The notes under the pieces are model-generated. The model made no database searches and was not told the DNA's origin. It saw nothing but the letters and a program-made list of their open reading frames with translations. Below, in pieces: positions 1 through 64,000 of a stretch of 64,000 bases of DNA. The stretch is from Ignavibacteriales bacterium (GTDB lineage: Bacteria > Bacteroidota > Ignavibacteria > UBA10030 > SZUA-254), in assembly GCA_016214905.1 (NCBI GenBank), contig JACRMQ010000007.1, forward strand, positions 1,067,695 through 1,131,694. The letters run 5' to 3'. How positions within the stretch are numbered: position 1 is the first letter of the stretch; every line of letters starts with the position of its first letter. The position numbers were made by a program, and so were the translations under genes.

Positions 1-1999
1 ATTGTGAAAAATATTTTTGCAGGTTATCCTCTGTTATCGTTCTGGTATCCGATTCTGAACTGTTTATATTCACGGGAAATGAATGCAAGCAAGATCGGTC
101 TGAAAAAATCTGATAATTACCAGGGATATCTACTTTCCTTATCACGAATTTAGTCTCATACGGTCTGTTCTTACTCTCTGCTGTCGCTGATGACGGTTTC
201 AGTGGTTCTTGAACACCATCGGGAAGTAAGAGTCGATAACTCATTTTGCGTTCGGAGATGGAAGAATCTTGGGAAATATTTTTTATCGCGACACTCGGCT
301 GATCACCTGTTATGAAGTTGAATATCCGCTGGCTTGAGGAGGATGCATATAAAGTTGTACGATGCAGAAGAGGGGCGAATATTCCTTTTATTGGAAAATC
401 CGACCAATCTAATGACGGAGAAACTGAGAATAAAAATATTTTACCGCGTCCGGTGGAATATTGTGTGAGAAACGGAGAATTATCCGATAGCGTAATAATG
501 GTTCTCGCTGCTGCATTCGGTTTAAAGGTCACCGTTTTATAAATCGATGGTGATTCAATCTGTTGATCCTTGATAGTCTTCTCATTCTTCTCGAACATTC
601 CGATAAACAACGGATGATCGTAATCGATTTTGTTGAATGTAAGATTCACGGGAGTAGTTTTTGATCCAATAATATTTCCGATGGGGGAAATATTGAAGAG
701 GTTTGAGATAGTGTTATTGAATCGTGCAATTTCAATTTTATCGTCAGGAAATATTATCAGTCCACCGCCATCGGTAACGAAATTTTTTAGAATGAGTAGC
801 TGTTGTTCGGAAAATGTTTGAAGATTTGTGCAAATTATCGACTGGGTTCGGGATATTTCAGCCGATGTTAGTTTATTGTTCGACAAGAATTTCGCCGATA
901 TCGAGCGGTTTGCATTGCCCAACAGTGATGAAGCAAGCGCAAGTCGCGGAAGCCGGATCTCATTTTCGGAGTTTGCAATAAATGTCACGTCTAATATTTC
1001 TGGAATGTAAAAAGAAAAATACCTGATGTTGTCTTGAGAGATTGCATCATTCTCGATCTGGATATATCCGTTGTTAAAACCATTTTTCTTCGGGAGAACC
1101 GAAAACTCTGCTTTAGTTGTTCCATAACCATTGAGTGAAAGATTCTTTTGAGCGACTCGTTTACCATCGAGGTAAACACTAGCCAGAAGATTGGGTATTG
1201 CATGCTCATTAAAATTTTTAATCGAAGCCCGGATAATGATTGGTTTCGCAATCTCGAATATAGTGCTTGCAATTTCTATGCTATCGACGCAACAGTTGAT
1301 CTGATCGGTCTGGCCTATAGGCATTAAAATTAATCTGGCGTTCATATCACCGAGCGAAAGATGCTTTTTCGTAATCGATTGAGTGTAGAGTGTGCTTTGA
1401 TTATCCGAAATAATATAAATTTCTTTGTTTGCGTTATTGGATTGTGATAAAAATTTTGCCGATAATCGGATTGCATCATCAATAGGGCGTGTAATGTTTG
1501 ATATTTTTGTTTCATCAATATATTTTCGAAGACGATTTATATCGTGCGTTGCCGATTCAATTGTCGCTTCCGGAAGTTCCGATAATCGGAGGAAATAAAC
1601 TTCATCACCTTCCTTAATGATATTCGTTATACTCAATGCCGATTGTTTTGCTTGTGATAATAATTCTCCATTCGCGTCTCTTCGGGCCATACTGAATGAA
1701 TCATCCAATATAATGATGATTGTTGATTGGGCATTTGTTCCGATTATCCCCCAAAAATAATTCCGCATCGCAGGTCTGGCAAATGCGAGTACAATAAAAA
1801 TTATAATCAGAGTGCGGATAATCAGCAAGAGAATTTGTTTCAGTTTAAGACGTCTGATTTTTGTTTGTTGGAGTTCTTTTAAAAATGATAAAGTACTGAA
1901 TTCAATTATTCTGAGTTTGCGAAGGTTAAGAAAGTGAAGAATAATGGGGACTGCGGCGGCAACCAATCCGAAAAGAAACAGGGGATTTAAAAAAGTCAT
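1..1999 (-). CDS. BatA-type VWA-domain membrane protein, C-terminus beyond window edge
   Basis: Open reading frame from ATG at 1999 that stays open to base 1 (about 666 codons), so the C-terminus is missing. Residues 1-30 carry the BatA/aerotolerance N-terminal signature (FLNPLFLFGL, then a hydrophobic stretch and HFLNLRKLR), and a second membrane segment lies near 55-76. A von Willebrand A-like domain follows, with a metal-site motif D99-x-S101-x-S103 in LDDSFSM. The later part is beta-rich and probably extracytoplasmic. Proteins of this family sit in the inner membrane; their exact role is poorly defined. The gene points away from the element and probably belongs to the ancestral chromosome next to tRNA-Pro. 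The family call is firm, the function uncertain. Confidence 0.85.
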   Translation of the reverse strand, partial: MTFLNPLFLFGLVAAAVPIILHFLNLRKLRIIEFSTLSFLKELQQTKIRRLKLKQILLLIIRTLIIIFIVLAFARPAMRNYFWGIIGTNAQSTIIIILDDSFSMARRDANGELLSQAKQSALSITNIIKEGDEVYFLRLSELPEATIESATHDINRLRKYIDETKISNITRPIDDAIRLSAKFLSQSNNANKEIYIISDNQSTLYTQSITKKHLSLGDMNARLILMPIGQTDQINCCVDSIEIASTIFEIAKPIIIRASIKNFNEHAIPNLLASVYLDGKRVAQKNLSLNGYGTTKAEFSVLPKKNGFNNGYIQIENDAISQDNIRYFSFYIPEILDVTFIANSENEIRLPRLALASSLLGNANRSISAKFLSNNKLTSAEISRTQSIICTNLQTFSEQQLLILKNFVTDGGGLIIFPDDKIEIARFNNTISNLFNISPIGNIIGSKTTPVNLTFNKIDYDHPLFIGMFEKNEKTIKDQQIESPSIYKTVTFKPNAAARTIITLSDNSPFLTQYSTGRGKIFLFSVSPSLDWSDFPIKGIFAPLLHRTTLYASSSSQRIFNFITGDQPSVAIKNISQDSSISERKMSYRLLLPDGVQEPLKPSSATAESKNRPYETKFVIRKVDIPGNYQIFSDRSCLHSFPVNINSSESDTRTITEDNLQKYFSQ

Positions 2000-2076
2000 T
2001 CTTGTAAAAAATATTCTCTTAAATATAATTTTTGAGATGTATACCAATAAGTGGAGAAAACATGAAAAAAGCAAGA

Positions 2077-2105
2077 TTGCAAATTAACCATATTATCACT
2101 ATATT
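2077..2105 (+). promoter_or_regulatory. Probable original promoter of tRNA-Pro, now left of the element
   Basis: TTGCAA at 2077-2082 and TATATT at 2100-2105 with a 17-bp spacer. The predicted start near 2112 is a few bases before the tRNA-Pro 5' half at 2119. This fits a promoter left behind when the element split the tRNA gene. Inferred from spacing and context only. Confidence 0.45.
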
Positions 2106-2115
2106 TATGCACATT

Positions 2116-2158
2116 AATCGGGATGTAGCGCAGCCCGGCTAGCGCGCCTGCCTTGGGC
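2116..2158 (+). repeat. Left attachment repeat: truncated 5' half of tRNA-Pro
   Basis: This is identical over 43 bp to 27185-27227. It runs from three bases before the tRNA to the last base of the anticodon loop; after that the sequence diverges and no 3' half exists, so this copy cannot fold as a tRNA. I read it as the chromosomal 5' half left after integration. Confidence 0.9.
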
Positions 2159-2218
2159 ATGGGGACAAAGAGATTGATTTCCATTTAATTCCGAACAATT
2201 CCCCTGAATATTCTTTTG

Positions 2219-2266
2219 TCACCTAACACTTCACCTAACACTTCACCTAACACTTCACCTAACACT
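2219..2266 (+). repeat. Four tandem 12-bp repeats (TCACCTAACACT), probable integrase arm sites
   Basis: Four perfect head-to-tail copies start 60 bp inside the left attachment repeat and end just before the integrase ribosome-binding site. Two copies in the same orientation (one with a single change) lie at 27103-27126, 58 bp inside the right attachment repeat. Paired placement around both ends is how arm-type binding sites of lambda-type integrases are arranged. If translated they would add SPNT repeats to the integrase, but the better start is downstream. Confidence 0.75.
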
Positions 2267-2299
2267 TCTTCGATATTCCTGCAATCGAAAGGAGTAAAC

Positions 2300-3301
2300 A
2301 TGTCGTGCATTTTCCGAGAAAAAAAGAGCGGAATATATTACATCGTTTCTTCTAGTAATGGCAAAAGAATCTGGAAGTCCACCAAAACACGAGATAGAAA
2401 GAAAGCTCAGCAATTGTTTTCCAGTCACACTCCAATAAAAATAGAAACGAACCAACCCCAATTATTGTCACAATGCATAAAAGAGTATGTTTCTTTCGTA
2501 GAGACGACGTATGCCAGCAAAACATTAGAGATCTATAAAACCGCTCTAGATCATTTAATCACAAACACAGGAGATATTAGAGTCGATTCTATTACTTCCA
2601 GAAATATTGACCTTTATAAGGTTGTTCGCATGAAAGATGTCTCCCCGACCACTGTGAATATTGAACTCAGAGCTTTACGCACATTCTTCAATGTTCTAAA
2701 ACGATGGGAGATTGTTGACAAAAATCCTTGTCAAGGTATAAAGCAAATAAGGATACCGGAACAGACCCCTTTATTTTTCAATGAAGAGCAACAAATGGAT
2801 CTGATCAAGGCGATCTCAGAACGATGGCTTCAAGAGATCGTAATCTTTGCACTAATGACTGGGGCAAGGCGAGGTGAAATAATAAACCTCCAATGGAGTG
2901 ATATAAACTTTGAGACTAAAACAATCACAATACAAAGTAGCTTGAGTTATCAGGTGAAGACGGGAAAGCTGAGGACTATACCAATGAATGAGACCGTCTA
3001 CACTCTCCTCAAGGATAAGCCAGTAAAGGAAGGATTAGTATTCAAGGGGAAAAAAGGCAAGAAAGCTAATGATAATTTCGTAAGCGAGAAATTTCGGGAA
3101 TTTGTCAGGAAGAATGGTTTTGACAAGCGACTTCATTTTCATTCGCTTCGACATTCTTTTGCGAGCGTGTTAGTAAAGAAAGGAGTATCATTGTTTCAAG
3201 TCCAAAGATTACTAGGTCACTCCTCCTCGAAAATCACGGAGGTCTATGCGCACTTACAAAGCTCTGATATGCATCAAGTTGTTGATGTCTTGAAATTATG
3301 A
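2300..3301 (+). CDS. Tyrosine recombinase / integrase of the element
   Basis: A 333-residue site-specific recombinase that would integrate and excise the element. ATG 2300 is chosen because AAAGGAG lies 7 bases upstream; a longer reading from 2216 would only translate the 12-bp repeats. An N-terminal arm-binding-like domain (about 1-45), a SAM-like core-binding domain (about 52-145) and a catalytic domain (about 155-325) follow in order. Catalytic residues are visible: R190 in TGARRGE, a lysine near 220-223, H281xxR284, H307 in LLGH and the nucleophile Y316 in EVYAHL. The set is complete, so it is likely active. Its position beside the left attachment repeat supports its role. Confidence 0.95.
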   Translation: MSCIFREKKSGIYYIVSSSNGKRIWKSTKTRDRKKAQQLFSSHTPIKIETNQPQLLSQCIKEYVSFVETTYASKTLEIYKTALDHLITNTGDIRVDSITSRNIDLYKVVRMKDVSPTTVNIELRALRTFFNVLKRWEIVDKNPCQGIKQIRIPEQTPLFFNEEQQMDLIKAISERWLQEIVIFALMTGARRGEIINLQWSDINFETKTITIQSSLSYQVKTGKLRTIPMNETVYTLLKDKPVKEGLVFKGKKGKKANDNFVSEKFREFVRKNGFDKRLHFHSLRHSFASVLVKKGVSLFQVQRLLGHSSSKITEVYAHLQSSDMHQVVDVLKL

Positions 3302-3499
3302 GACTCTAAGTAGCTCGAATACGCAATGTTTTGAACTACCTCGATTTGAGTTCGATTCTACACGTCCAGGTTTTAATGAAGTATTTGCAATAAGTTTTGC
3401 GATTTTTCTTAATCTTTGCTTTTTAAATCAAGTTGCTAATACTTTGATTTTGCTAGCTCGTATTATCAATCAAATTATTTACCAAATTTCTGAATAACT

Positions 3500-4360
3500 T
3501 CATTCAAATCTAATAATAAATGGGTAGTCATAAATTTTTTCTATTCCATTATCAAGTTTATCAAATATTCTCATTATAAATGGCCCATTTGTTCGGAAGA
3601 TAGTACTCGATAAATTTATTTTCAGAAAAACCATTTCATTTGGTTTTTGTCCTGATGGGATAATGACATCGCTTAGCAAAGTCGTTTTCCCCGAATCTCC
3701 ATCCAGCCGGTATGAATAGTTATTCGATGATGCTGAATCATAAGGAATCGAAATTATAAAATCTATAGCAGTGTCTTTGGCCGATATGGTATATTCGGCA
3801 TACTGATCTTCATCTCCTCTATTCACTGATAAATATGATATTCTGATTTCACCAGTTCCTGTGGATGTTTTCATTAGGGAAGGTAAATAAAGAATACCAA
3901 CTGTAATTATAATCAACGAAGCACTCACATATACCAACCTCATTGGCTTTTGCCAGAGAGATTTGAACAATTCACCAGAATGTTCAAAGAATTCGGTCGC
4001 ACTATTTTCTAAAATCGAAATCATTTTTCTCACGAAACCATCTTTTGGATAATACTTTTTTAGGATTATTGCTTCATCCCTGCAAATATCACAAGTGGCT
4101 AAATGGTTTTCAATTCTTTTCCACTGATTACTATCTTCACTTAATTCACCATTAATATATAAGGCGATTTCATCTGTTGATGCGTGCTCTTTGTGCTTAT
4201 TGTGAAGGATTGCAGCCGATTTCACTTTTCTCCAAAATGAAATTTCTTTCTTTAATTCTTCATTTAACCTGAGTTCTGCTTCAAACTCTTCTTTTTCTTC
4301 TTTACTTAATGTTCCTGCCAAATAGAAAGGAATAAGTTCAAATATCTCTTCTGTCTTCAT
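3500..4360 (-). CDS. Membrane anti-sigma factor with zinc-finger motif
   Basis: A 286-residue protein 58 bp downstream of the ECF sigma gene, surely its cognate anti-sigma factor. Residues 1-50 resemble the first helices of RskA-type anti-sigma factors (IPFYLAGTLSKEEK). Residues 56-110 hold a second anti-sigma-like module with the zinc-binding H86xxxC90xxC93. One membrane segment lies at 142-161 and a beta-rich C-terminal domain of about 120 residues would face the periplasm. The arrangement fits regulated release: a periplasmic event changes the C-terminal domain and frees sigma in the cytoplasm. The double cytoplasmic module is unusual. The periplasmic domain matches nothing I recognise. 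Confidence 0.85.
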   Translation of the reverse strand: MKTEEIFELIPFYLAGTLSKEEKEEFEAELRLNEELKKEISFWRKVKSAAILHNKHKEHASTDEIALYINGELSEDSNQWKRIENHLATCDICRDEAIILKKYYPKDGFVRKMISILENSATEFFEHSGELFKSLWQKPMRLVYVSASLIIITVGILYLPSLMKTSTGTGEIRISYLSVNRGDEDQYAEYTISAKDTAIDFIISIPYDSASSNNYSYRLDGDSGKTTLLSDVIIPSGQKPNEMVFLKINLSSTIFRTNGPFIMRIFDKLDNGIEKIYDYPFIIRFE

Positions 4361-4418
4361 GTCTTCTCATATTTTTGTTCTCGATTTTCATAGATCTAGT
4401 ATATAGTCGCCAAATATT

Positions 4419-5057
4419 TTAAATGGTTACATCAAAAACTTCTTTAATTCTTTCTTTTATCTTACTTCTTTTTCGTGAAATAGTGGTTTTGACGTTAGGA
4501 ATGCTCATTCCCATTTTTATAGCGATTTCTTCTCTCGGTAATTTGTCGATGAGGGCATAATTAAGTAATTCCTGATCTTGTTGACTGAATTCGCGCATAA
4601 CCTGCTCGATCATTAATACGTTTTCGCGCAACTCAAGCTCTTCGTGCGGATTCAAGGATTCTTTGTCTTGAAATATTGCAGATGATCTATTTTGAGAATC
4701 ATCATCATTCTCGCTATGCTCATCGTAATAAACGTCATTATAATGTTTCAAATATGAAATTTCTGATTTCCGCACGTCAAGCATTTTTTTAAGTGTTACG
4801 CCCCACACAAATGTTTCTAAACTCGATTCACCCCGGAATGTTTTTGAAATACATAAGGTCTTCCATAGTGCTTCCGATACAAGCGGTTCGACTATTTTTT
4901 TTATTGATTCAGTCGCGAGAAGGTTGACTTGCTTCAATTTATACGAATAAAAATTGAAACCTTCTTGAATCCATCCCACAACTTTTTTGTATGTTGTTGA
5001 TGGTCCCTTTCGATCCAGGTATGCACAGAATTCGTTTATCAGTTCTATATCTCGCAT
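4419..5057 (-). CDS. ECF-type RNA polymerase sigma factor
   Basis: About 212 residues with region 2 (SEALWKTLCISKTFRGESS and the following helix ending DVRK) and a C-terminal region 4 helix-turn-helix (LPREEIAIKMGMS then NVKTTISRKR). An acidic linker joins them. ATG 5057 is taken as start; a TTG at 5072 would add five residues and neither has a clear ribosome-binding site. It is followed by its anti-sigma gene and is divergent from the CHAT lipoprotein. Eight copies of a strict ECF-type promoter occur downstream in the same element, none upstream of this gene, so I infer it directs that regulon without controlling its own expression. Confidence 0.9.
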   Translation of the reverse strand: MRDIELINEFCAYLDRKGPSTTYKKVVGWIQEGFNFYSYKLKQVNLLATESIKKIVEPLVSEALWKTLCISKTFRGESSLETFVWGVTLKKMLDVRKSEISYLKHYNDVYYDEHSENDDDSQNRSSAIFQDKESLNPHEELELRENVLMIEQVMREFSQQDQELLNYALIDKLPREEIAIKMGMSIPNVKTTISRKRSKIKERIKEVFDVTI

Positions 5058-5096
5058 AGTGATATTTAGCAATTGTCATTGTTTATTTCGACCACT

Positions 5097-5125
5097 AATA
5101 TTATAAAATTGAGACATATTGTCAA
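5097..5125 (-). promoter_or_regulatory. Housekeeping-type promoter candidate for the sigma/anti-sigma pair
   Basis: On the minus strand TTGACA (5125-5120) is followed after 16 bp by TAATAT (5103-5098). It points at the sigma gene with a leader of about 35 bases. It is unlike the element's TGTAACC promoters, suggesting basal expression by the main sigma factor. Confidence 0.4.
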
Positions 5126-5171
5126 ATTACTTAATTCGCCTTCATTTAGTCGAAAATCTCCAATTGAAATG

Positions 5172-5200
5172 TTGATTTTTCACTTCTTTCACTGTATATT
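5172..5200 (+). promoter_or_regulatory. Housekeeping-type promoter for the CHAT-TPR gene
   Basis: TTGATT at 5172-5177, a 17-bp spacer and TATATT at 5195-5200, with ATG 5277 about 70 bases after the predicted start. The same -10 hexamer and spacing recur before other genes in this window. Confidence 0.5.
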
Positions 5201-5276
5201 CTCTATATGATTTTGGCAATTTGAGAAAACATATTTAGCATGTAGATCTCATCATTATCATAATCTAGAATTAACC

Positions 5277-7895
5277 ATGAACTATACTTATGACAAAATA
5301 ATTAAGCCGTTCTACCATTTTGGATTGTTATGTTTCATAACAATCCTCCTGCAAAGTTGCAAGAATGATACTACTCTAAAATTAAGGTACGAAGCAATCC
5401 GACTTGATTCATTAGCACAAATTGAAGATTCATTAAGCAATTACCTTTCTGCAAAAAACTATTACAATTCTGCTTTGTCTATATATTTGAAAGTTGGCGA
5501 TAGAACAAATAGCGCTGATATTTATTCAAATTTAGGATTTGTATATGCAAACTTAAATCAATTTGATTCTTCGAGAATATTTCACCACAAATCTCTCGAA
5601 ACGCAAAAAATTCTTCATGACACATTATCAATGGCAGCATCCTATAACAATCTTGGCTACATTTATCAACAAATGAATCAATATGCTTTATCAAATTCTT
5701 ATCTTGATTCATCACTTTACTTATTGAATATCCTTCATGACGATTCTAATTTTGTTAATCCTCTGACTACTAAAGGTTTAAATTTCTCTTTTCTAGGGCA
5801 ATACGATAAAGCGTTGGAGATTCATTCAAACGCTTTGTATCTCTGGGGAAAATATAAAGACTCCTCAATATTAGCAGGAGTTTTAATGAATATAGGTTAT
5901 GATTATTATAATCTGAAAGATTACAGCAATGCCTTGAATTCACTTGCGAGAGCATTGAATATCTCACGCATATTGGAATATGATGCATATATCGGATACG
6001 CGCAAGGATTGATTTCTCTGGTCCTGAATGCTCAGCAAAAATATTCAGATGCGGCAAAATATGCTGATTCAGCTCTTTCTATTTCTTTACGTCTCGGGCA
6101 GAAGCAAGATGAGGGTGCCGCATATTATAAACTTGGAATGATATTTTTGAATTCCGGGTATCCTGAAAAAGCAATCGACAATCTTAATAAAGCAGCGTTT
6201 ATTTTTCGTAAGCTCGGAACACCGGAACGGGAAGGCATGGTCTATTATCAAATGATGCGTGCCTTCATCAAATCTCGCAAACCTTCAACGGCAATCATAT
6301 ATGGAAAGAGTGCTGTCAATATTCTCCAATTAATTAGAGCCAGCATTAAATCTCTTGATAAAGACCTGCAGCATGATTATCTCAGATCGAAAGAAAATGT
6401 CTACCGGGAACTTGCTGAGTTGTTGATAAAACAAAGTCGTTATCCCGAAGCGCAGCAAATAATGAATATGCTAAAAGAGGAAGAGTATTTTGAGTATATT
6501 CGCGGTGAAGCTCAGGATACTATATCACTTAACTTGCAAGCAGTTTTTTCTCAATTGGAAAATAATCAATCAGAGAATATTAATAATATATTAGATAGTC
6601 TAGCTTCCTATAGCTTGGAGTTTTATCAGCTTCGTACCAAATCTTTGCTAAATGATGAACAAAATAAAAGATATTATCTTTTGCTTGACAGGATTAGACG
6701 CTCAAATGAGAAATACAATATGTTTCTCGATGAATTGGAAGATAAATTATCCTCTTCTCCTGAGCAAATGCCCAAAATAAAAGATCTCAGAGAAACCGAA
6801 AACCTGGTTGAAGTCCTCAGAAAATTAGGACCCCGCACCGTTGCAATCTATACGATAATGGAAGAGTCAAAACTCAATTTAATTCTAATGACAGGTGAAG
6901 TAAATAAATGGAAAGGAGTCTCTGTCAGTTCAAACCTCCTTAATAAAGATATAGATTTATTTATATCTCAACTCCGCGATCCCAAACAAGATCCGGTTCC
7001 AATGGCGAAAAAGATGTACGATCTGATTATCAGACCATTTGAAGCAGATCTCAAACGGATGAATGCAGACGAAATTCTCTGGTCACTTGATGGTAAATTA
7101 CGTTATGTTCCTATCTCCGCTCTCCATAATGGAAAAAATTTTATGGTTGATCTATATCGGAATATCATTATCATCCCAAGAAATATTGGGTGGCTTCTCG
7201 ATAAAGAGCATAAACAATGGGAAATACTTGGATTTGGAGTCTCGAAACCCCACGGTGAATTCCGCTCGCTACCATCTGTGTATGATGAACTTGCCGGGAT
7301 AGTAAAGGGCAAACATAATTCGACCGGAAACGGATTTATCCCCGGATATGTGAAACTTGATGAGAAATTCACGCTTAATACAATGCTGAGCGACCTAAGA
7401 AATCCTGCACCGATAGTCCATGTTGCAAGTCATTTCAAACTTGCACCCGGTGATTTCACAAATTCATTTTTATTGCTCGGAGACGGTTCAATTCTGACGA
7501 TGCAAGAATTTAAGAATCTACCCAAAGTATTCTCAGGTGTCGATCTCTTCACTCTCTCTGCGTGCAATACTGCCATGGGAACTTCTGCAAACGGTGGGGA
7601 GGTTGAAAACTTTGCCACACTCGCGCAACGTCAGGGAGCAAAAGTTATCTTGGCTACTTTATGGCCCGTGCAGGATAATAGCACAGCCGAATTGATGAAA
7701 CATTTTTATCGATTCAAATATGAAAATAATAAACTATCTATAGCAGAAGCTTTACAAAATGCTCAGCTATTCTTACTTAATGGCAATATTGCAAAATCAG
7801 AAAATCAATCCCAAAGCTCAGCAAATTCACTCCATCAGAAATACTCCCATCCATACTATTGGGCTCCGTTTATACTTATCGGGAATAGTCAATAG
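5277..7895 (+). CDS. CHAT-domain cysteine protease with TPR repeats, lipoprotein
   Basis: 872 residues. The N-terminus is a lipoprotein signal ending at the lipobox LLQSC (C28), so the mature protein is membrane-anchored outside the cytoplasm. Residues about 35-345 form tetratricopeptide repeats (motifs such as NLGFVYANLNQFD and NLGYIYQQMNQY), followed by a helical linker to about 510. The C-terminal CHAT domain (about 520-870) has an apparently intact caspase-like dyad, H719 in VASHF and C763 in LSACNTA, and a typical end (ATLWPVQDNSTAELM, then HPYYWAPF). It is divergent from the sigma/anti-sigma pair. I infer the TPRs sense a partner and the protease acts on the anti-sigma periplasmic domain or another envelope protein; the substrate is unknown. 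Confidence 0.92.
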   Translation: MNYTYDKIIKPFYHFGLLCFITILLQSCKNDTTLKLRYEAIRLDSLAQIEDSLSNYLSAKNYYNSALSIYLKVGDRTNSADIYSNLGFVYANLNQFDSSRIFHHKSLETQKILHDTLSMAASYNNLGYIYQQMNQYALSNSYLDSSLYLLNILHDDSNFVNPLTTKGLNFSFLGQYDKALEIHSNALYLWGKYKDSSILAGVLMNIGYDYYNLKDYSNALNSLARALNISRILEYDAYIGYAQGLISLVLNAQQKYSDAAKYADSALSISLRLGQKQDEGAAYYKLGMIFLNSGYPEKAIDNLNKAAFIFRKLGTPEREGMVYYQMMRAFIKSRKPSTAIIYGKSAVNILQLIRASIKSLDKDLQHDYLRSKENVYRELAELLIKQSRYPEAQQIMNMLKEEEYFEYIRGEAQDTISLNLQAVFSQLENNQSENINNILDSLASYSLEFYQLRTKSLLNDEQNKRYYLLLDRIRRSNEKYNMFLDELEDKLSSSPEQMPKIKDLRETENLVEVLRKLGPRTVAIYTIMEESKLNLILMTGEVNKWKGVSVSSNLLNKDIDLFISQLRDPKQDPVPMAKKMYDLIIRPFEADLKRMNADEILWSLDGKLRYVPISALHNGKNFMVDLYRNIIIIPRNIGWLLDKEHKQWEILGFGVSKPHGEFRSLPSVYDELAGIVKGKHNSTGNGFIPGYVKLDEKFTLNTMLSDLRNPAPIVHVASHFKLAPGDFTNSFLLLGDGSILTMQEFKNLPKVFSGVDLFTLSACNTAMGTSANGGEVENFATLAQRQGAKVILATLWPVQDNSTAELMKHFYRFKYENNKLSIAEALQNAQLFLLNGNIAKSENQSQSSANSLHQKYSHPYYWAPFILIGNSQ

Positions 7896-8005
7896 TTAAT
7901 ACGGCTACTTAGATTCTTTATTAGTGAAATAGTCTCGCTATTACTCTGAATTTCAGGGCTTGGTTGATAAAATCCTCCATCCACTTAAGCTTACATCTTC
8001 CTTGT

Positions 8006-8034
8006 TGTAACCTTTTATTGAAAGAAGCAACTAT
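8006..8034 (+). promoter_or_regulatory. ECF-type promoter, copy 1
   Basis: TGTAACC at 8006-8012 and ACTAT at 8030-8034 separated by exactly 17 bp, with TTTT directly after the -35 element. It drives the lipoprotein gene at 8077, probably with 8545. One of eight copies with identical spacing in the element. Confidence 0.75.
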
Positions 8035-8076
8035 TGATTGTAATTCATAAATATTCAAAATTATAAGGAATAAAGT

Positions 8077-8469
8077 ATGAAAGCAATCTTAAAATCTTCT
8101 TGTTCAAAAAGATTGAATCTCAATCACCCAGTGTGGATGTTTTGGATTTGCCTCTCGATAGTTATTAGCTCGGTGTTGCTTACTTCATGTGAAAAAGGTG
8201 TTGATTCTGGGGAATCTGCATGCGAGAAAGATAATACCGGATGCATTGAGGTTAGGAATATTTCCTCATTATATAAATTTGATGTTTGGCTGGATGGATC
8301 AAAAATATTTACCGTTAAACCCGGGCAGTCATCAAATAAGAGCACTGGTGTTGGTTCTCATGTCGTGTCGATTAAGTATTTCAATACAACGCGGGATGCA
8401 TATAGCCCTTCGTATGTGAATGTATCTCAATGTCAGACCTGGTATCTAACATGCACACCTGTACAGTGA
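8077..8469 (+). CDS. Small lipoprotein of the ECF regulon, unknown function
   Basis: 130 residues beginning with a long lipoprotein signal ending in the lipobox LTSC near residue 38. Start supported by AAGGAA 8 bases before ATG 8077. The mature part of about 90 residues has four further cysteines (SACEKDNTGC, then SQCQTWYLTC), which could form disulfides, and an immunoglobulin- or PEGA-like beta pattern (FDVWLDGSKIFTVKPGQS). I recognise no family. ECF promoter copy 1 lies 43 bp upstream. The next lipoprotein follows after 75 bp without its own copy of the promoter, so the two are probably co-transcribed. Confidence 0.75.
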   Translation: MKAILKSSCSKRLNLNHPVWMFWICLSIVISSVLLTSCEKGVDSGESACEKDNTGCIEVRNISSLYKFDVWLDGSKIFTVKPGQSSNKSTGVGSHVVSIKYFNTTRDAYSPSYVNVSQCQTWYLTCTPVQ

Positions 8470-8544
8470 GATCATAGTAATGAATATACATATTAAACAA
8501 AATTTTAAATTAAACTCATTTTATTAATTCGAAAGGAATTTATA

Positions 8545-8910
8545 ATGTCTAAAATATCTGTTATATCGATTGTTGTGTTCTCTGCTATAGTACTTGCAGG
8601 ATGTTCTCATAAGTGGAAAGCCGAAATTTCGTCGAACACAAGTTGGCACGGTCAATTTGGAACAGGTTCAAAGAACAGTGGCAGTTCGAGGACGGTTGAT
8701 GGATCCGGAAACCAAACAATTAATGTTAGTGACGATGTAAAAGCCTGGTGTTTTGTCCAAAAACAAACATCAGGAGGATACCTAAAGGTGCGATTGAAAG
8801 ATGAAGGTGGTGGGTTGTTCGGAATAGCCGCAGGTGAAACAAGGGAAGCCGAAACAAATAGCCCATACGGTTCAGTTACGCTTGAATCGGATGCCGGTAC
8901 CGGCAATTAA
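8545..8910 (+). CDS. Small lipoprotein, glycine/serine-rich, unknown function
   Basis: 121 residues with a clean lipoprotein signal (lipobox LAGC, C20) and AAAGGAA before ATG 8545. The mature protein has a short beta-sandwich-like pattern with many Gly, Ser, Thr and Asn residues (SSNTSWHGQFGTGS, TINVSDDVKAW, LKVRLKDEGGG). I do not recognise a family. It follows the 8077 lipoprotein without an ECF promoter of its own and is closed by a hairpin terminator at 8934, so the two form one transcription unit. Probably exposed on an envelope surface. Confidence 0.7.
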   Translation: MSKISVISIVVFSAIVLAGCSHKWKAEISSNTSWHGQFGTGSKNSGSSRTVDGSGNQTINVSDDVKAWCFVQKQTSGGYLKVRLKDEGGGLFGIAAGETREAETNSPYGSVTLESDAGTGN

Positions 8911-8933
8911 GAAAAATTGTTCAATAAATACCG

Positions 8934-8972
8934 AATGCCTGAGACAAATAATCCCAGGCATTTCTATTTGTC
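8934..8972 (+). terminator. Rho-independent terminator after the lipoprotein pair
   Basis: Perfect 8-bp stem (AATGCCTG at 8934-8941 with CAGGCATT at 8955-8962), 13-base loop, then a modest T-rich tail. Confidence 0.6.
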
Positions 8973-8992
8973 AAGCAGCATGTCGTATCCTA

Positions 8993-9021
8993 TGTAACCT
9001 TTTATTCTCCGAGGCGACCAT
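8993..9021 (+). promoter_or_regulatory. ECF-type promoter, copy 2
   Basis: TGTAACC at 8993-8999, exactly 17 bp, ACCAT at 9017-9021 (one change from ACTAT), with TTTT after the -35 element. It drives the PKD lipoprotein at 9125. Confidence 0.7.
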
Positions 9022-9124
9022 TAAAGGAACATAATTCAATTATTTTATCTTCTTACACTTCTTGAATATGCTTTGGAGAAATATGCAGGAAGTAAATCTA
9101 AAAATCTCCAAGAAGGATACCATT

Positions 9125-9787
9125 ATGTTAAAACATTTGTCTTTTAAGATAGTTGATGCTAAACGCACTTTCGCATTAATTTTTCAATTCACAATTATCA
9201 TCGCTATAGCAGTTATTGCGCTGAGTGGATGCAAAAAAAACAATCCATCAGAACCGACCGTCGGTTCAAAACAATCTCCCCCTGTTGCTGCTTTTGTTGC
9301 AAATCTGACATCGACGTATACTGGAGGAGCTATTAGATTCGAGGATCGCTCTACTGGTGAACCGACAGCTTGGGAGTGGTCATTCGGAGATGGTTCAACC
9401 TCGAATGAACAAAACCCGATACATGTATATTCAAAAACTGGTGCTTATACGGTTTCTTTGAATGTAAGTAACACTGGTGGGAGCAATGTGGTGACAAAGT
9501 TAAATTACATCAATATAGTTCAAATGTATGTTCAAGTTCGTCACGCATCAGCTTTGACAGGCAGTGTCTCAGTGTCTGTCAAAGGAGTAACTTACGAAAT
9601 ACAAAAAAACGGATATTGCCAAATTCCAGTGTCAAGTGGAGTAGATCTTACTATCTGGGAATGTATTTGGGTAAGCAACGCTTGGTCGTGTCGATGGGAT
9701 GGTCCATACCATGTTTTTCCAAGTAGGAGGTATAGGGTTATTGATGCATCATCTGTTCGTTGGGATTTAACACTTGCATCGGACTAA
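9125..9787 (+). CDS. PKD-domain lipoprotein of the ECF regulon
   Basis: 220 residues from ATG 9125, chosen over upstream ATGs because AAGGAT stands before it and the signal peptide then has normal length (lipobox LSGC near residue 35). Residues about 48-130 are a PKD domain with the hallmark WEWSFGDGS and the strand pattern HVYSKTGAYTVSL. The last 90 residues are a small beta domain rich in Trp and Cys (WECIWVSNAWSCRWDG) that I do not recognise. PKD domains are common in surface proteins and mediate protein or sugar contacts. ECF promoter copy 2 is about 100 bp upstream and a strong terminator follows. Confidence 0.8.
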   Translation: MLKHLSFKIVDAKRTFALIFQFTIIIAIAVIALSGCKKNNPSEPTVGSKQSPPVAAFVANLTSTYTGGAIRFEDRSTGEPTAWEWSFGDGSTSNEQNPIHVYSKTGAYTVSLNVSNTGGSNVVTKLNYINIVQMYVQVRHASALTGSVSVSVKGVTYEIQKNGYCQIPVSSGVDLTIWECIWVSNAWSCRWDGPYHVFPSRRYRVIDASSVRWDLTLASD

Positions 9788-9825
9788 TGCCTACCTAAAT
9801 TATCGACTCTTAAAATACTATTTAG

Positions 9826-9852
9826 AAGCCCTCTGCTACGAGGGCTTTTTTG
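9826..9852 (+). terminator. Rho-independent terminator after the PKD lipoprotein
   Basis: Perfect 8-bp stem (AAGCCCTC with GAGGGCTT), 6-base loop, then a T-run. The -35 element of the next ECF promoter begins 5 bases later. Confidence 0.85.
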
Positions 9853-9856
9853 TTTC

Positions 9857-9885
9857 TGTAACCTTTTCCTACACCAAAAGACTAT
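9857..9885 (+). promoter_or_regulatory. ECF-type promoter, copy 3
   Basis: TGTAACC at 9857-9863, exactly 17 bp, ACTAT at 9881-9885, with TTTT following the -35. It precedes the 1567-residue secreted protein, leaving a leader of about 95 bases. Confidence 0.75.
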
Positions 9886-9988
9886 TAAATGAAACTAATA
9901 ATTCATCTAATTCTAAAATTCAAATACCACGGATGAGCAGCGATGACAATTCTGTTGGTAGCATCAATTCATCGCAGAGGATAATTAT

Positions 9989-12900
9989 ATGTATAGATTT
10001 AAATCATTTAAAATGAAATGTATACAAAGCAAAATGTTCAGCATTTTGGTGTTGGTAATTTTGTTTAATGCAATTTTTTTAACCGATGGATTTTGTCAAA
10101 CAACTAATCAAATTCCTTGCACGGGGGAATACCGTTGGCTTAATGTTTATCCGGATGGACCGGTTAGCTGGGGAGAGGACCAATTAGAAGTACAAGGTAT
10201 AACTCACGATGATGCAAACTGGTATATTACCGCTACGGATCGTTCGGGGATGATTGATCAAGATATTGATAATTGCTATTTATGGAAAATTCCTGTGACT
10301 GAGGATCTAAACGAAAATGTTTTTACAAATCCCAATGTTACATCAGTAAATTTATATCAACTTTCTCCTTTGTGGAATGGCAATGATCCGTTGAGTGGTT
10401 ATATCCATTGGGGAGATTTGGATCATTATCAATATGATGGTGTCGATTATCTGACTGTTCCAGTTACGAGTCCCAGTAAACCATCTCCGGCAATTATTAT
10501 ATTTCGTGCATCTAGTTTGACAATAGCTGGTATAGTGGTTCTTCCTGGTGAACCAGGTAAATCCCAGAAGGATATTGGTTGGTGTGCAGTCAATCCTAAT
10601 TCGGGTGATCTTTATACTTCCAATGACAGCACGAGTATTGTGTTTCGTTATCAAATATCGTGGGGAAGGCTCAGGTCAACAGGATACCAGGCAACCCTAC
10701 CTGTTTATTGGAAAGCAACATATCAATTAACTGATGGTATTTCAAATTCAGATTCTCTACTTGATATGCATAATATGCAGGGTGGAGAATTCACACCAAG
10801 CGGTGACTTTCTCTATCTCAGTAATGGACGTGGAAGTTGCAAGGGTCAGGGGGCATCTGATGCCGGTCATCCTAATGATGGAATTAACATTTTTGACACA
10901 GGTAATTGGGATACTAAAAGTTTTCGAAGGATCAAACATTCCGTCAATCGTTGCTATGAATCGCCTGGTGTATCCGATTGTGGTCATCCATGGACCGATT
11001 GTTTTGATCTAACATACGATTTTGGTTGTGGGGCATTCGAGTCTCATTCGGATCAGCCACAAGGTCTCACGATATGGGATATCGATAAAAAAGGAGCACC
11101 CAATATGTTTGGACAGCTACATGTCCTTGTTGCCAGTATAGGTCTTGGTGGTAATATGGCACAGTTACATCATTACAATTTTCCACTTTGCTTATCCAAT
11201 ACTATTGCTCCTTCAATATCACGTCAGCCTAGTGATGTGTCTGCCATCAAAGGAACGCCTGCAACTTTCAGTATTTCTGCCTCGGGAAGTCGAATCCGAT
11301 TCCAATGGCAAAAAGACGGTGTCAGTATATTTGGTGCAAATGAACCAACATATACTATAAAGTCTGTATGGGATTCAGACAATGGTACTACCTTCCGCTG
11401 TATTGTCTCAAACTGTACGGGAAGTGTTGTGAGTAATAGTGCCGTGTGCACTGTTCTCTTCCCGCCATCAATAACACTTCAACCCAAACGTGCGATTACA
11501 GTCCCTGCTGGTCAACCGGTCACATTCTATATCTCAGCATCCGGTGATCCGATACTGACATATCAATGGCAAAAAAATTGTGTAGATATTCCAGATGCAA
11601 CCAGTCCGAGTTTCACCACACCGATGTCAGCAGTCTCCGATAGCGGCACTCGATACAGATGTATAGTAAAGAATCCGTATGGCACTGCGATTAGTAGCGA
11701 GTGTATACTGCGCGTAATTCCTCGAATCCCATCGACGAATCTAATTTTCAATTCAGGTTTTGAATCTGGAATTACTGATTGGTTTACTGCCGGCGATGTT
11801 CTTTTTGCATCCGCTGGGTATGAACAGGATAGCTCACTCTGCATTCCATTTAAACCGAATCAAACCAGATCATTATATCAGGAAAGTTTCGGTCTTGATC
11901 CATCGACTCAATACCGATTACGAGTAGCCGGGAAATCGTCGACAAATATTGACACGGTTCGAATTAAGATAATAAAAGATTCATCCCCATGGACGCTGTA
12001 TTGTGATTCAATCACTATCGCAGTAACTCCAGAATGGCAATGTATTGATACGGTTCTTATGTCTAAGAATTTTAGTGGCATGATTGACAATAGCCGACTG
12101 ATGATCGACTTTGGCGGTAATTCTCATGATCACTCGAAAATCGGTGATAGTCTATACTTCGATAATATCGAATTCACCCGCGTTGTTGATGGAACACCTT
12201 CCATCACTGTGCAACCGCAGGATCAATATATCATCGATGGATCATGGGCAACATTTTCCATCACTGCTACCTCTGCAACTCCGATGACCTATCAATGGTT
12301 GAAAAATGGATTCCCGATTGAGGGTGGTAACGGTTCGAGTGTGACACTCCCTCGTGCAGTTTTCGCCGATAGCGGTGCTCGCATTCGGTGCATCGTACGG
12401 AATGCAAGGGGTAGCACTTCAAGTAAAACGGTTATGATGCATGTGATTTCAGCGAATCTAATTCAAAATTCTGATTTCCAATTCGGTAAAATGCATTGGT
12501 TCCTCAGTGATACAGTCAATGGTGCATTTGATATTCACAATTTCGATCAAAATTTTGCCGCTGCTGTGAACGTTGTCCAAACAGGTAAGGATGTGCGATT
12601 ATTCCAAAATAGATTCGGTTTGGGACCGGTTACGAAATTTCGGGTACGATTTCACGCAATGGCAGCTCATGAACGGGATACAGTTCAATTCTTTGTATCT
12701 TCTGAAAGTTCACCGAATGTTAAATATTCCGTTCCTTTCACCGTTATTCCGTTACGGAATGTTTGGCAACAATTTGATACAATCCTTACGACTACGAATC
12801 TTTTGAAAACTGTGGGCGATGCATGTATTAACTTTGCGTTCAAATTCGCATCTCACAGCACTGTGTATCTGGACGATGTCCGATGGGAGGTAATTGATAA

Positions 12901-14692
12901 GAGAATTCCATTTGTAACGCTACAACCGACAGATCAAAAGATATTTGAAGGGATGTCTGTTGCATTCGCTGCGAATGTTGTTGGGGTTCCGCCTATATCA
13001 TATCAGTGGCTGAGAAATGACACCCCGATCACTGGTGAAACATCACCAAACCTCACTATGAACGCGCTCGATATTTCGGAGTCAGGAGCAAAATATCGCT
13101 GCATTTTGTCCAATCAGTACGGAAAAACCTCCACACGGTCTACTGCTTTAACAATAGTTGGAAACTTAGTGATTAATTCCGGATTTGAACAGGGGAAGAT
13201 CGGGTGGAACAGCAGCGATTCGACGAAACTACTATTTTCCATGAGAGGTCCGGGATATCTGGGAAAATATGCAGTACAAATTGATGTCAACGATCCTTCA
13301 ACCAAACCGACTTTTTATCAAAGTGGGATCCAGATCGAAAGCTATATGGCATACAACATCAGTTACTATGCGAGATCAGAAAAGGAATATGATACACTCG
13401 TGACATTCATTACAAGTGATACATCCTCACATGCAACATTCGTAGCTCCGATAAGATTCTACCTCGGAAAAGAATGGCGTAAGTATGATACAATCATCGT
13501 AACGAAGGATTGTTCTAATATGGTGACTGGTGCTATGCTTAATTTCTTAATACCGGGAAGCTCACATCGCAGAATTTATCTCGATGAGGTAACATTGAAA
13601 CGTATAACAGGCGGAACTGCTCCGATCATTACGCGCAATCCTGTTGACCGAACAGTCACCGCAGGTGATCCTGCTACGTTCTCTATTCAGGTGATCGGTG
13701 AGGCACCACTCACGTATCACTGGCAGAAGAATGGCGTGGATATTCCGGGTGCAACTTCTCCAAGATATTCAATCCAATCCGCATCACGGAGCGATAGCGG
13801 CTCTATGTACAGGTGCTTGATTGTTAACGACTATGGAATGGTAGCAAGTGAACAGGCAAAACTCGCTGTTATTACTTCAGGAAGGATGAATGGCATTCAG
13901 GTTGTTGCGATTCAAGCCGGATGGAACATGGTCTCGGTTCCATTAACGGTTCCTGATTCCAGAAAATCAGAAATCTTCCCGATGGCAATGGGAGATGCGT
14001 ATGGTTTTAATCAAATGTACGAAGTGTGTGATACGCTTCTGGCAGGGCGGGGATACTGGATTAAGTTCCCAACAACTCAGTCAATTACCATCTCGGGTTC
14101 TGTCCGCACATCCGATACTATATCAGTATCGAATGGGTGGAATCTAATCGGCTGCCCAAGCGATCCGGTTCGTGTCGAATCGATTCAATCGGAACCGGTT
14201 GGTCTTCTCACATCACAATTTTATAATTACAATGGGGAATATGTTGCTGCATCGACATTAGAACCCGGCAAAGGATATTGGGTCAAAATGATACAGCCGG
14301 GGAAACTGATTCTCAATAGTGCTTCACTCGATTCCAAAGCAATGATCAAAATATCGTCATCAGGTGAGGTTCCTCCACCTTCACCGGATGGATCGTTAGA
14401 ACAGGACAACAAAGATGCTGGAATACCAAGTAAGTACGAGCTATCCCAGAATTATCCTAATCCTTTCAATCCGGTGACGACCATTAAGTATCAGTTACCG
14501 CAGGATGTTTTTGTCAGTCTGAAAGTATACAACATCCTTGGTGAGGAGGTTACAACTCTGGTATCCGGTGAGCAAACGGCAGGATACAAGTCGGTAGAGT
14601 TTGATGGCAGTATGCTTTCAACCGGAACATATATATACATGTTGAAAGCAGGAAATTATACCAACATTAAAAAATTGCTACTCCTAAAATAA
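9989..14692 (+). CDS. Large multidomain secreted protein: Ig-like and CBM-like repeats, type IX sorting signal
   Basis: 1567 residues; AGAGGA precedes ATG 9989 and a signal peptide ends near FCQ. Residues about 35-400 form a Cys-containing beta-propeller-like domain. Five immunoglobulin-like domains follow (about 406, 491, 733, 972 and 1210), each with a QWQK/QWLK/HWQK core and a D(S)G...YRC strand. Three carbohydrate-binding-like jelly-roll domains alternate with them (about 584, 823 and 1057; openings such as LIFNSGFESGITDW). A paired GWN...GYW module lies near 1310-1440 and a type IX sorting domain with NYPNPFNP near 1487. It is exported and probably surface-bound, perhaps for adhesion or polysaccharide binding. 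ECF promoter copy 3 puts it in the sigma regulon. Confidence 0.88.
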   Translation: MYRFKSFKMKCIQSKMFSILVLVILFNAIFLTDGFCQTTNQIPCTGEYRWLNVYPDGPVSWGEDQLEVQGITHDDANWYITATDRSGMIDQDIDNCYLWKIPVTEDLNENVFTNPNVTSVNLYQLSPLWNGNDPLSGYIHWGDLDHYQYDGVDYLTVPVTSPSKPSPAIIIFRASSLTIAGIVVLPGEPGKSQKDIGWCAVNPNSGDLYTSNDSTSIVFRYQISWGRLRSTGYQATLPVYWKATYQLTDGISNSDSLLDMHNMQGGEFTPSGDFLYLSNGRGSCKGQGASDAGHPNDGINIFDTGNWDTKSFRRIKHSVNRCYESPGVSDCGHPWTDCFDLTYDFGCGAFESHSDQPQGLTIWDIDKKGAPNMFGQLHVLVASIGLGGNMAQLHHYNFPLCLSNTIAPSISRQPSDVSAIKGTPATFSISASGSRIRFQWQKDGVSIFGANEPTYTIKSVWDSDNGTTFRCIVSNCTGSVVSNSAVCTVLFPPSITLQPKRAITVPAGQPVTFYISASGDPILTYQWQKNCVDIPDATSPSFTTPMSAVSDSGTRYRCIVKNPYGTAISSECILRVIPRIPSTNLIFNSGFESGITDWFTAGDVLFASAGYEQDSSLCIPFKPNQTRSLYQESFGLDPSTQYRLRVAGKSSTNIDTVRIKIIKDSSPWTLYCDSITIAVTPEWQCIDTVLMSKNFSGMIDNSRLMIDFGGNSHDHSKIGDSLYFDNIEFTRVVDGTPSITVQPQDQYIIDGSWATFSITATSATPMTYQWLKNGFPIEGGNGSSVTLPRAVFADSGARIRCIVRNARGSTSSKTVMMHVISANLIQNSDFQFGKMHWFLSDTVNGAFDIHNFDQNFAAAVNVVQTGKDVRLFQNRFGLGPVTKFRVRFHAMAAHERDTVQFFVSSESSPNVKYSVPFTVIPLRNVWQQFDTILTTTNLLKTVGDACINFAFKFASHSTVYLDDVRWEVIDKRIPFVTLQPTDQKIFEGMSVAFAANVVGVPPISYQWLRNDTPITGETSPNLTMNALDISESGAKYRCILSNQYGKTSTRSTALTIVGNLVINSGFEQGKIGWNSSDSTKLLFSMRGPGYLGKYAVQIDVNDPSTKPTFYQSGIQIESYMAYNISYYARSEKEYDTLVTFITSDTSSHATFVAPIRFYLGKEWRKYDTIIVTKDCSNMVTGAMLNFLIPGSSHRRIYLDEVTLKRITGGTAPIITRNPVDRTVTAGDPATFSIQVIGEAPLTYHWQKNGVDIPGATSPRYSIQSASRSDSGSMYRCLIVNDYGMVASEQAKLAVITSGRMNGIQVVAIQAGWNMVSVPLTVPDSRKSEIFPMAMGDAYGFNQMYEVCDTLLAGRGYWIKFPTTQSITISGSVRTSDTISVSNGWNLIGCPSDPVRVESIQSEPVGLLTSQFYNYNGEYVAASTLEPGKGYWVKMIQPGKLILNSASLDSKAMIKISSSGEVPPPSPDGSLEQDNKDAGIPSKYELSQNYPNPFNPVTTIKYQLPQDVFVSLKVYNILGEEVTTLVSGEQTAGYKSVEFDGSMLSTGTYIYMLKAGNYTNIKKLLLLK

Positions 14693-14712
14693 ACTGAAAT
14701 AATTATACTTCG

Positions 14713-14748
14713 AAGCCCGGTCAAAGAGGGGATGATCGGGCTTTTTTG
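14713..14748 (+). terminator. Rho-independent terminator after the Ig-repeat protein
   Basis: AAGCCCG at 14713-14719 pairs with CGGGCTT at 14737-14743, followed by a T-run. Confidence 0.8.
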
Positions 14749-14775
14749 TTATGACTCTCAATATGTTAAAACGTA

Positions 14776-14804
14776 TGTAACCTTTTTAATATCCATCCGA
14801 CTAT
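14776..14804 (+). promoter_or_regulatory. ECF-type promoter, copy 4 (before a short non-coding interval)
   Basis: TGTAACC at 14776-14782, exactly 17 bp, ACTAT at 14800-14804, with CG before ACTAT. No gene follows before a terminator at 14845, so it appears to drive a short RNA. Confidence 0.72.
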
Positions 14805-14810
14805 CCAATA

Positions 14811-14869
14811 ACCTTAAGTAATTAGTTATTCGTGGATTAGTGAAAGCCCTCTTATTGAGGGCTTTTTTG
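14811..14869 (+). ncRNA. Candidate ECF-driven small RNA of about 58 nt
   Basis: The interval between ECF promoter copy 4 and a perfect terminator hairpin has no open frame of any size. A predicted transcript would run from about 14811 to about 14868, with an AT-rich 5' part and the terminator hairpin as its 3' end. A second ECF promoter then serves the next gene separately. Alternative: a gene once stood here and only its promoter and terminator remain. Confidence 0.4.
14845..14869 (+). terminator. Rho-independent terminator of the small RNA candidate
   Basis: AGCCCTC at 14845-14851 pairs with GAGGGCT at 14857-14863 around a 5-base loop, followed by a T-run. Confidence 0.8.
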
Positions 14870-14903
14870 TTCTCTAATACCTCCATAGAGTACGATTCTA
14901 TAC

Positions 14904-14932
14904 TGTAACCTTTTCCTTCTGTATGAGACTAT
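14904..14932 (+). promoter_or_regulatory. ECF-type promoter, copy 5
   Basis: TGTAACC at 14904-14910, exactly 17 bp, ACTAT at 14928-14932, TTTT after the -35. It serves the zinc-ribbon membrane protein at 14978. Confidence 0.75.
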
Positions 14933-14977
14933 ACTGTAACAATAATTAACCCATACTCTCAAAGAAAGGTGACTCCG

Positions 14978-15337
14978 ATGCAAGTTCAAGATCAAATCTT
15001 CGAAAATAATTCAATCAGCGAAGAACGCGAATACGAATGCTCCGATTGCGGAACATCAGTGCTTGAAAATGATAATGTATGCCCGCAATGTGGAGCAAGT
15101 TTAGAAGAGACAATATCTTTAGATGGAATTAACCATGATGAACGAAATAATAATCTTCAGCCTGAAGCAACTACAATTGATGGCTATGAAATCGGGGTTG
15201 GATTTCTGTGGCTCATTGGTGGAATCATCGTTACCGTGGTTACCTACAATATTGCCGCACCCGGCGGAAGCTATATTATTGCACTGGGTCCAATATTACA
15301 CGGTGCTTTAAAGGTAATTAAGGGCTTATTCAGCTGA
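14978..15337 (+). CDS. Zinc-ribbon membrane protein of the ECF regulon
   Basis: 119 residues from ATG 14978; AAGAAAGG lies 8 bases upstream, so it is preferred to a GTG nine bases earlier. Residues about 20-42 are a zinc ribbon with two CxxC pairs (CSDCG and CPQCG). After an acidic linker come two hydrophobic segments (about 73-90 and 96-112), so the ribbon probably lies in the cytoplasm and the C-terminus in the inner membrane. Such small ribbon-plus-membrane proteins are widespread and mostly uncharacterised. It has its own ECF promoter 40-70 bp upstream. Function unknown. Confidence 0.75.
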   Translation: MQVQDQIFENNSISEEREYECSDCGTSVLENDNVCPQCGASLEETISLDGINHDERNNNLQPEATTIDGYEIGVGFLWLIGGIIVTVVTYNIAAPGGSYIIALGPILHGALKVIKGLFS

Positions 15338-15358
15338 TCTGAACACAACCGCACTACC

Positions 15359-15387
15359 TGTAACCTTTTCCTCAAACCATAGACTAT
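15359..15387 (+). promoter_or_regulatory. ECF-type promoter, copy 6
   Basis: TGTAACC at 15359-15365, exactly 17 bp, ACTAT at 15383-15387, TTTT after the -35. It serves the first acyltransferase at 15430. Confidence 0.75.
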
Positions 15388-15429
15388 CTACTTAGAAAAC
15401 ATTATTTAATCAACCGAAAAAGAACCAAT

Positions 15430-16224
15430 ATGCAAAAGACATACTACGAATTCCGACAACTCGAATCAACCAACGAATTAAAACAGTTCCTTTTGCTACG
15501 CTACAGTATTTATCGCGAGAGCCGATTGGCAATGTTTTCTCCCGAAAACGATTTAGGCATTGACCTTGATTGCTACGATGTTAATTCCGTTCACTTCGGT
15601 CTCTTTGAGCATTCCGACGGTATCTCGCGACCTGTTGGCTACATACGCATGATTACAGATCAACGCGGACCTTTTGCCAATGAGATAATAAGTATCGCAA
15701 GCGAATCACAGGAATTGTACAGGAAAGTAACAGATACACCAGCCGAGCCATTCCCGATCATTTCATACTGCCCTGATGGTCAGGTTATAAAAGAATTTTG
15801 TGAAAAGGTTCAATCGAGCGGAAAAAAAGTTGTTGAGGCAAGCCGATTTTCGTTAGATAAATCCATCAGGGGACATAAAATGGCAGATCATTTTCTCACG
15901 GCAATATCCGCCTCGTTTATTGTCCACGATGTCGAGTTTTCGTTAATGACTTGCCATCTGCTTCATAAAAGTTTCTATTCTGGTTTTGGATTCCGGCAGG
16001 TTGAAGGCACTGTAGATTACTACACAGAACTTTATAACTATCGCTTTTTTTGCCTTACTGGTTCAGCGGAATACTTACCGGATGCGGTGAAGGATAGAGT
16101 GCTTCAAATGGCAGAAGCATACGATACAACGGGTCGGATATGTTACTACCCCAATAATCCCGAACAGTTTTACGCGCCGCTCGATAGTTTTATTGAGAGC
16201 CGCCCGATATTCATGGCTGCATAG
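15430..16224 (+). CDS. LuxI-like / FeeM-like N-acyltransferase, copy 1
   Basis: 264 residues, cytoplasmic. The motif order is that of autoinducer synthases and related N-acyltransferases: R24YxxY28 with ESR, an acidic D45xDxYD50 segment, RPVGYIRMITD (67-77) and VEASRF (135-140), matching the ExSR motif of LuxI. These enzymes move an acyl chain from acyl-ACP or acyl-CoA to an amine such as homoserine lactone or an amino acid. The protein is longer than LuxI (about 190-220), closer to FeeM and the PEP-CTERM-associated acyltransferases. A paralogue follows directly. ECF promoter copy 6 is upstream. The product is unknown: signal molecule or acyl-amino-acid lipid. Confidence 0.78.
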   Translation: MQKTYYEFRQLESTNELKQFLLLRYSIYRESRLAMFSPENDLGIDLDCYDVNSVHFGLFEHSDGISRPVGYIRMITDQRGPFANEIISIASESQELYRKVTDTPAEPFPIISYCPDGQVIKEFCEKVQSSGKKVVEASRFSLDKSIRGHKMADHFLTAISASFIVHDVEFSLMTCHLLHKSFYSGFGFRQVEGTVDYYTELYNYRFFCLTGSAEYLPDAVKDRVLQMAEAYDTTGRICYYPNNPEQFYAPLDSFIESRPIFMAA

Positions 16225-16231
16225 TTAGCCG

Positions 16232-16260
16232 TGTAACCTTTCTTCAGCCCGGTCGACAAT
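16232..16260 (+). promoter_or_regulatory. ECF-type promoter, copy 7
   Basis: TGTAACC at 16232-16238, exactly 17 bp, ACAAT at 16256-16260 (one change), with CG before it. It serves the second acyltransferase at 16301. Confidence 0.7.
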
Positions 16261-16300
16261 TATATAGAAATTAACTAAAGAAACTATAAGGAATCATAAA

Positions 16301-17140
16301 ATGCAAAACAAATACTACATCTTCCGAGAACCTAATAACTTCGACGAACTGAAGGCATTACTTCTTCTACGTTACCGCGTATTCCGCGAAAGCCGATTGG
16401 AAAAATTTGTTTCAGAGAATGAGGCTGGTATTGATCTTGATTGCTACGATCTTTACTCACACCACTTTGGATTGTACGAGCATGACGGCGACCGTTCCCG
16501 ACCTGTTGGTTATATCCGTATGGTGACAGATCAGCCGGGAACATTTCGTGATGAGTTGTTTGATCATGCCAAATCGATTCCTTCTATCTATGAGAAAGTA
16601 AATCGAATACCGAAGGAACCATTTCCAGTAATGAACTATTGCCCGTATCGTAACGACATTCGAGAATACTATGCTAACATGAAGCTACAAGGGGAAAAAC
16701 TTGTAGAAGCAGGAAGATTGTCATTAGACAATTCTGTTCGAGGGTTGAAAATTGCAACGAACTTTATCGCATTAATATTTGCATCATTCCTTGTTCATAA
16801 TGTTGACAAGACTATCTTGGCATGTCGTCCAAATCATAAAAATATTTACAATTTATTTGGAGCGATCGTTTTTGACAGCACGATTGAATTTCAATGTGAT
16901 GAAGCTGATAGCAGTGCACTTCTTCTTCTTGCAGCAATGAATTTGCCGGATTCGGTGAAAGAAAAAGTTTACAAGATGGCGGAAGTTTACAAAAAGTTCG
17001 GTCGTATATGTTACAATCCGTCCGAGCCGGAGAATTATTTACCTCCGCTCGGTGCATACATGAAGAGCAAGCCGGTGTTTGCACCAGCCGTAGAGTCCGT
17101 TCCCCTGAACGGACCAAAAACCCAAACCGTAGCCGCGTAA
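16301..17140 (+). CDS. LuxI-like / FeeM-like N-acyltransferase, copy 2
   Basis: 279 residues, clearly a tandem duplicate of the preceding gene. It shares RYRVFRESRL, GIDLDCYD, RPVGYIRMVTD, VEAGRLSLDNSVRG and the end motif GRICYNPSEPE. The LuxI-type ExSR element is E-A-G-R here. The middle region (about 80-130) and the last 20 residues differ most, so the two may differ in acyl or amine preference. AAGGAA precedes ATG 16301. It has its own ECF promoter rather than relying on read-through, so the copies could be tuned separately. No LuxR-type receptor is encoded in the window. Confidence 0.78.
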   Translation: MQNKYYIFREPNNFDELKALLLLRYRVFRESRLEKFVSENEAGIDLDCYDLYSHHFGLYEHDGDRSRPVGYIRMVTDQPGTFRDELFDHAKSIPSIYEKVNRIPKEPFPVMNYCPYRNDIREYYANMKLQGEKLVEAGRLSLDNSVRGLKIATNFIALIFASFLVHNVDKTILACRPNHKNIYNLFGAIVFDSTIEFQCDEADSSALLLLAAMNLPDSVKEKVYKMAEVYKKFGRICYNPSEPENYLPPLGAYMKSKPVFAPAVESVPLNGPKTQTVAA

Positions 17141-17164
17141 CCTTTTATGTATCAAGTCGACTAT
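17136..17164 (+). promoter_or_regulatory. ECF-type promoter, copy 8
   Basis: CGTAACC at 17136-17142 (first base differs), exactly 17 bp, ACTAT at 17160-17164, TTTT after the -35. The -35 overlaps the end of the second acyltransferase gene. It serves the methyltransferase at 17212. Confidence 0.7.
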
Positions 17165-17211
17165 TCTATGTAATCAATAATCAAACAATTTTAATTATAA
17201 AGGAACTCACA

Positions 17212-17859
17212 ATGTCAAAACTCTTAAAAACCCTCGCCGTCCTGATCTTTTTATATGTTATTCCGCTACTTGGAAACATACCACTTCTATATAATCTTCG
17301 TATTGTTCTCCTAATGTTTACCGGTATTCTCATGTTCATATCCCAGCCCGAGTTAAAAATAAGCGAAGCAAAGGAAAAGAAAAATACCGACCGCAATTCC
17401 GTTTTTGTTATACTCCTTGCAGGCGGTTTAAGTCAGATACTTGCAATCATCGAGTGGGCATACTTCAAACCAGCACCGGCAATAATTGCAAATAATTTTC
17501 TGGTCGTTGCGGGTGTGGTTATGGTTGTTGGCGGGATGGCATTCCGGATCTGGGCTATTGAAACACTCAAAATGTTTTTCACATCAACAGTTCAAATAGT
17601 AAAAGGGCATAAGGTTATTCAACACGGTCCGTATAAAGTAGTTCGTCATCCAAGTTATCTCGGCTCAATGGTTGCAATCATCGGTAGCGCGTTAGTTCTT
17701 GAAGCTCCCATTTCCGCCGTCTTCGCTCTCTGCTCAATGATCTATGCTTATACGGTACGCGTCCGGGTCGAAGAAATTACTCTCGTTGCTGAATTGGGCG
17801 ATGCCTACCGCGAATTTCAGAAGATAAGAAAATACAAAGTTATCCCGTTTGTCTGGTAA
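17212..17859 (+). CDS. Isoprenylcysteine carboxyl methyltransferase-like membrane protein
   Basis: 215 residues from ATG 17212, chosen because AAAGGAAC stands upstream and the promoter lies just before it; a longer frame back to 17008 would run through the previous gene. Four to five membrane segments are visible. The C-terminal half holds the ICMT/PEMT-type SAM-binding signature: GHKVIQHGPYKVVRHPSYLG, then a paired acidic motif (RVRVEE) and the closing GDAYREF...PFVW. Family members methylate carboxyl groups of lipidated cysteine or other hydrophobic acceptors; in bacteria substrates are mostly unknown. Its place after two N-acyltransferases suggests modification of their lipid-like product, which is inference. 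Confidence 0.82.
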   Translation: MSKLLKTLAVLIFLYVIPLLGNIPLLYNLRIVLLMFTGILMFISQPELKISEAKEKKNTDRNSVFVILLAGGLSQILAIIEWAYFKPAPAIIANNFLVVAGVVMVVGGMAFRIWAIETLKMFFTSTVQIVKGHKVIQHGPYKVVRHPSYLGSMVAIIGSALVLEAPISAVFALCSMIYAYTVRVRVEEITLVAELGDAYREFQKIRKYKVIPFVW

Positions 17860-17869
17860 GAAAGAAGAA

Positions 17870-18028
17870 ATGAGTATTAAAATGAAAAAGAAAAAAATGT
17901 TCCAAATGATAGTTCTATCGATAGCAATTGTTATGGTGACCGCCATATCCGCTGCGACAATCATTATCGCAGATATTGTATATCAGCCGGTGAGAGTGAA
18001 TACAAACGTGTTGCCGTTTTGCAGGTGA
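17870..18028 (+). CDS. Small single-span membrane protein, 52 residues
   Basis: ATG 17870 follows the methyltransferase stop by 10 bases, with AGAAAGAAG upstream, so it is likely translated from the same mRNA. A lysine-rich start (MSIKMKKKKMF) precedes one hydrophobic segment (about residues 11-35), and a short tail ends in PFCR. A cysteine one residue from the end beside an isoprenylcysteine-methyltransferase-like gene is noteworthy but may be chance. No family recognised. Confidence 0.5.
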   Translation: MSIKMKKKKMFQMIVLSIAIVMVTAISAATIIIADIVYQPVRVNTNVLPFCR

Positions 18029-18278
18029 CGTAAACATTATTAAAATATTGGTGGTCGCAAAAAGGATTCTATTAGGTTACCACCTAAAAAGTAAGAAAAT
18101 TGATATAAAATGTGCAGAATATTGTCAAAAATTCTCAATTAATACATATTAACCATTGACTTTATTTCAGTTTATATGGATATTTAATAAGCCATCAGGC
18201 ATGTGAAACCAATCCGAATAGTTTGACCCTAATAATGATATTGAACATTGAATACTGAATTTCTATGATAAGTTGCTT

Positions 18279-21200
18279 ATGAAAAATTTTATTACTGCTT
18301 TTTTGGTTGCCATTATATTTTTTCTAACCCCGAAGCTTGACGCTCAATCTAACGTTGCAAGCCAAGCAAGTTCAACTCCGCTTGAAACCGTACTTAATCC
18401 AGATGGTACATTGAATACATCCTCAGGTTTCCAGGTTAGTGTAGATCCAACCGGTTGGCGAATGATTACAGCTTCCGATGGCAAACCGCAATTTGTGCGT
18501 GAAGGATTGTCTGCACTAAGTGACCCTGCAGATATATTGTGGGACGATCGATTCGGTTTATCTTCAATTTCTGGTCCTGTCTATGCGATGGCGGTGAACG
18601 CCGCCGGTGAAATGTTTGTCGGCGGATCTTTTTTGACTGCCGGTGGAATAACAGTAAACAACATAGCAAAATGGAACGGGACAAATTGGTCGGCGTTAGG
18701 TACTGGTGTCTATTCTCTTGGTACGGTTTACGCAATTGCTGTGAATGGAAGTGATGTTTATGTTGGCGGTAGTTTTTCTACAGCAGGTGGTATTACTGTA
18801 AATAATATTGCAAAGTGGGATGGCAATAACTGGTCAGCTCTAGGCAGCGGCCTCAGTGATCAAGTAACTACGCTCACAGTAAGTAATACAAGTGTTTATG
18901 CAAATAATGGAGGGAAAAATACGAATTTTATAATAGAATGGAATGGCATTTCGTGGACTCAATTAGGAAATACATTCAATGATGAAATTTATACTATAAA
19001 AATTATTGGTACTGATATCTATGTCGGTGGGAAATTCACTCAAAATAATTCGGTTACAATTAATCATATTGCTAGGTGGAATGGCAGTGCATGGACAAGC
19101 CTGGCGACAGGGGTAAATGGAAATGTACATTCAATTGCTCTGAGTGGTGGGGATATATACGCTGGTGGCACATTCATATCGGCAAGCGGTGTCAGTGCAA
19201 ACCGTATTGCGAAATGGGATGGCATAAATTGGTCTGCTCTTGGTAATGGTCTAAATAATCAGGTATCATCAATAATAGTTGATGGAAGTAATGTTATTGC
19301 CGGCGGAACGTTTACTTTTTCTGGTAGTAACATCATGAACCATGTTGCAAAATGGAACGGCACTTCATGGTCTGCCTATGGCAATGGGTTAGATAATAGT
19401 GTCTCTGCTTTGGTGATCAATAATCGTACTCTCTTTGCTGGAGGCTCATTTACAAATTATCTAAGTCATTGGTCCGGGAGTAAATGGTTGAATAGTTTAG
19501 CTTCCGACCTAAGCAGCCCAGTCTATGCGGTGGCATGTGATGGTGATAAGGTCTATGCGGGAGGTATATTTGTCACTGCCGGCGGTGATACTGTAAATGG
19601 AATTGCAAAATGGGATGGTTCCCAGTGGCAATCACTAGGAACTGGTGTAGACGTTTTTCATGGTAAAGCAATTAATACTATCGCAGTCAGTGGCTCGGAT
19701 GTTTATGTCGGTGGTTTGTTTTCGGTGATTAGCGGTGTCTCTGCTAATAATATCGCAAAATGGAATGGATTAACTTGGTCAGCGCTAGGAACTGGTACTA
19801 ATAGTGACGTAAATGCCATCGTTGTAAATGGCACTGATATTTACGTTGGTGGTCGGTTTAGTAACCAGGGAAGCCGCATAGCAAAGTGGAACGGTAGTGC
19901 ATGGTCAGCATTGGGTGCAGGAGTAAGTGGTGATGTTTATGCAATTGCTCTTAATGATAGTGGTATCTATGTCGGAGGAGGTTTCAATCAGGCAGGTGGA
20001 AATCCCGCGAATAGAGTCGCTAAATGGAATGGAAGTGTATGGTCTCCTCTTGGCGTTGGAGTCGGAGGTACGGTCACTTCTCTAGCATCTAATGGAACTG
20101 ATTTATATGTCGGCGGTGCTTTCACAAATGCCGGGGGTTCTTCTGCAAACCATATCGCAAAATGGAATGGCACAAGTTGGTCAACATTGGGTAATGGTTC
20201 GAACGATAATGTCATGTCTCTTACAGTAAGGAACGGTAACGTGTATGCAGGCGGAAGGTTCGTAATTTCTGTTGGTGATACTGCAAAAGGTATTTCGAAA
20301 TGGGATGGATCAAACTGGTCGCGTTTGGGTAGCGGTGTTAATGGAACAGTAAATTCAATATCAACAAGCGGGAATAATATTTACCTAGGTGGTGCGTTTA
20401 CACAAGCCGGAACAAAAGCATCGATGTACTTTGCCCGCTGGAATGAGCAACCCTCAACCGTTGTCATCCGAAAATTTGAAGATATTGATGGTAATTTTTC
20501 AACAAATACGGACAGAATTCCAAAGCAATGGGGACTCAAATTATACAGAAGTTATGTAAGCCCCTCAACATTGATTGGGAGTGCGTCCTCAGATTCAATT
20601 CTCATAGCAGATAGTCTAACAAGTGCAACCTACATCGCAGTTGAATGTGATAGCAATGGATGGGGGCATTTAGGAAAGATTATAGACGGCACTCCAATCT
20701 CAACTACTTCATCTCAAGATACATTCACGCTTGATCTCGGAACAACACACACAATTGATTTTATAAATTATCATAAAAGAATTGAAGTCAGAAAGTATGT
20801 TGATGATGACGGCGATTTTAACACAACGAATGACAGGAATCTAAAGAGTTGGAATATCAAATTATACAGAACCGTAATAAGTCCGGATTCCCTCGTGCAG
20901 GAATCATCTGGAAGTTCTTTGATATTCTACGATCCGCCTGTCGGTCAATACATCGCAGTCGAAAGTGATAGCGCCGGATGGGTGCATATTGGCAAAATTA
21001 TTAATGATAGCAATGTCAAAGATTCTGTAAAATCAGATACATTAAGTTACACTGGTGATCAGGTATTCCGAATATCGTTCGTCAATTTCAATCCCAATAC
21101 TCTTACGGTGAGAAAACATTCAGATAGAGATGGGCTGGTTCAGACAACCACTGATCGAACCTTGAAAAAATGGAATCTTACAGTTTATAAATCTTCAATC

Positions 21201-24200
21201 AGTCCTGCGAACATTGTACAATCGATTACATCGGCCGAAAGTTTGAAAATCAATAACCTTGGGAATGGAACATACATTATAGTAGAAGCCGATACAAATG
21301 GTTGGTACTCGCTTGGCAAAATAAAAAATGGACAAATGTTCGCCGGATCATTTAATAAAGATACGATAGTTTTCACTGGTGGCCAATTGATGGTTGTGGA
21401 TTTTGTAAATACTCGACCAACACTTAAGATCCGGTCATTTAAAGATGGGGATGCCAACATTATGACTAAGAATGACTGGATTCCATTTCCTTGGACTATG
21501 ACACTTTATAGGTTGCCTGAAGGTGATGTGGTATCACCTTCGATTTCAACACCCGAAAGTTTAGTGTTTTACAATCTTCCAGCACATAATTATCGCGCAT
21601 ATTCAAATGATAGCGATGCAATAGGATGGAGAATGATTGGACATATTAAAGATGATTCGTTAACTCCAAATACGGATAAAGATGTTTATATGACATTTTC
21701 AGGAACCGAATCGCATTTTATTGATTATATCCATGCTGCCCCAAGTCAAATCAGTATTCGGTGCATGCGAAACGATGAAGATACATTATACCAAAGTAAT
21801 AATCGTACACCGAAAAAATGGTCTCTAAAATTGTATCGAGATTCAATATCAAGTCAGACTCTAATAAAAAGTGTCGATTCAACGCTCCTTTTAGTTGCAA
21901 ACATAGGGGCCGGTACCTACTTTGCAGAAGAAGCGGATAGTACGCATTGGAGGCATCTAGGCACTATCATGCAAAAGGTCTCTAATGGTGCAGTAATATT
22001 TGAGAAAATGAATGGGGGAGCCCATAACTATGATTCCATAGTCCTCGGTCCAAATGAGACCTGGAACCTTGCATTTATAAACTTTGATTCCTCCCGCACA
22101 AAATATTGGGCTCCTAAAAATGACTGTGTTTGGAGCAATGGAAATAACTGGGAACCCGCCGGTGTGCCAACCTCTGAAGATCATATTATTGTCCCCGCAG
22201 GAGTTAAATGTCAACTGAATATTGATACATCTGTACATATTACCTCCATCACTGTAGCTTCAGGCGATACAGTTTATTTACTACCCAACAATAAATTTAA
22301 TACCAGCTCCTACATCGAAGTGAATGGTTCTTGGGTTGTGCAGCCGACCGATACATCGTTAATTAAAGTTGGTGGGAATTGGTCTGTTAACAATTTTATT
22401 TCCGGACGCTCAACTGTTGTCTTCAACGGTTTAGATTCTCAAAATGTAAATGGTAATAGCGTGTCGTTTTATAAGATGAAGGTGGATTCTTTCGCTCATT
22501 TAAGAACTGAAAGCGGCTTTAAGGTAACTAATCAACTCTTACTAAATTCTAATATTTTTGCCGCAGGGGATACTATCGAAATACTTGATACAAGCTCTAC
22601 AGCAATTAGCGGATCTGGAAAAATAATTGATGGCACACTCCAGCGTGCGGTCAGATATGGCTCAATAGCAAATTACAGGTTTGAAAGCGATAGCACCTAT
22701 GTTAAATTTTCCGGCGATGGCACATATCCTGAGGGTGTTAAAATGACTACTTTTCCAAACGTTAATCCAATAGATTTCTCGCTCGGTTGGATAGAGATGA
22801 GTAGCAGAGTCGATACTCTCAATAACATTATTAAAATCGATGCCGTCCGCCCCAAATCGAAATGGGCAATTGGGATTCCCAAAATGCTTTCGAAATCAAA
22901 ACATCTTATGTCGAATAGTACATTCGTTCGCCGTGTTTACGATCTTAACGAATTCGGACAGGGTGATGCCCTGGCGACATTATCATTTCGATATGATCAA
23001 TCCGAAATTCCAACCGGTTCCGCCGAGAATACATTCGTACTTTATAAAGCCGTAGGAGATTATTATTCATCCAATATCAATTCCGGCTGGAATCTCGTAT
23101 CACTTCCTGTTATTGTAGCAGATAATAGGGTAACATCATTATTTCCCTCTGCGATAAGTGAAGCATTTAAATATAATCCGTCGCTTGGCTATCGAGCAGT
23201 TGATAGCTTAGATATAGGTGTCGGTTATTGGCTAAAATTCCCAACGGATGATTATGTTGATTTGTTTGGGTTAGATGTAACTAAAGATACTATTCCGGTT
23301 GTAGAAGGTTGGAATATGATTGGTGGTTTGACCTCTCCTTTTGCTGTGGCGAATTTAATAACTCAGCCCGTAGACTTGATTTCAGGTAGTATATTCGGTT
23401 TTAATCATTCGTATGAAATTGTCGATACATTAAAACCGATGAAGGGATACTGGGTTAAATGCAAGCAAACTGGTGAAATAATTATAGATACTAGCAACCA
23501 TATCCGAGTATTTAGGAAATCGGTCCTTCAAGAAAATATAAATGATTGTTCAAAGCTTATCATCACGGATGCAATCGGCAATGAGCAAACACTTTACATC
23601 AATCCATCTGCCAAAGATATAATTTCTGCTGAATACGAATTGCCACCGGTGCCGCCGACTGGAATTTTCGATGTCCGATTCGCTTCAGGAAAATTTTTGG
23701 AAACTATTTCAACGGATCAGGAATGCGGATTTTCTCTAATGTTACAAGCTTCATACTCTCCGGTTAAGATCCACTGGTCAACAGGTTCAATACATTTGAA
23801 TCCGAAGCTTCGGACTGACGATAAAGAAATACTTCTCGAGTCAGGGAAAGACATATTTTTACAATCATCCGGTCAAAAAATATATTTGGTGTTTTCGAGA
23901 ACGAATATTATGCCGCAAACATATTCATTGGAACAAAATATACCAAACCCATTCAACCCCACGACAACAATAAAATATCAGTTGCCGGCAGAAAGTCATG
24001 TTACACTTAAGATCTTTAATACTCTTGGTCAGGTTGTTGCAACATTAGTCGATGGGATTGAGTCTGCAGGATATAAATCGGCTGAGTGGGATGCTGTGAA
24101 AATGGCGAGTGGTGTCTATTTTTATCAGATTGAAGCTGTTAGTGTCGGGAATCATTCTCAAACTTTTTCGACAGCTAAGAAATTACTTTTATTGAAATAA
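18279..24200 (+). CDS. Giant type IX-secreted protein with 14 propeller-like repeats
   Basis: 1973 residues from ATG 18279 (a TTG six bases earlier is possible). A signal peptide ends near LDAQS. Residues about 90-720 hold fourteen repeats of about 45-50 residues built on a VYVGGxF...AKWNGxxWSxLGxG motif, perhaps two seven-bladed propellers. Five repeats of about 107 residues follow (about 727-1270), each with a D-rich start and KxWxxKLYRS-like core, resembling B-type or Cna-B-like modules. A WSNGNNWEPAGVP segment, a paired GWN...GYW module (about 1600-1740) and a type IX sorting domain (IPNPFNPTTTIKYQLP) end it. Probably displayed or released outside. No ECF promoter copy lies upstream. Confidence 0.85.
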   Translation: MKNFITAFLVAIIFFLTPKLDAQSNVASQASSTPLETVLNPDGTLNTSSGFQVSVDPTGWRMITASDGKPQFVREGLSALSDPADILWDDRFGLSSISGPVYAMAVNAAGEMFVGGSFLTAGGITVNNIAKWNGTNWSALGTGVYSLGTVYAIAVNGSDVYVGGSFSTAGGITVNNIAKWDGNNWSALGSGLSDQVTTLTVSNTSVYANNGGKNTNFIIEWNGISWTQLGNTFNDEIYTIKIIGTDIYVGGKFTQNNSVTINHIARWNGSAWTSLATGVNGNVHSIALSGGDIYAGGTFISASGVSANRIAKWDGINWSALGNGLNNQVSSIIVDGSNVIAGGTFTFSGSNIMNHVAKWNGTSWSAYGNGLDNSVSALVINNRTLFAGGSFTNYLSHWSGSKWLNSLASDLSSPVYAVACDGDKVYAGGIFVTAGGDTVNGIAKWDGSQWQSLGTGVDVFHGKAINTIAVSGSDVYVGGLFSVISGVSANNIAKWNGLTWSALGTGTNSDVNAIVVNGTDIYVGGRFSNQGSRIAKWNGSAWSALGAGVSGDVYAIALNDSGIYVGGGFNQAGGNPANRVAKWNGSVWSPLGVGVGGTVTSLASNGTDLYVGGAFTNAGGSSANHIAKWNGTSWSTLGNGSNDNVMSLTVRNGNVYAGGRFVISVGDTAKGISKWDGSNWSRLGSGVNGTVNSISTSGNNIYLGGAFTQAGTKASMYFARWNEQPSTVVIRKFEDIDGNFSTNTDRIPKQWGLKLYRSYVSPSTLIGSASSDSILIADSLTSATYIAVECDSNGWGHLGKIIDGTPISTTSSQDTFTLDLGTTHTIDFINYHKRIEVRKYVDDDGDFNTTNDRNLKSWNIKLYRTVISPDSLVQESSGSSLIFYDPPVGQYIAVESDSAGWVHIGKIINDSNVKDSVKSDTLSYTGDQVFRISFVNFNPNTLTVRKHSDRDGLVQTTTDRTLKKWNLTVYKSSISPANIVQSITSAESLKINNLGNGTYIIVEADTNGWYSLGKIKNGQMFAGSFNKDTIVFTGGQLMVVDFVNTRPTLKIRSFKDGDANIMTKNDWIPFPWTMTLYRLPEGDVVSPSISTPESLVFYNLPAHNYRAYSNDSDAIGWRMIGHIKDDSLTPNTDKDVYMTFSGTESHFIDYIHAAPSQISIRCMRNDEDTLYQSNNRTPKKWSLKLYRDSISSQTLIKSVDSTLLLVANIGAGTYFAEEADSTHWRHLGTIMQKVSNGAVIFEKMNGGAHNYDSIVLGPNETWNLAFINFDSSRTKYWAPKNDCVWSNGNNWEPAGVPTSEDHIIVPAGVKCQLNIDTSVHITSITVASGDTVYLLPNNKFNTSSYIEVNGSWVVQPTDTSLIKVGGNWSVNNFISGRSTVVFNGLDSQNVNGNSVSFYKMKVDSFAHLRTESGFKVTNQLLLNSNIFAAGDTIEILDTSSTAISGSGKIIDGTLQRAVRYGSIANYRFESDSTYVKFSGDGTYPEGVKMTTFPNVNPIDFSLGWIEMSSRVDTLNNIIKIDAVRPKSKWAIGIPKMLSKSKHLMSNSTFVRRVYDLNEFGQGDALATLSFRYDQSEIPTGSAENTFVLYKAVGDYYSSNINSGWNLVSLPVIVADNRVTSLFPSAISEAFKYNPSLGYRAVDSLDIGVGYWLKFPTDDYVDLFGLDVTKDTIPVVEGWNMIGGLTSPFAVANLITQPVDLISGSIFGFNHSYEIVDTLKPMKGYWVKCKQTGEIIIDTSNHIRVFRKSVLQENINDCSKLIITDAIGNEQTLYINPSAKDIISAEYELPPVPPTGIFDVRFASGKFLETISTDQECGFSLMLQASYSPVKIHWSTGSIHLNPKLRTDDKEILLESGKDIFLQSSGQKIYLVFSRTNIMPQTYSLEQNIPNPFNPTTTIKYQLPAESHVTLKIFNTLGQVVATLVDGIESAGYKSAEWDAVKMASGVYFYQIEAVSVGNHSQTFSTAKKLLLLK

Positions 24201-24222
24201 TCAATTTAGAAAAGGAATATTT

Positions 24223-26715
24223 ATGCATTTCTTATCCAAACTATTTTTATTTCTAATATGCATTACACCATTTTGTTTTACCCAAGAAATCCGATTTGAA
24301 AATTATTCAAAAGCGCAAGAAATATCAACTGTCCCAGAGGATAGTCTATGGGATGATAGATTTTATTTGGCTGGAATAACGGGTCCAGTTTATGCGATTG
24401 TGGCAAACGGATCTGATATTTATGTTGGTGGATCATTCACTTATGCTGGGAAGGTTCGCGTAAATAATATAGCAAAATGGGATGGTAACAATTGGTCAGC
24501 ACTTGGAACCGGAATGGATTATGAAGTTCGTACTATTGCTGTTTTGGGATCTGAAATTTACGCTGGTGGTAATTTTACAACAGCAGGAGGGGTGATTGCA
24601 AATCATATTGCTAAATGGAACGGAACAAATTGGTCGTCACTTGGATTAGGGGCAAATGATATTGTGTGGTCTCTCGCAAAAATTGGAAACGATCTATACG
24701 CAGGTGGAAGTTTTGATTCCGCTGGTGGATTAAAAGTTAATCATATTGCCAAATGGAATGGGGGGGCATGGTCATCACTTGGAGTGGGTATTAACGCTGG
24801 TTATAATGCTTCAGTATATGCCCTCGCTGTCATTGGAACAGATCTGTATGCAGGTGGAAGTTTTGATTCCGCTGGTAATGTAAATGCTTACCATATAGCC
24901 AAGTGGGATGGGATTAAATGGGATTCTCTGGGCCATGGACTTGGTCCACATAGTTGGGGAGTTAAGTCTCTTGCTGTAATGGGACCTGATCTTTTTGTAG
25001 GCGGAAATTTTTACAAAAACGGTGGAGCTCCAGCTTCATGCATTGCCAAATGGAATGGGACGAACTGGGAGGAGCTAGGCACTGGAATTAATAATTTTGT
25101 AAATGCTTTGGCTGTAGTAGGCATGAATCTCTATGCTGGAGGTACATTTACTAATGCAGGAGGGATAATATCAAGATACATAGCTAAATGGGATGGATCT
25201 AATTGGTCGTCAATTGGTTATGGTGTCGGCGCTCTTGTAAATGCTCTCGCAGTATCGGGAGAGGATCTTTATGTCGGTGGTGAGTTTGGTTATGTCGGCG
25301 GTGAGTTTTGGACGACAGAGGCGGTGCAGGCTAGATATATTGCGAAGTGGAGTAATTCGAGTTGGTCGGTTGTACATGAGAATATAGGTACTTACGCAGG
25401 TATTGATAAGAATGGAGGCTATAACTCGTATGTATATACCATGACATCAAAAGGGAATGAACTATACGTTGGTGGTAGTTTCGATCTTGCAGGCGGAGTG
25501 AAAGTGAAAAATATTGCACAATGGGACGGAACAAACTGGTTTCCCTTAGGAACAGGTGTTAATGGCGATGTAAGGGCATTAGCAGTAATTGGAACAGATC
25601 TTTATGTCGGAGGTAATTTCGATAGTGCTGGTGGTCAAAAAGCAAAGGGAATTGCTAAATGGAATGGCTCTGGTTGGTCACCGCTCGGTGGTGGTGTTAA
25701 TGGATTTGTTACAGCTTTAGTTTCAAACGGTGCTGAACTTTATGTTGCGGGAACATTCGATTCCGCAGGACATGAGAGTGCTCGAAATATTGCAAGGTGG
25801 GATGGAACAAATTGGTTTCCGATTGCAGAAGGTATACATCTCACCGGTTCTTATGGCATTCGCAGTCTAGCCGTTGTTGGTACGAATTTGTTTGCTGGAG
25901 GATCATTCGATACTGCGGGGGTTCTCCCGGCACAAAATATAGCGCGGTGGGATGGAATATCCTGGTCAGCATTAGGCACAGGAATAATTGGTGAATTTGT
26001 ATCCTCGCTTGCTGTAATGGGAACAGATCTTTACGTTGGGGGAGATTTTTCAGATGCCGGTGGAGTAAATACGATATCTCTAGCTAAGTGGAATGGTCAA
26101 GATTGGTCTGCCATTGATGGAATCGAATATGAATACTCTGGATATGATTATTTAAGTGCGTTAACTGTGGTAGGGACAGATTTATATGTCGGTGGATTAT
26201 TTAGACTTATCGGAAGTGCAAACTATGATCGATTGGCAAAATGGGATGGAACGAATTGGTCGGGGCTTGGTTCTGGAGTGGGTGGAGCAGTATGGGCGCT
26301 CAACAATTTTAATAATACCCTTTTTGTTGGTGGTCATTTTGATTTTGCAGGTGGTAAACCTTCTGCGAATATCGCTTGTTGGCGAGGAGTAGGTATCACC
26401 TCTATCAATGAGAGCTTTTCTATACTTCCTGAGCAATTTACACTTTCACAAAATTATCCTAACCCCTTTAATCCGACAACCACGATTAAATATCAATTAC
26501 CAAGCGAAAGCCAAGTGACGCTTAAAATATATAATACACTTGGTCAGGTCGTTGTAACATTAGTAGATGAAATAGAACCTGGAGGATATAAATCGGTTGA
26601 GTGGAATGCTGATATGTTGGCAAGTGGTGTTTATTTTTGTAGGTTTGAAGCTGCTGGTGTTGGGAAACAAACTCAGTATTTTTCTTTTATTAAGAAAATG
26701 TTACTGTTGAAATAA
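24223..26715 (+). CDS. Type IX-secreted 14-repeat propeller-like protein, paralogue of the preceding gene
   Basis: 830 residues, 22 bp after the previous gene, so probably in one transcript; AAAGGAAT precedes the ATG. After the signal peptide it opens with the same DSLWDDRF...ITGPVYAI segment as its neighbour, then fourteen repeats of the same LYVGGxF..AGG...IAKWDGTNWS type. It goes straight to a type IX sorting domain with NYPNPFNPTTTIKYQLP and ends in LLLK. It lacks the five B-like repeats and the GWN module of the larger protein, so it is a short form of the same architecture. Function unknown; adhesion or matrix structure is a guess. Confidence 0.85.
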   Translation: MHFLSKLFLFLICITPFCFTQEIRFENYSKAQEISTVPEDSLWDDRFYLAGITGPVYAIVANGSDIYVGGSFTYAGKVRVNNIAKWDGNNWSALGTGMDYEVRTIAVLGSEIYAGGNFTTAGGVIANHIAKWNGTNWSSLGLGANDIVWSLAKIGNDLYAGGSFDSAGGLKVNHIAKWNGGAWSSLGVGINAGYNASVYALAVIGTDLYAGGSFDSAGNVNAYHIAKWDGIKWDSLGHGLGPHSWGVKSLAVMGPDLFVGGNFYKNGGAPASCIAKWNGTNWEELGTGINNFVNALAVVGMNLYAGGTFTNAGGIISRYIAKWDGSNWSSIGYGVGALVNALAVSGEDLYVGGEFGYVGGEFWTTEAVQARYIAKWSNSSWSVVHENIGTYAGIDKNGGYNSYVYTMTSKGNELYVGGSFDLAGGVKVKNIAQWDGTNWFPLGTGVNGDVRALAVIGTDLYVGGNFDSAGGQKAKGIAKWNGSGWSPLGGGVNGFVTALVSNGAELYVAGTFDSAGHESARNIARWDGTNWFPIAEGIHLTGSYGIRSLAVVGTNLFAGGSFDTAGVLPAQNIARWDGISWSALGTGIIGEFVSSLAVMGTDLYVGGDFSDAGGVNTISLAKWNGQDWSAIDGIEYEYSGYDYLSALTVVGTDLYVGGLFRLIGSANYDRLAKWDGTNWSGLGSGVGGAVWALNNFNNTLFVGGHFDFAGGKPSANIACWRGVGITSINESFSILPEQFTLSQNYPNPFNPTTTIKYQLPSESQVTLKIYNTLGQVVVTLVDEIEPGGYKSVEWNADMLASGVYFCRFEAAGVGKQTQYFSFIKKMLLLK

Positions 26716-26748
26716 GAATACTGGCACAATTAATCACCATCATATTAG

Positions 26749-26946
26749 CAGACTGCTTCATTCAACAAATCGACAATAGGGTTTTCATTAATGGGTGGAT
26801 TTTCAATAGCATTATCGGATAGAGTTTATATGGATACAGATCTTGAATATACAATCGCAAACATGAAAGGAGAAAGCGGGGTTGGCGGTAATGATTTAAA
26901 AGTTGGAGGATTATTCATCGGAGCAGGCCTACATTTTGGATTGTGA
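26749..26946 (+). pseudogene. 3' remnant of an outer-membrane beta-barrel gene
   Basis: An open frame of about 65 codons preceded by an in-frame stop reads as the last strands of an outer-membrane barrel (IGFSLMGGFSIALSDRVY, DLEYTIANM, LKVGGLFIGAGLHFGL). An internal ATG at 26791 would give 51 residues with no signal peptide. I see no 5' part upstream, so this is a truncated gene end near the element's right boundary. Confidence 0.6.
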
Positions 26947-26975
26947 TAAAAACATTGTACAGATATTGTAAATCT

Positions 26976-27006
26976 AAGCCCTCGATATTTGAGGACTTTG
27001 TTTTTT
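26976..27006 (+). terminator. Rho-independent terminator near the element's right end
   Basis: AAGCCCTC at 26976-26983 pairs with GAGGACTT at 26991-26998 (one mismatch) around a 7-base loop, then a T-run. It would end transcription of the barrel remnant or the secreted protein genes. Confidence 0.6.
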
Positions 27007-27058
27007 CAATCTGGATGTTCGTGTTTCTTACCGAATGATTAAACGGATTGATGATTGT

Positions 27059-27087
27059 TTGGAGATAAATGGTAGAATGATTATATT
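27059..27087 (+). promoter_or_regulatory. Candidate element-borne promoter for tRNA-Pro
   Basis: TTGGAG at 27059-27064, 17 bp, TATATT at 27082-27087. It lies on the element side, about 95 bp before the tRNA, and could replace the native promoter stranded at 2077. Confidence 0.35.
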
Positions 27088-27102
27088 TTATCTGAACATG
27101 AG

Positions 27103-27126
27103 TCACCTAACAGTTCACCTAACACT
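27103..27126 (+). repeat. Two 12-bp repeats, probable integrase arm sites at the right end
   Basis: TCACCTAACAGT and TCACCTAACACT in tandem, the same unit and orientation as the four copies at 2219-2266, and 58 bp from the right attachment repeat. In the circular form the two sets would flank one core site. Confidence 0.75.
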
Positions 27127-27184
27127 TTTTGGAATACAGGAAGATGTGAGTAGAAGAAAAAGGTGTAAAACAATAAGATTTCCC

Positions 27185-27227
27185 AATCGGGATGTAGCGC
27201 AGCCCGGCTAGCGCGCCTGCCTTGGGC
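27185..27227 (+). repeat. Right attachment repeat within the intact tRNA-Pro
   Basis: 43 bp identical to 2116-2158, starting three bases before the tRNA and ending with the last base of the anticodon loop. The element therefore restores the 5' half of the tRNA, whereas most tRNA-targeting elements restore the 3' half. Confidence 0.88.
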
Positions 27228-27262
27228 GCAGGAGGTCCCGGGTTCAAATCCCGGCATCCCGA
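27188..27262 (+). tRNA. tRNA-Pro (anticodon UGG)
   Basis: 75 bases folding into a full cloverleaf: 7-bp acceptor stem (CGGGATG with CATCCCG), anticodon stem CCTGC/GCAGG with loop CTTGGGC placing anticodon TGG at 27223-27225, and a T-arm CCGGG-TTCAAAT-CCCGG. CCA is not encoded. It is the target of the adjacent element. Confidence 0.97.
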
Positions 27263-27629
27263 CTAATATTTTTTTTATTTATTTTTTTTAAAGTAAAAAG
27301 ATATTATTCTGCATATCTATCAATTCCAGATACAAATCACTTAACTTCTCAAGCTCTCATTCTCCATTTTCTCTTGTAATCTCAATAATTTGACAAAAAA
27401 TAAAGGAAATGGTGATAGATATCGAATTTCGAATCAATCATCTAGCATTGAAAACCGATCAGTTTATCTTGATCAACCTATCCATTGTCATGTTCGATCA
27501 TCTATAATTGTGATTTGAAGCGTGATATAGGAATTTGCTTCTTGCTTTTTTTGTTTGTTTTCGTTAATTTGCCTTTCACTAAAACAAAAGATAATCCAAA
27601 ATTTATCTCTAAATTATAAAGGTTTCACT
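27263..27629. other. Intergenic region between tRNA-Pro and response regulator
   Basis: 367 AT-rich bases. A T-rich tract follows the tRNA directly and may serve as its terminator. I see no open frame, repeat family or convincing promoter; a TATAAT near 27506 has no -35 element at normal distance. Confidence 0.5.
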
Positions 27630-27998
27630 ATGGCAGAAAAAAGTCGCATCTTAGTTGTCGATGATGAAGAAGCTCTCCGTACCGTATTAAGCAGCGAACT
27701 TGTGAATGCGGGTTATGAGGTTGATACAGCATCGGATGGTGATGATGCGATATCGGTAGTTCAAAATAAGAGATTCAATCTTGTACTGCTCGATATCAAG
27801 ATGCCCAAAGTTGACGGCTTCGAGGTTTTAAAGTTCATCAAAAAGAATTTGCCCACTACGAAAGTTATAATGCTCACCGGCTTTGCCGATCTGAAGAACG
27901 CTATCGAATCTAAAAAGCATGGAGCCGAAGATTTTGTTAGTAAACCGTACGATCTTGTTGACCTACTGACAACGATCGAACGGGTGTTAACAGAATAA
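27630..27998 (+). CDS. Single-domain response regulator (receiver only)
   Basis: 122 residues from ATG 27630 (AAAGG upstream; a longer frame to 27555 adds an unlikely tail). It is a CheY-type receiver: acidic pair in VVDDEEALR, phospho-acceptor aspartate in LLDIKMPKVDG, conserved Thr in MLTGF and Lys in VSKPYD. There is no output domain, so it acts by protein contact or in a phosphorelay. The next gene, 15 bp on, is an NtrC-type regulator with a similar receiver, so the two may share a sensor kinase; none is encoded nearby. Confidence 0.92.
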   Translation: MAEKSRILVVDDEEALRTVLSSELVNAGYEVDTASDGDDAISVVQNKRFNLVLLDIKMPKVDGFEVLKFIKKNLPTTKVIMLTGFADLKNAIESKKHGAEDFVSKPYDLVDLLTTIERVLTE

Positions 27999-28013
27999 TC
28001 TTTAAATCTGCAA

Positions 28014-29354
28014 ATGGCTCAGCGGTACAAAATTCTTATCGTTGATGATGAAGTAGCTCTGATAACGTTATTGAAAGAGGAACTGCAGGATGCGGGCGGT
28101 TACGAAGTAGATCTTGCATTCGACGGTGTTGAAGCCATCAATCTCATTCAAAAATCTCTCTACGATGTGGTGCTTCTCGACATGAAGATGCCGCGCGTTG
28201 ACGGCAGGGAAGTTCTTAAATTCATTCAGGAAAATTCTCCCACCACGCATGTAATCATTTTATCTCAGTATGCCGATATAAAGATGGCGGTTGAAACAAC
28301 AAAACTTGGCGCTTCCGAAGTCCTGGGCAAACCGTATGATATAGATCAGGTTGAACAGACTATTGAACGGGCGATCGAGCGTAAGAAACTTTCCATCGAT
28401 AATAAGCTGCTACAAACCGAGCTTTCGCGCAAAGCTGGAACAACTGAAATAATCGGATCAAGCCAGGTGATGCAGCACATCATAGAGAACGCAACGAAAG
28501 TTGCGCAGAGCGATTCAATTGTTCTTATCACGGGCCCAAGCGGAACGGGAAAAGAATTAATTGCCAATCTAATTCATCGTGCAAGCCCCCGCGCCGATAG
28601 ACCGTTTGTGCCGGTGAACTGTTCTTCAATTCCCGATACATTGTTGGAGAGTGAACTTTTCGGGCACGAAAAAGGCGCCTTCACAAATGCTTATACAGCT
28701 AAACCGGGATTAGTAGAAGTTGCAAACGGCGGTACACTATTTCTTGATGAAGTTGGAGATATAAGTCCGATTATTCAACCCAAACTTCTTCGATTTCTCG
28801 AGACCGGAGATTTCAGAAGAGTTGGCGGTACAAATGAATTGCGCGTGAATGTGAGAGTTCTATCTGCAACCAATAAAAATCTTCAGGAAGAATCCCGCGC
28901 CGGGCGATTTCGCGAGGATTTGCTTTATCGACTCAACGTGATAACGATAAAAATGCCTTCACTGCGCGAGCACCGCGAAGATATTCCTCTGCTTGTAGAA
29001 CACTTCCTGAAGAAAAAATCGAAATCAAAAGAGCCCAAAAGATTAACCGATGATGCGTTGAAAGTTTTAATGGCGTACGATTGGCACGGGAACGTACGCG
29101 AGCTGGAACACGTGATTGAAGGAACAATAATCCTTTCGCCAAATCAATTGATCGAGGCGAAAGATTTATCTTTGGCAGACCGACAGATCGAATCGACATC
29201 AGAATCACTCTCCATCACTTCATTAGAACAACAGCACATCGAAAAAGTTTTGAAAATGTATGGCGGAAACAGAAAAAAAACCGCCGAGGCGCTCGGCATC
29301 AGTGAAAAAGGTTTGTACCTCAAGATTAAAGAGTACGGTATAGATGTAGATTAG
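28014..29354 (+). CDS. NtrC-family sigma54-dependent response regulator with GAFTNA loop
   Basis: 446 residues. A receiver domain (1-120, aspartate in LLDMKMPRVDG) is followed by a AAA+ domain with Walker A (GPSGTGKE), a Walker B-type FLDEVGD and an arginine-finger region, then a Fis-type helix-turn-helix at the C-terminus (NRKKTAEALGISEKGLYLKI). It would activate sigma54 promoters after phosphorylation. The sigma54-contacting loop, usually GAFTGA, reads GAFTNA, an uncommon change in a nearly invariant motif that may alter sigma54 contact. It forms a likely two-gene unit with the receiver upstream; no kinase is adjacent. Confidence 0.93.
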   Translation: MAQRYKILIVDDEVALITLLKEELQDAGGYEVDLAFDGVEAINLIQKSLYDVVLLDMKMPRVDGREVLKFIQENSPTTHVIILSQYADIKMAVETTKLGASEVLGKPYDIDQVEQTIERAIERKKLSIDNKLLQTELSRKAGTTEIIGSSQVMQHIIENATKVAQSDSIVLITGPSGTGKELIANLIHRASPRADRPFVPVNCSSIPDTLLESELFGHEKGAFTNAYTAKPGLVEVANGGTLFLDEVGDISPIIQPKLLRFLETGDFRRVGGTNELRVNVRVLSATNKNLQEESRAGRFREDLLYRLNVITIKMPSLREHREDIPLLVEHFLKKKSKSKEPKRLTDDALKVLMAYDWHGNVRELEHVIEGTIILSPNQLIEAKDLSLADRQIESTSESLSITSLEQQHIEKVLKMYGGNRKKTAEALGISEKGLYLKIKEYGIDVD

Positions 29355-29468
29355 AAAATTTATTCTTCAATGTTTGCCTTTCCTTCAAATATTTCGTAAT
29401 TTTCAAGCAATTCATAATCATCGGGGCTATCTCGATTTCCTTATAACTTTTTACTGAAAGTTCCTCCC

Positions 29469-30638
29469 ATGACAAAATTTACTGGTCTGGACTATTATGA
29501 AATCGACGGCTTACTTACAGAGGAAGAAATCCTCGTTCGTAATACGGTGCGCGAATTTACCGAAGAGCAAATTCTTCCCATCATCGAGAAAAATTACCGT
29601 ATCGGAACATTTCCCATGGATCTCATTCCAAAGATGGCTGATCTTGGAATGTTCGGTTCAACTCTACCCGCGAAGTATGGCTGCGCGGAAATGAATAATG
29701 TTGCCTACGGTCTGGTGATGCAGGAATTAGAACGCGGCGATAGCGGCATACGCAGTTTCGCTTCGGTGCAAAGTGCATTGGTTATGTATCCTATCTACAC
29801 TTTCGGCTCCGAGAAGCAAAAAGATTATTGGCTACCCAAATTAGCAACCGGTGAGAGTATTGGTTGCTTCGGATTAACTGAGCCCGATTATGGATCGAAT
29901 CCCGGGGGTATGATAACAACGGCACAGGATAAAGGTGATCATTATCTTTTGAATGGTGCGAAGATGTGGATTACGAACGGAACAATCGCCGACGTCGCGG
30001 TCGTTTGGGCGAAGCTGAACGGGAAAGTACATGGTTTTTTGGTTGAAAAAGGTACACCCGGATTTTCCGCGCCCGAGATGATCGGAAAACATTCGCTTCG
30101 TGCCTCGGTTACTTCCGAACTGATTTTTCAGGATGTTAAAATTCCAAAAGAAAATATTTTCCCCAAAACGGATGGATTGAAATCTCCGCTCATGTGTCTG
30201 AATCAAGCTCGGTACGGAATTGCATGGGGAGCGATCGGCTCTGCAATGGCGAGTTACAACGCCGCACTCGATTATTCAAAGAGTAGAATCCAATTTGGAA
30301 AACCGATTGCATCATTCCAGATGACACAGGAAAAATTAGTCTTCATGATTACCGAAATTACCAAGGCACAACTTCTTTGTCTCCAACTCGGTAGATTGAA
30401 GGATAAGCAGACCCTCCGATTTCCGCAGGTATCGCTCGCAAAAAGAAATAATGTTCATGTGGCACTTGAAATAGCACGTATGGCCCGCGAGATTTTAGGC
30501 GCTAACGGAATACTCGATGAATATCCGGTCATGCGCCACATGGCAAATCTAGAATCTGTCAAAACATATGAAGGCACACACGAGATGCATACTTTGATTG
30601 TGGGTGAAGATATTACGGGGATACAGGCGTTCACATGA
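29469..30638 (+). CDS. gcdH: Glutaryl-CoA dehydrogenase
   Basis: 389 residues, full length for this acyl-CoA dehydrogenase subfamily. It oxidises and decarboxylates glutaryl-CoA to crotonyl-CoA with FAD in lysine/tryptophan breakdown. Subfamily marks are RSFASVQS (the arginine that binds the distal carboxylate in known enzymes), GCFGLTEPDYGSNP, KMWITNG, SLRAS, CLNQARYGIAWG and the catalytic glutamate E368 in TYEGTHE. The distinctive ARYGIAWG and NLESVKTYEGT motifs set it apart from short-chain dehydrogenases such as the one at 37925. It appears to be a single gene. Electron transfer flavoprotein genes are not in the window. Confidence 0.88.
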   Translation: MTKFTGLDYYEIDGLLTEEEILVRNTVREFTEEQILPIIEKNYRIGTFPMDLIPKMADLGMFGSTLPAKYGCAEMNNVAYGLVMQELERGDSGIRSFASVQSALVMYPIYTFGSEKQKDYWLPKLATGESIGCFGLTEPDYGSNPGGMITTAQDKGDHYLLNGAKMWITNGTIADVAVVWAKLNGKVHGFLVEKGTPGFSAPEMIGKHSLRASVTSELIFQDVKIPKENIFPKTDGLKSPLMCLNQARYGIAWGAIGSAMASYNAALDYSKSRIQFGKPIASFQMTQEKLVFMITEITKAQLLCLQLGRLKDKQTLRFPQVSLAKRNNVHVALEIARMAREILGANGILDEYPVMRHMANLESVKTYEGTHEMHTLIVGEDITGIQAFT

Positions 30639-30650
30639 GATATCATATAT

Positions 30651-30678
30651 GAGTTATGAGTTATGAGTTATGAGTTAT
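30651..30678 (+). repeat. Four tandem GAGTTAT units
   Basis: Four perfect 7-bp repeats in the gap between gcdH and guaB, with related GATGTAT units after them. Similar GAGTT-rich text occurs near 56505. Likely a slippage-prone simple repeat. Confidence 0.8.
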
Positions 30679-30764
30679 GATGTATGATGTATTAAAAGCT
30701 TATAGCCAATAGAAACGCCTAATGACAAATGACAAACAACCAATGATTTTTTAGGAATCAGAAA

Positions 30765-32231
30765 ATGGCAAATAAAAAATTTATCGGTGAAGCAATAACG
30801 TTCGACGACGTTCTGCTTGTCCCACAGAAATCAAGCGTACTGCCGCGGGATGTTGATGTAACAACAAAGTTAAGCAGGAATATCATTTTGAATATTCCAC
30901 TTGTATCTGCGGCTATGGATACGGTAACAGAATCGAAGACAGCAATCGCGCTCGCACGCGAAGGCGGCATCGGTATCATACATAAAAATATGAGTATCGA
31001 TGAGCAATCAACACAAGTTGACCAAGTTAAAAGATATGAAAGCGGTATGATTCTCGATCCGATTACGATGCGGTCGGATCAAACTGTGGGAGATGCGCTG
31101 ATTCTTATGAGCAAATATCAAATTTCAGGAATTCCTATCGTCGATGAAATTGGGAAATTAATCGGAATTGTAACTAACCGTGATTTGCGATTCGAACCGA
31201 ACCGGAAATTAAAAGTGTCGAAGCTAATGACAAGCCGGGGTCTCATTACCGCACCTCTCGGAACTACGATAGAAAAAGCTGAACAACTTTTGCAGAAGTA
31301 TAGAATTGAAAAGTTACCCGTTGTTGATAAAGCGAATAAATTGCGCGGGCTTTTCACCTTCAAAGATATTCAAAAGAAAAAACATCATCCTAATGCCTGC
31401 AAAGATAAGCACGGAAGATTGCGTGTTGGTGCCGCTGTTGGAGTTACAATTGATACAATTGACCGCGTTAGGGCTTTAGTGAAATCCGGGGTTGATGTTG
31501 TCATCATCGATACCGCGCATGGTCATTCGCGTGGTGTAATTGAAATGGTGAAGCGCGTGAAGAAAGAATTCGGCACACTTGAATTGGTAGCCGGTAATGT
31601 TGGGACTGCAGAAGGAACGCGCGATCTGATAAGAGCGGGAGTGGATGCGGTGAAAATCGGGATTGGACCCGGTTCTATCTGTACAACACGGATAATTGCC
31701 GGTGTAGGCGTTCCGCAGGTAACGGCTATTTATGAATGCGCGAAAATTGCATCGCGTTCAAGGATTCCTCTTATCGCGGATGGCGGGATTAAACAGACAG
31801 GAGATATCGCAAAAGCAATTGCGGCAGGTGCCGATTCGGTGATGATAGGGGGTCTGTTTGCAGGTGTTGATGAAAGTCCTGGAGAAAAAGTTTTATACGA
31901 AGGGCGCAGTTATAAAATTTACAGGGGAATGGGTTCAATAGAATCGATGAAAAAAGGAAGCAGCGACAGATATTTCCAGGATGCCGAAGAAGGATTGCCT
32001 AAATTAGTGCCCGAAGGGATTGAAGGTAGAGTTCCGTATAAAGGTGAATTAGTCGACACGGTGCTTCAAATGATTGGTGGTTTGCGTGCAGCGATGGGTT
32101 ATTGCGGATGCAAGAATATAAATGAGATGAAAAGAAAAACTCAATTTATTAAAATGTCTGAAGCAGGTTTGCGTGAAAGTCATCCTCACGATATTTCAAT
32201 AACCAAAGAAGCTCCAAATTATCATATTTAA
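30765..32231 (+). CDS. guaB: Inosine-5'-monophosphate dehydrogenase
   Basis: 488 residues, normal family length. It converts IMP to XMP with NAD, the committed step of GMP synthesis, in the cytoplasm. The TIM-barrel catalytic domain is split by a pair of CBS domains (about 95-210). The active-site loop [10 protein letters not shown] contains the catalytic cysteine C306; phosphate-binding DGGIKQTGD and the flap ([12 protein letters not shown]) are present, as is a C-terminal cysteine-containing MGYCGC segment. The gene precedes a peptidase and a glycosyltransferase; purD, another purine gene, follows in the same direction. Confidence 0.97.
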
Positions 32232-32261
32232 CTGAGCATAAACTACTCCCGCTGATTTTCC

Positions 32262-33350
32262 ATGAAACAGGAATATGTTTTTCTAAGGAAGCGTTTACAT
32301 TCACTCCGGGAAATTCTTACATCGATGAATCTCGATTGCTTCTTGATCACCTTTCAACCGCATCTCAGATACATTACAGGTTTTTCAGGTTCAAGCGGAC
32401 TTGCTATGGTTACCCGATCGGGTGCATATATCATCACGGATGGGAGGTACGCTACTCAGATTCGAAATCAAACTCACGGTTGGAAAATATTTATCACCTC
32501 TCAAGATCTGTTCGAAGCGTTGAGAGATACTAAGTTATTACGCCCGCACATGCGAATCGGTTTCGATGGGAATACGTTGGTTTTTTCTCAATTCAAGCGA
32601 TTGAAAAATATATTTCCAAAGATTATATTTTTACCGAAAGCTGATGCTATAGAGCGGATTGCGATCCGGAAGGATGAAACCGAAATTACCGCCATTAAAC
32701 ACGCGGCTGAAATTACAGATCGGGTTTTCACTGAAATTTTGCAAATTCTTAAACCGGGCGTGAGTGAACTCGATATCGCTGCCGAGATATCATACCGTCA
32801 TAAAATACACGGCGCCGAAGGTGACGCTTTTCCATCTATAGTTGCAAGCGGACATAGAAGCGCCTTGCCTCACGGACTAGCATCTGAAAATAAAATTAAA
32901 AAAGGCGATCTGGTCACTTTAGATTTTGGTTCTATTTATTGCGGTTATCACTGTGATATGACAAGAACGGTTGGAATCGGTTCTCTGCCGGCAAAAGCAA
33001 AAAAAATATATCAGGTTGTTCTCGATGCCCAAATGAATGCAATCGAATTTGCAACATCCGATAAAACCGCAAAAGAAGTAGATCATGTCGCCCGTCAGCA
33101 TATCACAAAATCCGGATTCGGAAAATATTTCAGACATTCGTTAGGACATGGAATCGGACTTCAAATTCATGAACAACCGCGACTTTCGGTCCTGAGCAAA
33201 GCGGTACTTCAACCGGGAAATGTAGTTACGATAGAACCCGGAATTTACATACCCGATTTCGGCGGTGTCCGAATCGAAGACGATATTGTTATTACAAACG
33301 GTTACCCGGAGATTCTGAATAAATCTCCGAAAGAATTAATAATCTTATAA
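32262..33350 (+). CDS. M24 family aminopeptidase (Xaa-Pro type)
   Basis: 362 residues. An N-terminal creatinase-like domain (about 1-135) precedes the pita-bread metallopeptidase domain. All dinuclear metal ligands appear: two aspartates in LDFGSIYCGYHCDMTRTVG, histidine in HSLGHGIGL, and glutamates in TIEPGIYIP and VRIEDDI. It most likely removes N-terminal residues before proline or hydrolyses Xaa-Pro dipeptides in the cytoplasm. It follows guaB by 30 bp, so may be co-transcribed. Length and layout are those of PepQ/YpdF-type enzymes; PepP versus PepQ specificity cannot be settled by eye. Confidence 0.9.
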   Translation: MKQEYVFLRKRLHSLREILTSMNLDCFLITFQPHLRYITGFSGSSGLAMVTRSGAYIITDGRYATQIRNQTHGWKIFITSQDLFEALRDTKLLRPHMRIGFDGNTLVFSQFKRLKNIFPKIIFLPKADAIERIAIRKDETEITAIKHAAEITDRVFTEILQILKPGVSELDIAAEISYRHKIHGAEGDAFPSIVASGHRSALPHGLASENKIKKGDLVTLDFGSIYCGYHCDMTRTVGIGSLPAKAKKIYQVVLDAQMNAIEFATSDKTAKEVDHVARQHITKSGFGKYFRHSLGHGIGLQIHEQPRLSVLSKAVLQPGNVVTIEPGIYIPDFGGVRIEDDIVITNGYPEILNKSPKELIIL

Positions 33351-33362
33351 CTAAAAATATCT

Positions 33363-34652
33363 GTGACTGATTCATCTGTAAAATTAAGAAATGTACTTGT
33401 GATCGCTTATTATTTCCCGCCGATGGGTTTGAGCGGTGTGCAACGCACGCTGAAATTTGTGAAATATCTTCCTCAGTTCGGCTGGCAGCCCACCGTGTTA
33501 ACCGTTACTCCAACCGGATATTACGCTCACGATTATACACTGTTAGAAGAGTTGCATCCTCATCATGTTGAGATAGAAAGGATGGGTTCACTCGATCCCA
33601 ACCGATTGTTCCGGAAAAAAGGTGTTGTGAAGTTGCCTTCGGAATTCTGGCGGAAAATATTTTCATTTTTAAGCGATTGCTTTTTTATACCGGATAATAA
33701 AATAGGGTGGAAGAGACAGGCGATGAAAAAAGCCGACGAATTGTTCGCGAAGAAAAATTTCGATGTTATTTTCGCAACAGCGCCACCGTTTACGGATTTC
33801 ATCATCGGGACCGAGCTTCATAAAAAATACAACAAACCGCTAGTGATCGATTATCGCGATCCGTGGCACGATTACCCGTACAAATATTATCCCACTCCAT
33901 TACATAAATTATTCAATTATAAATTGGAGAAAAAGACTCTGCGTGCAAGTGCCCGTATTCTGGTTACCAACCGGCGGACAAAAGAATTGATCCTCAAACG
34001 GTATAAATTTTTAGAATACGGCGACATAACGATTTTATCGCAGGGATACGATCCGGCAGATCTCACAACCGATCCGAAAATACATATCGATAAGTCAAAT
34101 CGGATGCGTATCGCTCATGCGGGAGTATTCTATGCCGACAGAACTCCCAGATACATGTTGGAGGCGATGAAAAATTTATTCCATTTAAAACCTGAGTTAA
34201 AAAATCAGATCGAGCTTTATTTGATCGGAACGCTACAAGATGAATTTGTGAAGCTAATACACAAATACGGGCTCGAGGGAAATGTGGTAACAACAGGTTA
34301 TCTGGATCATGCGCATTGTATTCATCATTTGAAGGTCTCCGATGTACTTTGGCTTACTTTAAATAACGATACTCAATCGCCGGGCAAGCTGTATGAATAT
34401 CTTGGGCTTATGAAACCTGTTTTGGGCTGTCTGCCGGATGGATTTGTCAGTCAAACTCTTAAAGAAGCAGGTGGTGCATTGATAGTACCCCCGGACGATG
34501 TAAACAAAATACAATCCGCGCTAACACAATTATATGATATGTATAAATCGAAAAAAATGATTGCTCCCCCAAAAGATATCGTTGCTAAATATGACCGCAT
34601 CGACCTGACAAATGAACTTTCTAAAATGTTTGGTTTTTTGGTGAACGAATGA
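33363..34652 (+). CDS. Glycosyltransferase (GT4-like, group 1)
   Basis: 429 residues starting at GTG 33363; no in-frame ATG is nearby. The N-terminal Rossmann domain opens with VIAYYFPPMGLSGVQRTLKF, typical of GT4 transferases that begin with a glycine-rich nucleotide-sugar loop, and a C-terminal domain contains the acceptor/nucleotide motif region (SPGKLYEYLGLMKPVLG). It probably adds a sugar to a cell-surface glycan at the inner membrane. Its stop codon overlaps the start of purD by 4 bases, so the genes are translationally linked. Donor and acceptor are unknown. Confidence 0.85.
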   Translation: MTDSSVKLRNVLVIAYYFPPMGLSGVQRTLKFVKYLPQFGWQPTVLTVTPTGYYAHDYTLLEELHPHHVEIERMGSLDPNRLFRKKGVVKLPSEFWRKIFSFLSDCFFIPDNKIGWKRQAMKKADELFAKKNFDVIFATAPPFTDFIIGTELHKKYNKPLVIDYRDPWHDYPYKYYPTPLHKLFNYKLEKKTLRASARILVTNRRTKELILKRYKFLEYGDITILSQGYDPADLTTDPKIHIDKSNRMRIAHAGVFYADRTPRYMLEAMKNLFHLKPELKNQIELYLIGTLQDEFVKLIHKYGLEGNVVTTGYLDHAHCIHHLKVSDVLWLTLNNDTQSPGKLYEYLGLMKPVLGCLPDGFVSQTLKEAGGALIVPPDDVNKIQSALTQLYDMYKSKKMIAPPKDIVAKYDRIDLTNELSKMFGFLVNE

Positions 34653-35944
34653 AAATCCTGGTTATCGGCTCCGGCGGTAGGGAACATGCTTTGATATGGA
34701 AGATTCGGCAATCTCCCGGCATTGAAAAAATATTTTGCGCTCCCGGCAACGCAGGTATATCTTCAATGGCAGAAAATGTTCCGATCAAAGCAGATGATCT
34801 TGATGCTCTATTAAAATTTTCGATTGAGAATAAAATAGACCTGACAGTTGTAGGATCTGAGCAGCCATTAACATCAGGGATTGTTGACCTCTTTGAGAAA
34901 AACGGATTGAAGATATTCGGTCCAACCGCGAGCGCGGCAGAGTTAGAAGGAAGTAAAGTGTTTGCCAAACATTTTATGAAAAAATATCGAATCCCGACGG
35001 CTGAATTCCGTTCATTCACAATCTCGGAACAATACGATGCTCAACGATACATCAATGAAATTCCGACTCCAGTAGTCGTCAAAGCAGATGGATTAGCGGC
35101 CGGTAAGGGAGTTGCGGTTTGTGATACAAAAGAAGATGCCCTGGAATCTCTTGACATTATGTTCAATCAAAAACTGTTCGGAGTTGCCGGAAACCAAGTG
35201 GTGGTGGAAGAATATTTGGAAGGAGAAGAAGCATCAGTCTTTGCAATCTGCGACGGTAAGAATTTTGTTTTACTACCTACTGCACAAGATCATAAACGGA
35301 TTTTCGACGGTGATAAAGGAAAAAATACAGGTGGTATGGGAGCTTACTCGCCGGCACCGATCATGACTGATGAATTAATATCTGAAGTAAGGAATAAAAT
35401 CATTGCGCCGACATTAAGAGGGATGGCACTTGAAGGAAGAGAGTACAAAGGTTGTCTTTATATCGGACTAATGATTACTCAAACAGGACCAAAAGTTATT
35501 GAATTTAATTGCCGTTTTGGTGATCCTGAAACTCAGGTCGTTCTCCCATTATTGGGAAATGATTTAGTCGATTTAATTATCGATTCGATTGAAGGAAAGC
35601 TCGGACAATCAAAAGTTAGGTTTCTAGATAAAAGCGCGGTTACAGTAGTTATCGCCTCGGGTGGATACCCGGATGATTATCAAACCGATAAAACAATTTT
35701 CGGGTTGGATCAGGTATCAACGATGAAAAATGTAATTGTTTTTCACGCCGGAACGAAGTATACTAAGGATAAGATCGTTACCTCGGGCGGGCGGGTGCTC
35801 GGTGTTACGGCACTGGGAAATACGCTTGAAGAAACAATAGACAGGGCATATAGTGCTGTTGGAAAAATAACGTTCGATTCTGCATATTACAGAAGCGATA
35901 TAGGGAAAAAAGGTTTAGATCGTTTAAAAAATATTTCTTTTTAA
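34649..35944 (+). CDS. purD: Phosphoribosylamine-glycine ligase
   Basis: 431 residues, normal length. It joins glycine to phosphoribosylamine with ATP, step two of purine synthesis. The N-terminal domain opens with the diagnostic MKILVIGSGGREHAL and CAPGNAGI; the ATP-grasp domain has VVKADGLAAGKGV, EEYLEGEEASVFA, the TGGMGAYSPAP loop, and EFNCRFGDPETQ near the metal site. The ATG overlaps the glycosyltransferase stop (ATGA). It is the second purine gene here after guaB, though other pur genes are absent. Confidence 0.97.
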   Translation: MKILVIGSGGREHALIWKIRQSPGIEKIFCAPGNAGISSMAENVPIKADDLDALLKFSIENKIDLTVVGSEQPLTSGIVDLFEKNGLKIFGPTASAAELEGSKVFAKHFMKKYRIPTAEFRSFTISEQYDAQRYINEIPTPVVVKADGLAAGKGVAVCDTKEDALESLDIMFNQKLFGVAGNQVVVEEYLEGEEASVFAICDGKNFVLLPTAQDHKRIFDGDKGKNTGGMGAYSPAPIMTDELISEVRNKIIAPTLRGMALEGREYKGCLYIGLMITQTGPKVIEFNCRFGDPETQVVLPLLGNDLVDLIIDSIEGKLGQSKVRFLDKSAVTVVIASGGYPDDYQTDKTIFGLDQVSTMKNVIVFHAGTKYTKDKIVTSGGRVLGVTALGNTLEETIDRAYSAVGKITFDSAYYRSDIGKKGLDRLKNISF

Positions 35945-36010
35945 TGTTTTGATCTAAGAGATTGTATGATTACGGGGATCATTTAATTTATATCATTTGA
36001 AGGAGAAAAT

Positions 36011-36940
36011 TTGAAAATATTAATTACAGGTGGCGCCGGTTTTATTGGTTCTCATGTTGCAGATGCATGCATTGAAGCAGGCAATACCGTTGTAATAGTT
36101 GACGATTTATCAACCGGTGAAATTGAAAACGTAAACGAAAATGCCGTATTTGTACCGATGGATATTCGTGATGAAACAATCGACAAACTTTTTGATTTCC
36201 ATAAGTTTGATATAGTGATTCACCATGCCGCCCAAATGGACGTCCGCAAATCGGTAAAAGATCCTTCTTTTGACGCGTCAGTCAATATTCTTGGCACTAT
36301 CAATCTGCTCGAGAATTGCAAAAAGTTTGGTGTGAAGAAATTCATTTTCGCTTCAACCGGCGGTGCAATCTACGGTGAGCAGGATTATTTTCCTGCCGAT
36401 GAAAAACATCCGGTCAGACCGCTTTCACCATACGGTATCGCAAAGTTAGCAGTGGAAAAATATCTGTTTTATTACAACGCAGTTTTCGGATTGCAATATG
36501 TTTGTCTGCGATATGCGAACGTGTATGGACCTCGGCAAAATCCTCACGGCGAAGCAGGTGTGGTTGCTATTTTTACCGATAAGATGCTCAAAGGCAAACA
36601 ACCTATTATTAACGGTGATGGAAAGCAAACTAGAGATTATACATTCGTAAACGATGTGGTGCGTGCAAATATGCTTGCGCTTAATTATGACAAATCGGAT
36701 ATTTTTAATGTCGGAACCGGTGTCGAGACCGATGTGAATGTTCTCGCACGATATATAAAAGAATTTACCGGCACTAAGATCGAAGAAATACACGGCGAAG
36801 CGAAGAAGGGAGAACAACTTCGCAGCGTTCTCGATAATATGAAAATTAGCACAGTTCTTGGTTGGAAGCCAAGTGTTTCAGTAGCAGAAGGATTGAAAAC
36901 AACAGTTGCATACTTTCGCGATAAGTTTTCCGGAAATTGA
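36011..36940 (+). CDS. NAD-dependent sugar-nucleotide epimerase (GalE-like SDR)
   Basis: 309 residues starting at TTG 36011, which is fixed by a strong AAGGAG 6 bases upstream and the immediate Rossmann strand MKILITGGAGFIGSHV. It is an extended SDR: NAD motif GxxGxxG, FASTGGAIYG with the catalytic Ser/Thr region and YGIAKLAVEKY with the catalytic Tyr and Lys. Substrate-loop motifs (RYANVYGPRQNPHGEAG and RDYTFVNDVVRA) match UDP-glucose 4-epimerases. It probably supplies UDP-galactose-type sugars for the cell surface, fitting the glycosyltransferase two genes upstream. Confidence 0.88.
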   Translation: MKILITGGAGFIGSHVADACIEAGNTVVIVDDLSTGEIENVNENAVFVPMDIRDETIDKLFDFHKFDIVIHHAAQMDVRKSVKDPSFDASVNILGTINLLENCKKFGVKKFIFASTGGAIYGEQDYFPADEKHPVRPLSPYGIAKLAVEKYLFYYNAVFGLQYVCLRYANVYGPRQNPHGEAGVVAIFTDKMLKGKQPIINGDGKQTRDYTFVNDVVRANMLALNYDKSDIFNVGTGVETDVNVLARYIKEFTGTKIEEIHGEAKKGEQLRSVLDNMKISTVLGWKPSVSVAEGLKTTVAYFRDKFSGN

Positions 36941-37881
36941 TGAATCATTCGTACATAGAAAAAATCTTGAAAGGCGATAGGGTGGCAATCGCCCGCTCCA
37001 TCTCAATGGTAGAGAATGAGCATCCCGAATCTCTCGATCTTCTAAAATCAATTTATCCAAAAACCGGTAATGCCTACAGAATTGGAATTACCGGTCCGCC
37101 CGGTGCCGGCAAAAGCACAATTACAAATAAGCTGGCAAAATATTTCCGCAGTGAGAAAAAGCGGGTTGGAATTATTGCTGTTGACCCAACCAGTCCGTTT
37201 ACCGGCGGAGCGTTATTGGGGGATCGTGTTAGAATGACCGATGTTGATCTGGATGAAGGAGTTTTTATACGAAGCATGGCTTCGCGCGGAAGTTTAGGAG
37301 GACTGAGTAAAAAAGCGAAAGAAGCTGCTGATGTCCTGGATGCGTCGGGATGTGATATAATACTTTTAGAAACAGTAGGTGTTGGTCAATCGGAACTCGA
37401 TATTGCGAGGGCTGCCGATACTACGATTGTTGTGCTGGTTCCTGAATCAGGCGATTCGATACAAGCGATGAAAGCAGGATTAATGGAAATTGCCGATTTT
37501 TTTGTTTTAAACAAATCGGACCGCGCCGGAGCCGAACAGGCGGTTATGTCGATTAAAATGGTTCTGAACTTTAAACCGAAGCATGATGGATGGATGCCCG
37601 ATGTTATTCAAACCACTGCGAGCGAAGGAAAAGGAATCGTTGAGGTTGCAAAAAAAATCGCAGAGCATTCAACATATCTCGTAAATTCAAAACTTCTCGG
37701 ACAAAAAAGGGCAAATCGCATCATCGAACAGATCCGCGAATCAATTGGTGAACGATTACATATTGAATTTTGGAACGAAGAAAGAAATCAGATTCTTAAT
37801 CAAAAAATTGAAGATGTAATCGCGTTCAAGGAAACACCGTTCGATCTGGTTGAATATCTTTTAAAGAATTACAAGAAATAA
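36940..37881 (+). CDS. meaB: MeaB/ArgK-type GTPase, methylmalonyl-CoA mutase chaperone
   Basis: 313 residues. G-protein of the SIMIBI class: Walker A GPPGAGKST (about 52-60), DPTSPFTGGALLGDRVRM, the switch region RGSLGGLSKKA, ETVGVGQSE and base-recognition NKSD. MeaB proteins guard and reactivate the B12-dependent methylmalonyl-CoA mutase in propionyl-CoA metabolism. ATG 36940 overlaps the previous stop by one base (TGATG); a TTG three bases earlier is the alternative. The mutase itself is not in the window, but an acyl-CoA dehydrogenase and a biotin-dependent carboxylase beta subunit follow. Confidence 0.93.
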   Translation: MNHSYIEKILKGDRVAIARSISMVENEHPESLDLLKSIYPKTGNAYRIGITGPPGAGKSTITNKLAKYFRSEKKRVGIIAVDPTSPFTGGALLGDRVRMTDVDLDEGVFIRSMASRGSLGGLSKKAKEAADVLDASGCDIILLETVGVGQSELDIARAADTTIVVLVPESGDSIQAMKAGLMEIADFFVLNKSDRAGAEQAVMSIKMVLNFKPKHDGWMPDVIQTTASEGKGIVEVAKKIAEHSTYLVNSKLLGQKRANRIIEQIRESIGERLHIEFWNEERNQILNQKIEDVIAFKETPFDLVEYLLKNYKK

Positions 37882-37924
37882 GCGTTGCTATTCTGATAAA
37901 ATCCTAATAAATTATACCCACAAC

Positions 37925-39118
37925 ATGCAGGAACAATCAATGAGCGAGCAAAACATGAATTCGGGTGAAACAATTTCGTATTCCTTCACTGAAAATATGA
38001 AAATGGTGCAAAATGTAGCGCGCGATTTTGCCGAAAAAGAAATCAAACCTGTTATCATGAAATATGATGAGTCGCAGGAATTTCATCACGACATTGTAAA
38101 AAAAATGGGCGAGCTTGGTTTTATGGGTGTGATTTTCCCCGATCAATACGGCGGATCCGGTTTTGGATACATGGAGTATATTACGATAATCGAAGAAATA
38201 TCCCGTGTCGATCCTTCCGTCGGTTTAACAATTGCGGCTCATAACAGCTTATGCACGAATCATATTTACATGTTTGGAAGTGATGGGCAAAAAAAGAAAT
38301 ACCTTCCCGATCTTGTCACGGGGAAAAAGATCGGCGCGTGGGCACTTACCGAGCCGACCAGCGGCAGCGATGCAGGCGGCATGCTTTCGACTGCAACTCA
38401 AGATGGCAGCCACTACATTTTAAACGGTAGTAAAAATTTTATTACCCACGGAAGTGTCGGCTCAACTACTGTTGTAACAGCTCTGACCGATAAATCTAAA
38501 GGGAAGAAAGGAATTTCCGCCTTCATTGTTGAAAATAATTCACCCGGATTTATCGTATCCAAGAAAGAAAATAAATTAGGAATGAGAAGCTCGGATACTG
38601 CTGCACTGACTTTTGATGATTGCCGTGTTCCTTCCGAAAATCTTATCGGTGAAGAAGGTAAAGGATTTCATCAAGCACTATCGGTTTTGGATGGTGGTCG
38701 AATAAGTATTGCGGCTTTGGCTCTTGGTATTGCTCAGGGCGCTCTCGATGCGAGTTTGAAATATTCTAAAGAACGAAAACAGTTCGGCAAATCCATAGGA
38801 GATTTTCAAGCGATTCAATGGAAGTTAGCCGATATCGCAACGCAATTAGAAGCCGCCCGCTTACTGACTTACCGTGCGGGATTTTTAAAGGATCAGGGTA
38901 AAGAAGTTATTATTGAATCGTCGATGGCGAAATATTATGCGAGTGAAGTAGCGGTGATGGCAACCAACGAAGCAGTTCAAATACACGGCGGATATGGATT
39001 CATAAAAGATTTTCCCGTTGAAAAATTCTATCGCGATGTAAAGCTTGTAACGATCGGTGAAGGAACCTCCGAAATTCAAAAGCTCGTGATTGCGCGTGAA
39101 CTGCTCGGGAGGGGATAA
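37925..39118 (+). CDS. Acyl-CoA dehydrogenase (short-chain type)
   Basis: 397 residues. FAD-dependent oxidation of acyl-CoA to trans-2-enoyl-CoA, passing electrons to ETF. Family motifs in order: PDQYGGSGFGYMEY, WALTEPTSGSDAGG, NFITHGS, KLGMRSSDTA, ERKQFGKSIGDFQAIQ, QIHGGYGFIKDFPVEKFYRDVK and the catalytic glutamate E379 in IGEGTSEIQ. These match butyryl/short-branched-chain dehydrogenases. An alternative ATG 15 bases downstream would drop five residues of a poorly conserved N-terminus. Probably in one operon with the carboxylase subunit 5 bp downstream. Confidence 0.92.
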   Translation: MQEQSMSEQNMNSGETISYSFTENMKMVQNVARDFAEKEIKPVIMKYDESQEFHHDIVKKMGELGFMGVIFPDQYGGSGFGYMEYITIIEEISRVDPSVGLTIAAHNSLCTNHIYMFGSDGQKKKYLPDLVTGKKIGAWALTEPTSGSDAGGMLSTATQDGSHYILNGSKNFITHGSVGSTTVVTALTDKSKGKKGISAFIVENNSPGFIVSKKENKLGMRSSDTAALTFDDCRVPSENLIGEEGKGFHQALSVLDGGRISIAALALGIAQGALDASLKYSKERKQFGKSIGDFQAIQWKLADIATQLEAARLLTYRAGFLKDQGKEVIIESSMAKYYASEVAVMATNEAVQIHGGYGFIKDFPVEKFYRDVKLVTIGEGTSEIQKLVIARELLGRG

Positions 39119-39123
39119 AGCAA

Positions 39124-40779
39124 ATGGCTAAATTCGGCGCTGACTTAAAAAAAGATATTGTATTCAACAGGTACGAAGATAATTTGAAAAATATGCTTCG
39201 TATTCTGAAGGCGAAGGGTGATGTCATAAAAAAAGGTGGGGGTCATGAAGCGATAGAAAAACTTCACAAACGTGGAAAACTTCATGCCCGCGAGCGAATT
39301 GCGAAACTGATCGATCAGGGGAGTCATTTTCTCGAAATCGGATTGTTCACAGCTTACGGAATGTATGAAGAGTACGGCGGTGCACCATCATCAGGAACAA
39401 TTTTTGGGATCGGTAGAATTCATAATCGCGATGTGGTGATAGTTGCAAACGATGCAACCGTTAAAGCAGGCGCATGGTTTCCTATAACGTGTAAAAAAAA
39501 TCTTCGCGCTCAGGAAATTTCAATCGAAAATAGATTGCCGATAGTTTATCTCGTAGATTCTGCCGGAGTTTTTTTGCCGCTTCAGAGTGAAATCTTTCCT
39601 GACAAAGAACACTTCGGAAGGATATTCAGAAATAACGCAGTTATGTCATCAATGGGGATTCCCCAGATTGCCGCAATTATGGGACCTTGTGTTGCAGGCG
39701 GTGCATATCTTCCGATTATGAGCGATGAAGCTTTGATCGTGGATAAAACCGGATCTGTTTTTCTCGCAGGACCTTATTTAGTGAAAGCCGCGATCGGTGA
39801 AGATGCCGACCTTGAAGAATTAGGCGGTGCTTCCATGCACTGCGAAATCAGCGGTGTTACAGATTATAAAATGCCCAACGACGATGTATGCCTCGAAACT
39901 ATCCGGAGTCTGATCTCGAAATTCGGCGCAACTGCAAAAGCCGAGTTTGATCGTATCGAATCGAAACAGCCGGCTTTTGAACCGAGTGAAATTTATGGAA
40001 TCATCCCGGACGATCGAACAAAACCGTACGATACCAGACAACTTTTAGCCCGAATTGTTGACTCAGGTGAATTCGACGAATACAAATCGGACTACGGAAA
40101 AACTTTAGTTACGGCTTATGCCCGCATCGATGGCTGGGCAGTTGGAATTGTAGCAAATCAACGCGCTGTTGTTAAAACAAAAAAAGGTGAGATGCAGGTT
40201 GGCGGTGTTATTTACAGCGACAGCGCCGATAAAGCTACACGATTTATTTTAAATTGCAATCAAAAACAGATTCCACTTGTTTTTTTACAAGATGTAACAG
40301 GATTTATGGTAGGGACACGCGCTGAGCAAGGCGGAATTATAAAAGACGGCGCGAAGATGGTGAATGCAGTTGCCAACAGTACCGTTCCAAAAATAACTTT
40401 TATAATCGGCAACAGTTACGGCGCAGGCAATTACGCCATGTGCGGAAAATCTTACGACCCAAGATTTATTTTCGCTCTGCCAACCGCACAGATCGCAGTC
40501 ATGGGCGGAAAGCAGGCGAGTGAAACATTATTGAGCATCAAAGTTCAACAGATGACCGCGAAGGGAAAAGAAATTTCAAAAGAAGATAAAGACAGGATGC
40601 TCAAAGAAATTTCAGATCGTTACAATTCGGAACTTGATCCTCTTTATGCGGCAGCCCGACTCTGGGTTGATGATATTGTTGATCCGCTTGAGATGAGAAA
40701 TATAATATCGCGTTCTATCGGGATAGCATCTAACAATCCGCACATACCGAAATTCAATCCGGGTGTTATTCAGGTGTGA
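39124..40779 (+). CDS. Acyl-CoA carboxylase carboxyltransferase (beta) subunit, methylcrotonyl-type
   Basis: 551 residues. It transfers the carboxyl group from biotin to an acyl-CoA. Two crotonase-fold halves are visible with motifs of the methylcrotonyl-CoA carboxylase beta group: ARERIAKLIDQGS, ANDATVKAGAWFPIT, YLVDSAGVFLPLQSEIFPD, HFGRIFRNNAVMSSMGIPQIA and FLAGPYLVKAAIGED in the first half; LQDVTGFMVG and GNSYGAGNYAMCGKSYDPRF in the second. Propionyl-CoA carboxylase beta is the alternative. The biotin-bearing alpha subunit is not in the window. With acyl-CoA dehydrogenase upstream the pair fits leucine or branched-chain acid breakdown. Confidence 0.88.
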   Translation: MAKFGADLKKDIVFNRYEDNLKNMLRILKAKGDVIKKGGGHEAIEKLHKRGKLHARERIAKLIDQGSHFLEIGLFTAYGMYEEYGGAPSSGTIFGIGRIHNRDVVIVANDATVKAGAWFPITCKKNLRAQEISIENRLPIVYLVDSAGVFLPLQSEIFPDKEHFGRIFRNNAVMSSMGIPQIAAIMGPCVAGGAYLPIMSDEALIVDKTGSVFLAGPYLVKAAIGEDADLEELGGASMHCEISGVTDYKMPNDDVCLETIRSLISKFGATAKAEFDRIESKQPAFEPSEIYGIIPDDRTKPYDTRQLLARIVDSGEFDEYKSDYGKTLVTAYARIDGWAVGIVANQRAVVKTKKGEMQVGGVIYSDSADKATRFILNCNQKQIPLVFLQDVTGFMVGTRAEQGGIIKDGAKMVNAVANSTVPKITFIIGNSYGAGNYAMCGKSYDPRFIFALPTAQIAVMGGKQASETLLSIKVQQMTAKGKEISKEDKDRMLKEISDRYNSELDPLYAAARLWVDDIVDPLEMRNIISRSIGIASNNPHIPKFNPGVIQV

Positions 40780-40782
40780 CCG

Positions 40783-41478
40783 ATGCGGTTTGGACGTCTG
40801 GCATTATTATTCTTATTGATAAATCAATCTCTTTTTTCTCAACAAACCGAGGTCGATTCCCTTCAAAAATATCTTCGTATCGATTCAACCGATGACGCGA
40901 GTTTTATTTATTCATATTTTCCTCCGATATTTATTCAGAATGGAATTGAATTAAAATCATTTATGCGGAGTAAAATATTTTCTGATATCCGTATCCGGTT
41001 CAGCGACTTGGAATCTGTAAATGCCATTTATATCCAGGCGATGAAATTAACAAATAACAATACCGGTATATCTCTGCTGATCTCAACTCTCGCATGTTTC
41101 GATCATCGACTTATTGGTTTAAAAGTCCCTGTCTTCGCTTTATTTTTTCCGTTAACAAATGAATCGGAGGAAGAATTCAAGCTTCGTGTGGCAAACCTGC
41201 CCAGAAAACTGTATCACGACTCACCAAAAAATAAAATTGGGGATCGGGATAAACTTCAGCATTTCTTTGGATCGGCTTTCCTGACTTTCACTTTTGAATC
41301 GAAGCTGCCAGCGGAGGAATTCTCACGTTCCATCGAACTCGGTGAAGATGCTATTATTGTCGATGGTGCGTTTGATGAACGTGATATCAGGGCAAACCGG
41401 AACGGACAGAATTTCGGATTGGCTTTGATTCAGAATAAATTTATGCTTCCTTCCGATTATTTCCTTAATATTGAATGA
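40783..41478 (+). CDS. Secreted protein of unknown function
   Basis: 231 residues with a signal peptide (cleavage near SLFSQQ). Begins 4 bp after the carboxylase gene. The C-terminal half carries a motif GDRDKLQHFFGSAFLTF followed by DERDIRANRNGQNFG, a spacing of D/H and D/N-rich elements seen in small periplasmic lipoproteins of the YfiM/DUF2279 kind; that likeness is weak. No membrane segment beyond the signal. Its link to the acyl-CoA genes upstream may be only positional. Confidence 0.7.
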   Translation: MRFGRLALLFLLINQSLFSQQTEVDSLQKYLRIDSTDDASFIYSYFPPIFIQNGIELKSFMRSKIFSDIRIRFSDLESVNAIYIQAMKLTNNNTGISLLISTLACFDHRLIGLKVPVFALFFPLTNESEEEFKLRVANLPRKLYHDSPKNKIGDRDKLQHFFGSAFLTFTFESKLPAEEFSRSIELGEDAIIVDGAFDERDIRANRNGQNFGLALIQNKFMLPSDYFLNIE

Positions 41479-41527
41479 CGACCTTAAGATATCATAAACA
41501 AGATTTTAGATTATTACGGAGAAATGA

Positions 41528-42901
41528 ATGAAAACTATTCTCGCTATCGATGATGAAAAAAGTGTACGAGATTCTTTGAAGATGATACTCGAATATGAAA
41601 AATATTCTGTCATATTCGCCGAGGACGGATTGAAAGGGATTGAAGAATTCAAACAAAATCTTCCCGATGCCGTTCTGCTCGATATCAAAATGCCGGGTGG
41701 AATGGATGGCATGGAAACTTTGAAAGAGTTGCGCAAAATAAATTCCGATATTCCGGTTATAATTATCTCGGGACATGGAACGCTAGAAACCGCTGTCGAA
41801 GCTGTCAAATCAGGTGCCTTCGATTATTTACCAAAACCGTTAGACAGAGACAAACTTTTTATCGCTCTCCGCAACGCGATAGAGAAAAGAAGTCTCCATA
41901 TTGAAATAAAGAAAGTACGCGACAAAGAAACCATACTCGGCTCCAGCGCGAAGATGAAAGAGATTTTGGAAATTATAAAACGGGTTGGGAACACCGAAGC
42001 GCGGGTTTTGATTACGGGTGAAAGCGGAAGCGGGAAAGAATTAATCGCCAAGGCGCTTCATCGGGCCAGCAAACGGAACAATATGCCTCTTGTTGAGGTG
42101 AACTGTGCGGCGATTCCTGCCGAGTTGATCGAGTCGGAATTATTCGGTCATGAAAAGGGTTCGTTCACAGGCGCCACAAATCAGCGGATAGGAAAATTTG
42201 AGCAGGCAGACGGTGGTACGCTTTTCCTCGATGAGATCGGAGATATGAGTCTTGCGGCTCAGGCAAAAGTATTGCGTGCTCTGGAGGAAGGAAAGGTGGA
42301 ACGCGTCGGCGGAAATAAAACCATTGCCGTGGATGTGCGTGTAATTGCAGCCACTAATAAAAACCTTCCTGAAGAAATTAAGAAGGGATCCTTCCGGGAA
42401 GATTTGTATCATCGGCTGAATGTTATACCGATATCGGTGCCGCCGCTTCGGGAACGACGCGAAGATATTCCAACTCTCGTAAATGCTTTTATTGAAGAAA
42501 CATGTTCGCGGAACGGCATCGCTCCGAAAAAAATTACACCGAGAGCGATGGAGTCGCTGAAAAGTTACGAGTGGCAGGGGAATGTGAGAGAGTTACGCAA
42601 TATTGTTGAGCGGATAATCATAATGTCATCCGGTGCTTCAATAGATTTGGCGGAACTTGAATTGCTCTCGTTCACTCCGAAAGAAACGGTCGATACGATT
42701 GTGCAATCGAGTGAATCGTTTCAGGATTTTAAGGATCGCGCCGAGGCAATGTTCATCAAACATCAATTGAAACTTCATAACTGGAACGTATCAAAAACTG
42801 CCGAAGCAATGGAGATGGAGCGGAGTCATCTTTACACAAAAATTAAGAAGTATGGATTAGAGCGCGACAGCAATTCGCCGCCGGATGAAGATGAAAAATA
42901 A
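41528..42901 (+). CDS. NtrC-family sigma54-dependent response regulator
   Basis: 457 residues; GGAG precedes ATG 41528. Receiver domain (aspartate in [12 protein letters not shown], conserved Lys in LPKPLD), AAA+ domain with Walker A (GESGSGKE), sigma54 loop GSFTGA (close to the canonical GAFTGA), Walker B-type FLDEIGD and [19 protein letters not shown], then a C-terminal Fis-like helix-turn-helix ([20 protein letters not shown]). It activates sigma54 promoters on phosphorylation. It is a paralogue of the regulator at 28014 but keeps the normal glycine in the loop. No sensor kinase is adjacent. Confidence 0.94.
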
Positions 42902-42928
42902 TTTGATGGAAAATATTGTAGATGTTAT

Positions 42929-43057
42929 ATGAAAGGAATCTCGAACAGGCAGAAGCCAGTTGTAGCGCCGCGGGAAAGAATCGATAAGTCCGCGGTAAAA
43001 TCGAAAAAGATTTTAAGTCAATCAAAGAAAAATAAATTGAAACCAACCCATTCCTGA
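42929..43057 (+). CDS. Possible small basic protein, 42 residues
   Basis: A short frame starting ATG 42929, 27 bases after the regulator stop. Very Lys/Arg-rich (RERIDKSAVKSKKILSQSKK) with no cysteine, no membrane segment and no clear ribosome-binding site. It could be a small nucleic-acid-binding protein or chance. Confidence 0.25.
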   Translation: MKGISNRQKPVVAPRERIDKSAVKSKKILSQSKKNKLKPTHS

Positions 43058-43152
43058 TGGCGTTCGTAGTTTGTAAGTGGGATCGTATCTCAGTATATTT
43101 AAGTTAGCAAGATTGATTGCGTAACAAAGCATCGTCAGTTTGAGCGCAGTGA

Positions 43153-43172
43153 GTTCCGTAGCAAGACGGAAC
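43153..43172 (+). repeat. Small hairpin in a GAGTTCCG-type intergenic repeat
   Basis: GTTCCGT at 43153-43159 pairs perfectly with ACGGAAC at 43166-43172. The surrounding 43140-43195 text (GAGCGCAGTGAG, ACGAACGAAGTCGAAG) resembles the sequence at 56528-56552, suggesting a dispersed intergenic repeat family. Confidence 0.4.
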
Positions 43173-43212
43173 GAACGAAGTCGAAGACAAATTTAATTAA
43201 GAAAAAAATGAA

Positions 43213-43530
43213 ATGCCAACATACCATTATAAATGTAAATCGTGTAAAGAAGAGTTCGAAGAACTGCAAAGAATATCAGAGGACGCGCTTGTTGATTGTC
43301 CTTTTTGCGGTAAACCCGCTCTTGCCCGTATGATGAGCGGCGGCGCCGGACTAGTTTTCAAAGGAAGCGGATTTTACATTACCGATTACAAAGGAAAATC
43401 ACCCGCCGGGGATAAACCGAAAACAGAATCAAGTTCAGAAAAGCCGGCAGAAACCAAAAAGGAAACAAAACCTTCCGTAAAATCCGATTCGAGCAGTTCA
43501 GGATCATCAAGTACCACGGAGAAAAAGTAA
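43213..43530 (+). CDS. FmdB-like zinc-ribbon protein
   Basis: 105 residues. The N-terminal 45 residues are the FmdB zinc ribbon: PTYHYKCKSCKEEFEELQ, then DCPFCGKPALARMMSG, with two CxxC pairs binding one zinc. The rest is low-complexity Lys/Ser/Glu/Pro text (KPTETKKETK-like). FmdB proteins were named as putative regulators of formamidase genes, but the family is broad and its role unsettled. The gene stands alone after a 155-bp gap. The call rests on the ribbon, and the function remains open. Confidence 0.88.
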   Translation: MPTYHYKCKSCKEEFEELQRISEDALVDCPFCGKPALARMMSGGAGLVFKGSGFYITDYKGKSPAGDKPKTESSSEKPAETKKETKPSVKSDSSSSGSSSTTEKK

Positions 43531-43617
43531 AAAAAAATACACCGGTGGCATGAACCATTTCATGACACTAATGCTGCAATCTTCGTATTGCGGTATTGGT
43601 AATTACTCCTCAGCGAA

Positions 43618-44253
43618 TCATAACTTTATTCCAAATAGGAGCTCAAACGATTGGTTCTTGATAGTGAGCATATCACTGCTGTACGATTTAGAAAATGTCG
43701 GGCAGTATTTGAATTCAAATAAAACTGCCTGAATCGTACTTGTAGAAATTTCGATCCCAGCTCCGGCTGAAATCCCTATATCGTTTTTCTTAAACTTGTC
43801 GAAAATTGAACCAACATATTTCGGGTCATTCCAGATCAAGAAGTCAAATCTTGGCCCAATCAAGATGTATGGCGAAACTGTTCCCATGTTGTATCTTATT
43901 CTAGCCAGTAATGGCAGAGATAGGTAATCGACTCTGGGTTTCAATGTGATATATCTCCCTGTACCTTCAGGATAGGCATTAGTCGTCTCTAACAATTTTT
44001 CAGTAAAACCTTTTTGAATGTAGTGTAATTCTCCGAGCACGCTTATGTACGGGAGATCGAGGAGTTCAATGAAAATTCCAGCATCTAAACCCCAACGTCT
44101 TTCAATTTCAGGTTCAAGATATAAATTATAATCCCAAATTTGAGTTGCCGAAACAGCTCCGACCTTGAATCCATATCCTTTGATGAATTGGGCTTGTGTG
44201 AAATTCGATCCGAGAATAATTATAAAGAGGAGTTTTAAAATTTGAGTTTTTAT
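43618..44253 (-). pseudogene. Outer-membrane beta-barrel protein gene with start codon ATA (likely inactivated)
   Basis: The frame reads as a complete small barrel of 211 residues with a signal peptide (TQILKLLFIIILGSNFTQAQ), then strands such as GLDAGIFIELLDL, LPLLARIRYN, YILIGPRFDFLIW, DIGISAGAGIEI and a C-terminal SFELLFGIKL. The expected start is ATA (44253-44251), followed by AAA ACT. No in-frame ATG, GTG or TTG lies between the upstream stop and the signal peptide. A GTG at 44040 would remove the signal. I read this as a start-codon mutation (ATG to ATA) or a non-standard start. The protein would belong to the porin-like beta-barrel family. Confidence 0.65.
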
Positions 44254-44414
44254 GTTTAATCCATAGTAGCGAGTGACTATTTTTAGTTGACGATAATGAT
44301 ATTATCTTGCTTAATGTTTGAGTGATCAGGATTTCTCAAAACTATTTCATCTTCATTGTGGATTGTAAATTATCAAACGTTTGTGAGAATGTCAAATCAA
44401 GGTTATCGCACACT

Positions 44415-44544
44415 GGGAGGGAGCTGCGCTCCCGACCAGATAAGCGGTAGACCGTCTCAATTTGTGTATTGCTTGGAAATCCGTTCTAAGGAACAGACCC
44501 TACGCCACATTTTTCAGTAAGGTCGGGAGTTGGAACTCCCTTCC
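44415..44544. repeat. Paired REP-like palindromes in inverted orientation
   Basis: 44415-44437 and 44521-44544 are imperfect inverted copies about 23 bp long, and each is itself a hairpin (GGGAG...CTCCC and GGGAGTT...AACTCCC). About 80 bp lie between them. The layout is that of a two-unit REP/BIME-type element. Confidence 0.5.
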
Positions 44545-44560
44545 AACAATAGATCCATCT

Positions 44561-44589
44561 TTGAATTCAATACAAAAATATCATATATT
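44561..44589 (+). promoter_or_regulatory. Housekeeping-type promoter for the LOG-family gene
   Basis: TTGAAT at 44561-44566, 17 bp, TATATT at 44584-44589; ATG 44616 follows with GGAGAT as ribosome-binding site. Same -10 and spacing as at 47171. Confidence 0.55.
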
Positions 44590-44615
44590 TAAAAAAAATG
44601 AAATGGAGATAAAAG

Positions 44616-45323
44616 ATGGTTCCACGCACTGAACGTGATGTAATGATCGATGCTCAACTTGATCTTGTTTTAAAAACTCAGAAAGATGTATGGCGTGTAT
44701 TCAGAGTGATGTCGGAGTTTGTTGAGGGCTTTTCAACGCTCGGAAAGTTAGGTCCATGCGTTTCAATATTCGGATCTGCAAGGGTTGAGCAGGGGAATCA
44801 TTATTACCGTCTTGCCAAATCAGTTGCAAAGGAATTTGTTCACGCGGGTTACGGAATAATTTCGGGAGGTGGTCCCGGTATCATGGAAGCGGCAAACCGC
44901 GGCGCGCGTGAAGCAGCCGGAGTTTCAGTCGGGATAAACATCGATCTTCCTTTCGAGCAAAAAGCTAATCCTTATATCGATCCGGATAAACTTATAACGT
45001 TCAGGCATTTTTATGTTCGTAAAGTTATGTTCGTGAAGTACGCGCAGGGATTTATTGTAATGCCGGGCGGCTTCGGCACGTTCGATGAATTTTTTGAATC
45101 TATAACTCTTATCCAGACAAAAAAAATAAATCCATTCCCGATAGTGTTAATGGGCACTGATTATTGGAAGGGACTGATTGATTGGATGAAAGATCGGGTG
45201 ATGAGTGAAGGGATGATTTCAAAATCCGATTTCGATCTTTTTTCAATCACCGACGATCCAAAACATGCTGTCGCAACCGTAAAACGTTTTTACAAAAAAG
45301 AAGAACATGGTCCCAATTTCTAA
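44616..45323 (+). CDS. LOG-family nucleotide-processing protein (TIGR00730 type)
   Basis: 235 residues, cytoplasmic. Rossmann-like fold with VSIFGSARVEQG, ISGGGPGIMEAANRGAREA and the hallmark PGGFGTFDEFFE (PGGxGTxxE), the active site of LOG-type phosphoribohydrolases that release free bases from nucleoside 5'-monophosphates. Many family members were annotated as lysine decarboxylases in error. The N-terminal 45 residues form a helical extension. A Nudix hydrolase follows 28 bp later, so the pair may serve nucleotide clean-up or salvage. Confidence 0.88.
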   Translation: MVPRTERDVMIDAQLDLVLKTQKDVWRVFRVMSEFVEGFSTLGKLGPCVSIFGSARVEQGNHYYRLAKSVAKEFVHAGYGIISGGGPGIMEAANRGAREAAGVSVGINIDLPFEQKANPYIDPDKLITFRHFYVRKVMFVKYAQGFIVMPGGFGTFDEFFESITLIQTKKINPFPIVLMGTDYWKGLIDWMKDRVMSEGMISKSDFDLFSITDDPKHAVATVKRFYKKEEHGPNF

Positions 45324-45350
45324 TTATACTCTATAGTGTAAACCAATTAC

Positions 45351-45890
45351 ATGTCTCTACACGAGTGGAAAAAGAAACGTCAGATATCCGAGACGAAAAA
45401 TCGATGGTGGAGTTATCGTAAGGATGAGGTAATACTTCCATCGGGTAAAGAAGGTGAGTATCATTTCGTCCACACAAACGGATCGAGTATGGTAATACCG
45501 GTACTCGATGATGGTAAGCTCATAGTTGTAAAACAGTATCGCTATCTTGCCGAAAGAGAAAGCATCGAATTTGCGTGCGGCAGCGTGAAAGATGGTTCAA
45601 CGTACGAAAAGACAGCGATGTTAGAGCTTGCGGAAGAAACCGGTTATGCCGCGGGCGAGCTTTCATTTGGAGGAGAATTTAATCCTTACAACGGCGTAAC
45701 AGATGAGATGTGCAAAATTTACATCGCGCGCAAATTAACTCCTGTAACATCAGTTCCTGATGAAACCGAAGAGTTTGAAAAGATTATTATCTCCCCTCCT
45801 GAATTTGAACAAAAAATAGAAACCGGTGAAATCTGGGACGGTATGACATTGGCGGCTTGGATGATTGTGAGAAAGAATTTTTTAAAATGA
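45351..45890 (+). CDS. Nudix hydrolase (ADP-ribose pyrophosphatase-like)
   Basis: 179 residues. It has the Nudix fold with a recognisable but degenerate box: G...EKTAMLELAEETGY, where the usual REL is LEL, so the arginine that orients the metal-binding glutamates is leucine; the ELxEETG glutamates remain. The surrounding pattern (KQYRYLAERESIEFACGSVKDGS) is that of ADP-ribose pyrophosphatases, which split ADP-ribose to AMP and ribose-5-phosphate. Activity or specificity may differ because of the changed residue. Its stop overlaps the next start by 4 bases. Confidence 0.87.
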   Translation: MSLHEWKKKRQISETKNRWWSYRKDEVILPSGKEGEYHFVHTNGSSMVIPVLDDGKLIVVKQYRYLAERESIEFACGSVKDGSTYEKTAMLELAEETGYAAGELSFGGEFNPYNGVTDEMCKIYIARKLTPVTSVPDETEEFEKIIISPPEFEQKIETGEIWDGMTLAAWMIVRKNFLK

Positions 45891-47152
45891 AGAAATTTAA
45901 CTTGCGATGCTTCTATTATCACCTGAGTCGAAATCTCCTGCTGGCGTTTTTCTTTTTATTCTTGCTGTCAACATCTTCATTCAGTCAGCGTGTTCGCATC
46001 GGCGCTGAAATTTTATTGGAGAAACATCTCGATTCGCTTAAAGACAAGCGCATCGGCATCATCTGTAACCAAACATCGGTATTGCCGAATGGGGCTCATC
46101 TCGTCGACACTCTTTTAGCTCTCGGTGTAAATGTAAAGTCGTTGTTTGCACCAGAGCATGGCATACGCGGGGATAAACCTGCAGGCGAAAAATTCTTAAC
46201 TGATAAGGATAAGCATACGGGTTTAATTATTCATTCGCTTTATGGTGGATCAAAAAAACCGGATGAAAAAATGCTCAGTGAAATCGATTTATTGATTTTC
46301 GATATGCAGGATGTGGGTGCGAGGTTTTATACTTATGCAAGCACAATGGGATATTGCATGATCGCGGCGGCGGAAAATAATAAAAAATTTATTGTTCTTG
46401 ATAGACCAAATCCAATAAACGGAACCGACATTGAAGGACCGCCGTTAGATCTAACGTTAATTTCATTTTTAGGTATGACTCCAATTCCCGTCCGCCACGG
46501 ATTAACTATCGGTGAGATCGCTAAGATGATGATAGGTGAAGGTTATCTGAATCCGTCATCGGTTGATCTAACGGTTATTCCGATGGAAGGATGGAAGCGC
46601 ACAATGTGGTTCGATGAAACAGGATTGCCATGGATATCACCATCACCCAATATGAAAACTTTACAAACGGCAACAGTCTATCCCGGGAGTTGTTTATTTG
46701 AAGCAACTAATATATCCGAAGGTCGGGGTACATCGAAACCGTTTGAATATATCGGCGCCCCGAAACTAAATAACAATAAAGTTGTGAAGAAACTTAATTC
46801 GCTGAAATTACCGGGAGTAAAATTTTCGACAGTTGAATTCACACCACAAGGAGATTCCGTGACCGGATCGAATCCGAAATTTAATAAAAAAATATGTCGG
46901 GGAGTATATATCCAAATCATTGATCGGAAAATATTCAAACCTGTTCTAACGGGATTGATGATGATTGATGCAATTCGAAAGCTATATCCGAAATCATTCA
47001 ACTTAAAGAAAGGTTTATTTGACCGTTTAATGGGTGATGAAATGGTTAGCGATCTTTTGGTGAAGGGGAAGATTGACCGAAATATATTTAAAATTTTTGA
47101 TGAGCAGATCGGGCAATATCTCGAAATAAGGTCTAAATATCTTATTTATTAA
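45887..47152 (+). CDS. Exo-beta-N-acetylmuramidase NamZ-like (DUF1343)
   Basis: 421 residues from ATG 45887, overlapping the Nudix stop (ATGA). A signal peptide (hydrophobic run ending STSSFSQ) exports it. The body is the DUF1343/NamZ family: GIICNQTSVLPNGAHLVDTL, FAPEHGIRGDKPAGE, LYGGSKKPDEKML, FDMQDVGARFYTYASTMGY, DRPNPINGTDIEGP and a C-terminal domain. Characterised members remove terminal MurNAc from peptidoglycan fragments for wall recycling. Likely periplasmic. Conserved acidic residues are present (DMQDVGAR), so it is probably active. Confidence 0.88.
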   Translation: MKKFNLRCFYYHLSRNLLLAFFFLFLLSTSSFSQRVRIGAEILLEKHLDSLKDKRIGIICNQTSVLPNGAHLVDTLLALGVNVKSLFAPEHGIRGDKPAGEKFLTDKDKHTGLIIHSLYGGSKKPDEKMLSEIDLLIFDMQDVGARFYTYASTMGYCMIAAAENNKKFIVLDRPNPINGTDIEGPPLDLTLISFLGMTPIPVRHGLTIGEIAKMMIGEGYLNPSSVDLTVIPMEGWKRTMWFDETGLPWISPSPNMKTLQTATVYPGSCLFEATNISEGRGTSKPFEYIGAPKLNNNKVVKKLNSLKLPGVKFSTVEFTPQGDSVTGSNPKFNKKICRGVYIQIIDRKIFKPVLTGLMMIDAIRKLYPKSFNLKKGLFDRLMGDEMVSDLLVKGKIDRNIFKIFDEQIGQYLEIRSKYLIY

Positions 47153-47170
47153 AGATTTTAAAAAAGATTT

Positions 47171-47199
47171 TTGACATTATGGCAATAATTCGTTATATT
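47171..47199 (+). promoter_or_regulatory. Strong housekeeping promoter of the M23-bactofilin-ATP synthase unit
   Basis: TTGACA at 47171-47176, a 17-bp spacer and TATATT at 47194-47199, the best sigma70-like match in the window. The first gene starts at 47231, and genes then run with almost no gaps to atpG at 53932. Confidence 0.7.
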
Positions 47200-47230
47200 T
47201 TAACCGTTTTGAAGGTCTAAATCCAGAATA

Positions 47231-48139
47231 ATGGCATCAGAAAATGCTCGAGAAAGAAAGGAAAAACGCAGGTACACGTTTGTAGTAGTGCCTGATGTTA
47301 AATCTGAGAAAACACGGACGTTTTCTGTAACCCGATTCGGTTTTATTTCAGTAATTCTCTCAATGATAATTATTTTCGTTGCGGGAATTTTGGCGATAAT
47401 AATTTATACTCCGATTGGCGCTCAACTCCCAATATCTCAATCGGCGGTTGCAAAGAAGTATAATCGGCAAATGTCGGATGTGCAAAAAAAATTGCAATCG
47501 TTATTACGGGAGATGACGATTCTGCGCGGATATAATATCCGACTTAGAAATGTATTAGGAGAAAAGATTAGTACCGAAGATAGCGTACGATTATTGAATC
47601 TTCCATCCGATTCAGTTTCCCTTGCAGAAAGATTCCGGCTCGATGCGGAAGACACTTCGTATGTGGCTCCTATGGAACAGGAAAATGCTGTGACGATAAA
47701 CCAGCAAACACTTGGCGCGGAGTTGATACCGATGAGGAGTGAAGCTAACATAGATGTTACATCGCAATTACCGTTGATGATGCCGGTGAACGGTTATATT
47801 GCGCGTGAGTTTGATCCGCTTCAATTACATTACGGAATTGATTTTGCAGGCAGAGCAAAAATGCCTGTTGTGGCGACGGCAAGTGGAACTGTAGTTTTCT
47901 CGAATTGGACTAACGAAGATGGTTTTGTAATAATGATTACGCATGAAGGCGGATACCTGAGTGTGTACAAGCATAACTATTCTTTGATAAAAAGAATCGG
48001 AGAAAGAGTACGGCGCGGCGAGACGATTGCACTGCTCGGGAATACCGGCGAGCGAAGCAGCGGACCGCATCTGCATTTTGAATTATGGATAAATGGTGTT
48101 GTACAAAACCCGGCGAAATATTTATTGAGTATCAACTAA
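47231..48139 (+). CDS. M23-family (LytM) endopeptidase, membrane-anchored
   Basis: 302 residues. A membrane segment at about 38-60 anchors it with the bulk outside the cytoplasm, followed by a coiled-coil stretch (about 75-115). The C-terminal M23 domain carries the zinc ligands in HYGIDFAG (H200, D204) and HLHFEL (H280, H282) with typical GEVRRGETIALLGNTGERSSGPHLHF-style text. It would cut peptide cross-links in peptidoglycan. It stands directly before a bactofilin gene, a pairing seen in other bacteria, where bactofilin positions the peptidase to shape the cell. Confidence 0.92.
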   Translation: MASENARERKEKRRYTFVVVPDVKSEKTRTFSVTRFGFISVILSMIIIFVAGILAIIIYTPIGAQLPISQSAVAKKYNRQMSDVQKKLQSLLREMTILRGYNIRLRNVLGEKISTEDSVRLLNLPSDSVSLAERFRLDAEDTSYVAPMEQENAVTINQQTLGAELIPMRSEANIDVTSQLPLMMPVNGYIAREFDPLQLHYGIDFAGRAKMPVVATASGTVVFSNWTNEDGFVIMITHEGGYLSVYKHNYSLIKRIGERVRRGETIALLGNTGERSSGPHLHFELWINGVVQNPAKYLLSIN

Positions 48140-48151
48140 AAAGGAGTGTCT

Positions 48152-48544
48152 ATGGCTCTAAAACCTGAAACTGGTACAGAATTAAACCTGATTGCTGCGG
48201 GAACGATGATCGAAGGTAAACTTCGTACTCCGGGCAGTATTCGGATCGACGGTAAAATCGTTGGTGAAGTTAACGCGACACAGAATATCGCTATCGGCAG
48301 TACGGGCGATGTTGACGGAAATATCACCGCTAAAAGTATCACTATCGGCGGAAAGATAAAAGGAATTGTAGTTGCGCAGGAAAAATTGGTCTTCGAATCG
48401 AAAGCGATCATTAAAGGTGATATCCGCGCCGCTAAGCTCGTCATTGATGAAGGTGCGACGTTCGACGGCAAATGCACGATGAGCGAGGCAAAGCCGATGC
48501 CGAACTTAGTTGAGTTGAAGTCAGAGTCGCGCCGGGCTGAATAA
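48152..48544 (+). CDS. Bactofilin
   Basis: 130 residues from ATG 48152 (AAGGAG upstream; a GTG six bases earlier is less likely). A short N-terminal tail precedes the right-handed beta-helix of the bactofilin family with its six-residue rungs: GTMIEGKLRTPGSIRIDGKI, VNATQNIAIGSTGDVDGNI, ITIGGKIKGIVVA, LVFESKAIIKGDI and LVIDEGATFDGK. It polymerises into cytoplasmic filaments on the inner membrane. Its neighbour upstream is an M23 peptidase, so the two likely act together in cell shape. The ATP synthase genes follow in the same transcript. Confidence 0.95.
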   Translation: MALKPETGTELNLIAAGTMIEGKLRTPGSIRIDGKIVGEVNATQNIAIGSTGDVDGNITAKSITIGGKIKGIVVAQEKLVFESKAIIKGDIRAAKLVIDEGATFDGKCTMSEAKPMPNLVELKSESRRAE

Positions 48545-48557
48545 CGTTCATAGTTTT

Positions 48558-48818
48558 ATGAGCGGACCCGATATCGACCGGGACGAGAATGAAAATTCAT
48601 CGTACTTCCGGGCGATGAGAAAAGCGGGACCTTTATTCGGTTCCGGGATCCAACTTGCGGCAAGCGTTGTATTGATGTACTTTTTAGGTCGATGGGCAGA
48701 TGAAGCATTCAACACAAAACCCTGGCTTATGCTTGTTGGAATATTCTTTGGTATAGGAGCCGGGCTTTTTAATTTTATCAAGATTGTCAATCGTCTCGAA
48801 AAGAAAAGTAAAAAATAA
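48558..48818 (+). CDS. atpZ: ATP synthase accessory protein AtpZ-like
   Basis: 86 residues with two membrane segments (about 28-48 and 54-75) and a charged C-terminus (NRLEKKSKK). The pattern GSGIQLAASVVLMYFLGRWADEAF and LVGIFFGIGAGLFNF is that of the small AtpZ/AtpI family that lies at the head of atp operons. It may help c-ring assembly or ion import. It starts 14 bp after the bactofilin stop and ends 4 bp before the next gene. Confidence 0.85.
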   Translation: MSGPDIDRDENENSSYFRAMRKAGPLFGSGIQLAASVVLMYFLGRWADEAFNTKPWLMLVGIFFGIGAGLFNFIKIVNRLEKKSKK

Positions 48819-48821
48819 TAA

Positions 48822-49211
48822 ATGAAAATCGATTGGTCGTTTCCCCGCCAAATAGCGATCGCTATCATAATAATATTCATAATCGGCGGGTATCCTTTGT
48901 TTACGATGTTGGATGTTGTTACTATCAAAGCAATTTTTTTAGGAATGGCGCTCGCGACATTGAATGTAATTTTAGGTTACGCGGCAATAGAGTATTCTAT
49001 AGGAAAATCAATGACGACTTTTTTCAAATATGTTATAGGCGGTATGGGATTACGTTTAGTTTTGTTATCTATACTGCTTGTGGTTTTAATAAAAATATTT
49101 TCACTTCCCGTTTTAGCCCTTGTCGGTTCAATGGGATTCTTTTATATGATCTTTTTAGTTTTAGAAATACTATACATCCAGAGAAAAATAGAAATTAAAC
49201 AACAGAATTAA
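48822..49211 (+). CDS. AtpI-like membrane protein of the ATP synthase operon
   Basis: 129 residues with four membrane segments (about 9-30, 35-58, 67-92 and 95-120) and short loops. The gene lies between the AtpZ-like gene and atpB, the usual place of atpI, but identity rests on position, size and membrane layout. A role in c-ring assembly is the best guess. Confidence 0.7.
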   Translation: MKIDWSFPRQIAIAIIIIFIIGGYPLFTMLDVVTIKAIFLGMALATLNVILGYAAIEYSIGKSMTTFFKYVIGGMGLRLVLLSILLVVLIKIFSLPVLALVGSMGFFYMIFLVLEILYIQRKIEIKQQN

Positions 49212-49217
49212 GAATAA

Positions 49218-50129
49218 GTGAATTTTAACACACCAGATACCGTAACAGTTCAGCAAACACTGCACGATACCGTTCATGCCGCCGCCCAGCACGGAGTTCA
49301 TGGGGAAGAAGGTGGAAATCTTTTCACCGGCTTGCTTCACCATGTTTATGATTCAAACGAATTGGACCTACCTTTTATCGGAAAGATAGAACTACCGCAT
49401 TTCGCACCAATTCATATCGGTAGCATGACATTCGACCTATCGCTAACGAAGCATGTAATATTTTTATGGCTTGCGGCATTCCTGTTAATCGTACTTGCCA
49501 CTGTTGCCGCCCGAAAGAATAAGAAAAATCGCGTACCTAAAGGTTTCGGAAATTTGGTGGAAGTATTTATTCTATTTATTAGAGATGAAGTTGCAATCCC
49601 TAATATGGGACACGGTGGAGTCAGATATTTACCATACTTACTAACGACATTTTTCTTCATACTGATCATGAATCTGAGCGGCTTGGTCCCATACGGAGCG
49701 ACCGCAACAGGAAACATCAGCGTGACGGGCGGGCTGGCTATCATTGCGTTCATCATGATTCAGGTATCGGCAATCAGGGCACAGGGATTAGGTAGCTATC
49801 TAAAACATCTTACAGGTGGGGTTCACTGGATGCTCTGGCCTATAATGATTCCAATCGAAGTTTTAGGTTTATTCACGAAACCGTTCGCGCTTATGGTTCG
49901 TCTTTTCGCTAACATGATCGGTGGTCACATAGTGATAGTATCTCTAATCGGACTGATATTTATTTTTCAATCTTGGATCATTGCACCGGTCCCGATCATT
50001 TTTGTACTCGGGATAAATATGTTGGAGTTGTTCGTCGCATTTTTACAAGCATATATTTTTACAATGTTAACATCGCTCTTCATGGGACTCGGTATGCAAG
50101 CGGCTCATGACGAAAGCGAGCATCATTGA
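49218..50129 (+). CDS. atpB: F-type ATP synthase subunit a
   Basis: 303 residues, starting at GTG 49218. An N-terminal soluble stretch of about 70 residues (with HDTVHAAAQHGVHGEEGG) is longer than in E. coli but common in Bacteroidota/Chlorobi. Membrane helices follow from about 75. The essential proton-channel arginine is R228 in ALMVRLFANMIGGH, and the C-terminal helix contains ELFVAFLQAYIFTML. It forms the half-channels beside the c-ring. Genes for c, b, delta, alpha and gamma follow. Confidence 0.95.
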   Translation: MNFNTPDTVTVQQTLHDTVHAAAQHGVHGEEGGNLFTGLLHHVYDSNELDLPFIGKIELPHFAPIHIGSMTFDLSLTKHVIFLWLAAFLLIVLATVAARKNKKNRVPKGFGNLVEVFILFIRDEVAIPNMGHGGVRYLPYLLTTFFFILIMNLSGLVPYGATATGNISVTGGLAIIAFIMIQVSAIRAQGLGSYLKHLTGGVHWMLWPIMIPIEVLGLFTKPFALMVRLFANMIGGHIVIVSLIGLIFIFQSWIIAPVPIIFVLGINMLELFVAFLQAYIFTMLTSLFMGLGMQAAHDESEHH

Positions 50130-50175
50130 ACAAAATTTATTATCAATTAACTTAATATTAATACAGGAGAAAAAA

Positions 50176-50403
50176 ATGGAAGCAAACGCATTAGGATATC
50201 TTGCAGCAGGAATCGGCGCCGGCATCACGGTGATTGGCGCAGGTTTAGGTATCGGTAAACTTGCAGCAGCAGCAATGGATGCATCTGGACGTCAACCCGA
50301 AGTTGCCGGTCAGGTTAGAACATCTATGTTGATTGCCGCAGCTCTTATTGAAGGCGCAACTTTCTTCGCGCTGGCGATCTGCATAATTCTTGCTACAAAA
50401 TAA
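50176..50403 (+). CDS. atpE: F-type ATP synthase subunit c
   Basis: 75 residues from ATG 50176 with GGAG 10 bases upstream. Two membrane helices flank the polar loop SGRQPE; the ion-binding carboxylate is E59 in ALIEGATFF. The first helix lacks the Gln seen in sodium-binding c-subunits and E59 is followed by Gly, so proton coupling is more likely. Confidence 0.96.
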   Translation: MEANALGYLAAGIGAGITVIGAGLGIGKLAAAAMDASGRQPEVAGQVRTSMLIAAALIEGATFFALAICIILATK

Positions 50404-50415
50404 CGGAAATATTTT

Positions 50416-50901
50416 ATGCTGAACCCGAACCCCGGATTAATAATCTGGACGATTATAACATTCGTGCTTCTTCTGATAATTCTTAAGAAGTTCGCGTGGA
50501 AGCCATTGCTCGAAAGCTTGCACAAGAGAGAAGAAACCGTGCGAAGCTCGATAGAGCGTGCAGAAAATGCGAAACAGGAAGCGGAACGATTGCTCGATGA
50601 AAATCGCAAGCAACTGGAACGCGCAGAACAAGATGGACGAAGGATCCTTAGTGAAAACCGCGCCCTTGCTGAAAAATTAAAAGAAGAAATAATCGAACAA
50701 GCAAACCAGCAATCCCGAAAAATGATCGAAATGGCAAAACAGGAAATCGAGCGCGATAAAGATGCGGCACTTATTTCGCTTCGCGGTGAAGTGGCAAATC
50801 TTGCGATTCAGGCAGCTGGGAAAATTCTCGATGAAACATTAGACGAAAATAAACAACGTAAGTTGGTTGATTCGTACCTGAAAGGATTACCTAAAAACTA
50901 A
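50416..50901 (+). CDS. atpF: F-type ATP synthase subunit b
   Basis: 161 residues: one N-terminal membrane helix (about 6-25, LIIWTIITFVLLLIILKKFAW-like) and a long charged coiled coil (about 30-140, HKREETVRSSIERAENAKQEAERLL) forming the peripheral stalk. Length and layout are normal. It lies 12 bp after atpE and 2 bp before atpH. Confidence 0.94.
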   Translation: MLNPNPGLIIWTIITFVLLLIILKKFAWKPLLESLHKREETVRSSIERAENAKQEAERLLDENRKQLERAEQDGRRILSENRALAEKLKEEIIEQANQQSRKMIEMAKQEIERDKDAALISLRGEVANLAIQAAGKILDETLDENKQRKLVDSYLKGLPKN

Positions 50902-50903
50902 CG

Positions 50904-51449
50904 ATGAGTAGTTTACGAACAGCGCAGCGTTACGCCAAAGCGATGATCGACATCGGCACCGAAATGAAAAATCTCGACGGCATATTCCGGGATTTTGAAT
51001 TGTTAGAATCAACCCTCCAAACTTCGCGTGATTTTAAACTTTTTTTGAAGAATCCGGTTTTAAGTTCTGAAAAAAAGAAACGTGTTTTAACCGATCTGTT
51101 GAAGGATAAAGTCAGTGAGATGACGATGAAATTTGTCATCATCCTCGTGAGAAAAAATCGCGAAGGAATTCTCGCCGAAATTATTCACGAATTCAATCGG
51201 CTTCGCGATGTGAAAATGGGCATATTAAACGTTAATGTTAAAACGGCGATACCTTTTTCAAGCTCTCAGCAAGATCATCTTGTACGGCAACTTGGATCTG
51301 TTACCAAGATGAAGGTAAAAGTGAAATATGAAATCGATCAAACGCTCAAAGGCGGATTCAAGGTACAGTATTATGACACTGTTTGGGATGCGAGTGTTCA
51401 GCATCAATTAGATCTTCTGCGGAAACGATTCGCGGAAGGAACAATATAA
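50904..51449 (+). CDS. atpH: F-type ATP synthase subunit delta
   Basis: 181 residues, normal length. N-terminal helical bundle beginning TAQRYAKAMIDIG, typical of delta, and the C-terminal conserved KGGFKVQYYDTVWDASVQHQLDLLRKRF. It links the stalk to the alpha/beta hexamer. It lies in the atpBEFHAG order. Confidence 0.93.
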   Translation: MSSLRTAQRYAKAMIDIGTEMKNLDGIFRDFELLESTLQTSRDFKLFLKNPVLSSEKKKRVLTDLLKDKVSEMTMKFVIILVRKNREGILAEIIHEFNRLRDVKMGILNVNVKTAIPFSSSQQDHLVRQLGSVTKMKVKVKYEIDQTLKGGFKVQYYDTVWDASVQHQLDLLRKRFAEGTI

Positions 51450-51475
51450 TATTATTCTATCAAAAGGAAATTTGA

Positions 51476-53023
51476 ATGGCAGAAGTAAGACCCGATGAAG
51501 TTTCGGCAATATTGCGGAAACAACTTTCCGGTTTTGAAAAAGAAGTGGATGTCTACGATGTAGGCACCGTGCTTCAGGTAGGAGACGGAATAGCGCGAGT
51601 ATACGGACTCACAAAAGTTATGGCGAGTGAACTTGTGGAATTCCCTCACGGTGTATTCGGAATGGTTTTGAACCTGGAAGAAGATAACGTTGGTTGTATC
51701 CTCTTCGGCGAAAGTACTATGATCAAAGAAGGCGATACCGTGAAGCGAACCGGACGTGTTGCCTCGATGCAGGTGGGCGAACAAATGCTCGGCAGAGTGA
51801 TAAATCCTCTGGGACAACCAATCGATGAACGTGGTCCGATCAAAACGGAAAAATATCTTCCCATCGAACGTAAAGCGTTAGGTGTTATTCAACGGCAGCC
51901 TGTAAAAGAACCGCTTCAAACAGGCATCAAAGCCGTTGACGCTATGATACCGATAGGCAGGGGACAGCGCGAGTTAATTATCGGCGACAGGCAAACGGGT
52001 AAAACAGCAATTGCTATCGATGCGATCATCAATCAGAAATTTTCGCATACCGAAGAAGCAAAACGCCTTGGTGTTAAACCTATGTATTGCATCTACGTTG
52101 CGATTGGCCAAAAAGGTTCAACGGTTGCACAGGTTGTTGCGAAGTTGCAGGAAGAAGGAGCAATGGATTATACAACGGTTATTTGCGCGACGGCGAGTGA
52201 TCCTTCTCCTCTGCAGTTCATCGCGCCATATTCGGGCGCGACATTAGGTGAATTCTTCCGCGACAGCGGCAGGCACGCTCTTGTTATTTACGATGATTTA
52301 TCGAAACACGCACAAGCATACCGGCAGGTATCGTTATTATTGAGACGACCCCCGGGACGCGAAGCATATCCCGGCGACGTGTTTTATCTGCATTCACGTT
52401 TGCTTGAACGCGCATCTAAATTAAGTGATGATTTAGGCGGCGGTAGCTTAACGGCTCTGCCTGTGATCGAAACTCAAGCAGGAGACGTATCGGCATATAT
52501 TCCAACAAACGTAATCTCGATAACCGATGGTCAGATTTATCTCGAACCGAATTTATTTAACTCGGGTGTGAGGCCTGCTATCAACGTCGGAATTTCTGTT
52601 TCCCGCGTCGGTGGTAACGCTCAAATCAAGGCGATGAAGAAAGTAGCCGGAAGATTGCGACTTGATTTGGCGCAGTATCGTGAGTTAGAAGCATTTGCGA
52701 AGTTCGGATCGGATCTTGATAAAGCTACCCAACAACAATTGCGCCGCGGTTCCCGGCTTGTAGAATTATTAAAGCAAGGGCAGTTTGTACCGATGACTGT
52801 TGAAAAACAAGTGGTTAGCATATTCGCCGGTACGAACGGTTATCTTGATGAAGTGCCACTCGCTCATCTCCAGCGTTTCGAAAAAGAATTTCTTGAGTTT
52901 ATGGAAATAAAACATCGTGACATTCTGAACAAGATCGCGGAAACAAAAGACCTCACCGATGATGTTCAAAAGAAACTTCATGAAATATTAAAAGAATTTT
53001 CATCAGCTTTTAAAATATCCTAA
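51476..53023 (+). CDS. atpA: F-type ATP synthase subunit alpha
   Basis: 515 residues, full length; AAAGGAAA precedes ATG 51476. Walker A GDRQTGKT near 170-177, the family stretch [20 protein letters not shown] and SGVRPAIN, and [14 protein letters not shown] for the second nucleotide motif. The non-catalytic nucleotide-binding subunit of the F1 head. Nothing unusual is seen. Confidence 0.98.
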
Positions 53024-53026
53024 AAG

Positions 53027-53932
53027 ATGGCAACACTGCGCGAGATACGCCGCCGTATAAGCGGCGTGAAGAATACACAGAAAATAACAAAAGCCATGAA
53101 GATGGTTGCTGCGGCAAAACTCCGCCGTGCGCAGGAAGCCGTTATTGCCGCGCGTCCTTATGCGCGTAAAATGCAAGAACTTCTTCAGAAATTGAGCAAT
53201 ATATCTGATCCGACCGTTCATCCGCTTTTTGAAAAGAGAGAAGTTGAATCGGTTGCGTTAATTATTGTAACCGCGGATCGCGGATTGTGCGGCGCTTTCA
53301 ACTCGAACATCATCAGAACCGCCGTACAGCACATTAATAGTAATTATGAAAATCTGCATAAAGCAAATAAAGTAAACCTAATCTGTGTCGGACGCAAAAG
53401 CGCCGATTTCTTCGGTAAAAATAATTACAAAATTTCAGGCAAGTATACCGGTATTTACGCTGATTTGAATTTTTCTCATGCTCAAACCATAATAGGAGAT
53501 GCTACCCGCGGATTTACGGCGGGTGAATATGACAAAGTTGAAATCATTTACAATGAATTCAAATCGATCGCCCAACAACGTATTGTAACTGAACAAATAC
53601 TTCCCATCCAGCCTCTTCCCGCCACCGATACCTCGACTAAAGCGGGAACCTCAAATCCGAAATCTGTACTCAATTATATTTTCGAACCGTCGAGTGATGC
53701 GATTATATTATCGCTTATCCCAAAGCATTTGAATTTTCAAATCTGGCATGCTTTATTAGAATCGAACGCGGCTGAGCAGGGTGCGCGTATGGCGGCAATG
53801 GATAACGCAACATCGAACGCGACCGATATGATAAAAGCGCTCCAATTATCTTACAATAAAGCCAGGCAATCATCTATCACGAAGGAATTGTTGGAAATCG
53901 TCAGCGGTGCGGAAGCGCTAAAAGCCAGTTAA
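53027..53932 (+). CDS. atpG: F-type ATP synthase subunit gamma
   Basis: 301 residues, slightly longer than E. coli gamma. The diagnostic N-terminus is ATLREIRRRISGVKNTQKITKAMKMVAAAKLRRAQ and the C-terminus MAAMDNATSNATDMIKALQLSYNKARQSSITKELLEIVSGAEAL forms the paired coiled-coil shaft. It is the last gene of the operon here; beta and epsilon are not downstream, so the F1 genes are split as in Chlorobi and many Bacteroidota. Confidence 0.97.
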   Translation: MATLREIRRRISGVKNTQKITKAMKMVAAAKLRRAQEAVIAARPYARKMQELLQKLSNISDPTVHPLFEKREVESVALIIVTADRGLCGAFNSNIIRTAVQHINSNYENLHKANKVNLICVGRKSADFFGKNNYKISGKYTGIYADLNFSHAQTIIGDATRGFTAGEYDKVEIIYNEFKSIAQQRIVTEQILPIQPLPATDTSTKAGTSNPKSVLNYIFEPSSDAIILSLIPKHLNFQIWHALLESNAAEQGARMAAMDNATSNATDMIKALQLSYNKARQSSITKELLEIVSGAEALKAS

Positions 53933-54025
53933 CATTGGTTGAAAATAGACCTTGTTTGGTTTTCTACTTTATCATTGTTAAATTGGTGGTAACAACAATC
54001 CAAACTAATTATCCATTGAGATAGT

Positions 54026-56446
54026 ATGAAAACCCGCATTTTTAGTCTTGCCATTTTTTGCATCGTATTTCTTGCACCGATTTTCTCTCAGGATGAAAAA
54101 ATTCCTTTAGAGAAAAAAGATTTATTCTTTATGGAAAAGAGTAGGTATCAGAAAATCTTTTCCGGTGAACCTACAAAAACTATGTCAACCTCAGCAATCG
54201 ATGTCACTTATTATGGGTTAGATTTAACAATTACAACTTCACCTCAGTATCTGCGCGGAAAAGTTACAATGAATTCTGTTTGCAGGCAAAACGGATTATC
54301 AGTCATTTCACTCGATCTGATGAATACACTGACTGTTGATTCTGTTTTTGTCGGTGGGATTAAAACATCGCGCATACAATATCCGTCATTTTTTAATATT
54401 ACTTTAGACCGGACTTATAATATCGGGGAGATGATAAATGTGGATATTTATTATCAAGGTGTACCGGGAAGCAGTGGATTCGGGAGCTTCGAGTTCTCTT
54501 CTCACTCAACAGTTCCGTGGGTTTGGACTTTAAGTGAACCATACGGCGCCAAAGATTGGTGGCCCTGCAACGATCATCCGAGCGATAAGGCAGATTCGGC
54601 AGATATTATTGTTACAACGGATCTCTCTTATAAAGTCGGTTCGAACGGTAAACTTCTTTCCGTGATCAATAATGGGAACGGTACCGCTACCCATCATTGG
54701 AAAACTAATTATCCGGTATCATCATATTTAATTGCCATCGCTCTTACCAACTATTCTCAATTTTCTAACTGGTTTAAATACACACCTACCGATTCAATGG
54801 AAGTGCTAAATTATGTTTTGCCTGAAAATCTTTCTTCGGCGATGAGCGGATTACCTGTCGCAGTTACGGGATTGCAGATTTTTTCGGATATGTTTGGATT
54901 GTATCCATTCATCAGCGAAAAATATGGGCATGCACAATTTGGATGGGGTGGAGGCATGGAACATCAAACCATGACGTACCTGGGTGGGTTCAGTGAAGGT
55001 CTTGTGATTCACGAATTAGCCCACCAGTGGTTCGGCGATATGATAACTTGCAGAACATGGCCAGACCTGTGGCTTAACGAGGGCTTTGCGACTTACTGCG
55101 AGGCGCTATACAATGAAAAGAAATACGGATTCGCATCTTATCAAAGTACGATGAACAGCGAAATGAACAGTGCAAAATCAACAAATGCCGCGTTGTACCT
55201 TGCTGACACAGGAAGCGTTGGAAGCATGTTCGGATATAGTTTGGTTTATGCAAAAGGAGCAACTGTATTGCATATGTTGCGACACGTAGTAGGTGATAGC
55301 GCTTTCTTCCGCGCGATGTATAACTATTCCAACGATCCAAGATTTAAATATGGCACTGCATCGACCCCGGATTTTAAAAGTATTATCGAAACTGAATCGG
55401 GCATGGATCTGAGTTATTTTTTCAACGAATGGATTTACAAAACAAGATATCCGCGCTATAGCTACGGATGGACATCGCAGCCATCAGCCGGCGGATATAA
55501 AGTTACTCTTGGCGTTACTCAAACCACCGGTACTACCAATCCTGTTTACTTCACGATGCCGATAGATATTAAAGTTTACGCTGCCGGATGGGATACGACA
55601 GTTGTAGTTTTCAATAACATCCAAACACAAACATTCGAATTCGATATCTCTCATCAACCGACATCTTTGCAATTCGATCCGATGAACTGGATATTGAAGA
55701 CGAAAGATTCCTTAAAAACTTTTACCGTTTCACCGATATCCAAAAATTTTCAAAAAGTGTTAGTCAATTTCAATAAGCTCGATAGCGTAATAGTTTATAA
55801 TACAGGATTGACGATGTTGGATATAAATTCAGTTCTTTCCGATAATCCTGATTATTCGGTATTTCCCACAACTGTTTCGATTTCCCCCGGGGCGAATCAA
55901 AAATTTTATATTACTTTTACACCCTCGGCAACCGGAGTGCGAACAGGGAAATTATATTTTTATCATAACGCTCCAACATCCCCCGATCAGATAACTGTAA
56001 GCGGTACCGGATATGAGGCATCTTTAAAAGTCAGTAAGGGATGGAATATAGTATCAATTCCGATGAATGCCGCTGATACCCGCCATGAAATTCTTTTTCC
56101 ATCGGCTTATGGTCCCGCGTTTATGTACAACGGCATTTCAGGGTACACGGCAAAAGATACATTGATTCCCGGAATAGGATACTGGCTAAAATTTCCAGAT
56201 ACCGCTACTGTATTTCAACAGGGCTTTCCACCCGTTGTTGATACCATCGATGTTTATGAAGGATGGAATCTTGTAGGAACCACGCTCAATACAATCTGTG
56301 TTGCGGATGTAGCAGTAACACCTGAAGGTATTTTAGCATCACCATATTTTGGTTTCGCAGGTTCATATTTCATCGCCGATAGTTTATATGCCGGTAAAGG
56401 ATATTGGGTGAAAGCAAATCAGGTGGGGAAAATTGTTTTGAAATAA
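54026..56446 (+). CDS. Secreted M1-family metalloaminopeptidase with C-terminal GWN module
   Basis: 806 residues with a signal peptide (SLAIFCIVFLAPIFSQ). The M1 fold is complete: the exopeptidase motif appears as GGGMEHQTM in place of the usual GAMEN, and zinc ligands H329-ELA-H333 and E352 in HELAHQWFGD...NEGFATYCE are intact. After the catalytic part there is an immunoglobulin-like beta domain (about 570-670), then a paired GWN...GYW module (about 670-805). Unlike the element's proteins there is no NYPNPFNP sorting domain after the module. It probably trims peptides outside the cell or on the surface. Confidence 0.92.
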   Translation: MKTRIFSLAIFCIVFLAPIFSQDEKIPLEKKDLFFMEKSRYQKIFSGEPTKTMSTSAIDVTYYGLDLTITTSPQYLRGKVTMNSVCRQNGLSVISLDLMNTLTVDSVFVGGIKTSRIQYPSFFNITLDRTYNIGEMINVDIYYQGVPGSSGFGSFEFSSHSTVPWVWTLSEPYGAKDWWPCNDHPSDKADSADIIVTTDLSYKVGSNGKLLSVINNGNGTATHHWKTNYPVSSYLIAIALTNYSQFSNWFKYTPTDSMEVLNYVLPENLSSAMSGLPVAVTGLQIFSDMFGLYPFISEKYGHAQFGWGGGMEHQTMTYLGGFSEGLVIHELAHQWFGDMITCRTWPDLWLNEGFATYCEALYNEKKYGFASYQSTMNSEMNSAKSTNAALYLADTGSVGSMFGYSLVYAKGATVLHMLRHVVGDSAFFRAMYNYSNDPRFKYGTASTPDFKSIIETESGMDLSYFFNEWIYKTRYPRYSYGWTSQPSAGGYKVTLGVTQTTGTTNPVYFTMPIDIKVYAAGWDTTVVVFNNIQTQTFEFDISHQPTSLQFDPMNWILKTKDSLKTFTVSPISKNFQKVLVNFNKLDSVIVYNTGLTMLDINSVLSDNPDYSVFPTTVSISPGANQKFYITFTPSATGVRTGKLYFYHNAPTSPDQITVSGTGYEASLKVSKGWNIVSIPMNAADTRHEILFPSAYGPAFMYNGISGYTAKDTLIPGIGYWLKFPDTATVFQQGFPPVVDTIDVYEGWNLVGTTLNTICVADVAVTPEGILASPYFGFAGSYFIADSLYAGKGYWVKANQVGKIVLK

Positions 56447-56499
56447 AATACTGACAGCTACTTAAAAGCAAGATACCAACACGAGAATCGATATGAGAT

Positions 56500-56556
56500 T
56501 TAAGTTGTGAGTTAAGAGTTGTGAGTCCTTCGACTCACTTCGCTCACTCCGCATTT
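56500..56556. repeat. Simple-repeat-like intergenic text
   Basis: Tandem GAGTT/GTGAG-type units (GTTGTGAGTTAAGAGTTGTGAG) followed by TTCGACTCACTTCGCTCACTC. Resembles the tandem repeat at 30651 and the hairpin region at 43150. Located between the M1 peptidase and acetate kinase genes, which converge. Confidence 0.4.
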
Positions 56557-56649
56557 AATTTTTTATATTTTAGGATAATGACTCATTCGCTACTGGTTGA
56601 GCATTTATCCTTTTTTAATTTTAACTTTTTAATTTTTAATTATTAGGGG

Positions 56650-57897
56650 TCACCATCTTCTTGGCACATTCTTCACCGTCCGTACTGTATCACGAGCAAT
56701 AAGCAATTCTTCGTTAGTTGGAATTACAAACGCTTTCAGCTTCGATTTTGGATTCGAGATATCTCCTTCTTTACCGCCAACCATCGAATCGTTTTTCTCC
56801 TTGTCAATATTCAGACCTAGGAATTCCAAACCGCTGCAAATACGCTGACGGATGATTGCGCTGTTTTCTCCGATTCCACCTGTGAAGATAATTGATTCGG
56901 CACCACCCATTTCCACTAGATAAGCGCCGATATATTTTTTTACTCTTTGAACAAATATCTCTATAGCTAAATGCGCACGCCTGTCGTTATTTTCCTGCTC
57001 TTCCGCGATGAGGTCGCGCATATCATTTGTCAATCCCGACAAACCGAGCAACCCCGATTGTTTGTTGAGCATTGTATCGATCTCGCGCACAGTCATGCCT
57101 TCTTTGTTTCGGATAAATTCTATGATAGACGGATCCAGATCACCACCCCGTGTTCCCATTACAAGTCCTTCTAGCGGAGTGAAGCCCATCGACGTATCGA
57201 ACGACTCACCGTTTTTAATGGCGCAAGCCGAGCACCCGTTGCCGAGATGAATTGTTATTACATTTGTATCTTCTAATTTTTTACCGACAATAGTTCGGTA
57301 TCGGTATGAAACGTATCGGTGCGATGTTCCGTGAAAACCGTATCTGCGAATTTTATGTCTACGGTATAACTGATATGGTATCGCATAGAGATATGAAGAT
57401 TCAGGCATAGTGGAATGGAACGATGTATCGAAAACCGCGACCTGCGGTGTGTTCGAGCCCATGATCTCTCTCGCTCCCTGGATGCCTCTGAGATTTGCCG
57501 GGTTGTGTAACGGCGCAAGCTCGATGTTATCCTCTATTTCGCTTATAACATCATCGTTTATCAATACCGACATTGTGAATCGTTCGCCGCCATGCACAAC
57601 ACGGTGGCCAACGGCATGTATATCCGCGAGTGATTTTATATTTTTTATTTTTGATTCGGGAGAGGTGATCCATTTAATAATCCAATCGATACCTGCCCGG
57701 TGGTCGCGCAGAGGTTCAGCGGATTTTATTTTGGGAAGTCCCTCTACCTGCACGTTGATGAGGGCTTGCCCGATTACGCGTTCAAGCACACCGCCTGCAA
57801 GTCGTTTATCCGCATTTTTTTCTATAAGATCGATATCCGTTTCAATAAGTTGGAATTTGACTGATGATGAGCCGCAATTTAAGACGAGTATATTCAT
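56650..57897 (-). CDS. ackA: Acetate kinase
   Basis: 415 residues on the minus strand, normal length. It makes acetyl-phosphate from acetate and ATP or the reverse, giving ATP in acetate formation. Marks of the ASKHA fold: MNILVLNCGSSSVKFQL at the start, GHRVVHGGERF, the phosphate loop HLGNGCSACAIKNGES, the GTRGGDLDP motif and FTGGIGENS near the adenosine site. It has no phosphotransacetylase neighbour here. It converges with the M1 peptidase gene. Confidence 0.97.
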   Translation of the reverse strand: MNILVLNCGSSSVKFQLIETDIDLIEKNADKRLAGGVLERVIGQALINVQVEGLPKIKSAEPLRDHRAGIDWIIKWITSPESKIKNIKSLADIHAVGHRVVHGGERFTMSVLINDDVISEIEDNIELAPLHNPANLRGIQGAREIMGSNTPQVAVFDTSFHSTMPESSYLYAIPYQLYRRHKIRRYGFHGTSHRYVSYRYRTIVGKKLEDTNVITIHLGNGCSACAIKNGESFDTSMGFTPLEGLVMGTRGGDLDPSIIEFIRNKEGMTVREIDTMLNKQSGLLGLSGLTNDMRDLIAEEQENNDRRAHLAIEIFVQRVKKYIGAYLVEMGGAESIIFTGGIGENSAIIRQRICSGLEFLGLNIDKEKNDSMVGGKEGDISNPKSKLKAFVIPTNEELLIARDTVRTVKNVPRRW

Positions 57898-57997
57898 ATT
57901 AGTATTTCTTTTATAAGGGAGTTTGAGAGTTGATAATCTGAAATTATTTTCATTTTCAATCGATAATAAGATACAAAATTTTCTAAAACAATGCGAT

Positions 57998-58025
57998 TTG
58001 AATATAGTAAGATTGTTATTATATT
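57998..58025 (+). promoter_or_regulatory. Housekeeping-type promoter for the PspC gene
   Basis: TTGAAT at 57998-58003, a 16-bp spacer and TATATT at 58020-58025, with ATG 58053 about 20 bases after the predicted start. Confidence 0.45.
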
Positions 58026-58052
58026 ATTGTGATCAATTTTGCATAACCAGCC

Positions 58053-58268
58053 ATGAAAAAACTTTATCGTTCCGTTACAAATAGAAAAATAGCCGGTGTT
58101 TGCGGCGGTTTAGGGGAGATGCTTGATGCCGATCCGACATTGGTTCGACTTGCAACAGTTGTAATAGCTCTTGCAACAGGCTTGCTTCCTTTTTTAATCG
58201 GATACATAATCGCTTGGTGGATCGTTCCGGAAGGTTCTCAATCTTCGGGCAATCCGGAATGGAAATAA
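58053..58268 (+). CDS. PspC-domain membrane protein
   Basis: 71 residues: the PspC domain alone, with the conserved RSVTNRKIAGVCGGLGEMLDADPTLVRL and one or two membrane segments (about 33-60) ending IAWWIVPE. PspC proteins take part in envelope stress response; stand-alone copies are common. The next small gene starts 7 bp downstream. Confidence 0.9.
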   Translation: MKKLYRSVTNRKIAGVCGGLGEMLDADPTLVRLATVVIALATGLLPFLIGYIIAWWIVPEGSQSSGNPEWK

Positions 58269-58275
58269 AAGCGGC

Positions 58276-58416
58276 TTGAAAACATTTCTCAAAATTATTT
58301 TTTTCCCCATCTGGTTTCCGATTAAGATTCTTTGGTTTTTCTCCAAGGTTGTTGCTTTCACTGTAATTGTTGCTGTAATAATTATCCTTATCTATATTTT
58401 TATTCATTTCTTTTAA
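58276..58416 (+). CDS. Small membrane protein, 46 residues, after PspC gene
   Basis: A short frame starting at TTG 58276, 7 bp after the PspC stop. It reads MKTFLKIIFFPIWFPIKILW, then a second hydrophobic run (VVAFTVIVAVIIILIY) and HFF. The all-hydrophobic composition with evenly placed lysines is unlikely by chance. Possible ribosome-binding site AAAAGCGG. No family recognised; it may partner PspC at the membrane. Confidence 0.5.
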   Translation: MKTFLKIIFFPIWFPIKILWFFSKVVAFTVIVAVIIILIYIFIHFF

Positions 58417-58428
58417 AGGAGTTCACAC

Positions 58429-59859
58429 ATGAATATCCGCAAACTATTATTTATCGCATTTTCATTAATATTGATTGTTAGTATTAATCTGTTCGCTCAA
58501 TCTTTCGATAATTATTTTATCGATAAGACGATGCGGATAGATTATTATCATACGGGCACCAAAGGAACAGAATCAATATCGTTAGACAAGGTCTTCCCGG
58601 AAGGGAAATGGGCAGGCAGCATGAATAATCTTGTTGATATCTTGAACTTAGGTGATTACCATGTAAGGATATTCGATCTCGGTTCGACCTCGCTTATTTA
58701 TTCGCGCGGCTATTCATCGATGTTCCAGGAATGGCAAACGACGGACGAAGCTCTTGCCGGAATATTCAGAACTTTTCATGAATCGGTCCGCATCCCTTAT
58801 CCAAAAAATAAAATTCAAGTTGTAATATGTCGTCGAGACAAGAATATGAATTTCCACGAAATATTTTCAACCATAATCGATCCGAACGATCCGACTCAAG
58901 TAAATATTGAGGTAAAACCGAAGCCATTCAAAGTAACATCGTTAATGGAAAGTGGTAATTCTCATGAGAAAGTTGATATCGTTATTGTCGGAGACGGTTA
59001 TCGCAGGGAAGATCTTGAAAAATTCAGAAAAGATGCGAAGCATTTTAATGAAATAATGTTCTCAACAACTCCGTTCAAGGAAAGAAAGTCTGATTTTAAT
59101 GTCTGGACTGTTGAAGTTATCTCGCCTGATTCCGGTATAGATAAACCGGATAAAAATATTTGGAAGAATACAGTTCTTGGAACAATGTATAACACATTCG
59201 GTTCTGCACGTTATGTTCTCACGGAAGAAAATGAAGTTCTTAGAGATATCTGCGGTAACGCTTCTTATGATTTTATAACAATATTGGTCAATGACAATCG
59301 CTATGGTGGAGGAGGTATCTACAATCTTTACACAACAACCTATACACGCGGTGATGCAGAGGGGATGGATTGGCAGATGGATTATGTTTATGTGCATGAG
59401 TTTGGTCATTCATTCGGAGGGCTTGGTGATGAATATTATAGTTCGCAGACATCGTATAATGACATGTACCAAAAAAATGTTGAACCGTGGGAACCGAATC
59501 TCACAGCGCTGAACGATAAGAAAAATCTGAAGTGGAAAAACTTAATTGATAAAGATACACCTCTTCCAACGCCTTGGGAGAAAGATCAGTATGATAGTTT
59601 GGGAAGAGTTCGCGGTAAACTCGACCGGCTTGCTCCCGATTATTACGAAAAACGAAAACCGCTGTATGAAGCTGAGCAAAAAATATTGAAAGAAACAAAA
59701 TTTGCAAATAAGGTCGGCGCTTTTGAGGGGGCTGGTTATATGTCGAAGGGAATGTATCGTCCTGCATCCGATTGCCGTATGTTTACTCTTAGTTTGGTGG
59801 GATTCGATCCGGTTTGTACCTCGGCAATTAACCGAGTAATCGATTTTTATTCTAAGTAA
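58429..59859 (+). CDS. M64 (IgA peptidase-like) secreted metallopeptidase
   Basis: 476 residues with a signal peptide (SLILIVSINLFAQ) and AAAGGAG before ATG 58429. An N-terminal beta domain (about 30-175) precedes the catalytic domain that opens with VDIVIVGDGYRREDLEKF and has the zinc site H323-EFG-H327 followed by GGLGDEYY, which is the M64 pattern. The family is named from an IgA protease but members are widespread in environmental bacteria. No type IX sorting domain is present, so it may stay periplasmic or leave by another route. Confidence 0.88.
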   Translation: MNIRKLLFIAFSLILIVSINLFAQSFDNYFIDKTMRIDYYHTGTKGTESISLDKVFPEGKWAGSMNNLVDILNLGDYHVRIFDLGSTSLIYSRGYSSMFQEWQTTDEALAGIFRTFHESVRIPYPKNKIQVVICRRDKNMNFHEIFSTIIDPNDPTQVNIEVKPKPFKVTSLMESGNSHEKVDIVIVGDGYRREDLEKFRKDAKHFNEIMFSTTPFKERKSDFNVWTVEVISPDSGIDKPDKNIWKNTVLGTMYNTFGSARYVLTEENEVLRDICGNASYDFITILVNDNRYGGGGIYNLYTTTYTRGDAEGMDWQMDYVYVHEFGHSFGGLGDEYYSSQTSYNDMYQKNVEPWEPNLTALNDKKNLKWKNLIDKDTPLPTPWEKDQYDSLGRVRGKLDRLAPDYYEKRKPLYEAEQKILKETKFANKVGAFEGAGYMSKGMYRPASDCRMFTLSLVGFDPVCTSAINRVIDFYSK

Positions 59860-59908
59860 TCTTAAAATATAAACATCCGAAATCAACAATCCGCAATACG
59901 AAATCATC

Positions 59909-61681
59909 ATGAAAATAATTATCTATCTTTTTATATTGCTATTTTTGCTCTCAGTAGCAATATCACAATCGATTCGCGAGCAATGGCTCACATATTATGA
60001 ACAGAGCGGATTCAAAAAAACTCCGCGATACGATGAGACGATCGCTTTTTGCCGCCGACTCGAACAAGCATCACCGTGGATAAAAGTAAAATCATTTGGA
60101 AAAAGCGCGGAAGGCAGAGACCTTTATTTAGTGGTCGCTTCAAAAGATAAAGCATTCGATCCCCAGAGAGCTCATCAAAAAGATAAAGCTATTCTTCTTT
60201 TGCAGAACGGAATACACGCCGGTGAAATAGACGGGAAAGATGCTTGTCTAATGCTTCTACGAGATATCGCCATCACTAAAACAAAAGAATCGTTACTTGA
60301 TCATGTTATATTACTCATCATACCTGTTTACAATGTCGACGGTCATGAACGAATGAGTCAATTCAACAGGATCAATCAGAACGGACCCGAGAAAATGGGA
60401 TGGCGTGTAACCGGACAAAATTTGAACCTGAACCGCGACTATATAAAAGCAGACGCACCTGAGACGCAGGCATGGTTGAAAATGTTTAATGAATGGCTTC
60501 CCGATTTCTTTATCGACGCGCACGTAACAGATGGAGCGGATTACCAGCATCTTGTAACTTACGGAATAGAGAGACATCAAAATCTCGCCGATCCGATTCG
60601 CAAGTGGGTTCACGATAAATACCTCCCTATGATTTCAACATTAAAAACAAACGGAATACCGGTTGCGCCATATATCTCTCTGCGCGATCATGAAGATCCG
60701 TTGAAAGGTTTGCAAAGCGGGGTTGCACCACCGCGGTTATCCACCCCGTATATTGCTTTGCAAAACAGACCCGCGCTGCTAATAGAAACACACATGATGA
60801 AAGATTACAAATCGCGGGTGGAAGGGACCTATCAAACAATTGTAGCGACAATGGAATTGATGAATAAAGAATATAAATCATTGCACCAAGCCGCACTCGC
60901 TACCGATCTTTTAACGATGACAAAACTTGACCAATCCTTACCGCTGAGATTTGAGACAACCGATACACCTAATGGGATATTTCACTATCTCGGTTTCAAA
61001 CAAACTAATCAACCGAGCGAAATATCGGGCGGCACCTGGACTGTTTACACGAAAGAACCATTTGAAGCCGATATCCCGGTTTACGACAGTGTTCGAATTT
61101 CAAAATCAATTGATCCGCCAAAAGCGTATTTGATTCCCGCGCAATGGCTGGAAGTGATTAAACGCCTCACTCTGCATGGTATCAAAGTGCAGCGCTTATC
61201 TAAGCCGGTTGAACTTGATGTTGAGATGTATAAATTTTCCAATGCAAAATGGCAACAGACACCGTACGAAGGAAGGCATTCGGTGTCGTATAACTCAGAA
61301 AAATTTTCCACTAAACGGATATTTCCCGAAGGAACGGCAGTTGTATTGCTGAACCAGCGGGCTTCACGCGTAGCAGTATTCGCATTGGAACCGGAATCTC
61401 CCGACGCGTTTGTGGCGTGGGGATTTTTTGACGCAATCTTCGAGCAGAAAGAATATGCCGAAGATTATGTTATGGAACCTCTTGCACGGGATATGCTCTC
61501 GAGAGATGTGGAATTGAAATCAGAATTCGATAATAAATTAAAAACAGATTCAACATTTGCGAAGAATCCATTCGCGAGATTGAACTTCTTCTATCAACAT
61601 TCTCCATGGTGGGACAACAATGTCAATCTTTATCCTGTTGCCCGATATGTTCAAAATGGCACTCTTCCCTTAAAAGATTAA
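59909..61681 (+). CDS. M14-family zinc carboxypeptidase, secreted
   Basis: 590 residues with a signal peptide (IYLFILLFLLSVAISQ). The M14 fold has zinc ligands in NGIHAGEIDG (HxxE near residue 97) and a later histidine in FIDAHVTDG; LNLNRDYIKADAPET is the substrate-binding NR-type motif, and the catalytic glutamate is expected in LLIETHMMKDY. A C-terminal domain of about 240 residues follows. It would remove C-terminal residues from peptides outside the cytoplasm. It stands between two other secreted proteins. Confidence 0.88.
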   Translation: MKIIIYLFILLFLLSVAISQSIREQWLTYYEQSGFKKTPRYDETIAFCRRLEQASPWIKVKSFGKSAEGRDLYLVVASKDKAFDPQRAHQKDKAILLLQNGIHAGEIDGKDACLMLLRDIAITKTKESLLDHVILLIIPVYNVDGHERMSQFNRINQNGPEKMGWRVTGQNLNLNRDYIKADAPETQAWLKMFNEWLPDFFIDAHVTDGADYQHLVTYGIERHQNLADPIRKWVHDKYLPMISTLKTNGIPVAPYISLRDHEDPLKGLQSGVAPPRLSTPYIALQNRPALLIETHMMKDYKSRVEGTYQTIVATMELMNKEYKSLHQAALATDLLTMTKLDQSLPLRFETTDTPNGIFHYLGFKQTNQPSEISGGTWTVYTKEPFEADIPVYDSVRISKSIDPPKAYLIPAQWLEVIKRLTLHGIKVQRLSKPVELDVEMYKFSNAKWQQTPYEGRHSVSYNSEKFSTKRIFPEGTAVVLLNQRASRVAVFALEPESPDAFVAWGFFDAIFEQKEYAEDYVMEPLARDMLSRDVELKSEFDNKLKTDSTFAKNPFARLNFFYQHSPWWDNNVNLYPVARYVQNGTLPLKD

Positions 61682-61704
61682 AATTTAGAAAGATTCCAAC
61701 AGAC

Positions 61705-63840
61705 ATGAAGCTTAAAATTTTATTTTATTTTAAAATTATTTTCTTATTGTTCATTCCCAATTTGCTTCTAACCCAGCAAGTAAAGTGGTTGGATATAAGC
61801 GGAATTCAAGGATGTTATATACTTGCCGAAGGTGCCGAAGGAAAATTATTCGCCGTAAGCGAGCCCGCTGTATATTATTCAACGGATGCGGGTGCGAACT
61901 GGGCGCAGACATCGTTGAATCTCGGTTCAATGATCGATTTTAAAGCGAGAGGCAACCATGCATTAATTACCCGCTATATTTCAAATCAAATTGAAAGAAA
62001 CAGAATCGAATATTCATCCGATAACGGTGTTACATGGAAGTTGATATTCGGTAATCGCACTGCAATGTCTTATGTCGAAAATATGCTGTCTGATGCAGGA
62101 GATGTTTATGCTTTCACAAGTCAAGGAGGAATAAAATTAGTGCACTATAACGGTGTTAAATGGGATACAACATACAGCATTGATTTGAGTTCTTATTATT
62201 ACACTACTTTATCACTGATTGATAAATCAAATGTAATGTATATCGTTTGTCGTGGACAAGCATCGAGAGATCTTCTGATTTCAACAAATCGAGGAATTTC
62301 ATGGCGTAAAACTTTCGAGTATCCCAATGTTGATGTTTTAGGATTGGGAAAAGATGGATGCGTCCTTGTGGGGAAATCGGTGGTTGGCACGACTCAGGAA
62401 GGATTCGTTTATCGCACAACCGATGGCGGGAACAGTTGGAATTATTTAGGATTGAACGACCATTATATTTACTCTCTGACAGCAGATAAAAATGGGATTG
62501 TGTGTGCATCAACGGAAGCAGGTATTTTTCGTAATATTCCCGGTACAACCGGTTGGGATTATATTGGACCATCCGGCGAATCGTACGATGTTATTATGAT
62601 TTCGGAAAAAAATGATTTGCTGGCATCAGCGGGTATTTGCAGATCGGTGCAGTGCAATCCTCATACAAGCAACATCACGCCAATATATAAATCCGTAGAC
62701 AACGGTATTTTTTGGTCGCCAAGCGGCCCGCGCAAACAAGATTTATTTTGCCTTGCTAATACTAATTCAGGAATTCTTCTTGCCGGTACACTCGGGAATA
62801 GAATATTCCGGACAGAAAGCGGCGGCTTTAGCTGGACTCAATTGCCCCCCGGCTTAACAGGAGATTATGTTTATACGCTATTAAACGACGACGAAAATAT
62901 TTATGCAGGAACGGATAAAGGATTGTATATCTCTACAGATGATGGAAACAACTGGAAAAATATAACAGGTCATAAATTCAGCGGCTCGGTTTATTCTGTT
63001 CTTAAAAATCAAACGGGGAAATTATTTATAGGGACAAATTTCGGAATCTATACATCTTCCGATAACGGAATATCCTGGATTGAAAATAATTTATTCAACA
63101 TGCCAATACTTTTTATGGCGAAGGGAAATAATAATTCTTTATTTGCCGTAACGGATAAAGGCGCGTTACACTCATCAAGCGATGACGGTATCACTTGGAA
63201 TTACACGGGTCTAACACGGGAAGACATCCAAACGATTGAAACGAACAAAGCAGGTGATATATTTTTAGGAGTATATGGGAATGTGCTCCGTTCCACAAAC
63301 GGCGGTGCGAATTGGACTAGCAGCTATGTCGGTAATTCATATGTCTACTCAATCGCGTTCAACGAAGCTCAGGACGTTTTTGCCGGGACATATAACGGCA
63401 TCTACCAATCGCGTAACGGGGGATTAAATTGGACTTTCATCGGATTGAACTCCGGAATTGTTCTCGATATGATATTCGATTCTCAGCAAAATATTATAGC
63501 TGGATTATACCAGAATGCGGTGTACCGAAGCGAGCAACCTCTTCTGGATGTGCGTGTCGTTTCGAATGAAATTCCTTTATCGACAAAATTATTCTCCAAC
63601 TACCCGAACCCGTTCAATCCGGCTACCAATATTCAATTTTCAATTGCAAATTCTCAATTGACAATTCTGAAAGTGTTTGACATGCTGGGCAGAGAAGTGG
63701 CAACGCTTGTAAATGAGATGAAACAACCGGGTGTGTATAGTGTAACCTGGGATGCTTCGCAATATTCGAGTGGTATTTATTACTATCGACTTCAAGCAGG
63801 CAATTTTGTCGAAACTAAGAAATTAATTTTGATGAAATAA
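61705..63840 (+). CDS. Type IX-secreted BNR/sortilin-like repeat protein
   Basis: 711 residues from ATG 61705; a reading back to 61606 would overlap the peptidase. After the signal peptide (FLLFIPNLLLTQQ) the body is a long run of repeats with the BNR/Asp-box signature SxDxGxxW (YYSTDAGANW, RTTDGGNSW, YISTDDGNNW, TSSDNGISW, HSSSDDGITW, RSTNGGANW), typical of multi-bladed propellers. It ends with a sorting domain with NYPNPFNPATNIQFS and closes KKLILMK. It is exported by the type IX system. Not an active sialidase by these motifs alone. Confidence 0.85.
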   Translation: MKLKILFYFKIIFLLFIPNLLLTQQVKWLDISGIQGCYILAEGAEGKLFAVSEPAVYYSTDAGANWAQTSLNLGSMIDFKARGNHALITRYISNQIERNRIEYSSDNGVTWKLIFGNRTAMSYVENMLSDAGDVYAFTSQGGIKLVHYNGVKWDTTYSIDLSSYYYTTLSLIDKSNVMYIVCRGQASRDLLISTNRGISWRKTFEYPNVDVLGLGKDGCVLVGKSVVGTTQEGFVYRTTDGGNSWNYLGLNDHYIYSLTADKNGIVCASTEAGIFRNIPGTTGWDYIGPSGESYDVIMISEKNDLLASAGICRSVQCNPHTSNITPIYKSVDNGIFWSPSGPRKQDLFCLANTNSGILLAGTLGNRIFRTESGGFSWTQLPPGLTGDYVYTLLNDDENIYAGTDKGLYISTDDGNNWKNITGHKFSGSVYSVLKNQTGKLFIGTNFGIYTSSDNGISWIENNLFNMPILFMAKGNNNSLFAVTDKGALHSSSDDGITWNYTGLTREDIQTIETNKAGDIFLGVYGNVLRSTNGGANWTSSYVGNSYVYSIAFNEAQDVFAGTYNGIYQSRNGGLNWTFIGLNSGIVLDMIFDSQQNIIAGLYQNAVYRSEQPLLDVRVVSNEIPLSTKLFSNYPNPFNPATNIQFSIANSQLTILKVFDMLGREVATLVNEMKQPGVYSVTWDASQYSSGIYYYRLQAGNFVETKKLILMK

Positions 63841-64000
63841 TTCCAACAAAAAAACTTGTTTTATTGAAATAGTATTGAACGTACCTTTTTGAACATCGAG
63901 CATCGAACATCGAAAATCAACCATCACCCATCAATTCCCGATAATCTATCTTCAATTATTATTTTTGAAATTCTTTTTTAGAATCGAATATAAATATAAC

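Follow-up and report, generated by a model that had tools for sequence, protein, structure and literature searches.

A 25-kb mobile element in the genome of an Ignavibacteriales bacterium carries an ECF sigma factor gene together with nine sites of a single promoter form, and, judged by this association, it is very probable that the element's own sigma factor reads all nine. The fuller account, in which the nine promoters drive the gene for a membrane anti-sigma factor and the cargo genes of the element, with a TPR-CHAT caspase-like protein as the most likely trigger, is also likely to be right. In this way predictions are obtained, from sequence alone and in a little-studied lineage, for a sigma factor and for the promoter, regulon and probable trigger that go with it; the element would be a case of mobile DNA bringing along a closed circuit to regulate its cargo. 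The window referred to below is the whole stretch of 64,000 nucleotides that was analysed, and coordinates are positions within it. An earlier, sequence-only reading of the window had proposed the regulon, which stands, but the anti-sigma gene, the CHAT gene and the conserved module were all absent from its text.

The element lies between two exact copies of a 43-bp direct repeat; the left copy (2116-2158, plus strand) comprises the 5′ part of tRNA-Pro, and the right copy (27185-27227, plus strand) overlaps the intact tRNA-Pro (27188-27263). It encodes a tyrosine integrase (2216-3301, plus strand; PF00589, E 5.1e-35) and carries four tandem CACCTAACAC repeats (2220-2265, plus strand), which are probably integrase arm sites; a fifth exact copy is found at 27116, with a one-change copy just 5′ of it, near the right end of the element. 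An integrase coupled with direct repeats that include part of a tRNA is what would be expected of a tRNA-targeting integrative element, and the region is predicted to be one. An Rfam search over positions 1-28000 returned tRNA alone.

Eight of the promoter sites are on the plus strand, all exactly where the sequence-only reading had placed them, and consist of [T/C]GTAACC, exactly 17 bp and ACTAT, the second box being changed to ACCAT at 8993 and to ACAAT at 16232. As it had also described, TTTT usually follows the -35 box (seven of eight sites, with TTTC at 16232) and G precedes ACTAT (seven of eight, with A at 8006). Its count was, however, one short, since a ninth site, an exact match, lies on the minus strand at 4431-4403, where it overlaps the sigma gene at its 3′ end and stands 42 nt before the ATG of the anti-sigma gene. 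The interval assigned to the regulon, 8006-17164, takes in the eight plus-strand sites but not the sigma gene (4419-5072, minus strand).

The placement of the eight sites upstream of gene starts, and of one before a terminator, is confirmed, and these sites and the genes behind them are all on the plus strand. The promoter at 8006-8034 precedes the first of two small lipoprotein genes (8077-8469 and 8545-8910) and probably also serves the second, which has no site upstream; both products have lipobox-like N-termini by eye and neither has a Pfam match over the cut-off. The site at 8993-9021 precedes the gene for a PKD-domain lipoprotein (9125-9787, with ATG 9125 chosen as the start; PF18911, E 1.3e-16), and that at 9857-9885 the gene for a secreted protein of 1567 aa that combines Ig and CBM domains with a sorting tail of the secretion type (9989-14692; PF13927, PF02018, PF18962). 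The site at 14776-14804 is followed by a terminator-like hairpin and has no protein gene. Next come sites at 14904-14932, before the gene for a small zinc-ribbon protein with a hydrophobic C-terminal half (14978-15337; PF13240, E 2.8e-6), at 15359-15387, before a first FeeM-like N-acyltransferase gene (15430-16224; PF21926 and PF13444 above cut-off), and at 16232-16260, before a second (16301-17140; 46% identical to the first). The last, at 17136-17164, overlaps the stop of the preceding gene and leads into a gene for an ICMT-like carboxyl methyltransferase (17212-17859, with ATG 17212 chosen as the start; PF04140, E 4.3e-19). At E <= 1e-8 the first FeeM-like protein was found in one of 390 genomes of the phylum, the source genome itself; tblastn with the pair found no relative in genome contigs and viral contigs, and a PDB search with the first alone gave no match. 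The 1975-aa gene at 18204 has a candidate tenth site upstream, which was rejected (p 0.057).

With up to two mismatches allowed, 18 matches occur in the window; shuffled sequences average 6.3 (sd 2.6), and none of 100 shuffles reaches 18. The spacing of 17 with a second box AC[TCA][AT]T occurs nine times within the element and nowhere else in the window; the other spacings from 8 to 30 occur once each at 10 and 21 and twice at 28 inside the element, and once each at 21 and 25 outside it. When each of the nine sites is left out in turn and the 64-kb window is scanned, every one ranks in the top nine, with left-out scores of 21.8-30.8 against 11.6 for the best non-site position (first run). The sequence-only reading had noted that TGTAACC elsewhere in the window lacks the second box, which holds, although one of its two positions is 46064 rather than 46066 and there are more copies than it gave (46064, 47326, 53266, 60406 and 63741 on the plus strand; 35644, 19058 and 14554 on the minus strand). 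At none of these copies is a second box present with up to one mismatch, those at 47326 and 35644 keeping three of its five letters.

Across the 3.3-Mb genome there are seven exact matches, all inside the element. Numerous copies genome-wide, which the sequence-only reading had named as a finding that would tell against it, were looked for: beyond the confined exact matches there are 31 one-mismatch matches, 29 of them outside the element, a level comparable to the 26 in all given by a reversed control pattern. Of the outside matches, 24 fall inside stop-to-stop frames of at least 120 aa, a crude test in that the element's sites at 15359 and 17136 also fall inside such frames, because the frames run upstream of the real starts. 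The other five may be further targets, the best being C9:93774. Among 98 genomes of the order, TGTAACCTTTT-N13-ACTAT with up to one mismatch finds nine sites in the source genome, eight of them within the element, one site in each of seven other genomes and none in 90, the reversed-pattern control giving 12 in all; no exact match to TGTAACCTTTT-N12-GACTAT was found in viral contigs. A chance origin of the sites is rejected on the shuffles, the genome-wide confinement and the single favoured spacing.

Since the sites recur between mostly single-gene units, all but one on one strand, they could also be viewed not as promoters but as sites in a cassette array at which recombination takes place or a protein binds. 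This is extremely improbable, because the 17-bp spacer is fixed with a free interior, the sites are non-palindromic and stand 40-103 nt before start codons, and the same form is found upstream of unrelated genes in other genomes; no wider similarity was seen by eye around them. The spacer geometry, the distance to start codons and the recurrence in other genomes lead us to reject the recombination-site reading. As promoters they would be of ECF type, in that the -35 contains AAC at 19 of 20 sites and the -10 starts with CG at 16 of 20, mostly as CGA over CGT, figures that apply to sites picked by that motif. The -10 of ECF promoters is named as CGT (PMC8103513), and here it is CGACTAT.

The ECF sigma gene that had been reported in the same element (4419-5072, minus strand; probable start ATG 5057) matches TIGR02937 above cut-off (E 1.7e-11), as well as PF08281. 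Pfam identifies region 4 alone in the element protein, and a single-sequence fold is poor, at a pLDDT of 48. All six aligned sigmas match TIGR02937 at E <= 0.001, and the six-row profile matches the PDB ECF sigmas 6jbq and 1or7 at about 5e-10 and spans both regions of the ECF chains 1or7, 6jbq and 5wuq; sigma2 and sigma4 are present with no other domain, which is the composition of an ECF sigma factor. At E <= 1e-8 the sigma is found in one of 395 genomes of the phylum, again the source genome; tblastn found no relative in genome contigs and viral contigs, and neither plasmids nor a PDB search with the element sigma alone gave a match. The neighbouring gene (3500-4360, minus strand) encodes a probable membrane anti-sigma with a zf-HC2 domain (PF13490, E 3.9e-10). 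Its Hx3Cx2C motif (H86, C90, C93) is invariant in all seven aligned rows, and a hydrophobic segment, located as the best hydrophobic window only, is present in all seven, in the element protein at residues 142-160 and followed by 126 residues. The motif lies in an N-terminal, putatively cytoplasmic domain ahead of a predicted transmembrane segment, as in ZAS proteins. Just past the membrane segment a Tyr-x4-Arg pair (Y176, R181) is also invariant and is a candidate cut or recognition site.

Full-length anti-sigma homologues occur in seven of 98 genomes of the order, the source included, in a search whose query included five of the six relatives among its rows, and identity to the relatives is 21-26% (five of six measured). 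At all seven loci the form TG[T/A]AAC-N16-CGACTAT, with variants, stands at the sigma/anti-sigma junction, the position of the ninth site, and a matrix built without the junction site still finds all seven (p 0.0001-0.014 each); a single genus contributes three of the loci, among them G055, in which only the last 83 sigma residues are in frame. In five relatives the promoter also precedes a small AraC-type gene, itself downstream of a TPR-CHAT gene with an export signal, the site lying 26-39 nt ahead in all five (p 0.0003-0.0044). Partial homologues in G349, in G456 and on contig C6 of the source genome have no strong site in the right place. The exact form TGWAAC-N16-CGACTAT has 10 matches in 36 genomes, six of them at modules; it was chosen after the module sites were seen, and what is informative is how rarely it occurs elsewhere. 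Module-free CHAT regions totalling 222 kb contain 31 matches that score at least 9, the best of them 15.5. Comparable single matches arise by chance, and it is therefore the position of the sites that carries the argument.

These junctions bear directly on which sigma factor is involved. The element might borrow a chromosomal ECF sigma of its host as reader of the sites, given that the order holds other ECF-like genes, as weak sigma matches appear to be, and that the same type of promoter is found next to the module of a genus-mate, G411. We regard this as very unlikely: the exact matches in the source genome are confined to the element, the junction promoter goes with this particular family of sigma/anti-sigma pairs, being found at seven of seven loci against one of 19 other ECF-like genes (p of 0.01; control frames drawn from the weak sigma matches), and the source genome yields just one second anti-sigma match, which is partial. 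The link to the element's own sigma, which the sequence-only reading had drawn, is supported by the same promoter form at all the homologous junctions.

No site of this type was found around the sigma start in six modules, nor before the CHAT gene in the same six (lowest p 0.2). Because no site precedes sigma or CHAT while the junction sites are conserved, the sigma most likely controls its inhibitor and the cargo and not itself. In having adjoining genes for a sigma and a transmembrane anti-sigma, and promoters with AAC in the -35 and mostly CG opening the -10, the system resembles RpoE-RseA and SigW-RsiW, which pair ECF sigmas with ZAS zf-HC2 membrane anti-sigmas. Unlike in those systems, the predicted promoter stands between sigma and anti-sigma, so that the inhibitor rather than the sigma would be autoregulated; the unit also includes a TPR-CHAT gene with an export signal, and its -10 is CGACTAT. 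Positive autoregulation of the sigma operon is a common ECF trait but is not required (PMC8103513), and the conserved junction site departs from this usual arrangement.

The TPR-CHAT gene (5277-7895, plus strand; PF12770, E 1.2e-46) encodes a protein whose N-terminus, by eye, is of the lipoprotein type. At the aligned CHAT positions it has His 719 and Cys 763, and the pair is kept in all six aligned proteins, which are putative proteases; their N-termini look exported by eye. PADLOC, run on 10 proteins, returned a generic TPR model only. In six plasmid records with TPR-CHAT (of 178 matching) no sigma or anti-sigma is annotated within 4 kb, PLSDB annotation being incomplete. CHAT lies within a few kb of six of the seven full-length anti-sigma homologues, that is, all those with a readable neighbourhood, although this count is biased because five relatives were found through CHAT.

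In the proposed circuit, the transmembrane zf-HC2 anti-sigma would keep the sigma at the membrane at rest. An envelope signal would lead the exported TPR-CHAT protein to release the sigma by cleaving the anti-sigma in its outer domain, a step that is quite possible by analogy, if somewhat short of probable. Active sigma would then drive its own membrane anti-sigma through the promoter at the 3′ end of the sigma gene, giving negative feedback without self-amplification, and eight cargo transcripts, one of them short and without a gene; the others would encode the lipoproteins, secreted adhesin-like proteins, the zinc-ribbon protein, the two FeeM-like N-acyltransferases and the ICMT-like methyltransferase. 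There is close to an even chance that the regulon is as described but that the sigma is freed by the usual site-1/site-2 protease cascade or by direct signal binding, CHAT being a separate effector, for instance an envelope protease or one involved in cell death. Membrane anti-sigmas are cut by proteases of the DegS/RseP type (PMC10028731), CHAT has no promoter of this type, and the module is absent from 15 of 20 CHAT regions examined. Against an independent role for CHAT stand its proximity to the anti-sigma homologues, with the bias noted, the exported appearance and conserved His/Cys pair of the six CHAT proteins, and a precedent in type III-E CRISPR, in which a TPR-CHAT protein relieves a sigma inhibitor (PMC10028731).

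That system, Craspase, comprises the TPR-CHAT protein Csx29, the inhibitor Csx30 and CASP-sigma (PMC10028731). As described there, it shares with the element the joint encoding of TPR-CHAT, sigma inhibitor and ECF-type sigma and the presence of sigma sites in its own locus; it differs in that here CHAT has the appearance of an exported protein and the place of Csx30 is taken by a zf-HC2 transmembrane protein. The element sigma matches the CASP-sigma model NF041236 weakly (E 3.1e-6, 27.3 bits against a cut-off of 100), falling far below membership, and a Pfam scan of 19 window proteins found no Cas protein. Should CHAT be the trigger, type III-E CRISPR would exemplify a more general logic of sigma release, whose envelope version could be tested with three genes and a reporter in a laboratory host. 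ECF54 sigmas, which have CHAT, subtilase or carboxypeptidase neighbours, likewise combine an ECF sigma with a nearby CHAT, and proteolytic control has been proposed for them (PMC8999054); by that description they have no anti-sigma, unlike the present family with its conserved membrane anti-sigma.

We offer more tentatively, as a doubtful but specific proposal, a periplasmic equivalent of Craspase outside CRISPR: an exported caspase-like TPR-CHAT protease would cleave a transmembrane ZAS anti-sigma in its outer domain, and the ECF sigma thereby released would activate the inhibitor gene and the cargo genes, though never its own gene. One mobile element would have made this unit into a private nine-promoter regulon by placing the promoter ahead of every cargo gene, where its relatives have an AraC-type target. 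It is most likely that the regulon on the element has grown to its nine promoters. Behind the site at 14776, the sequence 14808-14875 has a predicted folding energy of -18.4 kcal/mol (z -3.1), most of it from the hairpin, and the transcript could be a small RNA of about 60 nt or the site a remnant.

All eight promoter copies that the sequence-only reading had placed between 8006 and 17164 (at 8006, 8993, 9857, 14776, 14904, 15359, 16232 and 17136) are present in the window, and a pattern scan adds a ninth on the minus strand at 4431-4403. When the 29-bp pattern was run across the genome, the check proposed by that reading, YGTAACC-N17-ACTAT gave seven exact matches, all inside the mobile element. 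One-mismatch matches number 31, two in the element and 29 outside; since the reversed pattern yields 26, those outside are at about chance level. Twenty-four of these 29 lie within stop-to-stop frames of at least 120 aa and five do not, a test that also places two of the nine element sites within such frames. With TGTAACCTTTT-N13-ACTAT at up to one mismatch, the 98 genomes of the order gave nine matches in the window's genome (G000), eight of them in the element, and one each in seven other genomes; the reversed control gave 12 altogether. In leave-one-out scoring each of the nine sites ranks among the window's top nine positions, and across 20 chosen sites four bases are invariant: G at position 2, A at position 5, C at position 6 and the C in the −10 box. 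The best-scoring chromosomal near-match beyond the element, TGTTACC...GACTAT (minus strand, C9:93774, region L159), is not in a long frame and stands directly before an ATG frame; a host gene there is possibly under the control of the element's sigma.

The window occupies C7:1067695-1131694 of a 3.3 Mb genome in 10 contigs. Direct repeats of 43 bp at 2116-2158 and 27185-27227 bound a segment of ~25 kb that contains a tyrosine integrase; the right-hand copy overlaps an intact tRNA-Pro. Four CACCTAACAC repeats at the left end (2220-2265) overlap the 5′ end of the integrase frame, and one exact and one changed copy of this type lie at about 27102-27128 at the right end; they are probably integrase arm sites.

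NCBIfam corroborates the ECF sigma gene that had been reported within the element (4419-5072, minus strand), as does a profile of six sequences compared with solved structures. Adjoining it on the same strand is the gene for a probable anti-sigma (3500-4360), which combines a zf-HC2 domain with a hydrophobic segment followed by a domain in which Y176 and R181 are invariant. Sigma's final codons overlap with the ninth site, and 42 nt separate this site from the anti-sigma ATG. A TPR-CHAT gene runs divergently from sigma; its product retains the His and Cys of the caspase-like CHAT domain and has an N-terminus that, judged by eye, is of lipoprotein type.

CHAT genes are frequent in the order, occurring in 82 of the 98 genomes. 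Twenty regions were fetched around strong CHAT matches, mainly on longer contigs; five (L103, L106, L108, L109 and L116) hold an anti-sigma homologue with an adjoining ECF gene, and 15 have no homologue of the window anti-sigma, some of them having other ECF-like genes. In L103, L106, L108 and L109 the pair and CHAT run divergently; in L116 the pair lies on CHAT's strand and further away. Identity to the window's sigma and anti-sigma is 20-26% in the relatives. A search of the 98 genomes with a profile built from these anti-sigmas gave full-length matches in seven, three of them from one genus and one new (G055, where a contig ends nearby, CHAT is not visible and sigma is in frame for its last 83 residues only), and partial matches in G456, G423 and contig C6 of G000; 390 genomes of the phylum gave partial matches in five and no full-length match outside the order. 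The C6 match (C6:273209-273574, about 9833-10249 of L147, minus strand) is a stray one to the outer domain, adjoined by a small lipoprotein-like frame, and neither sigma nor CHAT could be detected within the 19.5-kb region retrieved there.

With a matrix built solely from the eight sites of the sequence-only reading, a site was found at the sigma/anti-sigma junction in 7/7 loci (p 0.0001-0.014 each, the genus-mate G411 weakest), and 1/19 other ECF-like genes of the order reached p 0.01. Around the starts of sigma and CHAT there is no site (0/6 modules each). A further site occurs ~0.12-0.93 kb beyond the end of CHAT in 5/5 readable relatives, in each 26-39 nt ahead of a small gene that encodes an AraC-type DNA-binding domain (for two of the five, the start is a GTG codon of our choice). 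The AraC-type proteins of two relatives, used as queries against the window, produced chance-level matches only. Additional frames separate CHAT from this site in G442 and G247, and from the AraC-type gene in L106 (9721-10644) and L108 (8190-9080); the L106 frame contains MPNHIH, a sequence known from REP-associated transposases. L106 also has a second AraC-type gene, which lacks a site. In L103 (G251), a small frame that follows the AraC-type gene contains a 21-base tandem repeat (11122-11345). Module-free CHAT regions totalling 222 kb contain 31 chance matches scoring 9 or more, so it is the fixed position that carries the argument. The strict consensus TGWAAC-N16-CGACTAT, chosen after the module sites were seen, has 10 exact matches in 36 genomes (reversed control eight), six of them at modules (G251 1/1, G414 2/2, G247 1/1, G000 2/3), three in the 29 genomes without a full module and one elsewhere in G000; G411, G442 and G055 have none, their sites being variants. 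Regions around partial anti-sigma homologues (L147, L148, L153) have no strong site at the right place.

At the sequence level the sites, their confinement to the element and their tie to the window's sigma/anti-sigma family are established. We infer that the element's sigma reads them, in which case the anti-sigma gene would be induced by the very sigma that its product holds, and the response would be self-limiting. CHAT may be the trigger of sigma release, given its linkage (6/6 readable anti-sigma neighbourhoods, most of them found via CHAT), the export-like N-termini, the intact His/Cys, the invariant residues of the anti-sigma domain that lies beyond the membrane segment, and the precedent for CHAT-triggered sigma release of Csx29, Csx30 and CASP-sigma (PMC10028731). 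We put this at somewhat under an even chance, a slightly reduced estimate that allows for the selection of relatives by way of CHAT. The ECF54 group has CHAT neighbours too but is described in PMC8999054 as lacking an anti-sigma, which the window module has. The accessible parts of the open PubMed Central literature contained no description of an exported CHAT protease paired with an anti-sigma in the membrane. The individual parts are of known kinds; their combination is new, as are a conserved promoter serving the inhibitor and not sigma, and a private nine-promoter regulon on a mobile element.

As had been described, seven of the eight sites precede protein genes and one a terminator. The seven units are a lipoprotein pair, a PKD lipoprotein, a 1567-aa Ig/CBM protein with a secretion-type tail, a zinc-ribbon protein, two FeeM-like acyltransferases and an ICMT-like methyltransferase; ACTAT lies 40-47 nt from the start codon in five and 103 nt in two, the starts being our choice. 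Within 14776-14875 the site at 14776 is followed only by a terminator-like hairpin (fold z −3.1), and this site is possibly the promoter of a small RNA of ~60 nt or a remnant. The scan for element sites found none that is convincing for the large secreted-protein genes at 18273 and 24223; a weak tenth candidate at 18204 (TGAAACC...GACCCTAA), upstream of a 1975-aa secreted protein, was rejected (p 0.057). Between 15430 and 17859 the two acyltransferases are followed by the methyltransferase, with one promoter apiece, and these enzymes possibly form a pathway whose product is a methylated N-acyl amino acid signal or lipid.
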